Shown here piece after piece: positions 1 to 64,000 of a DNA stretch of 64,000 nt (positions are counted from its first letter, which is position 1; every line of letters begins with the position of its first letter). The notes beneath the pieces are model-generated. The model was given only the letters and a program-made list of their open reading frames with translations, was not told where the DNA came from and searched no databases. Location of the stretch: the NCBI GenBank assembly GCA_003024785.1, contig PUQB01000712.1, forward strand, positions 1 to 64,000, given 5' to 3'. Both the position numbers and the translations under genes were made by a program. The stretch is from Selaginella tamariscina. Lineage: Eukaryota; Streptophyta; Lycopodiopsida; Selaginellales; Selaginellaceae.

Positions 1-806
1 ACGTGTGCTCATCAGACCAAGATGGCCAGCCACCATCCTCCGCTACCAGCCTTCTGTTTGAGCCATCCACTGCATCAAACACATACAAGTCGGTGTTAAG
101 TTCTTCCACCTCGCCACCCCATCCTCGGCCTTGATTCGATGCAACTGCAACAAGCTTGCCAGATGGAGAGACAGCAGGGCTGTAGTCCGTGACTCCGTCC
201 GGAGTGAGACGGACAGTCTTTTAGTGGAGATGTCTGTGGAATAGACAGCAACCCAGCTCTGCCTGGCCTCGTTGCGGCTCTTTCTGGTAGACATGAATAT
301 GATCCTGCCATTAGAGAGGGACGGCTTGTCATGCATTGCAAACGAATCCATAACACTGTTGCTGGAGAATGACAGAGTCCCAAGGTCCACAATGCTCTTG
401 GCGTGCCCAGAGGCAGAAACTGTCTCCTGGAGGAACTTGTCCAGCTCGAAGAACAGACTGAACGAATCTGAACACTTCCATCTCGTTCAGAGACATAAGC
501 AAGCATTTGTTGGGCAGCATTCGGAGTGAAACTGGAGTTTAGAGCGTTGAGTAGCGCGTCCTGCTGCGAATCCTCCACCAGATGTCCATTGTAGTTCACA
601 GAGGTGCCATCCGTGATACGCGATTCCAAATTCCGACTCGGGCTGGCCAGGAATTGAGGAACATCGACCAAGAAAATGTCAAACGCATAGTGAGCCCGCC
701 CCACTGTTGCAAATGCAATGGTGCCCTCCACGACTCTGTCTGATGCGTATGCGATGCTTACCAGAGAGAGGACGGAGAGCGCTACAAGAGACTTGCAGGA
801 CTCCAT
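1..806 (-). CDS. TolB/DPP6-N-terminal-like secreted protein, 5' part, two frameshifts
   Basis: The gene runs off the left edge of the window, so only its 5' part is present. It starts at the ATG at 806 with a typical signal peptide (Met, a short polar stretch, then a Leu/Val/Ser-rich core ending in AYAS), so the product is probably secreted or enters the ER. Words such as GTIAFATVGR, FDIF, TDGTSVNYNG and YVSERDGS resemble the plant 'DPP6 N-terminal domain-like' beta-propeller proteins (TolB-type repeats). Further on, AVYSTD, LTPDGVTDYSPAVSPSG and ELNTDLYVFD follow the same family. These blocks lie in three frames: shifts are needed near 463-475 and at the T-run 219-222. Protein similarity continues smoothly across both, so they look like single-base indels (assembly error or recent decay). 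The biochemical role of the family is not established. Confidence 0.75.
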
Positions 807-979
807 GGCATGAACCCTAGAATGAGGAACGTGTATTTGTACACTTGGCGATATGGATTAGACGGCCGCATGCTGCATTGTGACTTTAACGGTGATCCGT
901 ACATAAAGCATATCCGCATATTCTCAATGTGGCACGTGGCGTAAACTGCCACACGAATTATTAGGGCATTCACAGATCT
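807..979. promoter_or_regulatory. Shared divergent promoter interval
   Basis: This 173-bp gap separates the divergent starts at 806 (minus) and 980 (plus), so it must hold the promoters or 5' UTRs of both genes if both are real. I see no convincing TATA box or other named element. Confidence 0.3.
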
Positions 980-1331
980 ATGGCTTCTTCATGTTGCAGT
1001 GGGCTGAAAGTGGCTTGCAAAGCTACTGTGCCAGTGGATTTGTGTGCGGAGACTGATGGCTCTTGCACAGGATTGAAATGTAAGTTTGTCTCTAAAGAAT
1101 CCGGACAGATTCTGGTGGAAGCTGAAGCCACTTGTAAGGACGCCACTACAGCTACTTGTGATTGCGCCTGTTGGAGGTGCGTGCGTGCGTGTGTTCACGC
1201 GTGTGCGTGCGTGCGTGCTCATGAGTGCATTGCAGGGCCAAATGGAGAAGACAGGTGTCACGATCCTGCTGCCTAACGGTAAAGAGATAGAATCTGAGAT
1301 TGTGAATGGTATTGGAACGAAACAGATGTAA
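980..1331 (+). CDS. Small cysteine-rich protein, probably two exons
   Basis: An ATG at 980 opens a short Cys-rich frame (CC, CKA, DLCAE, SCTGLKCKF, ATCKD, TCDCACW). A GTGCGTGCGTG-rich stretch from about 1178, ending in TTGCAG at 1235, looks like a ~60-bp intron. The second exon would then carry the sequence TGVTILLPNGKEIESE and a stop at 1329-1331. The phases do not join cleanly with the splice sites I can see, so either an indel is present or my exon ends are wrong. The Cys spacing is not a classical metallothionein pattern and I do not recognise the family. The polyadenylation-like AATAAA just downstream supports a real transcript. Confidence 0.35.
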
Positions 1332-1353
1332 TGTATGAATTTTTTAACCATTC

Positions 1354-1359
1354 AATAAA
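1354..1359 (+). terminator. Polyadenylation signal AATAAA
   Basis: A canonical AATAAA lies 23 bp after the stop of the small Cys-rich gene. Its position fits, but the hexamer is common in AT-rich DNA. Confidence 0.4.
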
Positions 1360-1637
1360 TGTTCGTATCCTAAGAATATACTTTTAGATTTCCTATGGAA
1401 TATACCCCAGTTTAGGGTTAAACTTGAATGAGCTAGGGCAAAAAAGTGGTGGCATGCTGATGTTCCCTATGCGTCGTGCATTGCTCCGTCTTGCAGCTCG
1501 GGATTAGATGGTCGCAGCACGGCGCCTCAGAAGGTGCGATTTTCTTCACTATTTTCCCTATCTGTTTGTATGCATATGTATATGTACGCGCGCACGTGTG
1601 TATGTGCATACTCAATTTTTGCTCGATTTTTAGGTAA

Positions 1638-6561
<4,924 letters not shown>

Positions 6562-6681
6562 TTTAGCACACTTCCACTTACTTATTCGCCTGTTTTTGTT
6601 TCTATATATATAATTGAGGCTTTAATTATTCTGTTTACGAGAATTTGTAATTGTGTCAAAACCTCACAGTTCGATATCTAA

Positions 6682-6687
6682 AATAAA
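6682..6687 (+). terminator. Polyadenylation signal AATAAA of the demethylase gene
   Basis: An AATAAA lies 121 bp downstream of the TAG stop, at a suitable distance for the 3' UTR. No other signal competes nearby. Confidence 0.45.
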
Positions 6688-6689
6688 AG

Positions 6690-7330
6690 ATATATAGAAA
6701 CACTAGGACACATTTCCACATTTGGTGTGCTTAATTATTTTAATAATAATTTATTAATTAATAAATTTTGAATTGAATAAGTTTATTTTTAAATTAAATT
6801 TTTAACTTAATTACTATTTTTAACTAGAGGAGCTTAAATCTATTTATGTCTAAACTTAATTATTTAATAACCCTTAATCTGATTATTATCCTTAATTAAG
6901 CTAGTTATTTTAAATTAGAGTTATTATTTTTAATTAGTAACTTTATCTCTTAAAGTATTACATAATTTTCCTTAATTCTCTTAAATTATTATGTATATAT
7001 TCTTTATTAAGTATGTGATAACTTACTTCTTTCCGTTTCTCTATACTGTAATCCTATAACTTATAGAGAAACTAACGTGTTTATATGATAATAAATTTAA
7101 TTTTTTCTTATAAATTATTGTATATATGTGACTTTATTAAATTATTATATGTATATAATATACACTTAGAATCTTTATATTTCTCGTTATATCGAGTTAT
7201 TATGTATCTTTTATTACTTTTAAGTTAAAACTTTTTTCCGACTTGTATAGTTTAAGATTAAGTATTTGTGAGGAGATACAAAATTCTTACTTACAATTTA
7301 TATTATTTAACATTAGAAGCTGAATTAAAA
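6690..7330. other. AT-rich intergenic DNA
   Basis: This stretch has very low GC with many TTAATTA-type words. I see no gene, repeat unit or RNA in it. Confidence 0.6.
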
Positions 7331-7334
7331 GATT

Positions 7335-7925
7335 GACATGTACTAGTCATGTTATATATAACGACGGAAGTTTGGTGCTTGCATCTACGTGCTTGCAAGA
7401 GCTCTCTAGACAACGATACCGCTGGGAGCTTTACCATAGTAACAAGCTCATAGAGATGTATGGCAAATGTGGAGATGTCAGGCATGCAAGAGAGACCTTC
7501 GACACAATCCCAAACAAAGATGTGTTCTCATGGGTCTTGCTGCTAAATGTATACTCCCGAAACGGGCATCTCCACGATGCAAAGCTTAATGCTGGAAAGG
7601 CTTGGAATGCCATTCTAACTGCATATGCCAAATGCGGGCATCTGCTACAAGCAAGAGATGTATTCAACTGTATCCCAGAGTATAACATAATCTCTTGGGT
7701 CTGCCCGATAGATGCGTGCATGAAACATGCAAGAAAACAGCATTATTCGTGTATGATTGACATGCTTGGGAAAGCTGGATATTTGGAATATGCGAGAGAA
7801 CTTAGTGTATGCATGCCCTTTTATGGCAGAGTCTGATGTCTCTCATGGGCGCTAATAGCAAACTAAACTGTAGCAACTATGCAGCTTTATATATACTCCT
7901 TGCAAATGCATGATAGCTAATCATA
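7335..7925 (+). pseudogene. Truncated PPR gene copy (internal deletion)
   Basis: An open frame at 7333-7836 gives PLS-type pentatricopeptide repeats (MYGKCGDVRHARETFDTIPNKDVFSW, shown here in part, followed by AWNAILTAYAKCGHLLQARDVF). It is nearly identical to the longer copy at 32750-34170 but lacks its middle: the sequence jumps from the 'DACMKH' repeat straight to 'KQHYSCMIDMLGKAGYLEYARE', removing at least six repeats. A shift after the CMPF word ends it. In one place this copy is better preserved than the other (SNKLIEMYGKCG reads through here). Family members act in organelle RNA processing or editing, but this remnant has no E or DYW domain and is very probably non-functional. Confidence 0.8.
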
Positions 7926-7967
7926 TAATTTGTTTTCCTTTTTCACTGCAAGGAATATAACACCATA

Positions 7968-8345
7968 GTATTTGGTGCTCTCCCTTATGGTTCTTGGAGA
8001 GTGCACGGAAGGAGACACCCCTTTTACGTGGCTTGGACATAATCTGAAATTTTGATGTAGAATTCATATATGTTTATCAACTGCCCATTGTTGGCGCTAG
8101 ATGCATGCTTTGTAATGCATTTTACTACTAAGAGATACATCTCGATAGCAGCCATGTGGCAAAACATGCAAGGTGAGGATAAAAAGTGTGCGTGTGTGTG
8201 TGAGAGAGAGACGTGAGATTAGAATATGGTGTTGAAGGCGAAAACAAACTACGTTTGAGAGCGGTTTAAGACTTGAAAACACATATCGTCGTTCGTGGGT
8301 ACAAGTGAACTCATGGCTTGTGTTTCTCACGGGTGTTTCTCAGGA
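7968..8345 (-). repeat. Dispersed repeat A, inverted copy flanking the PPR remnant
   Basis: The reverse complement of 8040-8345 matches 32307-32656 along most of its length, including blocks around GTTTTGCCACATGGCTG, CTGCCCA..GTTGATAAAC and GATATGTGTTTTCTAG-like words. A third partial copy is at 29531-29700. The tail at 7968-8025 (TTTGGTGCTCTCC...GAGACACCC) also appears inverted at 32697-32740. Confidence 0.75.
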
Positions 8346-8739
8346 GTCTTCTTGAGTTTGTTCATTATTATACTAGATTGTGCTTACAATTAATAACGTT
8401 TATACACTTCAAACTTTGCAAAATTAAAAATTTATCCCAGAGTTTTAAAATTATAATTTACCACTGTGGAGTTTTAAATATTATAAAAATTAATCTTTCA
8501 ACATTCTTTAACTAAAATAATCTAAAATATTTTACTTGTTAACATATATTAAAAAAAAACAAATGAAAAAATAAACTAATTAAATTAAATGTTAATAAGC
8601 CTATAAGTTATGTCCAACTCATGACATCTTTATAATGAAAACCCTCTTTTGTCAACCAATGTTTTCCGTGCATACACATTTTTTCTTTTGACAACCGGGA
8701 GGATAACGTGTTCTTCTGGATGACTGTGTATTATCCTTG
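8346..8739. other. AT-rich spacer without recognised features
   Basis: I see no gene or repeat unit here beyond AT-rich low-complexity sequence and a short unique patch at 8620-8740. Confidence 0.5.
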
Positions 8740-8935
8740 CACGAGGTCAGAAGGGTCAGGCTTAATGGTGACAAGGTCCGGTTCAAGGCCAGAAGGGTTC
8801 AGGCTTAATGGATCCGGAAGGATTCGAGCCTGGAGCTTTTGCTAACAGGGTGGACATGGATCCGGAAGGATTCGAGCCTGCAGAGCTTTTGCTAACAGGT
8901 GGACCATAGAGATGACTAATTTGTAAAATATATCA
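8740..8935 (+). repeat. Dispersed repeat with a ~60-bp internal duplication
   Basis: Words GGATCCGGAAGGATTCGAGC and GAGCTTTTGCTAACAGG occur twice in tandem. A second dispersed copy with one unit lies at 45530-45672, also followed by 'gatgactaattt', so this is a repeat family. Confidence 0.7.
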
Positions 8936-9587
8936 TTATTTACAAACTATCACAGATATGTCATGTTTAAATAATTAAATACATTTTTTTGATATTTAAT
9001 TCAATATACATTGCATATTGTAGAAACGATCATCTCAATAACCTAATCCATAATCAATCCATCAATAATGAAGTTTGTAATAATAGTTTACATATATGCA
9101 AAAAGTTCATGTATATCAAACTTTACAAATGATATATATAAATATATTTCTTAATAACAAATTTGATAAGGGAAAATTTTTAAATTTTGTTTATTTCTAT
9201 AACTGATCTTTTTCTTTAAAAAAATCACTAGGCACTGTTATTTTATATTTAAATTATAAATGTTATTTATATTTCATTAAAGTCATTTAATATATGGTAA
9301 ATTTATTAATTTCATAATTTAAAAGAACGATTTTCCACTTTATTCATTTATTTTTTAAATAATTTTTTAAAAATAAATTAATATTCATTTAGATTTATTT
9401 ATTTCATGAGTAATCTATTAATTTGATTTAAAACATTTTTTTATCCATTTGTCAATTAACTAACCTTATCATTATCTAATAAGTTTTGCCAAAAAAAATA
9501 TCACCATGGTGAAGTTAAAGGATAATATTCTTCATCAAATGACTTCATGGCCCGTAGATAAGGCGCTAGTCTACGAAACCAGAGATT
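8936..9587 (+). repeat. Dispersed repeat R1 with 5' half of tRNA-Arg at 9541-9587
   Basis: The AT-rich stretch from about 8940 matches 35185-35730 and 46740-47356. As in those copies, it leads into a tRNA-Arg(ACG)-like sequence (GACTTCATGGCCC..., anticodon region TCTACGAAACCA). Here the tRNA stops after the anticodon arm and switches directly into the satellite array, so it is a half tRNA and not a gene. Confidence 0.7.
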
Positions 9588-10337
9588 TAGTTGGCAATCT
9601 AGTTAATTAACTAACATGGTTTGCCCCTTATATGAAGTTAGCATCCACATAAGGACATATGAAGTAAGTAAACATCCAACATGGTTTCTTGCCCGGGACA
9701 TATGAAGTAAGTAAACATCCAACATGGTTTCTTGCCCTTATATGAAGTAAGTAAACATCCAACATGGTGGACATATGAAGTAAGTAAACATCCAACATGG
9801 TTTCTTGCCCCTTATATGAAGTAAGTAAACATCCAACATGGTTTTTGCCCCTTATATGAAGTTAGCATCCACATAAGGGACATATGAAGTAAGTAACATC
9901 CACTATATTGAATATGCCCCACTCTAGTTGGGCAATCTAGTTAATTAACTAACATGGTTTGCCCCTTATATGAAGTTAGCATCCACATAAGGACATATGA
10001 AGTAAGTAAACATCCACTATATTGAATATGCCCCACTCTAGTTGGGCAATCTAGTTAATTAACTAACATGGTTTGCCCCTTATATGAATTAGCATCCTAT
10101 ATGAAGTTAGCATCCACATAAGGGACATATGAAGTAAGTAAACATCCACTATATTGAATATGCCCCACTCTAGTTGGCAATCTAGTTAATTAACTCATGG
10201 TTTGCCCCTTATATGAAGTTAGCATCCACATAAGAGAACTAACATGGTTTGCCCCTTATATGAAATTAGCATCCACATAAGGGACATATGAAGTAAGTAA
10301 ACATCCACTATATTGAATATGCTTACTATGTCATATA
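9588..10337 (+). repeat. Satellite array, unit ~114 bp with many truncated units
   Basis: Units contain GGCAATCTAGTTAATTAACT, ATGGTTTGCCCCTTATATGA, GTTAGCATCCACATAAGG, ATATGAAGTAAGTAAACATC and CACTATATTGAATATGC. Two successive full units start at 9930 and 10044, giving a period of 114 bp; the others are shortened. The array resumes at 11299-11416 and at 25930 after the two insertions. Confidence 0.85.
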
Positions 10338-11298
10338 TGTCATAGTTTTTACTATACTCGACCCTTTACTTTGGGGTTTGACTGTTGTACCTACCAAGTT
10401 TGTGTGGCGAACCCTAGTTGGTAGTGAGAAACAGCCCCGCTTAGTGCACTTAGGTGTTTAGGGGTAGTCCGACCGGCTCACTAGGTACCTCGAGAAACTC
10501 TAGGCGAAGGTAGTACTTACCCTCTAGAAAACTCTCCCCCAGTTTGACGTAGGTTTTCCGTTAAATATAGCTTGTCAAAAAGGGTTAGGGACACCCCTAG
10601 GGTTGACCTAACCCTAGGGTGCCCTAACCCCACGCCCTAATACCCCCCCTAGGGGTTAGGTTTAGGGTTAGGTTAGGAAACCATTTTCTCTAAGGGCTGG
10701 CATTTTTGTGCCAGCCCACTACTCATTTAGGTAAACAGGGGGGGGGGGTCCGTCACATAAATAAGGTAGAGTGTATGTAGTGAGGCTTCCTGGTTCAAAA
10801 GAGAGCTCGTTAACCTCCTACCGGTGCAAGCTAAGCTTGTGTCGTCAAGATGCAACCCTCTGTTGTGCCGCCCAAACTTCCACACGACAGGGGTACAACC
10901 CACCCTAGGGTTAGACTATCCTTATCGTTGGCAGATCTTGCCTTTGAGACAAGGGCACGTCACTTCCAAGGAGTTAGCCAGATTCCTTGGTCCGAAAACC
11001 TGCTCGCAAGCTCAAAGGTATTGCCCGAGTTCACGTTCCGCAGAACTAGTGGTTGAGGCCTTGCTCCGGCCGCCTCAACCACGCCAAGCTAGGAACAACA
11101 CCTATAACTCGGCCAGTCCGTGCATCCTGATTCACAAGGTGAGTCTCGTTCGTGAACTTGGTCAGTTAGGGTTTTAGTTCCTAAGGGTTGGGTTCCTAAT
11201 ACGGGTTACTTTACCAGATTCCGTGGGGTTTCCAGAGAGGGATTCCAGGGTTGGCACCTGGCAAGCCGCCTTTGTGGCACCAGGTAAAAACTCTGACA
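10338..11298 (+). mobile_element. Solo LTR (961 bp) with ATATA target duplication
   Basis: The sequence begins TGTCATAGTTTTTAC and ends GTAAAAACTCTGACA, an almost perfect inverted terminal pair with TG...CA ends. It is flanked by ATATA at 10333-10337 and 11299-11303. The surrounding satellite shows the unfilled site (CTTACTATGTCATATAAGC, near 11357-11377). Relatives are at 43207-44660 (plus) and, inverted, at about 48640-49430 and 58700-59450. A G-run is followed by CACATAAATAAGG, a likely promoter. No internal coding region is attached, hence a solo LTR. The family is not identified. Confidence 0.88.
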
Positions 11299-11416
11299 AT
11301 ATAAGCATCCACATAAGGGACATATGAAGTAAGTAAACATCCACTATATTGAATATGCTTACTATGTCATATAAGCATCCACATAAGGGACATATGAAGT
11401 AAGTAAACATCCACTA
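11299..11416 (+). repeat. Satellite array, segment between solo LTR and TIR element
   Basis: This short stretch contains the same satellite words and includes the empty target site of the neighbouring solo LTR. Its last four bases, ACTA (11413-11416), form the left target duplication of the 14.5-kb element. Confidence 0.85.
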
Positions 11417-11443
11417 ATGCACGTTGTAACTAAAGTGGGCATG
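11417..11443 (+). repeat. Left terminal inverted repeat of the 14.5-kb element
   Basis: This 27-bp end differs from the right end only at positions 6 (C/A) and 19 (G/A). It is preceded by the ACTA duplication. Confidence 0.88.
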
Positions 11444-11723
11444 ATACGTGAAAATGGGAATATAAAATAAATTACTAATTAATACTTAAGTTTTAATTAT
11501 TAATTAATCATTTAATTAATATGTAATTAAGCCTTAAATATTAATTAATTAATTAATTAATCCTTCAATAACCTTACTTAGTAAGGAATATTCCTAAAAT
11601 ATCTTAGAATATTCATATTATTCTAAAAATAGTTTACAATAATGAAGAAATACTATCAAACATAATTACAAATGAAATCATTTTCTTATCAACATGTTAA
11701 TTTTTTATAAATACTTTCTTCTA
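11444..11723. other. AT-rich subterminal region of the element
   Basis: There is no gene here. TTAATTA words dominate, and GGAATATTCC-like palindromes occur near 11586-11625. The right subterminal region has the same GAATATTC words at 25787-25845. Confidence 0.6.
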
Positions 11724-12865
11724 TCATACAAAGAAATCTTTCATTTTGTCTAAATCATCACTCTCCGGATTAATCAAATCATTTTGGTCAATATCTTGAT
11801 GTTGTTGCCACCACTTAACACTCTCACGAATGCAATTGGGAGTTGCCATCCTTGTTAATACATAAGATGTGATAAGAGAAGGTCTGCATAAAGGCTCATC
11901 TAAAAACTGACGTTCCTTAAGAATAATATTATAAAGCGCCCGGTTGCTATCCTTCATTTTATAAAATTCAATATCACGAGAAAGAAAAGCTTCAGGAAAT
12001 GTATGATACGGTGGATACTGCTCACAAAAATTTTCGAGATTCTTCTTTCTGAGGCACGTATCCAAGTAGTTCACTAGCTCATCCATGATATCGGTATCAG
12101 AATATGGATCGAAAGTGATTGGATGAATACAAGCAATGTTTTGGTTGAGCATAGCCTTCTGAGGAGAGTCGTCTACTACTAACATCTGTGCGTTCTTCAT
12201 TATCCTTAAGCGACTGATCTCCCCATGAGTCCCAATTATTCTTTCATTCTTGAAGAAGTATGGCTTGCTTTCCTTTCTTATATTGTGAAATTCGAGAGGT
12301 TTATAACACATTCGCTGGTCAAAAATCCAATCTTTACGAATCACCTCTTCTGCAACACTACAATGTTTCTTAAGTAAATTCAACAGCGGTGTTAAGTTAT
12401 GAATCTGCATGCATGACCAAATCCCCACAAGCGCACCCATCTCCTTAAGCTTTTGAAAGAGACGATCCAACCCTGGACGAAAAATAATATCATATCGAAA
12501 TTTACCATGACAAGGAATGAAATCTCCTTGTTTGATTTCTTTTTTCTATCCTGGGGCCTTTGTCGATGAAGCAGAACACCATTGACATCCAACAACACAA
12601 TATGGCCATGAGTAACATGAGATAGCGTTGCCTCTTGAATACTTTGCAAATCACTTGTTTGCTCCCTTTCACATTTATCCGTTGCCACTATCTCGTTGCC
12701 TATCCCTTCATCATTTAATTGTACATCATCCTTACAAGATTCAGATATTGCATGCGCTGAAGAAATTGATTTCGGAACTGAAGCCAATAAAAATGATGAT
12801 GAAGTGGCCCCCATAACGATGTTTTGAGCTGCATTATTATCCATTTCCTGCATGAACTCTGTCAT
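11724..12865 (-). CDS. FCP1/NLI-interacting-factor-like HAD phosphatase
   Basis: The minus-strand frame from the ATG at 12865 (an upstream exon ending at 12910 is possible) has about 85 variable residues. HAD motif I follows as LLDVNGVLLHR, then RPGLDRLFQKL, motif II in VGIWSCM, a WIFDQRMC block and motif IV as LVVDDSPQKA. This order is that of plant FCP1-homology (CTD-phosphatase-like) proteins, which hydrolyse phosphoserine/threonine via an Asp nucleophile. Motif I has Asn where the second Asp normally sits, as in a plant subfamily with DLNGLL, so activity is uncertain. A one-base deletion in the A-run (T-run 12540-12545 on plus) separates motif I from the rest; restoring frame gives continuous homology. 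It lies inside the TIR element, downstream of the ParB-like gene on the same strand, and is presumably captured cargo. Confidence 0.78.
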
Positions 12866-12899
12866 TCTGACATGTGGCACAAGAAATTGTCGCCAAACC

Positions 12900-13231
12900 C
12901 CTCTCTTACCTCATGCAATGCTGAAAATCCATGTTCTCAATTATTTCATTACATCTGCAAAATGATAATTAGCTGACCTTAAAATTATCAAGGTATATTA
13001 TTTACCTTGTTAATGTGTGACCCATGTTTGAACTAAAAGCTTCATTAATCCTTGAGAATTTATTTTCTGTACAAATATAAAAGAAATATACAAAAATGCC
13101 TTATGTTACACTCATTTACAACTATTCATCACTCTATCAATTCATTATCAATTCTTCTTCGCTATTACCTTCTGAGTGAGGCGAAGAAGGTCTAAGCCGC
13201 TTGTGAGATGGTTCAAGATCTTCTGCATCTT
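12900..13231. other. Spacer between the two minus-strand element genes
   Basis: This AT-rich stretch contains a possible short upstream exon of the phosphatase (minus donor GTAAGAG at about 12909). It otherwise serves as the 3' flank of the ParB-like gene. Nothing else is recognised. Confidence 0.4.
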
Positions 13232-16200
13232 CTATTGATGTTTCCATGGGTCCTGGAGTGTGTGCGAATGTTCTGTACTCCTCGAGATAACTTCCGGTCT
13301 AATATCTGATTGAAGTTCGTTCTCAGACTCCGAGATTGAACCAGATTCACCTTCAGAGCTATCGCACTTATCTGGAGGGAACTTTCTCAAATACGCCTTT
13401 ATGGATTCGTTGGGGTACTCAGTTGAGACCCAATCTATCCACTTGTTCAGGTCCTCAACCATGGTCTTATCCTTTTCAACGGCAAACACACATGTATGCC
13501 GAAGGTAACACTCCTTCAAGACGGACCCCCTAGTGCAGTAGTCAAAAACCCACGCATCACTGTGAGGACCCCTGATCAAGTTGACGATGCTCCGTGCCGC
13601 TTGACTTGTAATGTTTGGATAACGTACATTGCCGAATACGTCACTCATACCTATCGGTGTATCGGATGGAGGTTCAGGGCCGTTGGAGTGCAAACAGATG
13701 CCTGGCCAGTCATTTGGAAGCTTGAAATTGTTTGGCGCATTCCTAACAACCAAGTGAACAACGGTATCAATGCACTTGGGATTAGCATCGTTCATATAAA
13801 ATCCTGTCCAACGATGTCTATTCTTCTTGGCGAAGGCGAAGGCAAAAGTATCGGTGACATGAGCAAGAATCAAGAAATAAATACCTGAAAAAGTAGGTAT
13901 CAGTGAAGAGCGCAAGCATGAATTCAATAATAAATACCTTCTATGTATATGCTTGCACGGCTAAGTTTCTCCACCAGATCCTCTAGTGCCCTATCTGTCG
14001 AAAGATTTTTTGACACCCGCCGATCCATCACGAACAATTGAAACGGTTTCCTACAAGCAGTGATGTTACCCCATAAAGTCTCCGAATCTAACAACAAACA
14101 TCTGTAGGGCTTGTCGTGATTCGTAGCATCCTCCTTTATAAGGTTCAATTCGGTTCTCCGCTGCTGAAGGACTGCCATAAGAGAAGGCGTCATCCCAATG
14201 TTCTCCTTTTTGGCGTTGGCGTGCAATAGATTCTTGCCTAGATCTTCCGATTGGTTCACCCATTCGACAAGCATATCATCGTTCGTCACATGCAAATATT
14301 TGCTGACCTCTTCATATGTTGAAGTCGAGGTCCAACCCAGTTTGTGGCAGTGTATTCCCAACCACTCCTTGAAATGCCTGACCGTCTTCAACTCCATTGC
14401 CTTGAGATGAAAAGGAGAGGTTGGGCTGCTGTTATTAATTTGTAGTTTGCCATCGATCACCAAATCAGCCAAGACTTCCATCTCCTCCATCGTTGTTCCA
14501 TTTAAAGGCTTCAACCATGTGAGCTTGAAATCGTTGTCTACATCCTTTGTAGATTGAACAGACTTAGCCTTCGGCGTCTTACTGGGTTTCTTTGCAGACT
14601 TTTCTGAGGGCTCCCCTTCACTTGTCTGCTTCTTCTTCAGTGTTCCTTTTGAAAAGGATTCCATAATCCCCAACCATTTGGCAAAGATCCTATCTTCGGG
14701 GCAAGAAATCAACATCATCAGAAAGGATGTTTCCTTCCCGCCCACCTGGGCAAAATCAACTGCTGCAATTTCTTCAACTCTCTGAGGAAAAAGACAGATT
14801 AATATACCGGCGAGATAAATCCCGCCCAAACAATTTGCTTACCCGGTATTCCGCAGATTGTGTATTCCCTGCGGTAGCTCTTTGTGGTCGCTGAAGAGAT
14901 TCCCACACGGCTCGCGTGTGTTTAAACTTCTCCCATATTTTGCTGTTGTAGTGGTTGGTGTCGGCAGCGTCCCATTCCGCCGATAACTTATGGTACTGCT
15001 CGATTGTGAGATTCGGCTTAGCTAAAAACGCCGATCTTTTTGTCAGCTTCTCACGGGTATGCTCGGAAAGTTTTGTTGCCATCGTTCCTTTGTTGTGTTC
15101 TCGAGAAGTCGTTGGGCTGCCGTTATTGTGTGCTGGCCACTAATGATGTAGTACTTGATAGATTTTTATTCTCCGTCTGAATCTTCATGAGTTGTTCTGG
15201 TGTTGTGATCCAGACTTTGTCAGCGCCCTTCCTTCTTTCATAGTATGGACACAAAACAGCATTATGTGGAACGGTATAAGAATTGTCGTCCTTCATCTTC
15301 TCCATGAGCTCAGCTACACGTTCCTGGTTGAGTGGCCTGTAATTGAAGTTTGGGTTGACGCTGCAATATTTAACCCTACAAGGATAAAATCTTTTCATCC
15401 AACATCATTTCCTTGTGACTTATTGCAGCATGAGATGCCACAGGTGCAGCTGACAAAACGATTGATGATTTTCTTTTGCGATCCGAATCAACATGTGTGA
15501 TCCCCGACTGCAGCTGTTCTAGTGTTCTCGGCACACTCTTCCAGCTCCCAAAGCTCCTAAGCAAATTGAACGTGATCTGTAGAGAACCTGAGACCGAGCC
15601 ACCCTCTCAATCTCCTTATGATGTCGCTGTGTTCTTCTTCAATGTGAAGAGGGAAGATTGCTCCACTTGCTGATTTTCTGTATTGTGAAGCAATATCTCC
15701 TGACAATACACCTACTCGATGAGTCTGAAGATTTCGAAGTAGACATCCAGATGGATCCCCTCCATAGATGGGCTTTCGTTGAGTTGAAGAAGAACTCCAA
15801 GGTCAACATCATTAGTGAACACGTGAACGTCATTATCCACAAGTCGACAAAACCACCCGAAATTAATGTTGTAACTGACGACCTCTGGATCCGAGAACGT
15901 GACATTGGATGGAACAAGGCATATGTCGAGCATCGTCCAATCTGGGTTCGCAGCCTGCTTTCGGGTGCTTGACTAGCGAATCTACTTTCCATTGTTTTGC
16001 TTGTCCATGAGATGTGACAGAGGTTAATTTGACAGCACCATGGTTGCTCCAATGCGCTTCCCATTTATCTTAAAATATGGCCAAGTTGATTCCAGAATCC
16101 CCCTGCCCATCTCTTCTCCTGCTCTTGTCTTTAATGTCACCTCAATTCCACATCTGAATACAAAAATGATTAGTTCAAGTATCCGAGTATAACAGATTTT

Positions 16201-16276
16201 ATTTTAATTCTTACCCAGAATTTGACGACGACTCCATACTAATGACTCGATCTCCTTGTTTGATCAAATCGTCCTT
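13232..16276 (-). CDS. ParB-like domain fused to beta-class DNA-methyltransferase-like domain
   Basis: Reading from right to left: an exon at 16276-16215 (DDLIKQGDRVISM) splices in phase at 16153 into GIEVTLKTRAGEE. A long coding stretch with several one-base frame changes follows. At about 15395-15250 NPNFNYRPLNQERVAELMEKM resembles the ParB N-terminal helix region, and at 15127-15138 (YYIISGQHTITAAQRL) there is the equivalent of the ParB GEHR/GQHR motif. After a 61-bp intron (14842-14782) comes a Lys-rich linker, then a region like permuted amino-methyltransferases. An intron of ~60 bp (about 13942-13886) precedes the C-terminal block with WVFDYCTRGSVLKECYL and FAVEKD, in the place of the FxGxG motif I. 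The DPPY and FxGxG motifs are degenerate, so catalysis is doubtful. ParB plus methylase is a phage/plasmid-like pairing. The 5' end is unknown and may lie beyond palindrome array 1. Confidence 0.62.
14809..14826. repeat. Variant 18-bp palindrome inside a 61-bp intron of the ParB-like gene
   Basis: GGCGAGATAAATCCCGCC differs at two positions from the array palindrome. It lies between the donor at 14842 and the acceptor at 14782 on the minus strand, so it would be transcribed within the intron. Confidence 0.8.
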
Positions 16277-16378
16277 CTGCAAAATAATACACTATGAATA
16301 CAAATATATAAAAACGCACACACACTTGTATAAACCCGAATATACAAAAATAATACACAGAGAGAAGTAGACGTAATT

Positions 16379-16465
16379 AACTGTCCGAAGCTCACATTTG
16401 TGTTAGTGCAAAAGAAAGATAACATTTCGTTTTAGAACCACCACAAATGTGAGCTCTGGACAGTT
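16379..16465. repeat. Short inverted repeat (24-bp arms, ~40-bp loop)
   Basis: AACTGTCCGAAGCTCACATT(TGTG) at 16379-16402 is matched by the reverse complement at 16442-16465 with one mismatch. It lies between the ParB-like gene and palindrome array 1 and could form a stem-loop in DNA or in a minus-strand transcript. Confidence 0.75.
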
Positions 16466-16575
16466 TTACATAGATTCCTAGCTTTTACTCGAAATATTAT
16501 GATAAGATGATAAAAGTAAATAAAATGAGATATGCAACTTATATATACTAATACACATATATATTCACATGGAAG

Positions 16576-18132
16576 GTGCGGCGGGATTAATCTCGCCACC
16601 CCTTCAATGCCTCCTGAAAGAGTGGGCGGGATTAATCTCGCCACCTTTCTGGAGGCCTTGAACGGGAGTGCGGAATTAATCTTGCCACCCTTCTCGGTCT
16701 CAGAGAGAACTGGGCAGGATTTATTTCTCACACCCCTTCAGTGACTCCAGAAAGGAGGCGGGATTAATCTCGCCCACCATGTAAGGATGGTTAAATGAAT
16801 TTCCCCACCCTTCCCAATTCTCTCCATTGGTATGTTGTAAACCTTCTACGTCTCAGACAGAAACGTTTGGGATTGGTCCGACTCACCAATGGAGAAAAAA
16901 GGAAGGGTGGCGGGATTCATTCCTCCAACAGGCATTGAAGACTCGGCGGGATTAATCCCGCCGCCCAGGGCCTTCACTCGGTCCCTATGCGGCGGGATTA
17001 ATCCCGCCGGACGCCAATTCCCTGCGCGGAATCGGGCGGGATTAATCCCGCCGCCTAGGCACTTCAGGCAGGCCAATGGCGGCGGGATAAATCCCGCCCG
17101 ATTCCGCGCAGGGAATGCGTCGCGGCGGATTAATCCCGCCTCCCAGGCCCTTCACTCGGGCCTTAGTCGGCGGGATTAATCCCGCCGAACGCCAATGCCC
17201 TGTGCGAAATCTTGCGGGATTAATCCCGCCGCCTAGGCCCTTCAGGCAGGCCAATGGCGGCGGGATAAATCCCGCCCGATTCCGCGCAGGGCATGCGTAC
17301 GCGGCGGGATTAATCCCGCCCACCATGTAAGGGATGGTGAAATTAATCCCACCACCCTTCTCAGTTCCCTCCATTGGTATTTTGTAAACCTTCTCCGTCT
17401 CAGACAGAGTTAGTCGGGATTGATTCAACATACCAATGGAGGAAAAAAAGGGTGGCGGGATTAATCCCGCCACCGGGTAATGAAGGTTCGGAGAGACTAA
17501 TCCCGCCGCCCTCTCGTAAATCATGCGCTCACACATATATATTGGCTGCGGCATTTTGAACAGGGATGGGTGGGGGCGGGATTAATCCCGCCGCTTATAT
17601 CCTGCGGAAGTGCCTGAGCGGCGGGATTAATCCCGCCGCCCTCCGCGAAGGGCATGAGCGTGGGGCCGGATTAATCCCGCCGTTCATGTCCTGCGTGAAT
17701 TCCCTGGGCGGCGGGATTAATCCCGCCGCCTTACGCGCAGGACATGTTAGCCTTCCGTGCAGGATCTTTCATGCAGGCTCTTCGGTTAGCCTCATGAGCG
17801 GCGGGATTAATCCCGCCGCCCATCCCCTGTAAATGCCCTGCGCGGAATCCGGCGGGATTAATCCCGCCCATTAGGGCCTTCACACAGGCCATTGCCGGCG
17901 AGATAAATCCCGCCGCATTCCGCGCAGGGCATGGGTGAGCGGCGGGATTAATCCCGCCGCCGAGGCCCCTCACGCAGGCCATGGGCGGCGGATTAATCCC
18001 GCCGCTCTTCGGTTTGTCCTAGAGCGGCGGGATTAATCCCGCCGCCCATAGCCTGCTGAAGGCCTGCGGCGGGATTAATCCCGCCGCCGAGGCCATAAAC
18101 CTATAGCGGCGGGATTAATCCCGCCGCTCGAG
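16576..18132. repeat. Palindrome array 1 (GGCGGGATTAATCCCGCC)n
   Basis: I count about 15 perfect copies of the 18-bp palindrome GGCGGGATTAATCCCGCC and roughly ten variants (ATAAAT centre, TCTCGCC, one-base losses) between 16944 and 18126, plus degenerate copies from 16576. Many extend to 24 bp (GGC on each side). Spacers are 30-60 bp and share words such as CTGCGCGGAAT, CAGGCAGGCCAATGGC and GGCCTTCACTCGG, some in inverted orientation. A ~135-bp block containing CTCCATTGGTAT...ACCAATGGAG occurs twice (about 16778-16912 and 17322-17455). GC content is far above the surroundings. Open frames through it only encode GLIPP/GGINPA repeats and are an artefact of the palindrome. Confidence 0.95.
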
Positions 18133-18201
18133 GGCTTAGCGTGTGTGCGAGAGAAAAATTAATAAATAAAAAAATTATACAGATAAAAACACACACATAT
18201 A

Positions 18202-18271
<70 letters not shown>

Positions 18272-19029
18272 TGTATGTATGTATAGGAGTGTACGTGTGT
18301 GTGCAAGAGATAGATAAATAAATAAAATTATACAGTACTGGTACACATAATATATGTGTGTACATAGGTATATATATGTGTGTATATGTATATCGTGTGT
18401 ATGCGTGTGAGCGAAACAAATAAAATCATACAGATAAACAAACACACACACACACATATATATACACAGGAGTGTGCGTGTGTGTGCGAAAAAAAACTAA
18501 TAAATAAATAAAATTATACAGATAAACACACACATATATTGTGTGTATATAGATATATAACCATAGAGAAAGAGAGAGAGTCTGATGAATATATAGCATA
18601 TATATAAACTAGTGTTGTATATTTGTTAATATGCATTAATATGTATATATATGATATATATATATATTAATATATGTAAGAGCAGTGTGCGTGTGTGTGG
18701 AGAGATAGATCAATAAAAAAAATTATATAGATACTGGTACACATAATATGTATGTATATATGTATATAGGTATATATATATGTGTATATGTATATTGTGT
18801 GTATGCGTGTGTGAGCGAAACAAATAAAATCATACAGATAAACAAACACACACACAACATATATATACACAGGAGTGTGCGTGTGTGTGCGAGAGATAAA
18901 ACTAATAAATAAATAAAATTATACAGATAAACACACACATATATATGTGTGTATATAGATATATAACCCATATGAATATATAAGCATATATATAAACTAG
19001 TGTTGTATACTATTTGTTAATATGCATTG

Positions 19030-19067
<38 letters not shown>

Positions 19068-19205
19068 AAGCAGTGTGCGTGTGTGTGGGAGAGATAGATC
19101 AATAAAAAAAAATTTATAGATACTGGTACACATAAAATTATACGCACACTCCTATACATATATACATACATACATATACACACACACACACACACAGATC
19201 TCACA
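18133..19205. repeat. Higher-order microsatellite region (GT/CA, AT, ATAAATAA)
   Basis: Segments of the form GTGTGCGTGTGTGTGCGAGA - ATAAATAAATAAAATTATAC - AGATAAACACACACATATAT recur about six times (near 18133, 18290, 18470, 18685, 18872 and 19070), so the microsatellites were amplified as larger blocks. No coding sequence is present. Confidence 0.85.
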
Positions 19206-20200
19206 TGTGTGCACAGCCGCGGCCGCCGATTTCACAGCCGCGCCTCTTGAAACCCTAAGAATATACCTAAACCCTAAAGGAATTAAATATATATATTAAC
19301 CCTAATAGAATATTCCTTCTGAGAATATACTTAAACCCTAAAAAGAATAAAATATAGATTCGCCCTAAACGAATATTCTTTCATTATATTATTAGCGGTG
19401 CGTGTGCGTGGGTATATCACATACACCCCAAAAATATAAATCATGCAGGGATTTAACATGTGTGTGTCCATGAGAGTGTTAAAGTTTCATGTGTATCAAT
19501 ACATACATACACATTACATATATTAATACACATAATATATACATACACACGTGTATACACACAGACATACATACATATTACATGGGTTTAGGGTTTAGGG
19601 TTTTGGATTTAGGATGGATCGTGTATGTATGAGAGAAGAGAGAGTGTTGAAAAATTATTTTTGTACACATTGCATATATTAGTACACATATATACTTACA
19701 CATATTATACACAGATATACATACATAGTATATGAGAGAAGAGAGACAGTACATATTATGGATCATGCATGGTGTGTATTATACACACAGACATACATAC
19801 ATATTAGTACATAATATTAGAGAGACCGAGTACATATTATAGATCATGCATGGTGGTATGTTTGAGAGAAGAGAACAGTACATATTAACATGGATCATGC
19901 ATGGTGTGTATGTTTGAGAGAAGAGAAACAGTACATATTAACATGGATCATGCATGGTGTGTATGTATGAGAGAAGACAGAAAGTACACATATATACATA
20001 CACACGTGTATACACAACAGACATACATACATATTACATGAGTAAATTCATTGTGTTACATATTAGGGTTTAGGGTTTAGGGTTTAGGATGGATCATGCA
20101 TGGTGTGAAGAGAGAGTGTTGAAAAATTATTTTTGTACACACATGTATACACAGGGTTTAGGGTTTAGGGTTTAGGGTTTGCTTCCCAACAAGCTTAATA
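19206..20200. repeat. Duplicated blocks with interstitial TTTAGGG telomere motifs
   Basis: GTTTAGGGTTTAGGG tracts occur at about 19585-19610, 20066-20092 and 20154-20180. Blocks with GAGAGAAGAGA, CAGTACATATTAACATGGAT and CATGCATGGTGTGTATG recur three to five times between 19610 and 20110. I see no gene. Confidence 0.8.
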
Positions 20201-21250
20201 TAAATATTACACATGTAAATTCAATGTGTTACATACACACAGATTGAGTACATATATCATACATGTGTTGAACATGATGTTTTTAATAAAGAAGCAACAT
20301 ATTTTTTCAGTTTGGTTTAAGATTGTGCATGTGTGTGCATATGTGTTTTTGTAAGTTCTTGTAATGCGTGTGTAAATTTAATTATACATAATAATATATG
20401 ATTTTATCTAATATAGCCATATATAGTTTTAATAATATATATTAATTTAATATTGATAAAAAGGTTTAACATTGAAATATCTTGAAATTAATAAGAAATT
20501 AATTGAGAAAATCCATTAATATATACAAATGTAAATTAAGTACTCAAATAATTAACTAAATTAATTATCATAATCATGTTTAATATTGGAATATTCTTGG
20601 AATAATAAGAAAATAATAAAGAATATCCATTAATATAAAGAAGATTAATTACTCAAGTAATTAAGGAAATGATATTAATATACACACTATGAACATATTT
20701 TAAATTATACATAATAATACATCATTTTATCTAATATATAGTCATATATAGTTTTAATAATATATATTAATTTAATATTGATAATAAGGTTTAACACATG
20801 AATATTCTTGAAATAATAACAAATTAATTGAGAAAATCCCATTAATATATACAAATGTAGAATAATTACTGCAATAATTAAGAACAAGACTAATTTATTA
20901 TGATAATCAGGTTTAATATTAGAATATTCTTCAAATATTAATAAAATAATAAGAATATCCCATTGATACTAGGAAATGAAAACTAATACTCGAGTAATTA
21001 AGAAAATAATAATAATAAACAGACTATGAATATATTTAAATGATACATTAATAATATATCAAATTTATTGTATAAGTATATATTATATATATATATATAT
21101 AAATAAATATACTTGAATACTAAGAATGTAGAATATAGTCTAAAATTTCGTAATATTAAACAGTTTTGAATCACTTGAATAACATTAAATGCAATTTTAA
21201 ATACTCATTGGAACTGGAGAGTATATATGTCAGAGTGTCGGATATTTGTG
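20201..21250. repeat. AT-rich DNA with a ~325-bp tandem duplication
   Basis: The segment starting near 20380 (ATTATACATAATAATATATG, then GTTTTAATAATATATATTAA) recurs from about 20703 with few changes, including GGTTTAACA...AATATTCTTG blocks. The rest is AT-rich and featureless. Confidence 0.65.
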
Positions 21251-21339
21251 TCAACTCATCTTAATATTTTATTTTCTGTTCTTTTTAAAAAAAATTTGAA
21301 TTTCTGACATATGTATTGTCGGTCTGACATGTAAATTTG

Positions 21340-21523
21340 AAAATGCATTTAATTTCCCACTCAAATTCAGATCTGGTTCTTTCTCCGGCAAGGGTTTCTT
21401 CATTTCTGTATTTTTCACTCTTTAGATCTTCTTTTTTTCTTCATAGTGATCATCTCAGGAGCGAGATTAAATTGGGTGTTATTCTTTATAGGAAAAGCAC
21501 GGCGCCTTTAGTGCTATTTACAA
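21340..21523 (+). other. Probable 5' UTR exon of the DUF7869 gene
   Basis: A stretch of more balanced composition (TCTCCGGCAAGGGTTTCTTC, AGCACGGCGCC) ends at a perfect donor CAA|GTAAGTA at 21523/21524. A matching acceptor TTATTTATGTGCAG at 22306 lies just before the first in-frame ATG of the downstream gene. The transcription start is not identifiable. Confidence 0.5.
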
Positions 21524-21682
21524 GTAAGTATTATAAACAAATTTAAAAATACTTATAAAGATTCACTCTCTTACATTCTCTCTTAAAAATTACAATTTTA
21601 GGGGTTTTAGGATATAATATATTCCGTTAGGGATTTATTCCCGTTTAAATATCCTTTTAACTTAATATTCTATGTTAACCGG

Positions 21683-22165
21683 GGCGGCGAGATTAATCCG
21701 GCCATTTCTTTTTTCGCCTCTTCGAAAAGGTGGCGGGATTAATCCCGCCACCATCTCTCGGGCAATGCTTCTCCGCCACTGAAAAAGAGTGGCGGGATTA
21801 ATCCCGCCAATAACCTTCTCAACTGATGAAGAGTTACCAGAATTTATTAAAAAAGAGTTGTCGGCGGGATTAATCCCGCCAACCATTTTAGGAGGCAGGG
21901 AAGGGGTGGCGGGATTAATCTCGCCAACCACATCCCTGTTTTAAGGATTTGAGGACAGAATTTATCCCGAGATCTTTTTTGAAATCATAGTTTTCGAGAG
22001 AGTTATGTGCGGGTTTAATCCCGCCACCCATTCCCCGTCGTAAGAATTGTGGGCGGGATTAATCCTGCCGACTCTCTCCGAAGGGGTTGAGTCGGCGGCG
22101 GGATTAATCCCGCCGACCGTTCCTCGTCGGAGGGATCGTGGGCGGGATTAATCCCGCCCATCAGT
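21683..22165. repeat. Palindrome array 2 (GGCGGGATTAATCCCGCC)
   Basis: There are five perfect copies (near 21730, 21790, 21862, 22096 and 22140) and about four variants, spaced 40-100 bp. The motif is the same as in array 1, 3.5 kb away. This array falls between the donor at 21524 and the acceptor at 22306, so it is probably inside the 5' UTR intron of the DUF7869 gene. Confidence 0.93.
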
Positions 22166-22312
22166 TGTATTAATCAAACATGAGATATTATCTTTAAACA
22201 TAATTATGTATTATTGCATATGCATATTATTAAGTAACCGTAATTCAGATTTCTTAGAAATATTGCATAAACAGATATCATAAATAATACAATTATTTAT
22301 GTGCAGGACAAT

Positions 22313-25300
22313 ATGTTTAATACTGGAGATAAAGTATGTCTTCTTCGGAACAACGAGATAGTTGGCACTGGAAATGTGGAAGTTCGAGATAATAATGCAT
22401 CATGTCACAATATTGCCCAAGGATTCTTGTGTGTACGTATGGTTGAACATCATTTACAAGCATGTTGAGGTTCTGGGAATGGAATTTGAGGAGGGTTCTC
22501 CTGTATTGTGGAATTTGGATGAAATCAGGCTGACACAGAATATGCAAAGTCACAAACAAATAGTAGCACGAGTTTACCAGATGATGGCTTGCCTGTTGTG
22601 ATGGATGAGGTGATTCTCTTTTTTCGTGAGATTTGAAGTCGGAAGAGCATCATCACAGCTATAAATCCAATGGAACAGCGTGTCGAAGAGAAACTAGGGT
22701 CCGACTTCGTGGGTGTAGTTGTGACAGAGGTTTCACCTAATGGCACATTGTATCCTGGATCTCTCATGAGGTGGCGAACATCTGAATAAGACGGCAAGAT
22801 GGTTCAACATATTCTGGGTTGGATTTCAATAATAACAACCCGGAAGAACAACTCATATTTGAAGAGGTTCCTTGCATTGGTCCTATTGTAAGAAAAAGGC
22901 GATTCATGGGTTGTAGATCTTCCCCTGCAAGTTTCAGCAAGAGGGTAAAGATGGATCCTACATCTTCCGAAAGTGTTACGAGCATTTCCACGATTGACTG
23001 TTGCAAGAAGAAGTGTTGTCAGATGGCAGACCGGAATGAAATTACCCAATGTAGACATGTCTTTCGTATGCTCACCCAAAAGCAAAGGCATGAGTTTGTA
23101 TATGCTGCACTAACTGGGTGTATTGATGGAATGGCCTCGGACACAGGTTATCAGAGTACATCCATGGTATTTAATAAGGTGGCCATCTGCTTCAAAGCTT
23201 GGTACAGTATATACGGGATCCCAAAGACCACGTTCTACCGTCGGAGGGATGAGTGGCTAGATGGAGCGCGAACCTCAGTTCATGGGAACACTCGCTTGGT
23301 CAAAACCCGCTCTCACATCATGGCAGCCATAGAGATACTCAAGGCTTTTGTGGAAGCAAATGCAGACAGGATGCCTCACAAATGCCGAACCACAAATGCA
23401 GGGGTCAGGGAAAATCTCAAGGTTTTGCCTTCAATCTACACTCAATTGAAGCTGTGTGAACATGTGAACAAGTGCCTCAGTTTGATGGGGCTCCAAGCAA
23501 TCTGCACTGGTACCTTCAACAACATATGGAATACTCATTTTAAGGATGTGGAGATTGCAAAACACTCTAGCTTTTCCAAGTGTGACACTTGTACATCATT
23601 GAAGGCTGCAGAGGCTTGTGCAAAAACCTTGGTGGAGATCACTACCATTCAAAAGAAGATGGAGGCCCACATGATTGCACAACAAACTTGCCGGTCTCAG
23701 TACTATGCACACCGCATGCTTTCTGTGTCACGCCCATCAGAGTACCTGTGCTTGATCCATGACAAGATGGATCATTCAAAGACCAGCATTCCAAAGCTCT
23801 TTGCAACACCAAAGTGCCTTGGAAATGTCATGAAACTTCCGATTTCATTGACAGGTGTGCTAACACATGGACACGGTTGTGAGTCATATGGACACTTTTC
23901 ACTTTCCACATTGGTCTAGCGACTCCAATTTCACTATTGGGTCGTTAGCCATGTGTTTCAGAAACCTTGAAGCCCACTCACAGACAAGTCCTATCAGTGA
24001 TCTCAAAGTGAAGAAACAACACCTTCAACCTTTACATAATGCTCTCATGAACACATCTGCACTTGAGGCTACTTGGGAATATGAGAGGCATTGTCAACAG
24101 CCTGCACAGAAAACAGATGGCCCTGTTGAGAGTTCTGGTTCAGTGGAGGGATCTAGCTCAAATAGTGTACATGTGTCCTCAACATCAAATAAGCTTCCTC
24201 GTCATTTGCTTTTACAGATGGATAATTGTGCAGGCGAGAACAAAAATAGGTAAATCATTTTACTTAAGGGTTTCTCAAGCTCATACTTACTTTTATTTTC
24301 TAGATATGTGCTAGCATATGCTTGTTGCCAAAGGTGTGTTTGAAACAATCACGCTCAGTTTCCTTATGGTTGGTCACACTCATGAAGATATTGATGCGTT
24401 CTTCAGCAAGGTCTCCAACTCTACAAAAAGGACAAGTGCACTTACCTTACCGCATATGATGAATCTTTTTGAAAATTGCATCTCCAAAAAAAGTTGTGCT
24501 TTGCTTGTGACTGAGGTGCCAGACTTCAAAAAATTTCTCAAGGAGTATATAAAAGAAGGGAGTGATTCTTTAGTTGGTCACCTTGTGCCGCTACAATTCT
24601 TTTTCTCCATACGAGATGGTATACCTATTATGCAGTACAAGTTACGGCCATCAGAGCAGGAGTGGTTACCGAAAGAGGGCTTAATGCTCTTCAAAAGTGG
24701 AGAGGATGGAAAGCCACTTCTCCCAGAAGGACAACCAGACCCTATTCCATTGAGTGCCCAGCTCAAGGAACAAGAGGTTATTATTGATGGCATCAAAAAA
24801 TATGTGGCATGGGTTCAAAAATCGATGCCAAAGAATTCTGATAAGGCAACTGGTTACTCAGAACTATATAAGCATGTGGTCGACTATTGGGAGACTGTTG
24901 TTCGAGAGTTGGAAGGGCCTACTGTCACAAGTACAGAATTGCAACACCCTTTCTGGCCTAAAACAAGGTGGCGAGAGGAGATTGAAATGACATCACTGAG
25001 CATAGACGACATAGAAGCCAGTAGTGATGTGGAAGTGCAAACCCCACACTTTGTTGGACAAAGGAACCAAAAACCTAAAGCATACTTTGATTGTTGCCAG
25101 GATCTTCAAAAACTAATGATGGTTCTCATTACTCCAGATGCGTCATATAATCAGCCTATTTGGATGGGTCAAATTATCGACACACCTGAAGTAATCACAA
25201 AAAATAGTATTGTTAAGGTTGCATGGTTCAAACCACAAAAAAGGCGACACGAGAAGGAGAGCGAAAGATATAATGGATGCCTAGAGAAAACATGGTCTCC

Positions 25301-25424
25301 CAATCAAAAAGACCCAGCATGTTTTATAAATGTTAAATCCATTCGATATGGGTGGATGTCAAGAAGCGTTGATAAAGTCACGATTAACAAAACTGCAAGG
25401 GAATGTATGTTTTCTGAAGCTTAA
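22313..25424 (+). CDS. DUF7869-family protein, putative DDE-like transposase
   Basis: The ATG at 22313 follows a good acceptor at 22306. The N-terminal part (MFNTGDKVCLLRNNEIVGTG, then GMEFEEGSPVLWNLDEIRLT) is like the small domain at the N- or C-terminus of several plant transposon proteins. From 22819 a long frame carries basic residues, a CC/H cluster and CDTCTSLKAA. The signature blocks of the DUF7869 group follow: HDKMDHSKTSIP (about 23760), QMDNCAGENKNR (about 24220) and FLMVGHTHEDIDAFFS (about 24362-24410). The spaced acidic residues resemble an RNase H/DDE fold; this is inference. An intron at about 24249-24303 splits the second and third blocks. Frame changes at 22440-22460, 22620-22810, the T-run 23896-23899 and about 24320 break the gene. 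The C-terminal ~150 residues end at 25424. It is the likely mobilising gene of the TIR element. Confidence 0.75.
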
Positions 25425-25902
25425 AGCAATTACAAAATTATAAAATATCATATATTTAATATTCATAATTATTATAAACTCTTTAATAATAGTACCAAAT
25501 TGTATACTTAACTATATAAATTTAAAAAATGATATGGAAGATTGACTATATTATTATAGGATTTTATATATATATTATTACTACTACAAATTTTTAATTA
25601 ATAATGTTATATTTAAATATTAATATTTTAATAACAACATCAATATTTATATAATGTACCTCTTATGCTCTTCCTTAATTGTTATATTAGGCAATATATT
25701 ATATAATTTAATACCTTCTACTTTTATAATGTTATTAATTTTTGTTCAATGAATGCTATAATTTATTAAAGGGTAGAATACAAAATAGAATATTCTAAAG
25801 AATATTCTTTTCAAACATATATTCTAAAGAATATTCCTTTAATATTAGAAAATGCTAATTAAATAGCTAAAATTGCTAATTATTAGGAAATAGGACTATA
25901 GC
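25425..25902. other. AT-rich right subterminal region of the element
   Basis: No gene is visible. GAATATTC-type palindromes cluster at 25787-25845, mirroring the left subterminal region. Confidence 0.6.
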
Positions 25903-25929
25903 CATGCCCATTTTAGTTACAACTTGCAT
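25903..25929 (-). repeat. Right terminal inverted repeat of the 14.5-kb element
   Basis: The reverse complement matches the left end at 25 of 27 positions. It is followed by the ACTA duplication at 25930-25933 and then satellite sequence. Confidence 0.88.
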
Positions 25930-26160
25930 ACTATATTGAATATGCTTACTATGGTTTCTTAGAGTTGCCCCTTATAGGCATATGAAGTAAGTAAGCATCC
26001 ACTATATTGAATCTCTAGTAAGCAGATATCTTGGGCATATGAAGTAAGTAGCATCCACTATATAATCTCTAGTAAGCAGATATCTTGGGCATATGAAGTA
26101 AGCAAGCATCCACTATATTGAATCTCTAGTAAGCAGATATCTTCTGTATATAGTAGTTTA
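25930..26160 (+). repeat. Satellite array, right part
   Basis: The array resumes with ACTATATTGAATATGC and three shortened units (ATATGAAGTAAGTAAGCATC, CTAGTAAGCAGATATCTTGG). These are a variant of the left-hand units. Confidence 0.85.
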
Positions 26161-27075
26161 AGCAATGCCTTAAAACAAAACACTATATGCCATTATAAAA
26201 GAAATAGTTTTATTTATTCTTCAATCAAATTTGTTCATCAGCTATGTATTCATACCAAATGAGAAAACATTTTTTAAACCAATTTGTTCTATTCTTTAAA
26301 TATTTAAATTAAATCTGATTCAATACATATAAAATGTTATGTCTTTAATAAAAACAATGATAAAAAACAATCTCATAAAATTATATGAAGTAAGCAAGCA
26401 TCCACTATATTGAATCTCTAGTAAGTAGATATCTTCTGTATATAGTAGTTTAAGCAATGCCTTAAAACAAAACACTATATGCCATTTTTAGCTATTTTAT
26501 GTAATTATTTATTAATTTACTTATACATCTTTATTTCATTATAAAAGAAATAGTTTATTTATTCTTCAATTAAATTTGTTCATCAGCTATGTATTCATAC
26601 CAAATGAGAAAACATTTTTTAAACCAATTTGTTCTATTCTTTAAATATTTAAATTAAATCTAATTCAATACATATAAATAATGTTATGTCTTTAATAAAA
26701 ACAATGATAAAAAACAATCTCATAAAATTATATGAAGTAAGCAAGCATCCACTATATTGAATCTCTAGTAAGCAGATATCTTCTGTATATAGTAGTTTAA
26801 GCAATGCCTTCAAACAAAACACTATATGCCAAATTTATTCACTAAATTTTACAAAATAGGAAGTTTGAACCACCAAGATTATATATATTACATATATATA
26901 AAGTAAAATTCATATCTTTTAATAAGAAAAACTTTTGCTTAATAAAGAATAAAAAATAAAATTATATAATTTGTTCTATTTTTTAAATATTTAAATTAAA
27001 TCTGATTCAATACATATAAATAATGTTATGTCTTTAATAAAAACAATTTCAAAAATTATATAGCAAACTACAGAC
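26161..27075 (+). repeat. Triplicated ~350-bp repeat
   Basis: The block AAGCAAGCATCCACTATATT...AGTAAGTAGATATCTTCTGT...TTTAAGCAATGCCTT recurs near 26100, 26390 and 26740. AT-rich spacers containing CAGCTATGTATTCATACC and CAATACATATAAA(TA)ATGTT lie between. Spacer words are shared with 35940-36430 and 47520-48000. Confidence 0.75.
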
Positions 27076-28560
27076 CTCCCAAATAGCTGTTAGACACTCC
27101 TATGTTGTGAAGTAGTTCACCTCAATATGCCCCCAAATTGATGTCAAAAGTAGTTTTTAAGGTAGACCAAAGGTACCTTTTAAACAAATCAAAATAATTA
27201 GTTTTAAAATTTCATATAAAACTGCAAGAATGAAATTATGAATATATATAACGAAAATATTAAGTTGAACTCGTAGAAGTGCTTAAAGTTATTAAAAATT
27301 CTTTTTAATATTAATTCAATTTAAGCACCAAAAGTAAAATTTTCTTCTGAACAAACTTACAAGCACTAGTTTGAAATGATGAGTATGTTCATATATATAT
27401 ATATAATATATTTATGTAATAATTAATATGTAAATAATAATAGAAAATACAACATTATTAAAACATTATCCATATGTTATATATACACTAATTAATACTA
27501 TTGTATTCTTGAAGGCTTAAAGGTTCAGTAATTGTATAATTTTCACATATATAATATATATATATAGTATAATTATTTAATATTTTCTTTAAAGTGTCCA
27601 TGTGGTCAAAGTTTGAAGTTGGAAATTAAAAAGAATTAAAAGAAAATAACAAGAGATTAAAACACAAAAGAGTTAAAAAATAAGTGAAACATATAAATTT
27701 AATAACATAAAAAAAAAAAGAAGCAAAGAACAAATAATTTGAAAAAGATTAATGATTCAAGCGAAAATAAATAAAAAGTTAAAATAAAATAACTTAATTG
27801 TTAAATGAATAGTTAAAGTCTTTGTCAAGATAAATAAAATGATTTGAAATTAGTCAAACAAAATGAATGATTAAAAGTTTTATAAATATAAAAGAATTAA
27901 ATCATCTGCAAAAAAAATTGAAAAAGAGTCAAATGAGAAATAATTAAGAATTCATTATTTAAGTCAATATTTAAACATAAAAATGTTTTAAAAAATGATT
28001 TAAAATGAGTTAAAACAATTTTAAGAATTATCATATTAAAAATTCATGAGTTTTTAATAAATAAATATAACATATTATATATTTTTTTTAAATGATGTTA
28101 TAAGAGATCTTGTATACTATTTTATATAATTATGTTATTAAATAAATTATAATAGTTATTTTATTACAATTTGAAATTCAAATTGGAGTGAAAGGAGGGT
28201 GATATGCACAATAACACAGTGGACAATTTGAAATATAATATTATATATATATACATTTTTACACTTATCAAATAAATAGTATATATATAATTATTTTGTT
28301 TGCATTTTTAACATGCACCATTTCTATTCACTTTAAATGTATTATATAGTATAACATATTTGTTTGTTATGATATAATGCAATATAACACATAAATACGT
28401 CATATTAATATTCAAAGTTAAAAAGTAAACTATAACTTACTTAACTATCATGATTAAAGTAAATATCTAAACAAAAAAAAACAACTAACACTTCAATATT
28501 CTTAATAATAAACTATTTATTAATATTTTCTAGTATTGTTTAAACTATTTATAATGGACT
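27076..28560. repeat. Ty3/gypsy fragment joined to one arm of the foldback repeat
   Basis: 27076-27300 matches 38418-38640, the edge of the gypsy remnant (TAGACACTCC..ATGTTGTG.AGTAGTTCACCT). 27630-28520 matches the right arm of the foldback at 40580-41510 in the same orientation. No open coding sequence is present. Confidence 0.65.
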
Positions 28561-28584
28561 TTCTATTAACTGCTTATTCAAATG

Positions 28585-28770
28585 CAAAAGGTCATATTCC
28601 AAGAACTGCGAGGACCTGTCCACGTATAACACGTTAACACTCTGCAGTGTACGATCCTGCCTCACAGTTGAAGACGTTGGAGATATGCATAAGCCTTGTT
28701 AAGCAGGCACTTTAAATTCCGTGTTAATGCTCTCCGGCGGCTTAAAGAAGTGCATGGTTCGCACAGACAC
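28585..28770 (-). repeat. Dispersed repeat B, inverted copy
   Basis: The reverse complement of 34340-34500 (TGCGAGGACCTGTC, CTCCGGCGGC.CAAAGAAGTGC) matches this stretch with indels. Repeat B is the right flank of the PPR copy at 32.7-34.3 kb. Confidence 0.65.
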
Positions 28771-29530
28771 GTCCTCCACTTTCCCACGCTATACTCAACT
28801 TTTAATGACGTAAATAGTCTCCAGCAAGGTTTAAGAGGGTAACCTAACTAATTCAACTTAACCCTAAATCTAGTACGTAAAACCCTGAAGGCAAGGCTGC
28901 CCTCCCTACGTACGGGTTTGCATAAACCCTGAAATGTAATAGATACCTTTAACATAACACATTCGTGTGAGTCACATATATATATATATATATATTGTTT
29001 TAATCTCAAGCATTCCCATAATAACTCAAGATACAAAGTTAATATAGCTTCTAAGGAATCGTCATAATTAAAACGACTCATGATTTTTTATTTTTCTATT
29101 GATTAAGCACGATAATACACCTTTTAAGCTGCTTCTCTTTAAAATAGGTTAATAGTTTAATAAGGTTTTAAAAACGTGCAGCTTTAGTTATATGTGTTCC
29201 TTTAACATATTAATAATATAACCTACTAATATATATAGAGAGAGGAATGGAATAAAAGACGCGCATAGATTAAGAGGGAAAAATAAAAATAATAAACTAA
29301 ATAAATTACACATTATGAAATAAACAAATTTATGAAAATTAAAAATCTCACTGTAAAACTAGTAATATTTTATAATATATATTGCTATGTATTAATTAAG
29401 TATTAAAATTATTACTGCGAACTTGACTAATCCATAAGCATTTCCCATAATAACTTAAGATACAAAGTTATTATTCTTGCTATAGACAAAATGCAAGGAT
29501 TAAGCAATGTTAACAATGAGGTTACTTGAA
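28771..29530. other. Intergenic AT-rich DNA
   Basis: This holds a short (TA)n tract at 28976-28994 and a block CATAATAACT.AAGATACAAAGTTA that occurs twice (29017 and 29446). No gene is recognised. Confidence 0.5.
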
Positions 29531-29700
29531 ACACCAACGAACTCATGAGAACACAAGCCAGGAGTTCACATCTTGTACCACAAAGCTAAGATGACCCTAC
29601 GATATGTGTTTTCTAGCTCGTCCCAGTCTTAAACCCTTTGTCCAAGTGCTCCTGTACAGCTTCTTGAACGTAGTTTGGTTTCATCTTCAACATCATTTGT
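29531..29700 (+). repeat. Dispersed repeat A, partial copy
   Basis: Nearly identical to 32307-32470 (ACTCATGAGAACACAAGCCA, GATATGTGTTTTCTAGCTCG, CTTGAACGTAGT). A diverged inverted copy is at 8210-8345. Confidence 0.8.
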
Positions 29701-29771
29701 ATACCTATATAAGAATGTTTATTACAAAGTATTATATATATCATTTTTATTATAGGTGTGTGTGTGTTGTG

Positions 29772-29815
<44 letters not shown>

Positions 29816-30463
29816 TGCACATATATAGATTATATAATTTAAGCATTGTTTATTACCCTTCTTTCTTTGTTTGATAGCCAGCAACAGATGAAAAATCGAC
29901 GGTGAAGATTCAATGTCTGAGTGATTGTCAATCCAAGGGCTCCAAAGTCATTGAACCAGACTGAGGTTTACCAAAGACTGTTTTGGATGAAATATTTATA
30001 CAAGATATTCCTCCTACAACGTGGGATCTGAGATCGACACATGCTACAGAACGAAGTACGTACGTTAGTAATTGAGAGAGAGAGAAGAGAGCAACACGCA
30101 TTTAAATTTGTTGTGTATATATACGTGTGCATTAGACTTCATCTTCCAATGCAAGGCGGAACCTTATATCTACACACACAGCACTTAAATGTACATATCA
30201 ATGTATGTATTAAAAATGTCATGTATACCTAAAATATATATTTAACCAAATATATATGTTAAACAGGTAATTTAGCTGATGAATGGCGGAGCGGTTTAGG
30301 TTTGCATTTGTAGCTAGAGACGAAAGATTAGCACCAAAGCGAGTTAAGAATCTTCAACAGAATCACCGACGCCTGTAAAAGATATGGCTCAGGTCGCCAA
30401 AGCACTTGTATCAGTAATGTATTTTTCACAAATATATTGCAACTGCGTGTGTGCATTTAATTT
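29701..30463. other. Low-copy intergenic DNA with a GT/GA microsatellite
   Basis: (GT)n and (GA)n tracts lie at 29756-29812. The patches 29880-30060 and 30280-30400 have gene-like base composition but no open frame that I can link to a protein. They may be non-coding or decayed exons. Confidence 0.45.
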
Positions 30464-30877
30464 AAGGAAAATTACATATATACCCTGAAAATTACATATA
30501 TATCCCTAGAAATTTTAAGTTTACATATATATTCTTTAAATTTCATTTAAAACTTCATAAATTTAAAATTAAAAATTAAAAATATTTTTAAAAAATCAAT
30601 AAAAATTTATAATTAATATATATTTTATTATATTTAGGTAACTTATTAAACATATATATCACAATATAATATAAATATTTTTAAAAATATTTTATTTTTT
30701 ACTATGACATTTTTTAACATTTAATACTTAATAAACTTCAATTATTTCATTTATAATATATTATGCATTAAAAATATATTTTTAATTAATATTATTTTTA
30801 AAAAATTAAAATATTACAATTGAAGTTTTTAAAGGGTATATATATAAATTTTAAAATTTCTAAGGTGTATTTTCCTT
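30464..30877. mobile_element. MITE-like AT-rich element (414 bp) with TTAATTT duplication
   Basis: The ends AAGGAAAATTACA and, inverted, AAGGAAAATACA are flanked by TTAATTT at 30457-30463 and 30878-30884. The inner sequence also pairs partly (TAGAAATTTTAA near both ends). It has no coding capacity. The AT-rich composition makes chance matches easier, so confidence is moderate. Confidence 0.5.
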
Positions 30878-31031
30878 TTAATTTAATAACACTGGCCTTG
30901 ATTTCAATTAACATTATAACTGCTAGGCTCCTCGTCGCTACTGGCCTCCTCATCGCAAGCCAGTTTCATCATCTTTGCTTCGTGCTCTTCAGGTGTACTG
31001 AAACCAAAAACTGTAAGAACAACAGAAAAAA

Positions 31032-32146
31032 TCAGCATGAAACCACGTACCAATCGTGAATGAACCCTGCAAGTCGCTTGTACATAACGCTAGTTTCATT
31101 CTGGCGCCAATCCTCCAGCTGATGCAATTCAGTCTCCTCGTCATTCCGTAATATGGCTACGTACTTTTCGACCGGCCTGCCCGTGCAAACGAGGTGTGGA
31201 TATTGAACCCGAGCCATACGACCCCAAAAGCCTTTGCGCTTGTCTTTCGGAAAATAGGAGGGAGTCAAATGGTGCAACGTCAGCTCCGGAGGGCTCTTCA
31301 ACTGCACGCTATAGTGAGCAGACACCGTCCTCTGCCGCAGTAAGACATGAAAAGTTGAAGGCAAACCATCCAAACCCGTGCTCGACAAAGGTGCATATTT
31401 CTTCCTCCTCTTCCGCACATCTGAGTCTGGCACAAAGAGTGAGGAGAGAGGAAAAAATGAAAAAAAAGAAACTAAACTTACAAGAGACATCACTCCCAAT
31501 TACCACGGGTAGTTCAGAAGAGTAAAGCCACAGTCTCGCGTCAAGAACTGCAATGGCAACATTTTCATCGTGAGTGAGGTGCCGATACGTACAAATAAGA
31601 CCATCAAGTTCACTGCCAGGCCAAGAGCAATCAGAAGCTGGGCCAAATCAACTGCAATTTACACATAATTTCATCAGTCACGAAAACTTTATGCATATGT
31701 ACACATTCCATGTATAAAACTGCAACACATACTTCACCTTCACTCAAAGGAAGAGTAAAACCCTCTGATTCCATGGTGGGGATTTCCTCCATCAGGAAAT
31801 CAAGCTGAGAGTAGAACTGGGTAAATCTCGGATTCTTGGACTTGAACGCGGCATACGGGTTCCTGCACTCAACACTCTGTGCCAAGCCATTTATTTTGAG
31901 AAGCATAAGAAATCATACCTTTTCGAAATAACCGTCCATGCACAAGTCGGGCACGTATTTCTGCACATACCATGATTCTACAGTGTCCCGCAGCGAGTCC
32001 TCTTCCCTGTACGTCAGACAACGGCTGCGAAATGAAGAAATCACTCTCCTTATCTCGAGCGTGTTGTGGACGGCTTCCCTCAGACCGTGTGGAATTTCGG
32101 ATTCGGCCGCCGCAGCAAACACCGTATTCACCTGCTCCGCCTCCAT
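31032..32146 (-). CDS. Intron-containing gene of unknown function
   Basis: The ATG at 32146 starts a frame with words such as EIPHGLREAVHNTLEIRR and ESWYVQKYVPDLCMDGYFEK, ending at a donor AAG|GTATGA (31919/31918). A second exon from 31862 gives NPYAAFKSKNPRFTQFYSQL and ends near a GTGAAGTATG donor at about 31735. A third exon (about 31660-31495) reads SDCSWPGSELDGLICTYRHL and LDARLWLYSSELPVVIG. A last part at 31430-31060 reads STFHVLLRQRTVSAHYSVQL and RPVEKYVAILRNDEETELHQ. The sustained protein-like composition over ~1.1 kb, framed by splice-like sites, supports a real gene of about 330-350 residues. There is no signal peptide and no membrane segment. I do not recognise the family, and some exon joins are out of phase, so indels are likely. 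Confidence 0.55.
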
Positions 32147-32306
32147 AGGTGGTAGGGTATCAATAGATTAGGGTTAGATTGCGTTAGGGGATACGGGGTT
32201 ATATTTTGGGAATCTGAGAACTAGCTGGCCATTTCATTTGCTACGTGGGTTTAAAATGGCAGCATGGAATCTACGCAATGTAATATAAAGCACTTCTTCA
32301 CTTGAA

Positions 32307-32740
32307 ACACGAGCGAACTCATGAGAACACAAGCCAGGAGTTCACATCTTGTACCACAAAGCTAAGATGACCCTACGATATGTGTTTTCTAGCTCGTCCC
32401 AGTCTTAAACCCTTTGTCCAAGTGCTCCCGTACAGCTTATTGAACGTAGTATGGTTTTCATCTTCAACATCCATATTCTAATCCCACCACCCTCTCTCTC
32501 TCGGGCGCACGCACACACATTTCATTGTTTTGCCACATGGCTGTGTATCTCTTAGTCGTGGAATGCATTAAAAAGCATCCATCTAGCAGGCCTCCATTCT
32601 TCATCTTGCAACTGGGCAGTTGATAAACATGAATTCTACATCATAAATTTCAGATTATGTAAACCACGATAACTTTAAAACTCATCAGCTTAGGGTGTCG
32701 CCTTCGTGCATTCCAAGGGAGAGCACCAATACCATGAGAA
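32307..32740 (+). repeat. Dispersed repeat A, longest copy, left flank of PPR copy 2
   Basis: This matches 29531-29700 directly and 8345-8040 inverted. Its inner end (32697-32740, GGGTGTCGCCTTCGTGC...GGGAGAGCACCAA) is the reverse complement of the sequence just after the PPR gene at 34255-34306. Confidence 0.8.
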
Positions 32741-32749
32741 GCTATCTAG

Positions 32750-34170
32750 ACATATACTAGTCATCATGCTGTATATATTGACGGAAGCTTCGTGCTTAGC
32801 GTCTGCGTGCTTGCAAGAGCTCTCTAGACAACCATACCGCTGGGAGCTTTACCATAGTAAAGCTCATAGAGATGTATGGCAAATGTGGAGATGTCAAGCA
32901 TGCAAGAGAGACCTTCGACACAATCCCAAACAAAGATGTGTTCTCATGGGTCTTGCTCCTAAATGTATACTCCCGAAACGGGTATCTCAACGATGCAAAG
33001 CTTACATTTGATCAAATGCCGGAAAAGAATCTAGTGGCTTGGAATGCCATTCTAACTGCATATGCCAAATGCGGGCATCTGCTACAAGCAAGAGAGGTAT
33101 TCAACTGTATCCCAGAGTATAACATAATCTCTTGGGTCTGCCTGATAGATGCGTACATGAAACATGGTTGTGTTGAGGAAGCCAAGTGGATGTTCCAAAT
33201 TCAGCCCCAAAAAGACTTGGTTTCATGGAACGCAATGCTCTGTGGATATGTGGTGAATGGGCCGAGTGCAGGACGCAAAACAAGTGTTTGATGCAATGCC
33301 TCTACGGAACATAATCTCATGGACAAACATGTTAGTCGCATTTATGAAGAAGGATGATGTTGAAAATGCTAAAGACGTCTACGATTCAATGCCTGCTAGA
33401 GATCTGTTATCGTGGACTTCAATGCTTACTGCATATGTCCGAACTGAGCATCTGCAAGAGGCCGTGTCGATCTATGATGAGGTTGGAAACCCAGACATGG
33501 TTTCTTCTTCTTGCATGATAAATGCATATGGCCAGAGAGGGCATGTCGATCAAGCCAAGGAGATATTTGATAACATCCCGGAACTTGATCTTATTTGCTG
33601 GACGTCCATGCTTTCTGCATATGCAATGAACGGCTACTTGCAGGATGCTGAGGCCACGTTTAGGAGTATGCCATTGCGCGGTACAGTTTCATGGACTCTA
33701 TTGCTAGCTGCTTATGGGAACGCAGGAAACCTCAAAATGGCAAGGGAAATCCTGAACAAAATGCCTGAACGGGACTTAGTTTCTGCGACTGCATTGTTAG
33801 CTGCATACGCCCAGAATGGGGATATGTACAATGCAGAAGTAATCTTTAGTGAGCTTAAGATGGTTCATTCCCTGATGACGTATGCTTCATATCTATGCTC
33901 CTGGCGTGTGAACGCCGAGGGAAAGTATACAAAGGAAGATGCTATTTTGTTTCTATGGTTGGAGATTATAACATTAAACCAAGAAAACAGCATTATTCGT
34001 GTATGATTGACATGCTTGGGAAAGCTGGATATTTGGAATATGCGAGAGAACTTAGTGTATGCATGCCCTTTATGGCAGAGTCTGTAGATTGGATGTCTCT
34101 CATGGGCGCTAATAGCAAACTAAACTGTAGCAAATATGCAGCTTTATATATACTCCTTGCAAATGCATGA
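32750..34170 (+). pseudogene. PLS-type PPR gene with frameshifts and no E/DYW domain
   Basis: About twelve pentatricopeptide repeats can be read, for example MYGKCGDVKHARETFDTIPN, KNLVAWNAILTAYAKCGHLL, RNIISWTNMLVAFMKKDDVE and RDLLSWTSMLTAYVRTEHLQ. They end with the YFVSMVGDYNIKP...QHYSCMIDMLGKAGYL block typical of the last repeats before an E domain. The reading frame breaks at 32858-32861 (two bases shorter than the 7.3-kb copy), at the GGG 33259-33261 and at 33856-33862. Translation stops after 'YILLANA' with no E, E+ or DYW domain. Intact relatives are organelle RNA-editing or RNA-processing factors. Flanking inverted repeats and the truncated sister copy suggest spread by duplication of a repeat-bounded unit. 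Some breaks could be assembly indels. Confidence 0.85.
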
Positions 34171-34252
34171 TAGCTAATAATAATGTACATTCCTTTTTCA
34201 CTCTAATTCTATGTATGTTTGCAAGGAATATATGTACTCATTCTTTTTTTCC

Positions 34253-34520
34253 ATAGTATTTGGTGCTCTCCTCAACAGGAATGGAGTGCACGGAAGGAGA
34301 CACCCGTATCGTTCTTCCACCAGTGATTAGCATTAAGAAGCTGCTTAAGACCCACCACCCAGAGTATTTATGCAGAAAACAGCACTTCTTTGAGCCGCCG
34401 GAGAGGGCAGGATCACGCTAGCACGTATACTGCAGACTGTTACGAACGTGTCATATATGTTTGACAGGTCCTCGCAGCTCTTGGAATGTGCAGAATCTCA
34501 GGCATACTTTCTTATTCAAG
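34253..34520 (+). repeat. Right flank of PPR copy 2: inverted-repeat tail and repeat B
   Basis: 34255-34306 is the inverted partner of 32697-32740. 34340-34500 is repeat B, found inverted at 28585-28770. Confidence 0.65.
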
Positions 34521-34609
34521 GTTCGATTTTCGTTATATTATTAAATTAAACAAATTTAAGTTTTGAATAACATTTCAATGTTTATCTTTTGTAATGTTCT
34601 TCAGCAATT

Positions 34610-34650
34610 GACTCCATGGCCCAAAGGATATGGCTCTGGTCTACGGATGA
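34610..34650 (+). repeat. tRNA-Arg(ACG)-like 5' fragment
   Basis: GACTCCATGGCCCAAAGGAT...GGTCTACGG is the 5' half of a cytosolic tRNA-Arg(ACG), up to the anticodon. The 3' half is missing, so this is not a functional gene. Confidence 0.6.
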
Positions 34651-34654
34651 TTCT

Positions 34655-34865
34655 TTAAGTGCATGCACGTAAGCAAACGTACATACACGTTACACACTTA
34701 CATGCATGTAAGCAAACGCACATACACATACACGTAGCACACATAGATGCACGTAAGCAACACGCACACACACAGCACACCATAGCACACATACAGCACG
34801 TAAGCGAATGCACATACACATGCGTATCCGCATACATGCACGTAAGCAAACGCACATACACACAC
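34655..34865. repeat. Minisatellite of ATGCACGTAAGCAAACGCAC type
   Basis: The words CACGTAAGCAAACGCACATA recur five to six times with 35-45 bp spacing. Open frames in it (Cys/His/Met-rich on both strands) are low-complexity artefacts. Confidence 0.75.
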
Positions 34866-35014
34866 GGAAAGCATGGGGTTTTAGGGTTTCGATTTGGTTT
34901 CATTGCGCTCGGGTTTAGGGTTTCGATTTGGTTTCATAGAGCGCAATGGAGAATGGGCAAGTGCGGGAGAATGTATGGGCAGAATAACGAAGGCTATAGG
35001 TGGGGTTACTAACA

Positions 35015-36235
35015 ATTCTTTGAACTAATTAACTGCATATTGATACTTTATATCTAACGAAAAATAGTGTAAATAATTAATAAACTCTTTCAGATATCTC
35101 TACCTTACAATGAAATGTTTAATTTATATGGCCGAGGAAAACTCCCGCACACTCCATTTGTAAACTATATTTTTGAGAAGTTCAATATCACAGATATGTC
35201 ATGTTAGAATAAGTAAATTTTTTAATTTTCAATTAATAATTCAATCTACGAAGTCGATTCAATATACATCGCATATTAGAAACAATAACCTGATCCATAA
35301 ATCAATCCATCAATAATGAAGTTTGTAATAATATTTTACATATATGCAAAAATTCTTGTATATTAAACTTTACAAATAATATATATAAATATATTTCTTA
35401 ATAACAAATTTGATAAGGGAAAATTCTTAAATTTTATTTATTTTTACAACTGATCTTTTTCTTTTAAAAAAATCACTAGGCATTGTATTTTATATTTAAA
35501 TTATAAATGCTATTTATATTTCATTAAATTCATTTTTGAAATAATTTTTTGAAAATAAATTAATATTCATTTAGATTTATAGTAATTTATTAATTTGATT
35601 TAAAACATTTTTTATTCATTTGTCAATTAACTAACAATATCATTATCGAACAAGTTTTGCCAAAAGAAATATCACCACGTCACATTCCTGTAACGGTGAA
35701 GTTATAGGATAATATTCTTCATCAAATGACTTCATGGCCCAATGGATAAGGCGCTGGTCTACGAAACCAAGAGATTCTGGGTTCGATCCCAGTGAAGTCG
35801 CACACTAACATGGTTTCCTGTCTGACATTAATTGACTAATAAATGTCCTTATGGGCATAAAACTGTATGTAATTATTTATTAATTTACTTATACATCTTA
35901 ATTACAATGTTAAACCCGAGTTTAGGGTGCCGAAAGTTTGTTTTTATTGTATAAATTTAGCATTATAAAAGAAATATATTTTATTTTTCTCCAATCAAAT
36001 TTGTTCATTCATACCAAAATGAGAAAACATTTTTCAAACCAAAAATCCATAAAAAAATTAAATTATATTAAAGTTGACTCTTCATATAATTTTATTTTAT
36101 AGCTTTTATTATCTTTAAAAAAGTTATTTATATTACTGATGAACTCCCCCTATAAAGGAATTGAAATTTATTTATTGTTTAGTGTAGTCAAATTTATTCA
36201 CTAAATTTTACAAAATAGGAAGTTTGACCACCAAG

Positions 36236-36277
<42 letters not shown>

Positions 36278-36780
36278 AAAATTCATATCTTCTAATAAGA
36301 AAAACCTTTGCTTAATAAAGAATAAAAAATAAAATTATATAATTCGTTCTATTCTTTAAACATTTAAATTAAATATGATTCAATACATGTAAATAATGTT
36401 ATGTCTTTAATAAAAGCAATGATAAAAAAACAATCTCACAAAATTATATAGCGAACTATGGAGCCCCCAAAGAGTATTCAAAGAATACATAGTCACCTTG
36501 AAGATTAAACACAAGAATATCCTTCACTTGGATATAATCATATATGTTAATATGTATTTATGCCTATTATTTATACATACTTAAGTACATATATACGATA
36601 CACACAATTAGTATTGTGAGAGTTCAGACTACAAAAATATGCATATTATATTAGCTCAAAATCCTAGTTATATACAAGAGCAATTGGTTCAAATTGAAAT
36701 TAATTCAACAAATATTAAAATTTCACTATGCTAATGATAATATATAACATTATAGTCATACACTTGGACCTTACAATATC
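35015..36780 (+). repeat. Dispersed repeat R1, copy with tRNA-Arg
   Basis: This matches 46545-48360 over most of its length, from ACTAACAATTCTTTGAACTAA to the AT-rich region around 36600. A diverged part also lies at 8936-9587. The tRNA-Arg-like sequence at 35728-35800 is embedded in it. Confidence 0.8.
35728..35800 (+). tRNA. tRNA-Arg(ACG)-like, slightly degenerate
   Basis: The acceptor stem GACTTCA/TGAAGTC is perfect, and the anticodon loop CTACGAA gives ACG. Compared with the 47.4-kb copy there is an extra A after the anticodon stem (ACCAAGAG) and one C fewer in the T arm, shortening the T loop to six bases. It is either a pseudogene or one carrying homopolymer sequencing errors. Total length is 73 nt, with no intron. 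Confidence 0.6.
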
Positions 36781-38480
36781 AATCATACAAGGATGGAAAG
36801 TTGTTAGAGTTCTCTAGTAAATGAGCCGAGATTTCCATAAACATTAGGAGGAGGCACATGTGAATCCGTAGGTGGCATAACTTGTTCCTGATCCCATTGC
36901 AAGAAATATTTCAAGTGTTGCATATGCACAATCTTTAAAAGATAGGTTGAATGTCATGACAAACCTCATAAACTTACGGCCTACTTGTTGTAGCACTTGA
37001 TATGGTTCCTTCCACTAAGGAAGGAGACTCTTGGTCAAACCATGTATTATAAGCTTGGAAAACAATCCAACATCAGCTCATCCACTTTGTACTTTACAAG
37101 TGAATAATGATGAGAGTTATAACGCCGTTATTGTCCCACTTGTACACGACCCAAGTGTTTTACAAACTCCACTCAAATTAATGAAAAATGCTCATCAAAT
37201 ATTAATTTAAGGATTTAACATCAGTAGTTCATAACAAGTGCGAAGGTAAACTCAACTCTGTCGATAACATTGAGTCATAATCATATAAAAGCTTATATAG
37301 TGAAGTACCAACAAAACTTTGTATTCTAATGATATAAACATGTTGAAGAGACGATAAATAACCATCCCAATTCGAATGTTAAAAGTTTATGTGTTAACAA
37401 ACTGTTCTACCAAACCATTCATTGAAAATGATAAGCACTCATGAAAGTGTGGCATATCCACAGTCGAGACGTTAAAACATAAAATGCCTCAACCATGAAC
37501 ACATAACCATTGTTTAAGAGAATTTGCTCCAGACAAGAATGTTGGAGCACTACTGATTAAGGAGAAAATGGCCAACAACAGAAGTAGTCACATTAACAAG
37601 AACACCAACTTTCACCTAACGAGTTAGGTAATTAGAAGCGATAATTATGTACTCATTACCAATGATCGATTGTAAAAAGACCCCATTAAATCAAACACCA
37701 CCAATTCAAATAGATGAAAAATTGCAATTTACTCCAACTATTCTTTTGAAGTATAAGGGAGAGTATTATGAGCTTGGCACCAACACAACTATGCACATAT
37801 CCTCATAACTCTGGCCAATAAAAAGATCTGTGCAACTTTTTAATCACACGACGATATCCCATGTGCCCGTTGAAAACATGAGAGTCATAGTAAGCATAAA
37901 GGAAGCGTGAAATGAAGACTACCAATCGCATTCAAATCAATCCCCAAGGTCGTCTTGAAGGCAGTATTGAGAATGTAAATGCCTAAATGACAAGTCATCA
38001 TTAAGCGATGTAGGATTCTCAAACCCATCAAGTAGCCTTTTGATCCACAACTCAACCTTTTGAACTTCAAGAACCTCATCTAAAGAAGGCAAATCATGCT
38101 ATGCATCTTACGGACACTAAATTTCAAGTACAATAACTATTGATGGCATCGAATCTTTGTCTAAAAATTCACTGATGTTGGAATAATTAGCTCCTCAGGA
38201 ATAGAAGAAGAGAGAGAAGGTGAAGAGGAGCTCAAGAAAAAGCATTAACATCAATTAAGAAACTCCCTTGGTGATGAATAACTTCAAAATCATAGATTTA
38301 AAGCTTCAAGGCCCATTAACCAAGTCTTTTTGCTTTAACAACAAAGTGACTACACCATATTCATATTCTAGTAGTGTCCGAGAACCATGTAAATAGGCAT
38401 GAAGCTTATCAAAACCTCAAACGCTGCTAGACACTCCTTCTATGTTGTGGAGTAGTTCACCTTAATATGTCCTCAAGACC
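36781..38480 (-). mobile_element. Decayed Ty3/gypsy pol (RNase H and integrase) remnant
   Basis: In broken minus-strand frames, the RNase H region reads NYSTT.KECLA (about 38430) and ALKLQIYDFEVIHHQGS followed by DVNAFSRAPL (about 38230-38310). The integrase zinc-finger end GHMGYRRVIKKLHRSFYWPE lies near 37810-37870, and a core-like stretch with IIIASNYLTR near 37640. Family members copy themselves through RNA; this one is full of stops and shifts and cannot be active. A similar C-terminal end is at 48400-48640. Confidence 0.75.
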
Positions 38481-39019
38481 GATGTTAGAAGCAGTTTTAA
38501 ATATATCTTTTAAAGACCCTAGTTTCTAAGGTACCTTTTAAACAAATCATTAATTTTAAAACCTCATATAAAATTGTGAGAAGGAAATTATGAATATATA
38601 TATGAAAATATTAAGTTGAGCTCGTGGAAGTGCTTAAAGCTTTAGTTGTTAAAAACTCTTTTTAATATTAATATAATTTAAGCACCAAAAGCAAAATTTT
38701 CTTTTGAATAAACTTACAGGCATTAGTTTGAAAAATGATGAGTATGTTCATATATATGTGTGTGTGTGTGTAATTAATATGCAAATAATAATAGAAAATG
38801 TAACATTATTAAAACATTATCCATATGCTATATATACACTAATTAATACCATTGTATTCTCAAAGGCTTAAAGGTTCAATAATTGTATAATTTATATATA
38901 TATATATATAATATAGTATAATTATTTAATATTTTCTTTAAAGTGTCCGTTTGAAGTTGGAAATTAAAAAAGAAAATATTAAATAATATTAGATATTATG
39001 TCTCTTTTAATTCATGCAA

Positions 39020-42000
39020 TCCATAAAGTTAATATTAATGAACTTTAAATTTTAAGAATAATGTGAAACGATTATTCCATTATTTACAGGGACTTCTACA
39101 AGATAAATGAGGAAAAATTAAAAGCCTCGAGCAATGGTGTTTTTGCATTTGAGAGATTGAGTGAATGACAAGGATAATAAGGAAATTATAATGTTGATGA
39201 TGAAAAAGGTAACATGGACACAAATTTGAAATGCAAAGAAGATGTCTTACTATGAAATGCTAGATAATACCCATAATAAAAAAGATTAAAATGTGTATAA
39301 ACAAAATGTTTATTTGTGTGTATAAAAGGGAGAGAGATTGAGCATGCATGTGTGTGTGTGTCATATTAATATAGGATTGGATATAAAATAAGTAGAGCCA
39401 AGACGTGGGTCTAAATAAGTAATTATTTTTTTATTCATTTTATTATTAAGAATGTTATAAGAATTTAAAATGAGTTTATCTTAATAAAAATAATTTAAAT
39501 ATAATATAAGTAGAACAAGGGTTCAAACAAATAATTATTTCTTATTTCAATTAATTAAAAGAATGTAAATAATTAACAAACATACTCAATAAGAATTGGA
39601 TGGTTCATTATTTATTTAAGTATGAATTTAAATATGCAACCAACAAATTATATATAAATAATGAATATAGATTTGAAGAATAGAATGATACTAGAAAATA
39701 TTAATAAACAATTTATTATTAAGAATATTCAAGTTATAATATATATATAATATGCTATATTTATTTATTAAAAACTCACTAATTTTTAATATGATAATTC
39801 TTAAATTTGTTTTAATTCATTTTAAATCATTTATTTTTAGCAATTTTTTTTTGAATATTGACTGAAATAATTAATTCTTAATTATTTTTCATTTGACTCT
39901 TTTCAACTCAGTTTGCAGATGATTTAATTCTTTTTATATTTACAAACTTTTAATCATTCATTTTGTTTGAATAATTTCAAATCATTTTATTTATTTTGAC
40001 TCAAAGACTTTAATTATTCATTTAACCATTAAGTTATTTTATTTTAATTTTATTTATTTTCACTTGAATTAATAATCTTTTTCAAATTATTTGTTCTTTG
40101 TTTTTTTTTGTGTGTTATTAAATTTATATGTTTCACTTATTTTTTAACTCTTGTGTTTTGATATCTTGTTAAATATATATATATATAAGTCTTTTATTTT
40201 ATGTTTTGATTATTTTTTAATTTGGACTCATTTTATTTTATTTAATGAAACTGAATTAAAAAAATAAACATAAACGCTAATTCCTTTTTTTACTGTGGCA
40301 CAAAACAAATAATACAGCTGTATTAAAGTTAACCAACAGTAATGTAATAAGTACGGCCAAGACCATTTCTAAGTTTTTAAAGAAGTACGAGCTGCAAAAG
40401 ACAAATTCGATTGATGATATTTTAAAATTTTTTAAAAGACGAAATGAGGTACACAATAATTTTTATTCCAACGTTGCCGTAATTTAGGTTTATTTTTTTT
40501 AATTCAGTTTCATCAAACCAAAATTCAAAATAAAATGAGTCCAAATTAAAATATAATCAAAAAACATAAAATAAAATGATTTATATAAATAAAATAACAA
40601 GAGATCAAAACACAAAAGAGTTAAAAAATAAGTGAAATATATAAATTTAATAACATAAAAAAAAGAACAAATAATTTAAAAAATTAACAATTCGAGCGAA
40701 AATAAATAAAAAGTTAAAATAAAATAATTTGATTGTTAAATAAATAGTTAAAGTCTTTGTCAAGATAAATAAAATGATTTGAAATTAGTCAAACAAAATG
40801 AATGATTAAAAGTTTTATAAATATAAAAGAATTAAATCATCTGCAAAATAAGTTGAAAAGAGTCAAATGAGAAATAATTAATAATTCATTATTTAAGTCA
40901 ATATTTAAACATAAAAATGTTTTAAAAATGATTTAAAATGAGTTAAAACAATTTTAAGAATTATCATATTAAAAATTCATGAGTTTTTAATAAATAAATA
41001 TAACATATTATATATTTTTTAATGATGTTATAAGAGATTTTATGTGTATATCTATTTATATAATTACATTAATAAATAAATTATAATAATTATTTTATTA
41101 CAGTATAAAATTCAAATCCAAGTGAAAGGAGAGTGATATGCACAATAACATAGTGAACAATTTAAAATTTAAATATTTGTTAAATTATATATATATAAGT
41201 ACACATTTATATATACCACAAATTGTTAACACTTATCAAATAAATAATATATATATAATTATTGATATTTTTGTTTGCATTTTTTTTCATGCACCATTTC
41301 TATTCACTTTAAACGTATATATAGTATAGCATTATTTATTTGTTATGATATAATGCAATATAACACATAAATATGCCATAATAATATTCAAAGTTAAAAA
41401 CTATAACTTACTTAACTATCACGATTAGTAAATATCTAGAACAATTAACACTTGAATATTCTTAATAATAAACTATTTATTAATATTTTCTAGTATCATT
41501 CTATTTTTTAAATATATATTCATTATTTATATATAATTTATTAGTTGCATCTTTAAATTCATACTTAAATAAATAACCGAAATATTGAACCATCCAATTA
41601 TTATTGAGTATGTTTAATTATTTACATTATTTTTAATTAATTAAATAAAATAATTATTTGTTTGATATCTTGTTCCAGTTATACTTAAATTATATTTAAA
41701 TTAATTTTATTAAGACAAACTCATTTAAAATTCTTATTACATTCTTAAAAATCAAATGAATAAAAAAAATTGCTTATTTAGACCCACGTTCTCGCTCTAC
41801 TTATTTTATATCCAATCATATATTAATATGTGAACATCACACACACATACATGCATGCTCAACTTCTCTCCCATTTATACATATACACAAATATGAAGAC
41901 ATAAACGTTTTATTTATACACATTTTGATTTTTTTTATTATAGGGTATTGTTTAGCATTTCATAAGCTCTTAATTATGCAACATCTTCTTTGCATTTCAA

Positions 42001-42225
42001 ATTTATGTCTGCATTGTCCTTTTCATCATCAACATTATATTTTGTTCATTATCCTTGTCAACTCAATATCTTAATACAAACTTCCAATGTGCCAATGTTG
42101 AAAACACCACTACTCGAGGCTTTTAATTTTCTTCATTTATCTTGTAAAACTCCACGTAGAGAGTGGAATAATCATTTTACATTGTTCTTAAAATATAAAA
42201 TTTATATTGTCATTAACTTCTTTAT
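39020..42225. mobile_element. 3.2-kb foldback structure with ~1.2-1.7-kb inverted arms
   Basis: The left arm, about 39020-40283, is matched in inverted orientation by about 40487-42225, leaving a ~200-bp unpaired centre (40284-40486). Clear paired landmarks are GCCTCGAGCAATGGTGTTTT / AACACCACTACTCGAGGC, TTTGAAATGCAAAGAAGATG / CATCTTCTTTGCATTTCAAA, GAGCATGCATG / CATGCATGCTC and TTAATGAAACTGAATTAAAA / TTTTAATTCAGTTTCATC. The arms contain no coding sequence. A single arm recurs at 27630-28520, and traces at 55240-57250. It is of Foldback or large MITE type. Confidence 0.82.
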
Positions 42226-43206
42226 ACTTCTAAAGAATGTTAACAGTAAGAATATTCAGTAGGGTACACTCCCAAAATAAGAATCCATCACAATATACCT
42301 TTAACACCTTGTAAAGCTTAATGTGGTGTAATATTTTTGACACCACACTCTTCTTAGAGTATGGTCCCCTCAAGGAATTCTTTGTATTGCTTTTAAATTT
42401 CCCCCACATAATTTAACTTTAGCCCACCCTTATAACTTATGCAAATCCCTAAATTTGGAGGTGTTTGCTATGTCAATCTTAAGTAGTTAAGAGCAAAGAA
42501 CTCAAATTTGATCATGTAAATTAATATGTCTTAAATTTGTGATTTCTTTAAGAACCAAACTAGCACTCTTAGTTGGACCTTAACCCTTGTTAAAAGTAAG
42601 AAAAAATCTTTTTGTTTTTATAAAAAGAATGTTGCTTATGTTGTTTTTCTAAGCTTTTATCTTCAGTTTTTTTCCAATAATGATGAATTGATGTTGTCTT
42701 CATTATTTTCAATGACCAAAGCTCAGTCATGTTCATCCTTTGAGTGTATACTCAATAAAGCTTTTACTTCTCAAGTGATAAGAACTCCTTATATCTCTTT
42801 ACGACAATGGAGATGAATAAGGTCCCATCCTAAGTCCTCATAAACTTAGAACCCCAAAGGATAAACCAAGCAAACATAAGATCCTATGTAAAAACTATGT
42901 CATATGAGTAAGTATGTATATGTATATATATATGCACACTCGAGTTCACTATAAGTACTAACCTTAGGACTAAGTTATTTTGGCTTCATAAGCCTAGTCG
43001 TGAGTCAAGGTTCCCTTTGTTACCTTGAAGGGGTTGTACTCCCATATGAGGGTGATTCCTCAAAAAAGTAAGTGACGATGCATGAGCTTTATCACAAAGG
43101 GTATGTTTGAACACATCTTCTTAGTAAGGTTAGGGGCATGAGCATGTTTAAATAGGATCCTAAAGTCTACTTGGGTTATCCTTTAGAGTTTGGGGGATAG
43201 TCATTA
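42226..43206. repeat. Older LTR-related repeat sequence
   Basis: 42900-43200 (ACCTTGAAGGGGTTGTACTC, AAGTGACGATGCATGAGC, ATCCTAAAGTCTACTTGGG) matches the inverted stretch at 58130-58400 and also the inside of the LTR at 44220-44400. 42260-42900 shows no feature I can name. Confidence 0.55.
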
Positions 43207-44660
43207 TGTCATAGTTTTTACTATGACTCGACCCTTTACTTTGGACGTTGATTGTTGTTACCTACTGTATTATGTTGATGGACCCTAGATGTAGTAGGAA
43301 ACAGGCCCGCTTAGTGCACTTGGGTATTTGGTGATGGTCCGGCCGGGTGTCATTAAGTATTTGCAGGAAACTCTAAGCGAAGCTAGAACTTACTTTCTAG
43401 AAACCCACCCAATTTTGACGTCTTGAATAGGCTGATTGGTCTTTGCAAATGAGTTCGGCGTGTTAGTAGGTTAGAACACCCCTAGGGTTGACCTAACCCT
43501 AGGGTTGCCCTAACCCCACCCTCTGGGTAGGGTTTAGGGGTAGGAGTAAGGGTGAGTTATAGGCTCATATTGTTAATTTATTTAAGGGCTAAAATTCAGT
43601 GCCAGCCCACTTACACATACAGGAAAAGAAGGGAGGGGCTCTCCGTCACATAAATAAGGTAGAGTTATGTAGGAGAGCTCCTGAGTTCATGACTGAGTTC
43701 ATTGCTTTTTGCCGGTGCAAGTTTTAGCTTGTGTCATTAAGGTACAACCCTCTGTTGTGCCGCCCTAACTTTTCAGATGCCAGGGGTACGTCCCACCTTC
43801 GGGGTAGCTTACCCTTAACGTTGGCGAATCCATGCCTGGGAGGTCTTGTCGGAATGCATGTTCCAAGACAGAGGTGAGGCTTGTCTCTCAGCCCCTCCTC
43901 CACGTCAAGCTAGGTGTAGCACTCACAGCCAAGCAAGCACATCCGTGTCTTTGTCCAGCTGTGGGCGTGGGATCTTGTTTGACAAGTTCACGTTACCTGG
44001 TTCCTGAGGTTCATTGAGGGATTCTAGAGTTGGCATTTAGGACCACGTTTGTGGCACTTGGTACAATTCTTAAATCTAAGGGCTATGGCATGATAGTCCA
44101 CATCGGGAAGGTAGTGTCAATGGAAATGTGACATTGGGCTAAACGTCACATGGTGCAATGCCTGAGGCACACCCTTTGGGGTTGTCAAACCCTTAAGGGT
44201 TAATCTTGGTTCAGGGTACCCCTTGTCGCCCTAAAGGGGTTGTACTCCCAAATGAGGGTGATTCCTCAAGGGGTAAGTGACGATGCCTTAGCTATGTCTA
44301 GGGGTATGTGTGGAACACACATCTCCTTGATGGGGGTTAGGGCATGAGCCCGTCTAGGTCTCTAGGCAAAACCCTAAGTCAACTAGGGTTATCCCTCAAG
44401 GGTTTGGGGGTAGACACCTAGGAGACTAGGCTAAACCCTAAGTCAACTAGGGTTATCCCTCAAGGGTTTTGGGGGTAGACATTCTAGGGAGACTTAGGCT
44501 AAACCCTAAGTCTCTTGTCTACTTAGGCATTAGAGTTTAACCCTAGGGGTCATTGGGTTGTTCTGGGAACTTAGCGTTGCTCACACAGGGTGATGATGCC
44601 GAATGGCCACCTGGTAGCCACGTGTTGCCACGTTTTGGCCTTTGGGTTAAAACTCTGACA
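43207..44660 (+). mobile_element. LTR-like element (1454 bp) with CATTA target duplication
   Basis: It begins TGTCATAGTTTTTACTATGA and ends TTAAAACTCTGACA, the same termini as the solo LTR at 10338. CATTA flanks it on both sides (43202-43206, 44661-44665). It is longer than that LTR because it contains an extra ~500 bp, including a triplicated ~55-bp unit (AACCCTAAGTCAACTAGGGT) at 44370-44500. It has no coding capacity. It sits inside an older relative whose sequence continues at 44666-45300. Confidence 0.83.
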
Positions 44661-44665
44661 CATTA

Positions 44666-45529
44666 TGGATTTAAATAAATTTTAAATGTTATGCATTTGA
44701 GTTAGACCTGTGATTATTTTGGAAGACTTAATGTTGCTCACACAAGGCGTTAATGCTAAATGACCACTTGGCAATCACATATTTTTGGCCAAAAAATAAA
44801 TTATTATTAAATAGTTAATCCCACCTACAACCATCATAAATTTAAAACCACATGTTGGCGCTTCAGGTTAACAATTGGCCAGATAAAAATTATTATCAAA
44901 TAATTAAACGACATACAATTAGAATTCATGACATAAGTGCTAGGGATAAATTCATTAGACTAAAAATTGGGTTAAAAATAAATTCACTAGGTTAAGGATA
45001 ATAATTAAGTTAATAATCCATTTTAGAGATAAATTAAAAGTCATTAATTAATTAAGTTAAGTTAAGAGTCACGTTAAGGTTAAGGGCTTAGTTAAGCCCA
45101 TGCATAAAAGTTTTAAAATAAACTCACCATAACTAGGTTATAAAAATAAATTTACTAGATTAAGAATAATCAAAAATAAACTAGATAACAATTGAATTTA
45201 AGACATTAGATAATTAAGGTAAAGTTAAGAGATTAAGAATAAGAATGAATTTACCATTAATTAGGTTAAAGATCCAAATAATTATTAAGTTAAAAATAAT
45301 AAATATGATATGGATATACCAACATTTGTTTATTCAACGTTCCCATATGGTAACGGTCCATGTAAGCGGTAGTACCCAGGCATTTCGGAAGTGGGGAGTA
45401 TGGTCAATAAATAGAATATTGTATAAAAACCCTAAACCTTAAACCAGGGGTATAGCCCGTCCCGTGCGGTATGGGGGCACGGTGTAGTGTCCTAGAAACA
45501 TGCTCTTAAGCCCTAGAATGCCGAAGCTG
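44666..45529. repeat. Older LTR-related repeat, continuation, and unassigned DNA
   Basis: 44670-45240 (CACATGTTGGCGCTTC, GGTTAACAATTGGCC) matches the inverse of 57480-58100. 45300-45529 shows no recognised feature apart from gene-like composition at 45330-45520. Confidence 0.55.
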
Positions 45530-45672
45530 GTGACCCTGGTTCAGGCTTAATGGTGACAAGGTCTGGTTCAAGGCCAGAAGGGTTCAGGCTAATGGATCCG
45601 AAGGATTCGAGCCTGCAGAGCTTTTGCTAACAAGGTGGCATAGATGATGACTAATTTGAAAAATATATCAAA
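45530..45672 (+). repeat. Dispersed repeat, second copy of the 8740-8935 family
   Basis: This shares TTAATGGTGACAAGGTC, GGCCAGAAGGGTTCAGGCT, GGATTCGAGCCTGCAGAGC and TTTTGCTAACA with the first copy. Confidence 0.75.
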
Positions 45673-46540
45673 AGATCTTTTTAGCAATGGAAGCGTATTT
45701 ATGGCAAACGGCTGAATGAAACGAAATAAACGATGCAAACGTGTTCAAACACGGAGACTTTGATATGAACGAAGATACCGGTTTGGATTAAAGAAATCTT
45801 AAATATATGTAAAAGAAATAAATTTGAAACATTAGACTTTACAACGTGGCCTTGCTCGTAAGCTGCACCACAGATAGTGAATTGATTCTACAAGGAGTTT
45901 TACCTTTCCCTAGACGATCAGAAGAGGTGACTTGGCAGCCATTGCACCGCAATTGCCTCCCGCCGTGGAAAGAAACGTAAAAGATTGTAAAAAATTGGTT
46001 TAATTTGAAATATTCGTTAACTTAGCAACTTTTGCAAACAGAATGCGAATGTCAATTTACAACAAGGTTTTTATAAATCAAACACGTTTTTATATAAGTA
46101 CGATTGGAAGTTCTTCTTTTATTGACTACGTGCATTTGTAGGCATGTCGCGATATTTATAGGTTTGGGGCGATTGAATAATCCGCATATAAGTTACTCAC
46201 AGTTTAATTCATGGTAGCGTTTGTTTAAGTCGAAATAAGAACTGGCTTTGATCTTAATACCTATTAAGATGTACTTTAATTATAATATTTTGAAACAATA
46301 AATATTTTAACGTATAAATTTGTAAATATACGTAATAAACAGTACATTTATAATGAATATTCTACTATCTTGCTACAGTTAAGTTTGTTGCACTCTGCCA
46401 CACAAGTACAACTTTAATATATATAAATTTAAATATATTCTTGTATATTATTTTGGTATACAAGATATTCTTGTATATTCTTGATACAATTTAAAACCAA
46501 TATCAAAACGGTTGTGCTAAGTTTGAATACTGAAGCATTG
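45673..46540. other. Low-copy DNA without a recognised gene
   Basis: The composition is less AT-rich than its surroundings (45700-46250), but I find no open frame or splice pattern pointing to a protein. Confidence 0.4.
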
Positions 46541-46544
46541 GTGG

Positions 46545-48640
46545 GGTTCCTAACAACTCTTTGAACTAATTAACTGCATATTGATACTTTATATCTAACG
46601 AAAAATAGTGTGGACTAATTAATTTAAAACGATACAATACGCTTCACTAAATTATTAATAAACTCTTTTGGATATTCTACCTTACAACGAGGAAACTCCC
46701 GCACATACATTGTTCATTTTCATTTGTAAACTATTTTTGAGAGATTCAATATCACAGATATGTCATGTTTGTAGAATTAAGCATACATTTTTTAATTTTC
46801 AATTGATATTCAGCTTTACAAAGTCAATTCAATATACATTGCATATTGTAGAAATGATCATCTCAATAACCTGGTCCATAAATCAATCCATCAATAGTGA
46901 AGTTTGTAATAATATTTACCAAACAATATATATAAATATATTTCTTAATAATAAATTTGAAAAATTCTTAAATTTTATTTATTTTCACAACTGTGAAAAA
47001 AATTCACTAGGCTTTGTTATTTTAAAACATTATTTAAATTATAAATGCTATTTATATTTCATTAAATTCATTGAATATATGGGAAATTTATTAATTTAAT
47101 AATTTAAAAAAACATTTCCTATTTAAATGTTTATTCATTTAGTATTTAAATAACTTTTAAAAATAAATTAATATTCATTTAGATTTATTTATTTCATGAG
47201 ATGTTTATTTAATTATTAATTGATTTAAAACATTTTTACTCATTTATCAATTAACTAACAATATCAATATCGAATAAGTTTTGCCAACAAAAATACCACC
47301 ACGTCTGGTGTATACGACGATGACACGAAGTTAAAGGATAATATTCTTAATCAAATGACTTCATGGCCCAAAGGATAAGGCGCTGGTCTACGACACCAGA
47401 GATTCTGGGTTCGATCCCCAGTGAAGTTGCCACGGCATATGAAGTTGAGCAACCTTGTTAATTAACTGACACCCATATGAAGTAAGTAAGCATCCACTGG
47501 AAATTTTCGATTGTATAAATTTAGCATTATAAAAGAAATAAATTCTATTTATTCTCCAATCAAATTTGTTCATCAGCTATGTATTCATACCAAATGAGAA
47601 AAATTTTTTAAACCAAAAAATCCATATAAAAAATTAAATTATATTAAAGTTGACTCTTCATATAATTTTAATTTTATATTTTTGATTATCTTTAAAAAAG
47701 GTTATTTATATATCGATGAACTCTTGTTACAAAGGATTTGAAATTTATTTATTGTGTTGTGTAGTCAAATTTATTCACTAGAGTTTACAAAATAGGAAGT
47801 TTGACCACCAAGGTTTATATATATATATAAAGTAGATTTCATATCACCTAATAAGAAAAACCTTTGCTTAATAAAGAAAAAAATAAAATTATATAATTCG
47901 TTCTATTTTTTAAACATTTTAAACTAAATCTGATTCAATATATAAATAATGTTATGTCTTTAATAAAAACAATGATAAAAAATAATCTCACAAAATTATA
48001 TAGCGAACTAATAACAATATAAATATATTATGCCCCCCCCCAAAAAAAATACATATGTCACCTTGAAAGGGAATATCCTTCACTTGGATATAATAATATA
48101 TCTCAATATGTATATGCATATTATTTATAGATACTTAAGTACATATATATGATACACATAATTAATATTTGAGAGTTTGGAATATAAAAATATGCATATT
48201 GTATTAGCCCAAAATCTAACTTATATATAAAAGTGACTCGTTCAAATTAAAACCAATCCAATGCATATCAAAATCCCACTACGCTAAAATAATATATAAT
48301 ATTGTAGCTATACACCTGGACTTTACAGTACATGGCATTGTAGGCATACATATAGACCTTAGATTATCCTCTCCTCTCAGAAAGTTATTAGGTTCTCTAG
48401 TAGAGAGCCGGGATCTAAAGAACCATTAGGAAGAGGCACATGTGGATTTATAGGTGGCATAACTTGTTCTTGACCCTAGTGCACGAAATGCTTTAAGCGT
48501 TAACATGCACAATCTTTGGAGGATCGGGTTGAATATTGTGTCGAACCTTATAAACTTGCGGCCTTACCTGATACAACACTTGATATGGTTTCTTTTATTA
48601 AAGAAGGAGACTCTTGGCCAAACCACAACACTAAAACATG
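46545..48640 (+). repeat. Dispersed repeat R1, copy with the best-preserved tRNA-Arg
   Basis: This matches 35015-36780 and then the gypsy 3' edge (36800-37040), until an inverted LTR interrupts it near 48640. Satellite-like words follow the tRNA at 47433-47495. Confidence 0.78.
47357..47429 (+). tRNA. tRNA-Arg(ACG)
   Basis: This 73-nt sequence has acceptor stem GACTTCA/TGAAGTT (one G-U pair), D arm GGCCCAAAGGATAAGGC, anticodon stem-loop CTGGTCTACGACACCAG with anticodon ACG, and a perfect T arm CTGGGTTCGATCCCCAG, with no intron. Apart from a few substitutions it follows the plant cytosolic tRNA-Arg(ACG) consensus. A and B boxes are present, so it could be transcribed by Pol III. Its place inside a dispersed repeat makes function uncertain. 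Confidence 0.72.
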
Positions 48641-49430
48641 TTAAATAAGATCCCACACCCACAATTGGACAAGGACACGGATGTGCCTTGCTTAACTGTG
48701 AGTGCCACACTTAGCTTGACGTGGGGAGGAGGCTAGAGACATGCTTTAACCTCCATCCCTTGGAACATACATTTTTGACAAGACTTTCTAGTTATGGATT
48801 TGCCAACATTAAAAGTGAGCTACCCTAAAGGTGGGACGTACCCCTGTTATCTGGAAGTTAGGGCGGCACAATAGAGGGTTATACCTTAACGACACAAGTT
48901 AAAGTTTATACTGGCAAAAGAGTAACGAATTCAGTTATGAACTCATGAGCTCTCCTACATGTACTACTTAATATATGTGACATAGCCCCCCCCCTCCCCT
49001 TCCCCTCCCCCTCCCCCATTTTCTTATTTACATAAGTGGTTGGCACGGAATCTCATTCCCAAAGGAAATATACTTGGTGAGTTAATTAATGACCCATTGA
49101 CCCTAAACCTTAACTTGAGGGATTTAGGGTGTGGGGTTAGGTCAACCTTATAGGTGTTTCTAACCATATTTAATATGCTAAATTCATTAGAACCACCCAA
49201 AAACTAATTAGGACACAGAAAGCTAGGGTAAGAATTTTTAAGATGGAAGTGCTCACTTTGTTCAGAGTTTCTTGTAAATACATAATAACACCCGACTGAA
49301 CTATCACTAGATACCCAAGTGCACTAAGCGGGCATGTTTCTTCTACATCTAGGTCTTATCAATATAATTTGGTAAGTAATAACAATTAATACTCGAAATA
49401 AAGAGGAGTCATAGTAAAAACTAAGACATA
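48641..49430 (-). mobile_element. Inverted solo-LTR-like copy, diverged
   Basis: The reverse complement follows the LTR at 43207 block by block (CCCGCTTAGTGCACTTGGGT, TGACCTAACCC, CCGCCCTAACTTCCAGAT, GGGGTACGTCCCACC, ACGTCAAGCTA). A long C-run at 48987-49016 is the complement of the G-run upstream of the LTR TATA-like box. It interrupts the R1/gypsy copy at about 48640. No duplication was confirmed. Confidence 0.75.
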
Positions 49431-51000
49431 CTCTTTCTTGAGCTAATGAACAGCTGTATCATAATAATCATTTGAGGGATCCAGAGAGGGAATGGAAAAG
49501 TATGAAAAAAGATGAACAAAAAATGGCAAGAAATAAGGGTGAAATAAAAGTGATTAAAACAAAGGTAAAAGTAAACAGATGAAGTGAAATAAAAGTAAAA
49601 AGAATATAAGAAAGATGGGGGAGAGTTAATCAAGGGGGAGACATTTTAAAGTTACATTTGACATGATTACGAGTCAATTAATTCACACTAAGACTAAGAT
49701 GAAAAACTTGATTCGGCACCACCCACAAAAATTGAAGTTCAAGTTCACAGCCATCCACATGAATAATTATATTAGTTTCATCCCATGAACAAGCATGAGT
49801 GTGTATGTTATCATAAAGGATGAAGATGAAGATGAAGACAACAACATGTAGCAATAGATTGAGAAACATATGGCAATCAACCAACATTAAAAGAAAAACA
49901 TAATATGTTGTGTTAGCAAATTGAGCTTGAAAAATAAAAATACGATGAATTGGTGCTGAGTGAACACCTTGGTGATACTCTCGAGATAAAGACATAAGAA
50001 ACACCAACTTATTTATACAAGGACCTTTCAATACTTGTGCAATTCTTCATTTCTCAAAAAAAGACTTTCTATTACAATAGTGCTAACCAGACGTTGTTGA
50101 CTCCAAAGTTTCCACCTTGAAAATGAAAGATGCCAATCATGGAAATGTCAACAATGCCGATTTGTGTGTCCAACCTCATCACATGTTCAATAACAAATTG
50201 CATGTTTATGGCTCCGACCTTATTCTGATACATGGGTAGCATCAACCTGGCCCCAACATGAAATGGAACTACAACATGCGAAGTTGCAAGTGGGAATAGT
50301 TATGTCTCATATCATTGTACCAGCCACAAAGCATCATCAAGAATCAAACCAATGGTACACATTATATATAGAATTTTCATAAAAGAAATCCAGCTAGACT
50401 TGAGGATTCACAACGTGAGTATAAAAAGTAACACTGTGTGCCATGAATGCTGCCATCAATTAAATTTGATTGTTTAATTGCACTTACATAACATTTAGCA
50501 ATTACATGAGTAGTTGTTCCACGTATAAAAGATTTACATGTTGCATAGCCATTGATGAAAAGAAGAGAGAATAAATATATAAAAATGGAACATATTTAAA
50601 CAATGGAAAAGCTAAATTTAAAAAGATAAAAAAGATTAAAAAAAAAAAAACACAAATCCAAGCGCTTTGTAAGGACAATTTAAGTTGGCCTTATCTCTAT
50701 CAATGTGAGAGTTCAGAACATTAAAATGTGTATATTATAATAACTTAAAATCTTAGTTTATATACAAGAATGAGTGATTCAAATTAAAATCAATTAAAGT
50801 CTATTAAAATCCTACTACACTAATAATAATAATATATTACATTATAGCCATACAAAAACCTTACGCCATGGACCTGGACCTTACAATGTAATATAAGAAA
50901 CCCAATTACATTTAATCAAATAAAGTGAGTTCATAATCCAATGTGTACTGATTAACTACTAATTATACACAATCAAGGGATTGTCATTTCAACTTGGTAA
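49431..51000. other. Intergenic region without recognised genes
   Basis: A 117-residue minus-strand frame at 49678-50031 is hydrophobic but has no family resemblance I can name. 50050-50350 has balanced composition but no clear frame. R1-like words reappear at 50700-50830. Confidence 0.45.
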
Positions 51001-51410
51001 CGTATTACTAGATGTTAAATACATACATACACACATTTGTGTGTGCTATGTACAATACATATAAACACACATTCTTACAAGTATTCCAAGCAATTAAGTC
51101 GGTTCAGCACTGAGTGCAAGATGAGATTCATTATCTCATACCTGTTCCAGAAGAACCGCATGCAACATTCCAAATTGATCTTTCTCTCTCTCTCTCCATA
51201 CCCGGATATTTGCAGGAAATGACATCTATTCACAATTGTTGAGAAATCAGATTCTTCTGTATGTTTGTACAGCTAGGTGGATTCAACGAGATGGAAACAT
51301 CGATACCCAAGAAATTAGATCTTAAACAACATGCCGCACTGTAATGTTCTCTGCATACGCCCTTAATGGGCATAACTAGTTTAGGGCTTTTTAAGGTTTT
51401 TCTTTCTTGG

Positions 51411-51794
51411 ATGGAAGAGCGATATAAAATCGTGCACCTGGTAAGCACAACGCACATATTAATATTTGCAGGTGCGACATGCCCAAGCTTATCACAATAT
51501 AGAAGGGGATATCGGCTTGAATAGGTTCTTCTTGCTTGGTGAATGGCGTCATGTTACACCCAGTTTACTTATCCGTGTTATCCGCCCCATCTGGTTCCGC
51601 ATTACTGAATGTTCTTGGGTTCGCAAGAAACTCCGCGATAATCAACACTTTGATGCCAAAATCACGCCCATCGGCTTGCAACAGGTGCGTGCGTGCGTGC
51701 GTGTGAATCATATACAACCCACTCTTTGTAAAACTCTGGAACAGGTGATAGTACTCACTTGCTACTTGAAATACCGAGACACATCTACACCATA

Positions 51795-51826
<32 letters not shown>

Positions 51827-52388
51827 GGAAACACATGTTTATTTACAAATAAAAAGATACTTATTGTAGATTAAGTGTGCTTAATGTAAGATTTCCATCT
51901 CAGGCAGCACGTTGCTGGAACTGGGGTTTACCGTGCCATTGAACTGGTTGTGGTTTCACGACACGGTTCTCTCTCTCTATATAATAATACATTATAATTA
52001 ATTAACGTGGACTTATAGTACTTTGCAAACTGCTGTTGGTGCCTTTGGAGAAAACACAATAAAATGGTTGAGGACTCCCATTTCTCGCCTTAGAAATTTG
52101 CAGGGAACGCATTGTAAGAGTGTTTGTGTGTTAAATATATACATCTATGTGTATGTATGTATATGTGTGAATGCATTAATAGATATGTTACAGAGTGATC
52201 GCAAGTCCGACTGCAGGCGTTCAACAAGTGAGTACAATCTACAGTTTCCAGGAGTTGATTTTTCACAGGTATTTTTATTTATTGTTTCAGTCATTTCTCA
52301 TACATCTCAATATTATATTGGTAAGTGCATGTACAGGTTGAGACAGAGACAGATCAGCTGTGGAAAGCCATTTCTCCTAATTTTTTAG
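51411..52388 (+). pseudogene. Histidine-phosphatase (phosphoglycerate-mutase-like) gene, 5' part
   Basis: Exon 1 (51411-51440) encodes MEERYKIVHL and joins in phase to exon 2 (51472-51684), giving VHL-VRHAQAYHNIEGD with the catalytic RH of the family. FDAKITPIGLQQ follows. Exon 3 (from 51904) gives RAIELVVVSRHG, exon 4 (from about 52019) LQTAVGAFGE, exon 5 (about 52195-52268) DCRRSTSEYNLQFPGVDFSQ and exon 6 (from 52337) VETETDQLWKAISPN. This is the order of plant phosphoglycerate-mutase-like proteins (At5g64460 type), whose substrate is unknown. The frame then stops, and the expected C-terminal part is absent on this strand. It is found inverted at 53436-53193. Some joins (exons 2-3 and 3-4) need an indel. 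Confidence 0.8.
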
Positions 52389-52572
52389 TCAACGTGTATA
52401 TGCCCAGGCTGGTTAAATTTAAGTCAGTCCATTATTAGCTCGTCAACTTTAGTCGGCAAATTTTATATAATTCTAACTTATGTGTCGATTGCTTTACTTG
52501 CACGAAACGCAAACGACTGTGACTCACATATTAAAACAGTACACGAAGAGAAGAAAGTAACTCCCCGGCGCG

Positions 52573-53128
52573 ATGAGAAGAGAGGGTAGGCAGCATGGAT
52601 GGTACCATGTTAGTCGGATGCCGGAACGAAGGCTTGACACATACAACGACGATGGCCGGTTGTTTGCAAAGTATCCATCTAAACCCACAAATTGCTCGCG
52701 CTACACATCCAGATGCAGAACAAAGGGTTGCAGAGGGTGTCACGATGCTCCAAGCTCCAAAGCAAGAGCAAAACGCAAAGGCCGTAACAAGGCCTTTTAC
52801 CGTGACATAGTGAAAAACTACAAGCTGCATGATTGGGTGAATCACAAGCTTTATGATCGTAAGCCTATGTTTAGTGACGAAGCTCCCATAGATGATGAGG
52901 TTAGTGAATGTTCATTGGATTGTTATTCTTACAATGTAGATGATGAGGTTAGTGGATTTAACCAGGAGATTAGTGAATGATTATGGAGGTGACGTGTGTT
53001 CACTGGAATGTACAAAGGCTATAGATAAATTGAGTGAAGCTGAAGATGATCATGTAAGTGAATGGAGCTGGGAATCGTGTGAGCTTTCTGATGAGGGAGG
53101 GTTTGAAGAAGAATGGCTTGTTATTTGA
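52573..53128 (+). CDS. Conserved small plant protein of unknown function
   Basis: An intronless frame starts at the ATG at 52573. The N-terminal half is basic and Cys-rich (KPTNCSRYTSRCRTKGCRGC, then SSKARAKRKGRNKAFYRDIV), resembling a plant family with a CxGCHxxPxxKxKxxxK core. The C-terminal half is acidic (DDEVSECSLD...), ending in SWESCELSDEGGFEEEWLVI. The frame breaks near 52970-52980; continuing in the next frame to 53128 keeps the acidic character and gives a Trp-containing end. The total would be about 185 residues. There is no signal peptide. Function is unknown. It lies between the two halves of the phosphoglycerate-mutase-like gene. Confidence 0.65.
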
Positions 53129-53192
53129 ATTTTAAGTGAATATAGCAGCATTCAGAAACGTATGACATCATATCACAAAAATATATGAATAT

Positions 53193-53436
53193 TTAAGAAA
53201 GTATAACTAATGGGGATTGATCTTCAGAAATGGAAATCAGAACTGTGCGCAGCTGAGAATTAGAAAACCTGGAAGATCATTGGTGTATGTTCAATACACA
53301 TACACATATACACATATGCATTGTGTGTGTGTGTGTGTGTGACTTACTACGCTTTTCTCCAAACTGACTCAGCATATTGCGTAAGAAGCTGCTGTGTGAA
53401 ACAACTGCAATCTCCTTCTCTTTGCGCGTCATTATC
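53193..53436 (-). pseudogene. Inverted 3' exons of the phosphoglycerate-mutase-like gene
   Basis: On the minus strand, exon 53436-53348 reads MTRKEKEIAVVSHSSFLRNM, the conserved second-histidine block (VVSHSSFL) of the family. Exon 53268-53193 reads FSNSQLRTVLISISED to a TAA, like the family's C-terminal 'F.NCE.R.V.I' end. Acceptor (CATTAG) and donor (GTAAGT) sites flank the first, and CTTCCAG precedes the second. These are exactly the parts missing from the plus-strand gene at 51411-52388. I infer an inversion that split one gene, but a fragment of a second copy cannot be excluded. Confidence 0.72.
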
Positions 53437-53449
53437 CTAATGTATAGAA

Positions 53450-55239
53450 GTTAAACAGCATGTGGAAGTTATAAAGAAAAAACCCATACATACAACCGTG
53501 CGCATATATATCTATACGTATATGCATATTATATCTGACATGTAAATAACTTAAATTAATAAAAAAATAAGAACTATCATATTTAATCTAATTAATGAAT
53601 TGAATTTACTTAACTTGGTTAATATGATGTACTGAGATTCTATACCTGCAAATGGAATCTGCAAACACACGTAGACATATAAAAAATCATGTCATTATTA
53701 TTATTATTATTATTGTATAGTAGTTATTTTACATAATATAACATACACGTGTATGAACGATTGAGCATAATCTTAAGTTACACATTTGAATGGTTATATA
53801 GTTTTGTGAGGCACTGTAACGTATTATTTAAGTAAATTCACCCGTGCACACTCACGTGCGGGCGCGAGCACAACATATACGTTAAATAAAATAAACCATC
53901 CAATTACAATATATTCTTACAATTACAGAGTTTTTATAATTATTTTTTATAATAAAATTTAAGACTAAATAAAAGCATTCAATAAATTTCTAAATTAAAT
54001 TTAAAACTACACAAATCTAATACATTCAATTAATTATTTGTAACATACATTTAGTATATTTAATTTTGTTATGATTATATTTTAAAAATTTAATGTTAAA
54101 ATTATTTAATTTTTCTATTATCATTATTTTTCAAAAGAAATATAAAGTTGAAACAAAATTTAATTAGTACATTATTATTTATTAGTTTATTTTATATTAT
54201 TAATTTTTAAATGAAGCTTAATTCAAAATATATTCTTAAATATATTGTATTGTTGATCCATGTTAAAAACTAAGTTTTCCACTTGTAAAACAATAACAAA
54301 TTATTAAAATATTAATGAGTTTGTCTATAGTTACTCAAGTTCTTTTATACATACCCACATTGCTAAAATAAATAAAAAAACTTAATTTTGCATTGGTACT
54401 TAAATATGTATAATCATTGATTTTTATACTATATAACCATTCCATTAGTGCTTGTTAATGACTGTTATTATTTCTCTTATAAAGAATATTTATAGATGTT
54501 ATATTGTTTATGGGTATGTTATATATAAAATGATGATTTGTTATATATTAAGTGATACACACAAGTCCTTTATTTCTCATAGTTTGCATTGCATAAAGCA
54601 AAAGCACATCAAATTTATGAAAAATGCTCTATATATTAAATATTTATGATATTGATATATTAAAAATTTATTTATTTATTATATTTAAATATCCATGAGG
54701 TTTTTGATATTAAACATAAATGTAACTTATATTTGGATTGATATAACTTTAAAGTATCAAAGCTATATCATTGTTATATATAAGCGTAACTAATTAAATA
54801 TTTATATATAAGTATATAATTCTTAATTATGCTACAATTAATAAACATTAAATACATTCTTTTCAATATGTTCATTACTTGCTGTTGAGCTAACACGAGT
54901 GTTAAATAACTAATAATAATCATTATTATTATTTAAAATTTATTAAAAGAGATAATCATATTTCATAAAAAAAACTTATGATCTTTATTAAATCATTTTA
55001 TTATTTAAAACTATTATATGAGTTTTCTCATTATTATTATATCATGTTTAAAATGCATAAGGTTATCAATTTAAAATTTATTATCTTTAATAAAGTATGG
55101 TTATAAATTTTTATTCCCATTATAAAGATTATAAGATTTTAATTTTGTGTGTATCTATATATATAAATACACACACACACACATATATATATAAATATGA
55201 CATGTGGAACAAACTAATTTAAGTTCAAACCAAAGATTT
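53450..55239. other. AT-rich intergenic DNA
   Basis: No gene is visible. 53630-53690 shares GGAAT(C/T)T.CAAACACAC..CGACATA-like words with 63700-63775, so a small duplicated segment exists. Confidence 0.5.
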
Positions 55240-57250
55240 ACTATATTTAATAGGTTGTAATATTTAAAATTAAAATAAAATGATTTAAAAGATTTAAAAT
55301 AAAAAATTAACAAGAATTAATGATGAAATTAAAATAAAATAATTAAATAGAGTTAAACAAAATAAATAAGAAGTTAAAGTTAAAAAAAGGTTAGAACATA
55401 AAGAAAATATACAAATGTAAACCTAAGAAAGGAGTTATAGAAAATAATTTTAAAATTTTCAAAACAAATTTATTTAAATAAAAGAAATCAAATTAAAAAG
55501 GTCAAAAAATAATTTAAACCCACTAACAATTTTTTAAAAAGAAAATACATAATAATAACACCTTTATATAATCTAATAACACTTTTCATTTTTAATGCAA
55601 ATTTAATAGTATTACTAATTTGCATGTTTCCTTAACTTTTAAATTTTATAACTAAAAATGTTCTACTTTACTTTTATGAATTAATTTATTTTAAGTGTAG
55701 TTATTTATTATTTCTTGTAGTAAAGGCATTAAAATAAAAATTTAAAAATAGTGTGATGAAAATTGGTTATTCAAGACATAATGCACATCATTTTTAAATA
55801 ATTGTTAATATAAATACTTTATACATTTAAATAATTAATAAAATATTTATGATATTCAATTCAGATTCTCCTCGTTTAAATTAATGATATGTATAACAAC
55901 ATAATTGTGTTTATAAATTTTAAAAATGCTCCATTGTTGAGAAATATTAAACATATAAATAAATAAAATTCTTATAAACAACATTAAATATCGCATAAAA
56001 GTTTTATATTTTAAGGTTTATCAAGTAAACTTATAAAGATTAATAAGGGTAGGGAGTCCTTTTAAAGGTATTGTGAAAAGAATTAATCATGATGAAAGCT
56101 TTAAATTTTTAATAATTATGAATAAAAAAGAGAGTAAACATGAATATAAATAAAAAAAAAGAGCTAATCATGAATAATTTAAAGAAAATGGGGATTTTAA
56201 AAAACTTGAAATGAGTATGTCCAATAAAAAGAATATATAATAACTATAATTATAAATAAAAATGTAAATAATTAAAAAAACATGAGATGATTATGTTATA
56301 CAACCCTCCTTTTGTATTATTGGCAATTAATTAGATTTTAATTAAATGGCAAATATTAGAAATCATAGAAAATATAGGTGTTTAAGAAACTTTATATACC
56401 AAATCTTATATATAGATAAAATTCATTAACCGGAAGGTTTTTTCATTTATATTCTTTAAATGCATATTATAAAATTATTAAAATAATTAACATAATCAAG
56501 TATGATTAAGGAGGGGGCTGTATAATAAAACTTACCAAATGAAATATTCGATAAAATTGGATAATATTTTGATATTGAGTGTTGCAAATATTTAATTACA
56601 TACAAATTTGAAAATGCAATTTACAAATTGTATATAAAATATGAATATACATTTGAAGGATATGCTGGTAATGGAAAATATTAATAATTGATTGATTAGT
56701 TTTAATAATTTAAATATTTTCTTTAATTGTGATGGTTAATTACAATTTTTTTTTAAAAAAAAATATTACTTTCTAATTTATAAATATTAGTATGATATTA
56801 ATGCATTATATCATAACAAAATAAATAATGTTATAATATATAATACAAGAGAAACAATGAGATGATAAAAATGGTAAACATAAATATAATTAATTATTGA
56901 CATTGTGTATACTATTTGTTTGATAAGTGTTAGTATTTGTGATAATATATATATATATATATATATATATAGATAGATAGATAAATACATTCTTTCATAT
57001 ATTTAATTTAACAACTATTTGAATTTCAAATTATCCTGTGTTGTTGTTATTAATAAAATAATTTAGTATATTAAGTTTATAGCATAACTATATAAAATAT
57101 TTTACACACATATGATCTCTTATAATATCAATTTATTTATCCAAATTTTTTAATATGATAATCCTTACTTTCAAAATTATTTTATTTTGTTTTAACTCTT
57201 TTTAAATATTCTGTTTTTTTACTTATTAAGTCAAATCATTCTTAAATATT
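55240..57250. repeat. Degraded foldback-family sequence and AT microsatellite
   Basis: 56700-57250 resembles, with many changes, the left arm of the foldback at 39.7-40.2 kb (TTAATATGATAATCCTTA, ATTTTATTTTGTTTTAACTC). 55240-55400 resembles the other orientation. (AT)n and (AG)n tracts lie at 56946-56985. No gene is present. Confidence 0.5.
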
Positions 57251-59450
57251 TTCTAATCAAGATGGTGAGTGGCACCAAAATAAGGCTAAAGAATAAGAGG
57301 ACTAGAGATGCCACAATCGAAGTGGTAATGGTGCCTTTCTATTATAATAGTTGTTACAATGCCAAGAACACACACCTCGATTGTTTCATGTGTTGCACCA
57401 TGAGACAGGATCCACATTGTCGTTGATGCTTGTCATGTACAAAATTTAAATAAGAGAGAGATTACAAAATGTTGGTATATCCATAACTCAGTTATTATTT
57501 TTAATTTAATGAATTTATCTCTAGTTTGGATCTTTTTAACCCAATTAAATAAATTCATCCTTAATCTCTTAAGTTGTCTAATGACCTTAATTTAATTTAT
57601 TATTTAATTATTCTTAATCTAGTGAATTTATTTTTATAACTTAATTATTATCCTTAACATGGCGAGTTTATTTTTAAATTCTTATGCATGGGCTTCCCTT
57701 TAACCTTAATGTTATTATCCTTAACTGAACTCTTAACCTAATGAATTGATTCTTAACCCAATTATTATCTTAATCTAATGAGTTTATCCTTAAACACCTA
57801 TGTCATGAATTTCAGTTGCCATGCCGTTTTAGGATTTAAGATGGTTGTAAATGGGCTTAACTATTTAATAATAATTTATTATTTGGCCAATTGTTAACCG
57901 AAGCGCCAACATGTGGTTTTAGATTTAGGATGGTTATAAGTGGGCTTAAGTATTTAATAATAATTTATTTTTTTGGCCAATTGTTAACCTGAAGGATCAA
58001 CATGTAACACATGACTGCCAATTGGCCATTCAGCGTCAACACATTATGTAAACGTTAAATCTTTTAAAATAATCATGAGAGTTTGATCAGATGCTTAATT
58101 GGGAACAACATTTAAAGTACTACCTTAGGTCTCATATAATGACTATTCCTTGAACCCCAAAGGAGACTTTAGGATCCTACTTAGAACATGCTCATGCCCT
58201 AACTTCACCAAGGAGATATGTCTCACACATACCCTTATGATAGAGCTCATGCATCGTCACTTACTCATTGAGGAATCACCCCCATATGGAGTACAACCCC
58301 TTTAAGGCGACAAAGGGAACCTTGACCCACGACTAAGGGTTTGTGAAGCCAAGATATACCTAGTCCCAAGGTTAGTACTTAACGTGAACACGAGTGTGCA
58401 TTATATTAAGCAAAGGTTTGAAGAACTAAGCATGTGACCATCCAAGTGACCTCACAATAGGGCTCATGACATCATACTAGTGAACTTAGATTATTCAATT
58501 CCTAAACATGTTCACACACCCCAGAAGAACGTCCTTAGCCAAGTGTGCTTGCTAGCACACTCGATTATGAGACCTAACCTCCCTTGAAATGAATGCTCAA
58601 GTTTAGCACCTTAATGCAAACACAAGCATGCTTGCTTGCTAGAGTATCCAACTCTTTAGTATGAAACCCATGACACACATGCTTCAGGCATTGTACCATA
58701 TGTAGTGTCACATGTTCATGTGACATTGTTTTTTAAAATGTGGTCAAACTCAAGAGCTATACTTGATGTCACGAACATGGTTCACAAATGCCAACTCTAA
58801 AACCCCCTTTATGAACTTTCAAGAACATGATAAAGAGAACCTATAAGTTAAGATGTTGCATTTACACTTGGACAAGGACACTTATGTGCCTTACTTAATT
58901 GTAAGTGATGTTCTTAACTTGATGTGGAGGAGGAAGCTGCTTTGACCTTTGGAATGTGTATTTCAATAAGACTTCCCAAGTACGGATTCGCCAATGATAA
59001 AAGTAATATACCTTTAAGTGTGGCATACCCTATCTATTGGAAGTTAGGGTGGCACAAAGGATGAATGACATAAGCTAAGTTCATGCTAACAGGGAAGAAG
59101 GAACCAAACACCTCTCAGTCTTCGGTATGCTTTCCTCACACCTATCCTACTTAATATATGTGATAGAAGGACCACCCCCCGTTTTCCTATTTATAAAATG
59201 GGCTAGCATGAAATTTCATTCCCAGTAAGAATATACTTAATGAGTTTAATGTAACAACCCATCCACCCCTAAACTCTAACCCAAGGGATTTAGGGCATGA
59301 GGTTAGGTCAACCTTAAAGGTGTTTCTGACCATATCCGATATGTCAAACTCACTAATTAGGACGTCAAAACGAAGAGAGAGTTTTTTAAATGGAAGTGTT
59401 AGTTTCATTCAAAGTAAAGAGGAGTCATAATAAAAACTATAACACACTCT
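57251..59450 (-). mobile_element. Inverted, older LTR-family copy
   Basis: The reverse complement of 58700-59450 follows the 43207 LTR (CATAATAAAAACTATAACAC at the outer end, CACCCCTAAACTCTAACCC, TGTCACATG). 57480-58430 continues with the blocks seen at 42900-43200 and 44670-45240. It therefore looks like an uninterrupted long version of this LTR family. The right end is tandemly repeated (next entry). Confidence 0.65.
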
Positions 59451-59800
59451 TTGCCTTTTAAAATGTCAACATTCTTACTTTAAGGTGTTTCTAACCATAT
59501 CCAATATGCCAAACTGAAAGGTCAAAACAAAGAGAGAGTTTTTTAAATGAAAGTGTTAATTTTATTCAAAGTAAAGAGAAGTCATAATAAAAACTATAAT
59601 ATACTCTTCGTCTTTTAAAATGTCAACACTCTCACTTTAAAGTGTTTCTGACCATATCCGATATGCCAAACTCACCAATTAGGACATCAAAACAAAGAAA
59701 GAATTTTTTAAATGGAAGTGTTAGTTTTGTTCAAAGTAAAGAGAAGTCATAATAATAACTATAACACATTCTCCACCTTTTAAAATGTCAACATTCTCAT
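59306..59800 (-). repeat. Triplicated LTR end, unit ~170 bp
   Basis: GTGTTTCTGACCATATCCGA...ATGCCAAACT...AGAGAGAGTTTTTTAAATG...AGTCATAATAAAAACTATAA...TTTTAAAATGTCAACA occurs three times in succession. Confidence 0.8.
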
Positions 59801-59814
59801 TGACAGATAATTTC

Positions 59815-60840
59815 CTATGCCTTCCTCCAACAAGTGTAGCACACATTGACAGATAATTTCCTATGCATGGCTTGCACCTAGCTCAGAGGCAATCAATACG
59901 TTGACTGCATGGCTGATGCTTGCATCACATGTCAATCGGACCAGAAAAGTGCACCAACATGCGTAGCACACATGGCTTGCACCTAGCTCAAAGGTGATCA
60001 ATACGTTGACCGTATGGCTAATGCTTGCATCACATGTCAATTGGACTAGAATAAGTGCACCAGCAGGCGCATCACACATGGCTTGCACCACATGTCATTC
60101 GGATGGTTGATGCTTGAATCACATGTCAATCGGAGCAAAATAAGGTGATGCAAGCATCAACCATCTGAACTAAAATAAGTGCGCCAATAGGCACAGCACA
60201 CATGGCTTGCATCACATGTCAATCGAATCAGAATAAGTGCGCCAACAGGCACAGCACACATGTCATTCGGATGGCTGATGCTTGCATCACATGTCAATCA
60301 GACTAGAATAAGTGCTGTGCCTGTTGGCTTGCATCACATGTCAATCGGACCAGATGGTTGATGCTTGCATCACATGTCAATCAGACCAGAATAAGTGCTA
60401 TGCCTATTGGCTTGCATCACATGTCAATCAGACCAAATAAGTGTTGCGCCTGTTGGCTTGCATCACATGTCAATCGGACCAGAATAAGTGCGCCTATTGG
60501 CTTGCATCACATGTCAATCAGACCAGAATAAGTGCTATGCCTGTTGGCTTGCATCACATGTCAATCGGACCAGAATAAGTGCTGTGCCTTTTGGCTTGCA
60601 TCACATGTCAATCGAACAGAATAAGTGCTGTGCCTTTGGCTTGCATCACATGTCAATTGGACCAGAATAAGTGCTGTGCCTTTTGGCTTGCATCACATGT
60701 CAATTGGACCAAATAAGTGCGCCAACAAGTGTAGCACACATGGCTCGCACCAATCAGTATGGCTTGCATCACATGTCAATCAGACCAGAATAAGTGTGGC
60801 AACAAGTGCAACACATATGGCTTGCACCAAATAGTATGCC
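59815..60840. repeat. Minisatellite, ~47-bp unit with inverted sub-segments
   Basis: The unit GGCTTGCATCACATGTCAAT / CGGACCAGAATAAGTGCTAT / GCCTGTT recurs more than 12 times. In several units the segment GTGCTGTGCCTGTTGGC is replaced by its reverse complement GCCAACAGGCACAGCAC. Frames through it encode repetitive artefacts. Confidence 0.88.
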
Positions 60841-62600
60841 AACCTTGGTGGCTTGAGCTTTACTCACAAGTTCACCCTTAATGGAAATCGAAACCACTCT
60901 AATACAGAATGTTAGAACCTTTCCCTCTCTTTTTAAACCAACTAAACAAAGAACCAATTGGTATTTATTAAAGGGCCCTTGGTCATGATGACTTAGGTTC
61001 ACTTGGATCTTTTCCCATATATCCCACGTATTTCACAATATTTACCCAGGTAATCAACCCACCAAGTTAGAACTATGACAAAACTAGATAATGTTAGAAA
61101 AATTACATATCACTTTATGCAAAGTCAACAAAAAGTTCACATAATTTTTTATTATCCTTTTTGCATTATACAAAACCAAGTACTTTAAAACCAAATCGTA
61201 AACTCAGTTGTTGGAGGCACCACTTATGACATGAAGTTACATAAAAAGCTTTGCATGTTTGTAAAGTTTGTCATCTAAACATAAATAATATAATGGTTAA
61301 TTTTTTACTTAAGTAGAATTTATATTAAAAGCTTCTAATTAAAGTTGATTGTCGATGCTAAGTTAACAAGAAGAAAGCTTTACTTTATGGAGGGGAATAA
61401 AGATTATATGAAATATACCCTTATGTATATTCTAGCATATATACTAAAACCATATATAGGATGTCATGTAAGATGTTTAGATTGGGCAACCTTGTATGTT
61501 ACCTTAACATGTTCTTTTTAATATTGACTTTAACTTAACCATAGTTAAAGTTTAAGCTTTTAATGAACCAAGAGCTATTTATAATGTTCATAGACACTCT
61601 TTACATTTCAATAAGTTATCAATCCTGATCAATTGATTTGTTAATTCTAAATTTAATTAGAGTTACACAAGGAGTTGAGCATTATGACATGATTAAAATT
61701 TATATAATAATTTTTTAAAAACACATAAATTGTAAAACACAGATTTGTAAACACACAAAATATAAATTTACATACTAATATTCTAAAAAGCATACAAAAT
61801 ATAAATTTACATAATAATTTAATATGTTTTTATAACACAAAAATGTTCATGTAAGTTTTAAATTTTTTGGGTAAGCCTTCAAAAATTTTAAAAATACATG
61901 ACCATTTAGTTTTCAAGTATTTAAATGCCACATGTTAAATGTCAAATGCGAAATGCCAAATTCTATTGCCAAATGCCAAAATCCTAAGCCAAAATTTTGC
62001 CTCCATTGATAAGTGATTAATTATATATTTCTAAAATAAATTATTAAAATTAAATATGGTTATTATTAAATTTATGTTATAAAATCAAATGTAAATTTAA
62101 ATGTTTAATCTAGATAAGTTTAACTATTTTAAATATAAATTAATAATGGCTAAATTTTATAGTTTCAAAATGTAAAAATTATTAATATATTAGCTAAAAA
62201 TAAATTAGATTACTAAATTTATAGTATAAAATTAAAATCTAAATATATATCTTAAGTTTAAATGTTTATATAAATAATTATTAACTTTAATATTTTAAAT
62301 ACAAATTCTTTAATTATATGTTTAAAATGTGAAAATATTGTTACATGGGCTATAAATTTGTATTTAAAATCATTAATTTGATATTTAAAAATCAATATTT
62401 AAGTATTTACTATTTAAAATGTTTTAGACACAAGTTAAACACTTTAAGCATTAAATGTATTAAAAAACAAAATCATTCAAAAAATTATTTTGTATTTTGT
62501 TATGCAAACTCGTGAACAATTTTAACAATTTTAATAAACTTTTGTTAAATATTATAGTATATATCTGTACTTGTCAATGCGTAAATGTGTATAGAGAACT
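60841..62600. other. AT-rich intergenic DNA
   Basis: No gene or RNA is recognised. A small patch of AAATGCCA repeats (AAATGCCACATGTTAAATGTC) lies at 61924-61985. Confidence 0.5.
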
Positions 62601-62619
62601 TAAATTAATAATAAGATTA

Positions 62620-63110
62620 TTAATCCCCTCTGACCAGACGTTTCACCTTCCGTTGGTACTCGTTGCGATCGTTCCTAAACTGTATAGCAGCATCAACATT
62701 AGCTGGAGACTCGTCGTTAGGATCGGAAAGCAAGGCCATGATACTCAATATAATCGTCTCCACTGTCTGAACAGGCGACCACCTCTCACTTTCTTTCTCG
62801 TAGCCATACTCATCCTTCTCAGGAGCATGTAGAATCGATATACAAACCGTACCATCTTTGTGAATATTGGGGTGCCACATGTCGCATGTAAACTTCACCA
62901 CTGGAGGCTTCACAGGGTACTCCTTTGGGAAGCTCATTGTCAAGGGAGGTAACCTCCGTCGTACAGAGTTTTGGGCTGCCCAATAATTGTTGCTGTCCAC
63001 TCGTAGACATCGTTCTCTGCTAAACCTGCGAAAAATCCTGTTGTCTCTGGGTTCATCTTACTAATCTCCTTAAGCTGCCTCTGCAACAAGAGGGCGCCCT
63101 GCTGCTCCAT
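62620..63110 (-). CDS. Ubiquitin-conjugating enzyme E2, UBE2G/UBC7 type
   Basis: The ATG at 63110 begins MEQQGALLLQRQLKEISKMN, followed by FFAGLAENDVYEW, FPKEYPVKPP, HPNIHKDGTVCISILHAPEK with the active-site Cys, and the acidic loop DEYGYEKESERWSP of the UBE2G group. SIMALLSDPNDESPANVDAA and VKRLVRGD complete it to the TAA at 62620-62622. Length is about 163 residues, as expected. Family members transfer ubiquitin, notably in ER-associated degradation with ER-membrane E3 ligases. One base is missing at the GGG 62944-62946 (CCC on the coding strand), breaking the frame between GGYLP and LTMSFPKE. The gene is intronless in this window although plant UBC7-type genes usually have introns, so it may be a retrocopy. 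A TATA-like box upstream argues that it may still be expressed. Confidence 0.88.
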
Positions 63111-63152
63111 CGCTCTTCCCTAACCTAAACCTAACCTTGGACTAATCGTTAC

Positions 63153-63160
63153 CTTTTATA
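63153..63160 (-). promoter_or_regulatory. TATA-like box of the E2 gene
   Basis: TATAAAAG on the minus strand lies about 45 bp upstream of the ATG at 63110. It would allow only a very short 5' UTR. Confidence 0.4.
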
Positions 63161-63199
63161 AGGGAAAAATAGGGTTATGGATAAGGATTATTCCTTTAA

Positions 63200-63457
63200 T
63201 GGAAACCTATGTGATTTTTAAAATTGAAATAAAATAGAATGAAATAATAAACTTAATTAAATATATGTATTTATTTTATAACAAATTGAAATGAAAATTA
63301 TGAAATAAATAAGCAAATGTTCTGAATGTCATGATTTTAAAATAATTATAATATATTGAATATATATGTTTTAATTCATTAGAGACTAAATAGCATAAAT
63401 TACAAACTAAATATAAATTTTATGTATTTTAATAGTTATTAATATTGAACTGCAGGG

Positions 63458-63495
<38 letters not shown>

Positions 63496-64000
63496 AGGGA
63501 TATATATGTAATTTTCTATTATTAGTATATTTATAGTAGATAATTCTATATTGATTACTATTAATATACTTTTTAATTCTTGTAATTATATAAGTTTTAA
63601 TTGTAAACTCAAAAATGGACTCATACATCATATTTATTTCAGTATGAGTTGAATTTACTTAATTAGCTTGGTTACAATGTGAGATGAATCGTACACCACC
63701 AAACAAGGAGGTAAACGCTGACTGTTAGATTCTATACCTGCAATTGGAATTTACAAACACACATCGACATAAAATCTTTTATAATGCAGGAGTTGGACGG
63801 CTTGGTTTTACACTCAGTAAAAGGAGGTAACTAAGTTCTGCTCTCTTATGTACGTGTGTCTGTCTATATGTATACAGTCACCTTAGTGTTATGTATTTCC
63901 TACGTAATAATTAATTCGGGTGCATATTTGGAACTTAAATATATATATATATATATATATATATTGGCCACAAGTTTATTACCAAGACTAGTCAGTATGA
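63200..64000. other. AT-rich DNA with (TA)n microsatellites
   Basis: (TA)n tracts lie at 63457-63490 and 63936-63964. 63650-63775 is a diverged copy of 53590-53690. A possible small exon at 63790-63827 (AG before, GTAAC after) cannot be assigned. Confidence 0.5.

Follow-up and report, generated by a model that had tools for sequence, protein, structure and literature searches.

A 14.5-kb element with terminal inverted repeats in Selaginella tamariscina, probably a giant Sola1-type DNA transposon, carries helper genes and palindrome arrays

The window analysed here, 64,000 nucleotides of Selaginella tamariscina DNA (contig PUQB01000712.1), contains a giant element of 14,513 bp at positions 11417-25929; the limits become 11413-25933 when both flanking copies of ACTA are taken in. 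Its 27-bp terminal inverted repeats (TIRs) are identical at 25 of 27 positions (left ATGCACGTTGTAACTAAAGTGGGCATG; right, as the reverse complement, ATGCAAGTTGTAACTAAAATGGGCATG). Once the element and one ACTA are taken out, the 40 bp spanning the join of the flanks are identical to the adjacent satellite unit. If base frequencies are assumed equal, inverted matches of 26 bp with at most two mismatches should arise about 0.001 times among all position pairs in 64 kb; the true chance is higher because the window is 66% A+T. The giant TIR element is real. The ends, the ACTA on both sides and the exact empty site confirm the original prediction of a complete element of about 14.5 kb inserted in a satellite, and re-measuring the TIRs gave the figure that had been claimed. 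The features of the element are collected in Table 1.

Table 1. Features of the element, with positions in the window
Feature	Position	Strand	Remarks
Left target site duplication, ACTA	11413..11416		exact 4-bp duplications in 10/20 copies
Left 27-bp TIR	11417..11443	+	25/27 against right end; present in 19/30 other left-end stretches
FCP1/NIF-like phosphatase gene	11724..12910 (limits approximate)	-	PF03031; acidic motif DVNGV
Helper gene P2	13100..16240 (limits approximate)	-	about 950-990 aa, probably four exons; GT-AG introns by eye
Lone palindrome-like site	14809..14826		in P2 intron
Palindrome array 1 (GGCGGGATTAATCCCGCC)	16580..18125		27 sites (3 mismatches or fewer), one about every 45 bp; lies upstream of P2
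Central region without assigned gene	18126..21685		microsatellite-rich, TTTAGGG telomere-like runs
Palindrome array 2	21686..22158		9 sites; upstream of transposase gene
Transposase gene, DUF7869	22313..25424 (start approximate)	+	PF25273; frame interrupted in window copy
GT-AG intron of transposase gene	24250..24303	+	in copy L022, frame open across the join once the matching stretch is removed
Right 27-bp TIR	25903..25929	-	first 26 bp, at most 4 edits, in 28/30 right-end loci
Right target site duplication, ACTA	25930..25933		matches left ACTA

Blocks of the target satellite (CATCCACTATATTGAATATG and relatives) lie on both sides of the element, at 9653-10320, 11300-11416 and 25930-26790, and on the right the unit ends differently (CATCCACTATATTGAATCTC). 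In the central region, TTTAGGG, the telomere repeat of plants, forms short runs at 20063-20090 and 20153-20181. Apart from a single 27-bp match, a search of the rest of the window for remnants of the element yielded nothing but low-complexity translated matches. Elsewhere in the window, two similar fragments of PPR genes (7324-7836 and 32800-34006) share a strand and flank the element, at a distance of about 25 kb from each other; there is a tRNA gene at 47357-47429, and a tandem array with a 47-bp unit (60280-60838) lies close to a fragment of a ubiquitin-conjugating enzyme gene (62620-63057).

The gene to the right of the arrays had been described as DUF7869/DDE-like, and the DUF7869 part of this was borne out. 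Two of its window exons match PF25273 in Pfam (E 1.5e-8 and 2.9e-23), and the predicted model of one of the 54 homologues found (P0003) has a DDE/RNase H-like core with N-terminal Tudor-like and C-terminal BAH-like regions. By way of this homologue model, we infer that the window transposase has the same three regions. Over the part that was read, the transposase frame of some copies runs without a break on either side of the intron. In the window copy, small indels break the gene frames; those of other copies stand at different places, so that the breaks look like assembly noise, at least in part. A bacterial source of the transposase was also considered and rejected: one of 109 pattern-matching stretches was confirmed, on a 4.3-kb contig of a cyanobacterial MAG. 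This DUF7869 relative (L057, contig CADCWO010000071.1, binned as a cyanobacterium) is probably on a eukaryotic contaminant.

P2 is one spliced gene, with exon joins read by eye. By eye, its product contains a ParB-like stretch ending in SGQHTITAAQRLL (the GQH region), and the order of motifs in its C-terminus is like that of a permuted N6/N4 DNA methyltransferase, with no clear DPPY motif. The gene earlier called ParB/methyltransferase-like is thus present as a single spliced gene, but neither a ParB nor a methyltransferase family in Pfam, PHROGs or NCBIfam matched P2 at E up to 10. The few weak profile matches (phrog_21535, HOOK and PH_BUD3_C; E 0.04-0.08) look like chance. Protein searches of a 5.8-billion set gave no P2 homologue, even at E up to 10, and the C-terminal part matched only designed dTor proteins among PDB sequences (E 0.0012 and 0.094), which we rejected. 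One P2 exon, folded from its single sequence, gave a model of very poor quality.

The second helper gene lies downstream of P2 on the same strand. PF03031 matches its window exon with E 1e-9 (38.7 bits) and a joined query with E 7.5e-13 (48.9 bits, against a cut-off of 21.8). FCP1/NIF-like phosphatases usually have a DxDxT (DxDxT/V) catalytic motif. In the window copy and in copy C113 this motif reads DVNGV, with the second Asp replaced, and because of this departure from the pattern the protein may not be an active phosphatase. The original prediction of an FCP1-like phosphatase holds for the domain: the gene is FCP1-like in sequence, its product possibly inactive as a phosphatase. Searching PDB by sequence gave no FCP1-like match at E 0.001. 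A search of open-licence literature for transposon-borne phosphatase genes gave only an unrelated paper, an absence that is weak evidence because the search covered open-licence papers only.

The two palindrome arrays described earlier are present, one beside P2 and the other beside the transposase gene. The element holds 37 sites within three mismatches of GGCGGGATTAATCCCGCC, 20 of them exact; none lies elsewhere in the window, and none of 100 Markov shuffles of the element contained such sites. Copies differ in the number of sites: three middle stretches hold 34, 38 and 40. Compared with an old copy, 13 of 178 positions had changed in the palindrome cores and 57 of 422 in the spacers (p 0.036). 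In array 2, pooled over three young copies and with shared changes counted repeatedly, the corresponding figures were 5/485 and 39/1014 (p 0.002). In array 1 the same three copies displayed little or no difference between core and spacer (1/180 v 3/440, 0/215 v 2/522 and 3/180 v 8/472).

Further copies were sought in the whole assembly (300.7 Mb, 1,391 contigs). With the second transposase exon as query, we found at least 111 copies among the best candidates scored, all 99-100% identical; the true number is higher than 111 because the scoring covered best candidates only. The right TIR, with at most four edits, was present in 28 of 30 right-end loci, and the sequence differed over the following 50 bases. 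In at least three of these loci (L005, L018 and L027) the right flank is an older relative of the element. Nested insertions were seen more generally: the copies at L005, L018, L027 and L035/L056 lie in or beside older, diverged relatives. For the left ends, 30 stretches were taken in batches of 4, 18 and 8, two more having fallen beyond contig ends, and the first 22 copies were picked because the right TIR had been found and the contigs were sufficiently long. Nineteen of the 30 stretches contain the left TIR; the remaining 11 may represent copies that are longer, truncated or rearranged. One of these, C503, enters an older, diverged relative which, by eye, is interrupted by a Gypsy-type-like retrotransposon.

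Target site duplications were counted in the 20 copies with both ends, the window copy included and the 11 stretches without a left TIR excluded. Exact 4-bp duplications flank 10 of the 20 copies (ATAT three times, CCTT, ACGT, ATAC, ACTA, TTAA, TAGA and GTTT), or 14 if an extra base is tolerated at one of the two junctions. When the flanks were re-paired at random in 5,000 trials, exact matches averaged 1.11 (maximum 5) and the offset version 1.46 (maximum 6). No copy had a match of exactly 5 bp, one had 6 bp (a TA run) and one had 3 bp only. Fourteen other copies measure 14.2-15.0 kb, and in all three copies compared (C518, C113 and C852, two of them read except for gaps of 55 and 230 bases) both helper genes, both arrays and the transposase gene occur in the same order. 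Thus, what had been foreseen of other copies, namely like ends, like gene content and 4-bp duplications, was found.

These copies differ little from each other. Over up to 3.1 kb of the right end, 29 other copies have 0.06-1.07% substitutions relative to the window copy, with a median of about 0.37% that is biased low because the copies are the best-scoring ones, and small indels are scattered differently in each. At least 130 copies of one P2 exon are 100% identical. The 300.7 Mb contain 27,128 exact copies of the palindrome (reversed control, 0). With 16-26 exact sites per element, the range seen in the window copy and in three middle stretches of other copies, this corresponds to about 1,040-1,700 element equivalents, or very roughly 1,000-1,700 copies making up 5-8% of the assembly; the estimate is the palindrome count divided by sites per element, not a tally of whole elements, and it could rise because the listed clusters often hold fewer exact sites. 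The first 100 sites listed, all on contig C1, form 17 clusters, 12 of which make six pairs 3.07-3.81 kb apart; the gap between the arrays in the window is 3.56 kb. The element seems to have spread recently, reaching very roughly 1,000 copies or more. Old copies (L027, L035 and L056) display many C-to-T and G-to-A changes relative to a young copy, the direction of change being assumed, and in all three stretches the rates in CG and CHG contexts exceed that in CHH. This pattern is as expected from past 5-methylcytosine.

We propose that the element is probably a giant Sola1-type cut-and-paste DNA transposon that recently spread to very roughly 1,000 or more copies, the placement being made by published descriptions. 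Could it instead be an integrated virus or a Polinton-like element? Its large size, its several genes and the bacterial-type domains proposed for it would suit such an origin, but we regard this as extremely unlikely, because Pfam found no capsid, polymerase or packaging domain in nine ORFs of the element, and none of 59 + 5 pattern-matching stretches from viral contigs was confirmed. It is also quite unlikely that the helper genes are passengers, that is, host DNA captured as in Pack-type elements and without a role. Plant transposons commonly capture genes, FCP1 is a member of a general eukaryotic family, and P2 has no detectable function. Against this stand codon comparisons with decayed older copies, one for P2, another for the FCP1-like gene and a third for the transposase: dN/dS was 0.47 (388 codons, p 0.0003) and 0.26 (106 codons, p 0.004) for two P2 exons and 0.41 (141 codons, p 0.004) for the FCP1-like gene, near the 0.43 of the transposase (63 codons, p 0.09, not significant); 82 further P2 codons, from the same old copy as the two exons, gave 0.26. 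The excess of synonymous change was significant by Fisher tests for the two P2 exons and the FCP1-like gene. The P2 values are rough because a single copy, which has indel noise of its own, supplied the reference P2, and all dN/dS values are upper estimates if old copies decayed without constraint after insertion. On these comparisons the helper genes show purifying selection; the presence of both genes in all three copies compared and the many identical P2 exons also argue against passengers. A further alternative concerns the palindromes, which may be promoter sites for a host factor, for example an E2F-like one, and not for P2. They contain GGCGGGA, which we take to be an E2F-like half-site, one array lies upstream of each gene set, and the cores changed less than the spacers in array 2 and relative to the old copy. 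However, both 18-bp halves are kept in the 37 sites (themselves chosen by similarity to the palindrome), and most of the 100 listed genome sites fall in element-like clusters. We find the host-factor explanation possible, but somewhat unlikely.

The remaining alternative is that the DUF7869 transposase defines a superfamily of its own, separate from Sola1. The link to Sola1 was made through published descriptions, DUF7869 is not mentioned in the open-licence literature searched, and a Foldseek search gave no match at E <= 0.001. Conversely, the 4-bp duplication, the TIR length and the size all fall within the range given for Sola (PMC10741241), and a published Sola1 also has a ParB-type gene on the opposite strand (PMC12477816), a parallel that applies if P2 is ParB-like. 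A separate superfamily appears unlikely to us.

If the element is a Sola1-type transposon, its multiplication might be pictured as follows. Ends, duplications and an empty site of cut-and-paste style, as well as proliferation, were observed, and the action of a DDE transposase is our reading of them. This transposase, with its chromatin-reader-like domains, would bind the TIRs, excise the element and reinsert it through 4-bp staggered cuts. Less certainly, P2 may be an element-borne DNA-binding accessory protein that recognizes the palindrome arrays beside both gene sets, and it may maintain expression of the element in the face of host silencing, in the manner of VANC proteins and VANDAL transposons. 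More speculatively, the FCP1-like protein might act with P2 on transcription. We hypothesize, tentatively and by analogy, that this amounts to self-recognition: P2, as a ParB-like and possibly catalytically dead methyltransferase, would bind the arrays, mark every copy as self and shield it from silencing. We consider this doubtful; if true, it would explain how a 14.5-kb element reached very roughly 1,000 or more copies, with some 27,000 identical binding sites in a plant nucleus. The authors of the report on Ectocarpus discuss recombination between copies as a restraint on very large DNA transposons; they also suggest that accessory proteins of the ParB-methyltransferase kind bind the transposon that encodes them and modify it, no site being named in the available part of their report (PMC12477816). 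The palindrome arrays are a candidate for such a site. Because the copies of this element, each about 14.5 kb long, seem to have come to exceed a thousand in recent times, it offers a natural experiment on help from accessory genes and a test case for how very large transposons multiply.

Several known systems can be set beside the element. In bacterial ParB-parS, one molecule likewise bears both a DNA-binding protein and a palindromic site, which is of similar length; unlike that system, P2 is ParB-like by eye only, no ParA partner was seen and the element is not a replicon. VANDALs belong to the MULE superfamily, not to Sola. The element resembles the VANDAL/VANC system of Arabidopsis in having an element-borne helper and arrays of short motifs by its own genes, their number varying between copies (PMC5735166). 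VANC21, however, has proven binding to a 9-base non-palindromic motif, arrayed in introns and upstream of VANDAL genes, and induces loss of methylation (PMC5735166), whereas the site proposed for P2 is palindromic and 18 bp long and its binding is a proposal.

Sola transposons have 4-bp duplications and TIRs of 11-1124 bp, a range that includes the 27 bp found here, and are mostly 2-9 kb with some above 15 kb (PMC10741241). They are reported in the moss Physcomitrella (PMC10741241, PMC9033089) and make up 0.06% of an early assembly of the fern Ceratopteris (PMC6890710). The available parts of these three reports describe no accessory genes or palindrome arrays for plant Sola, and the element here reaches an estimated 5-8% of its assembly; among the open-licence papers listed on Sola in mosses or ferns or on giant Sola elements, there was nothing of this kind. 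The closest published case is Sola1-1_Ec32 of Ectocarpus, 21.5 kb long, in which a gene for a 1104-aa ParB-like and DNA methyltransferase protein lies opposite the transposase strand (PMC12477816). P2, on the minus strand with the transposase on the plus strand, is likewise a large gene in opposite orientation; the likeness of the two proteins is by description, P2 having no profile match and no evident catalytic motif. Since this giant Sola1 is published, the earlier statement that no described superfamily combines such a gene set with a 4-bp duplication was only partly right: Sola transposons have such duplications, with Ectocarpus as precedent. Compared with the Ectocarpus element, the one described here is 14.5 kb long and has a plant host, and the FCP1-like gene and the arrays of 18-bp palindromes are not mentioned for the former in the available part of that report. 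The apparently new features are the FCP1-like gene, an array of palindromes next to each of the two gene sets, and the large number of copies.
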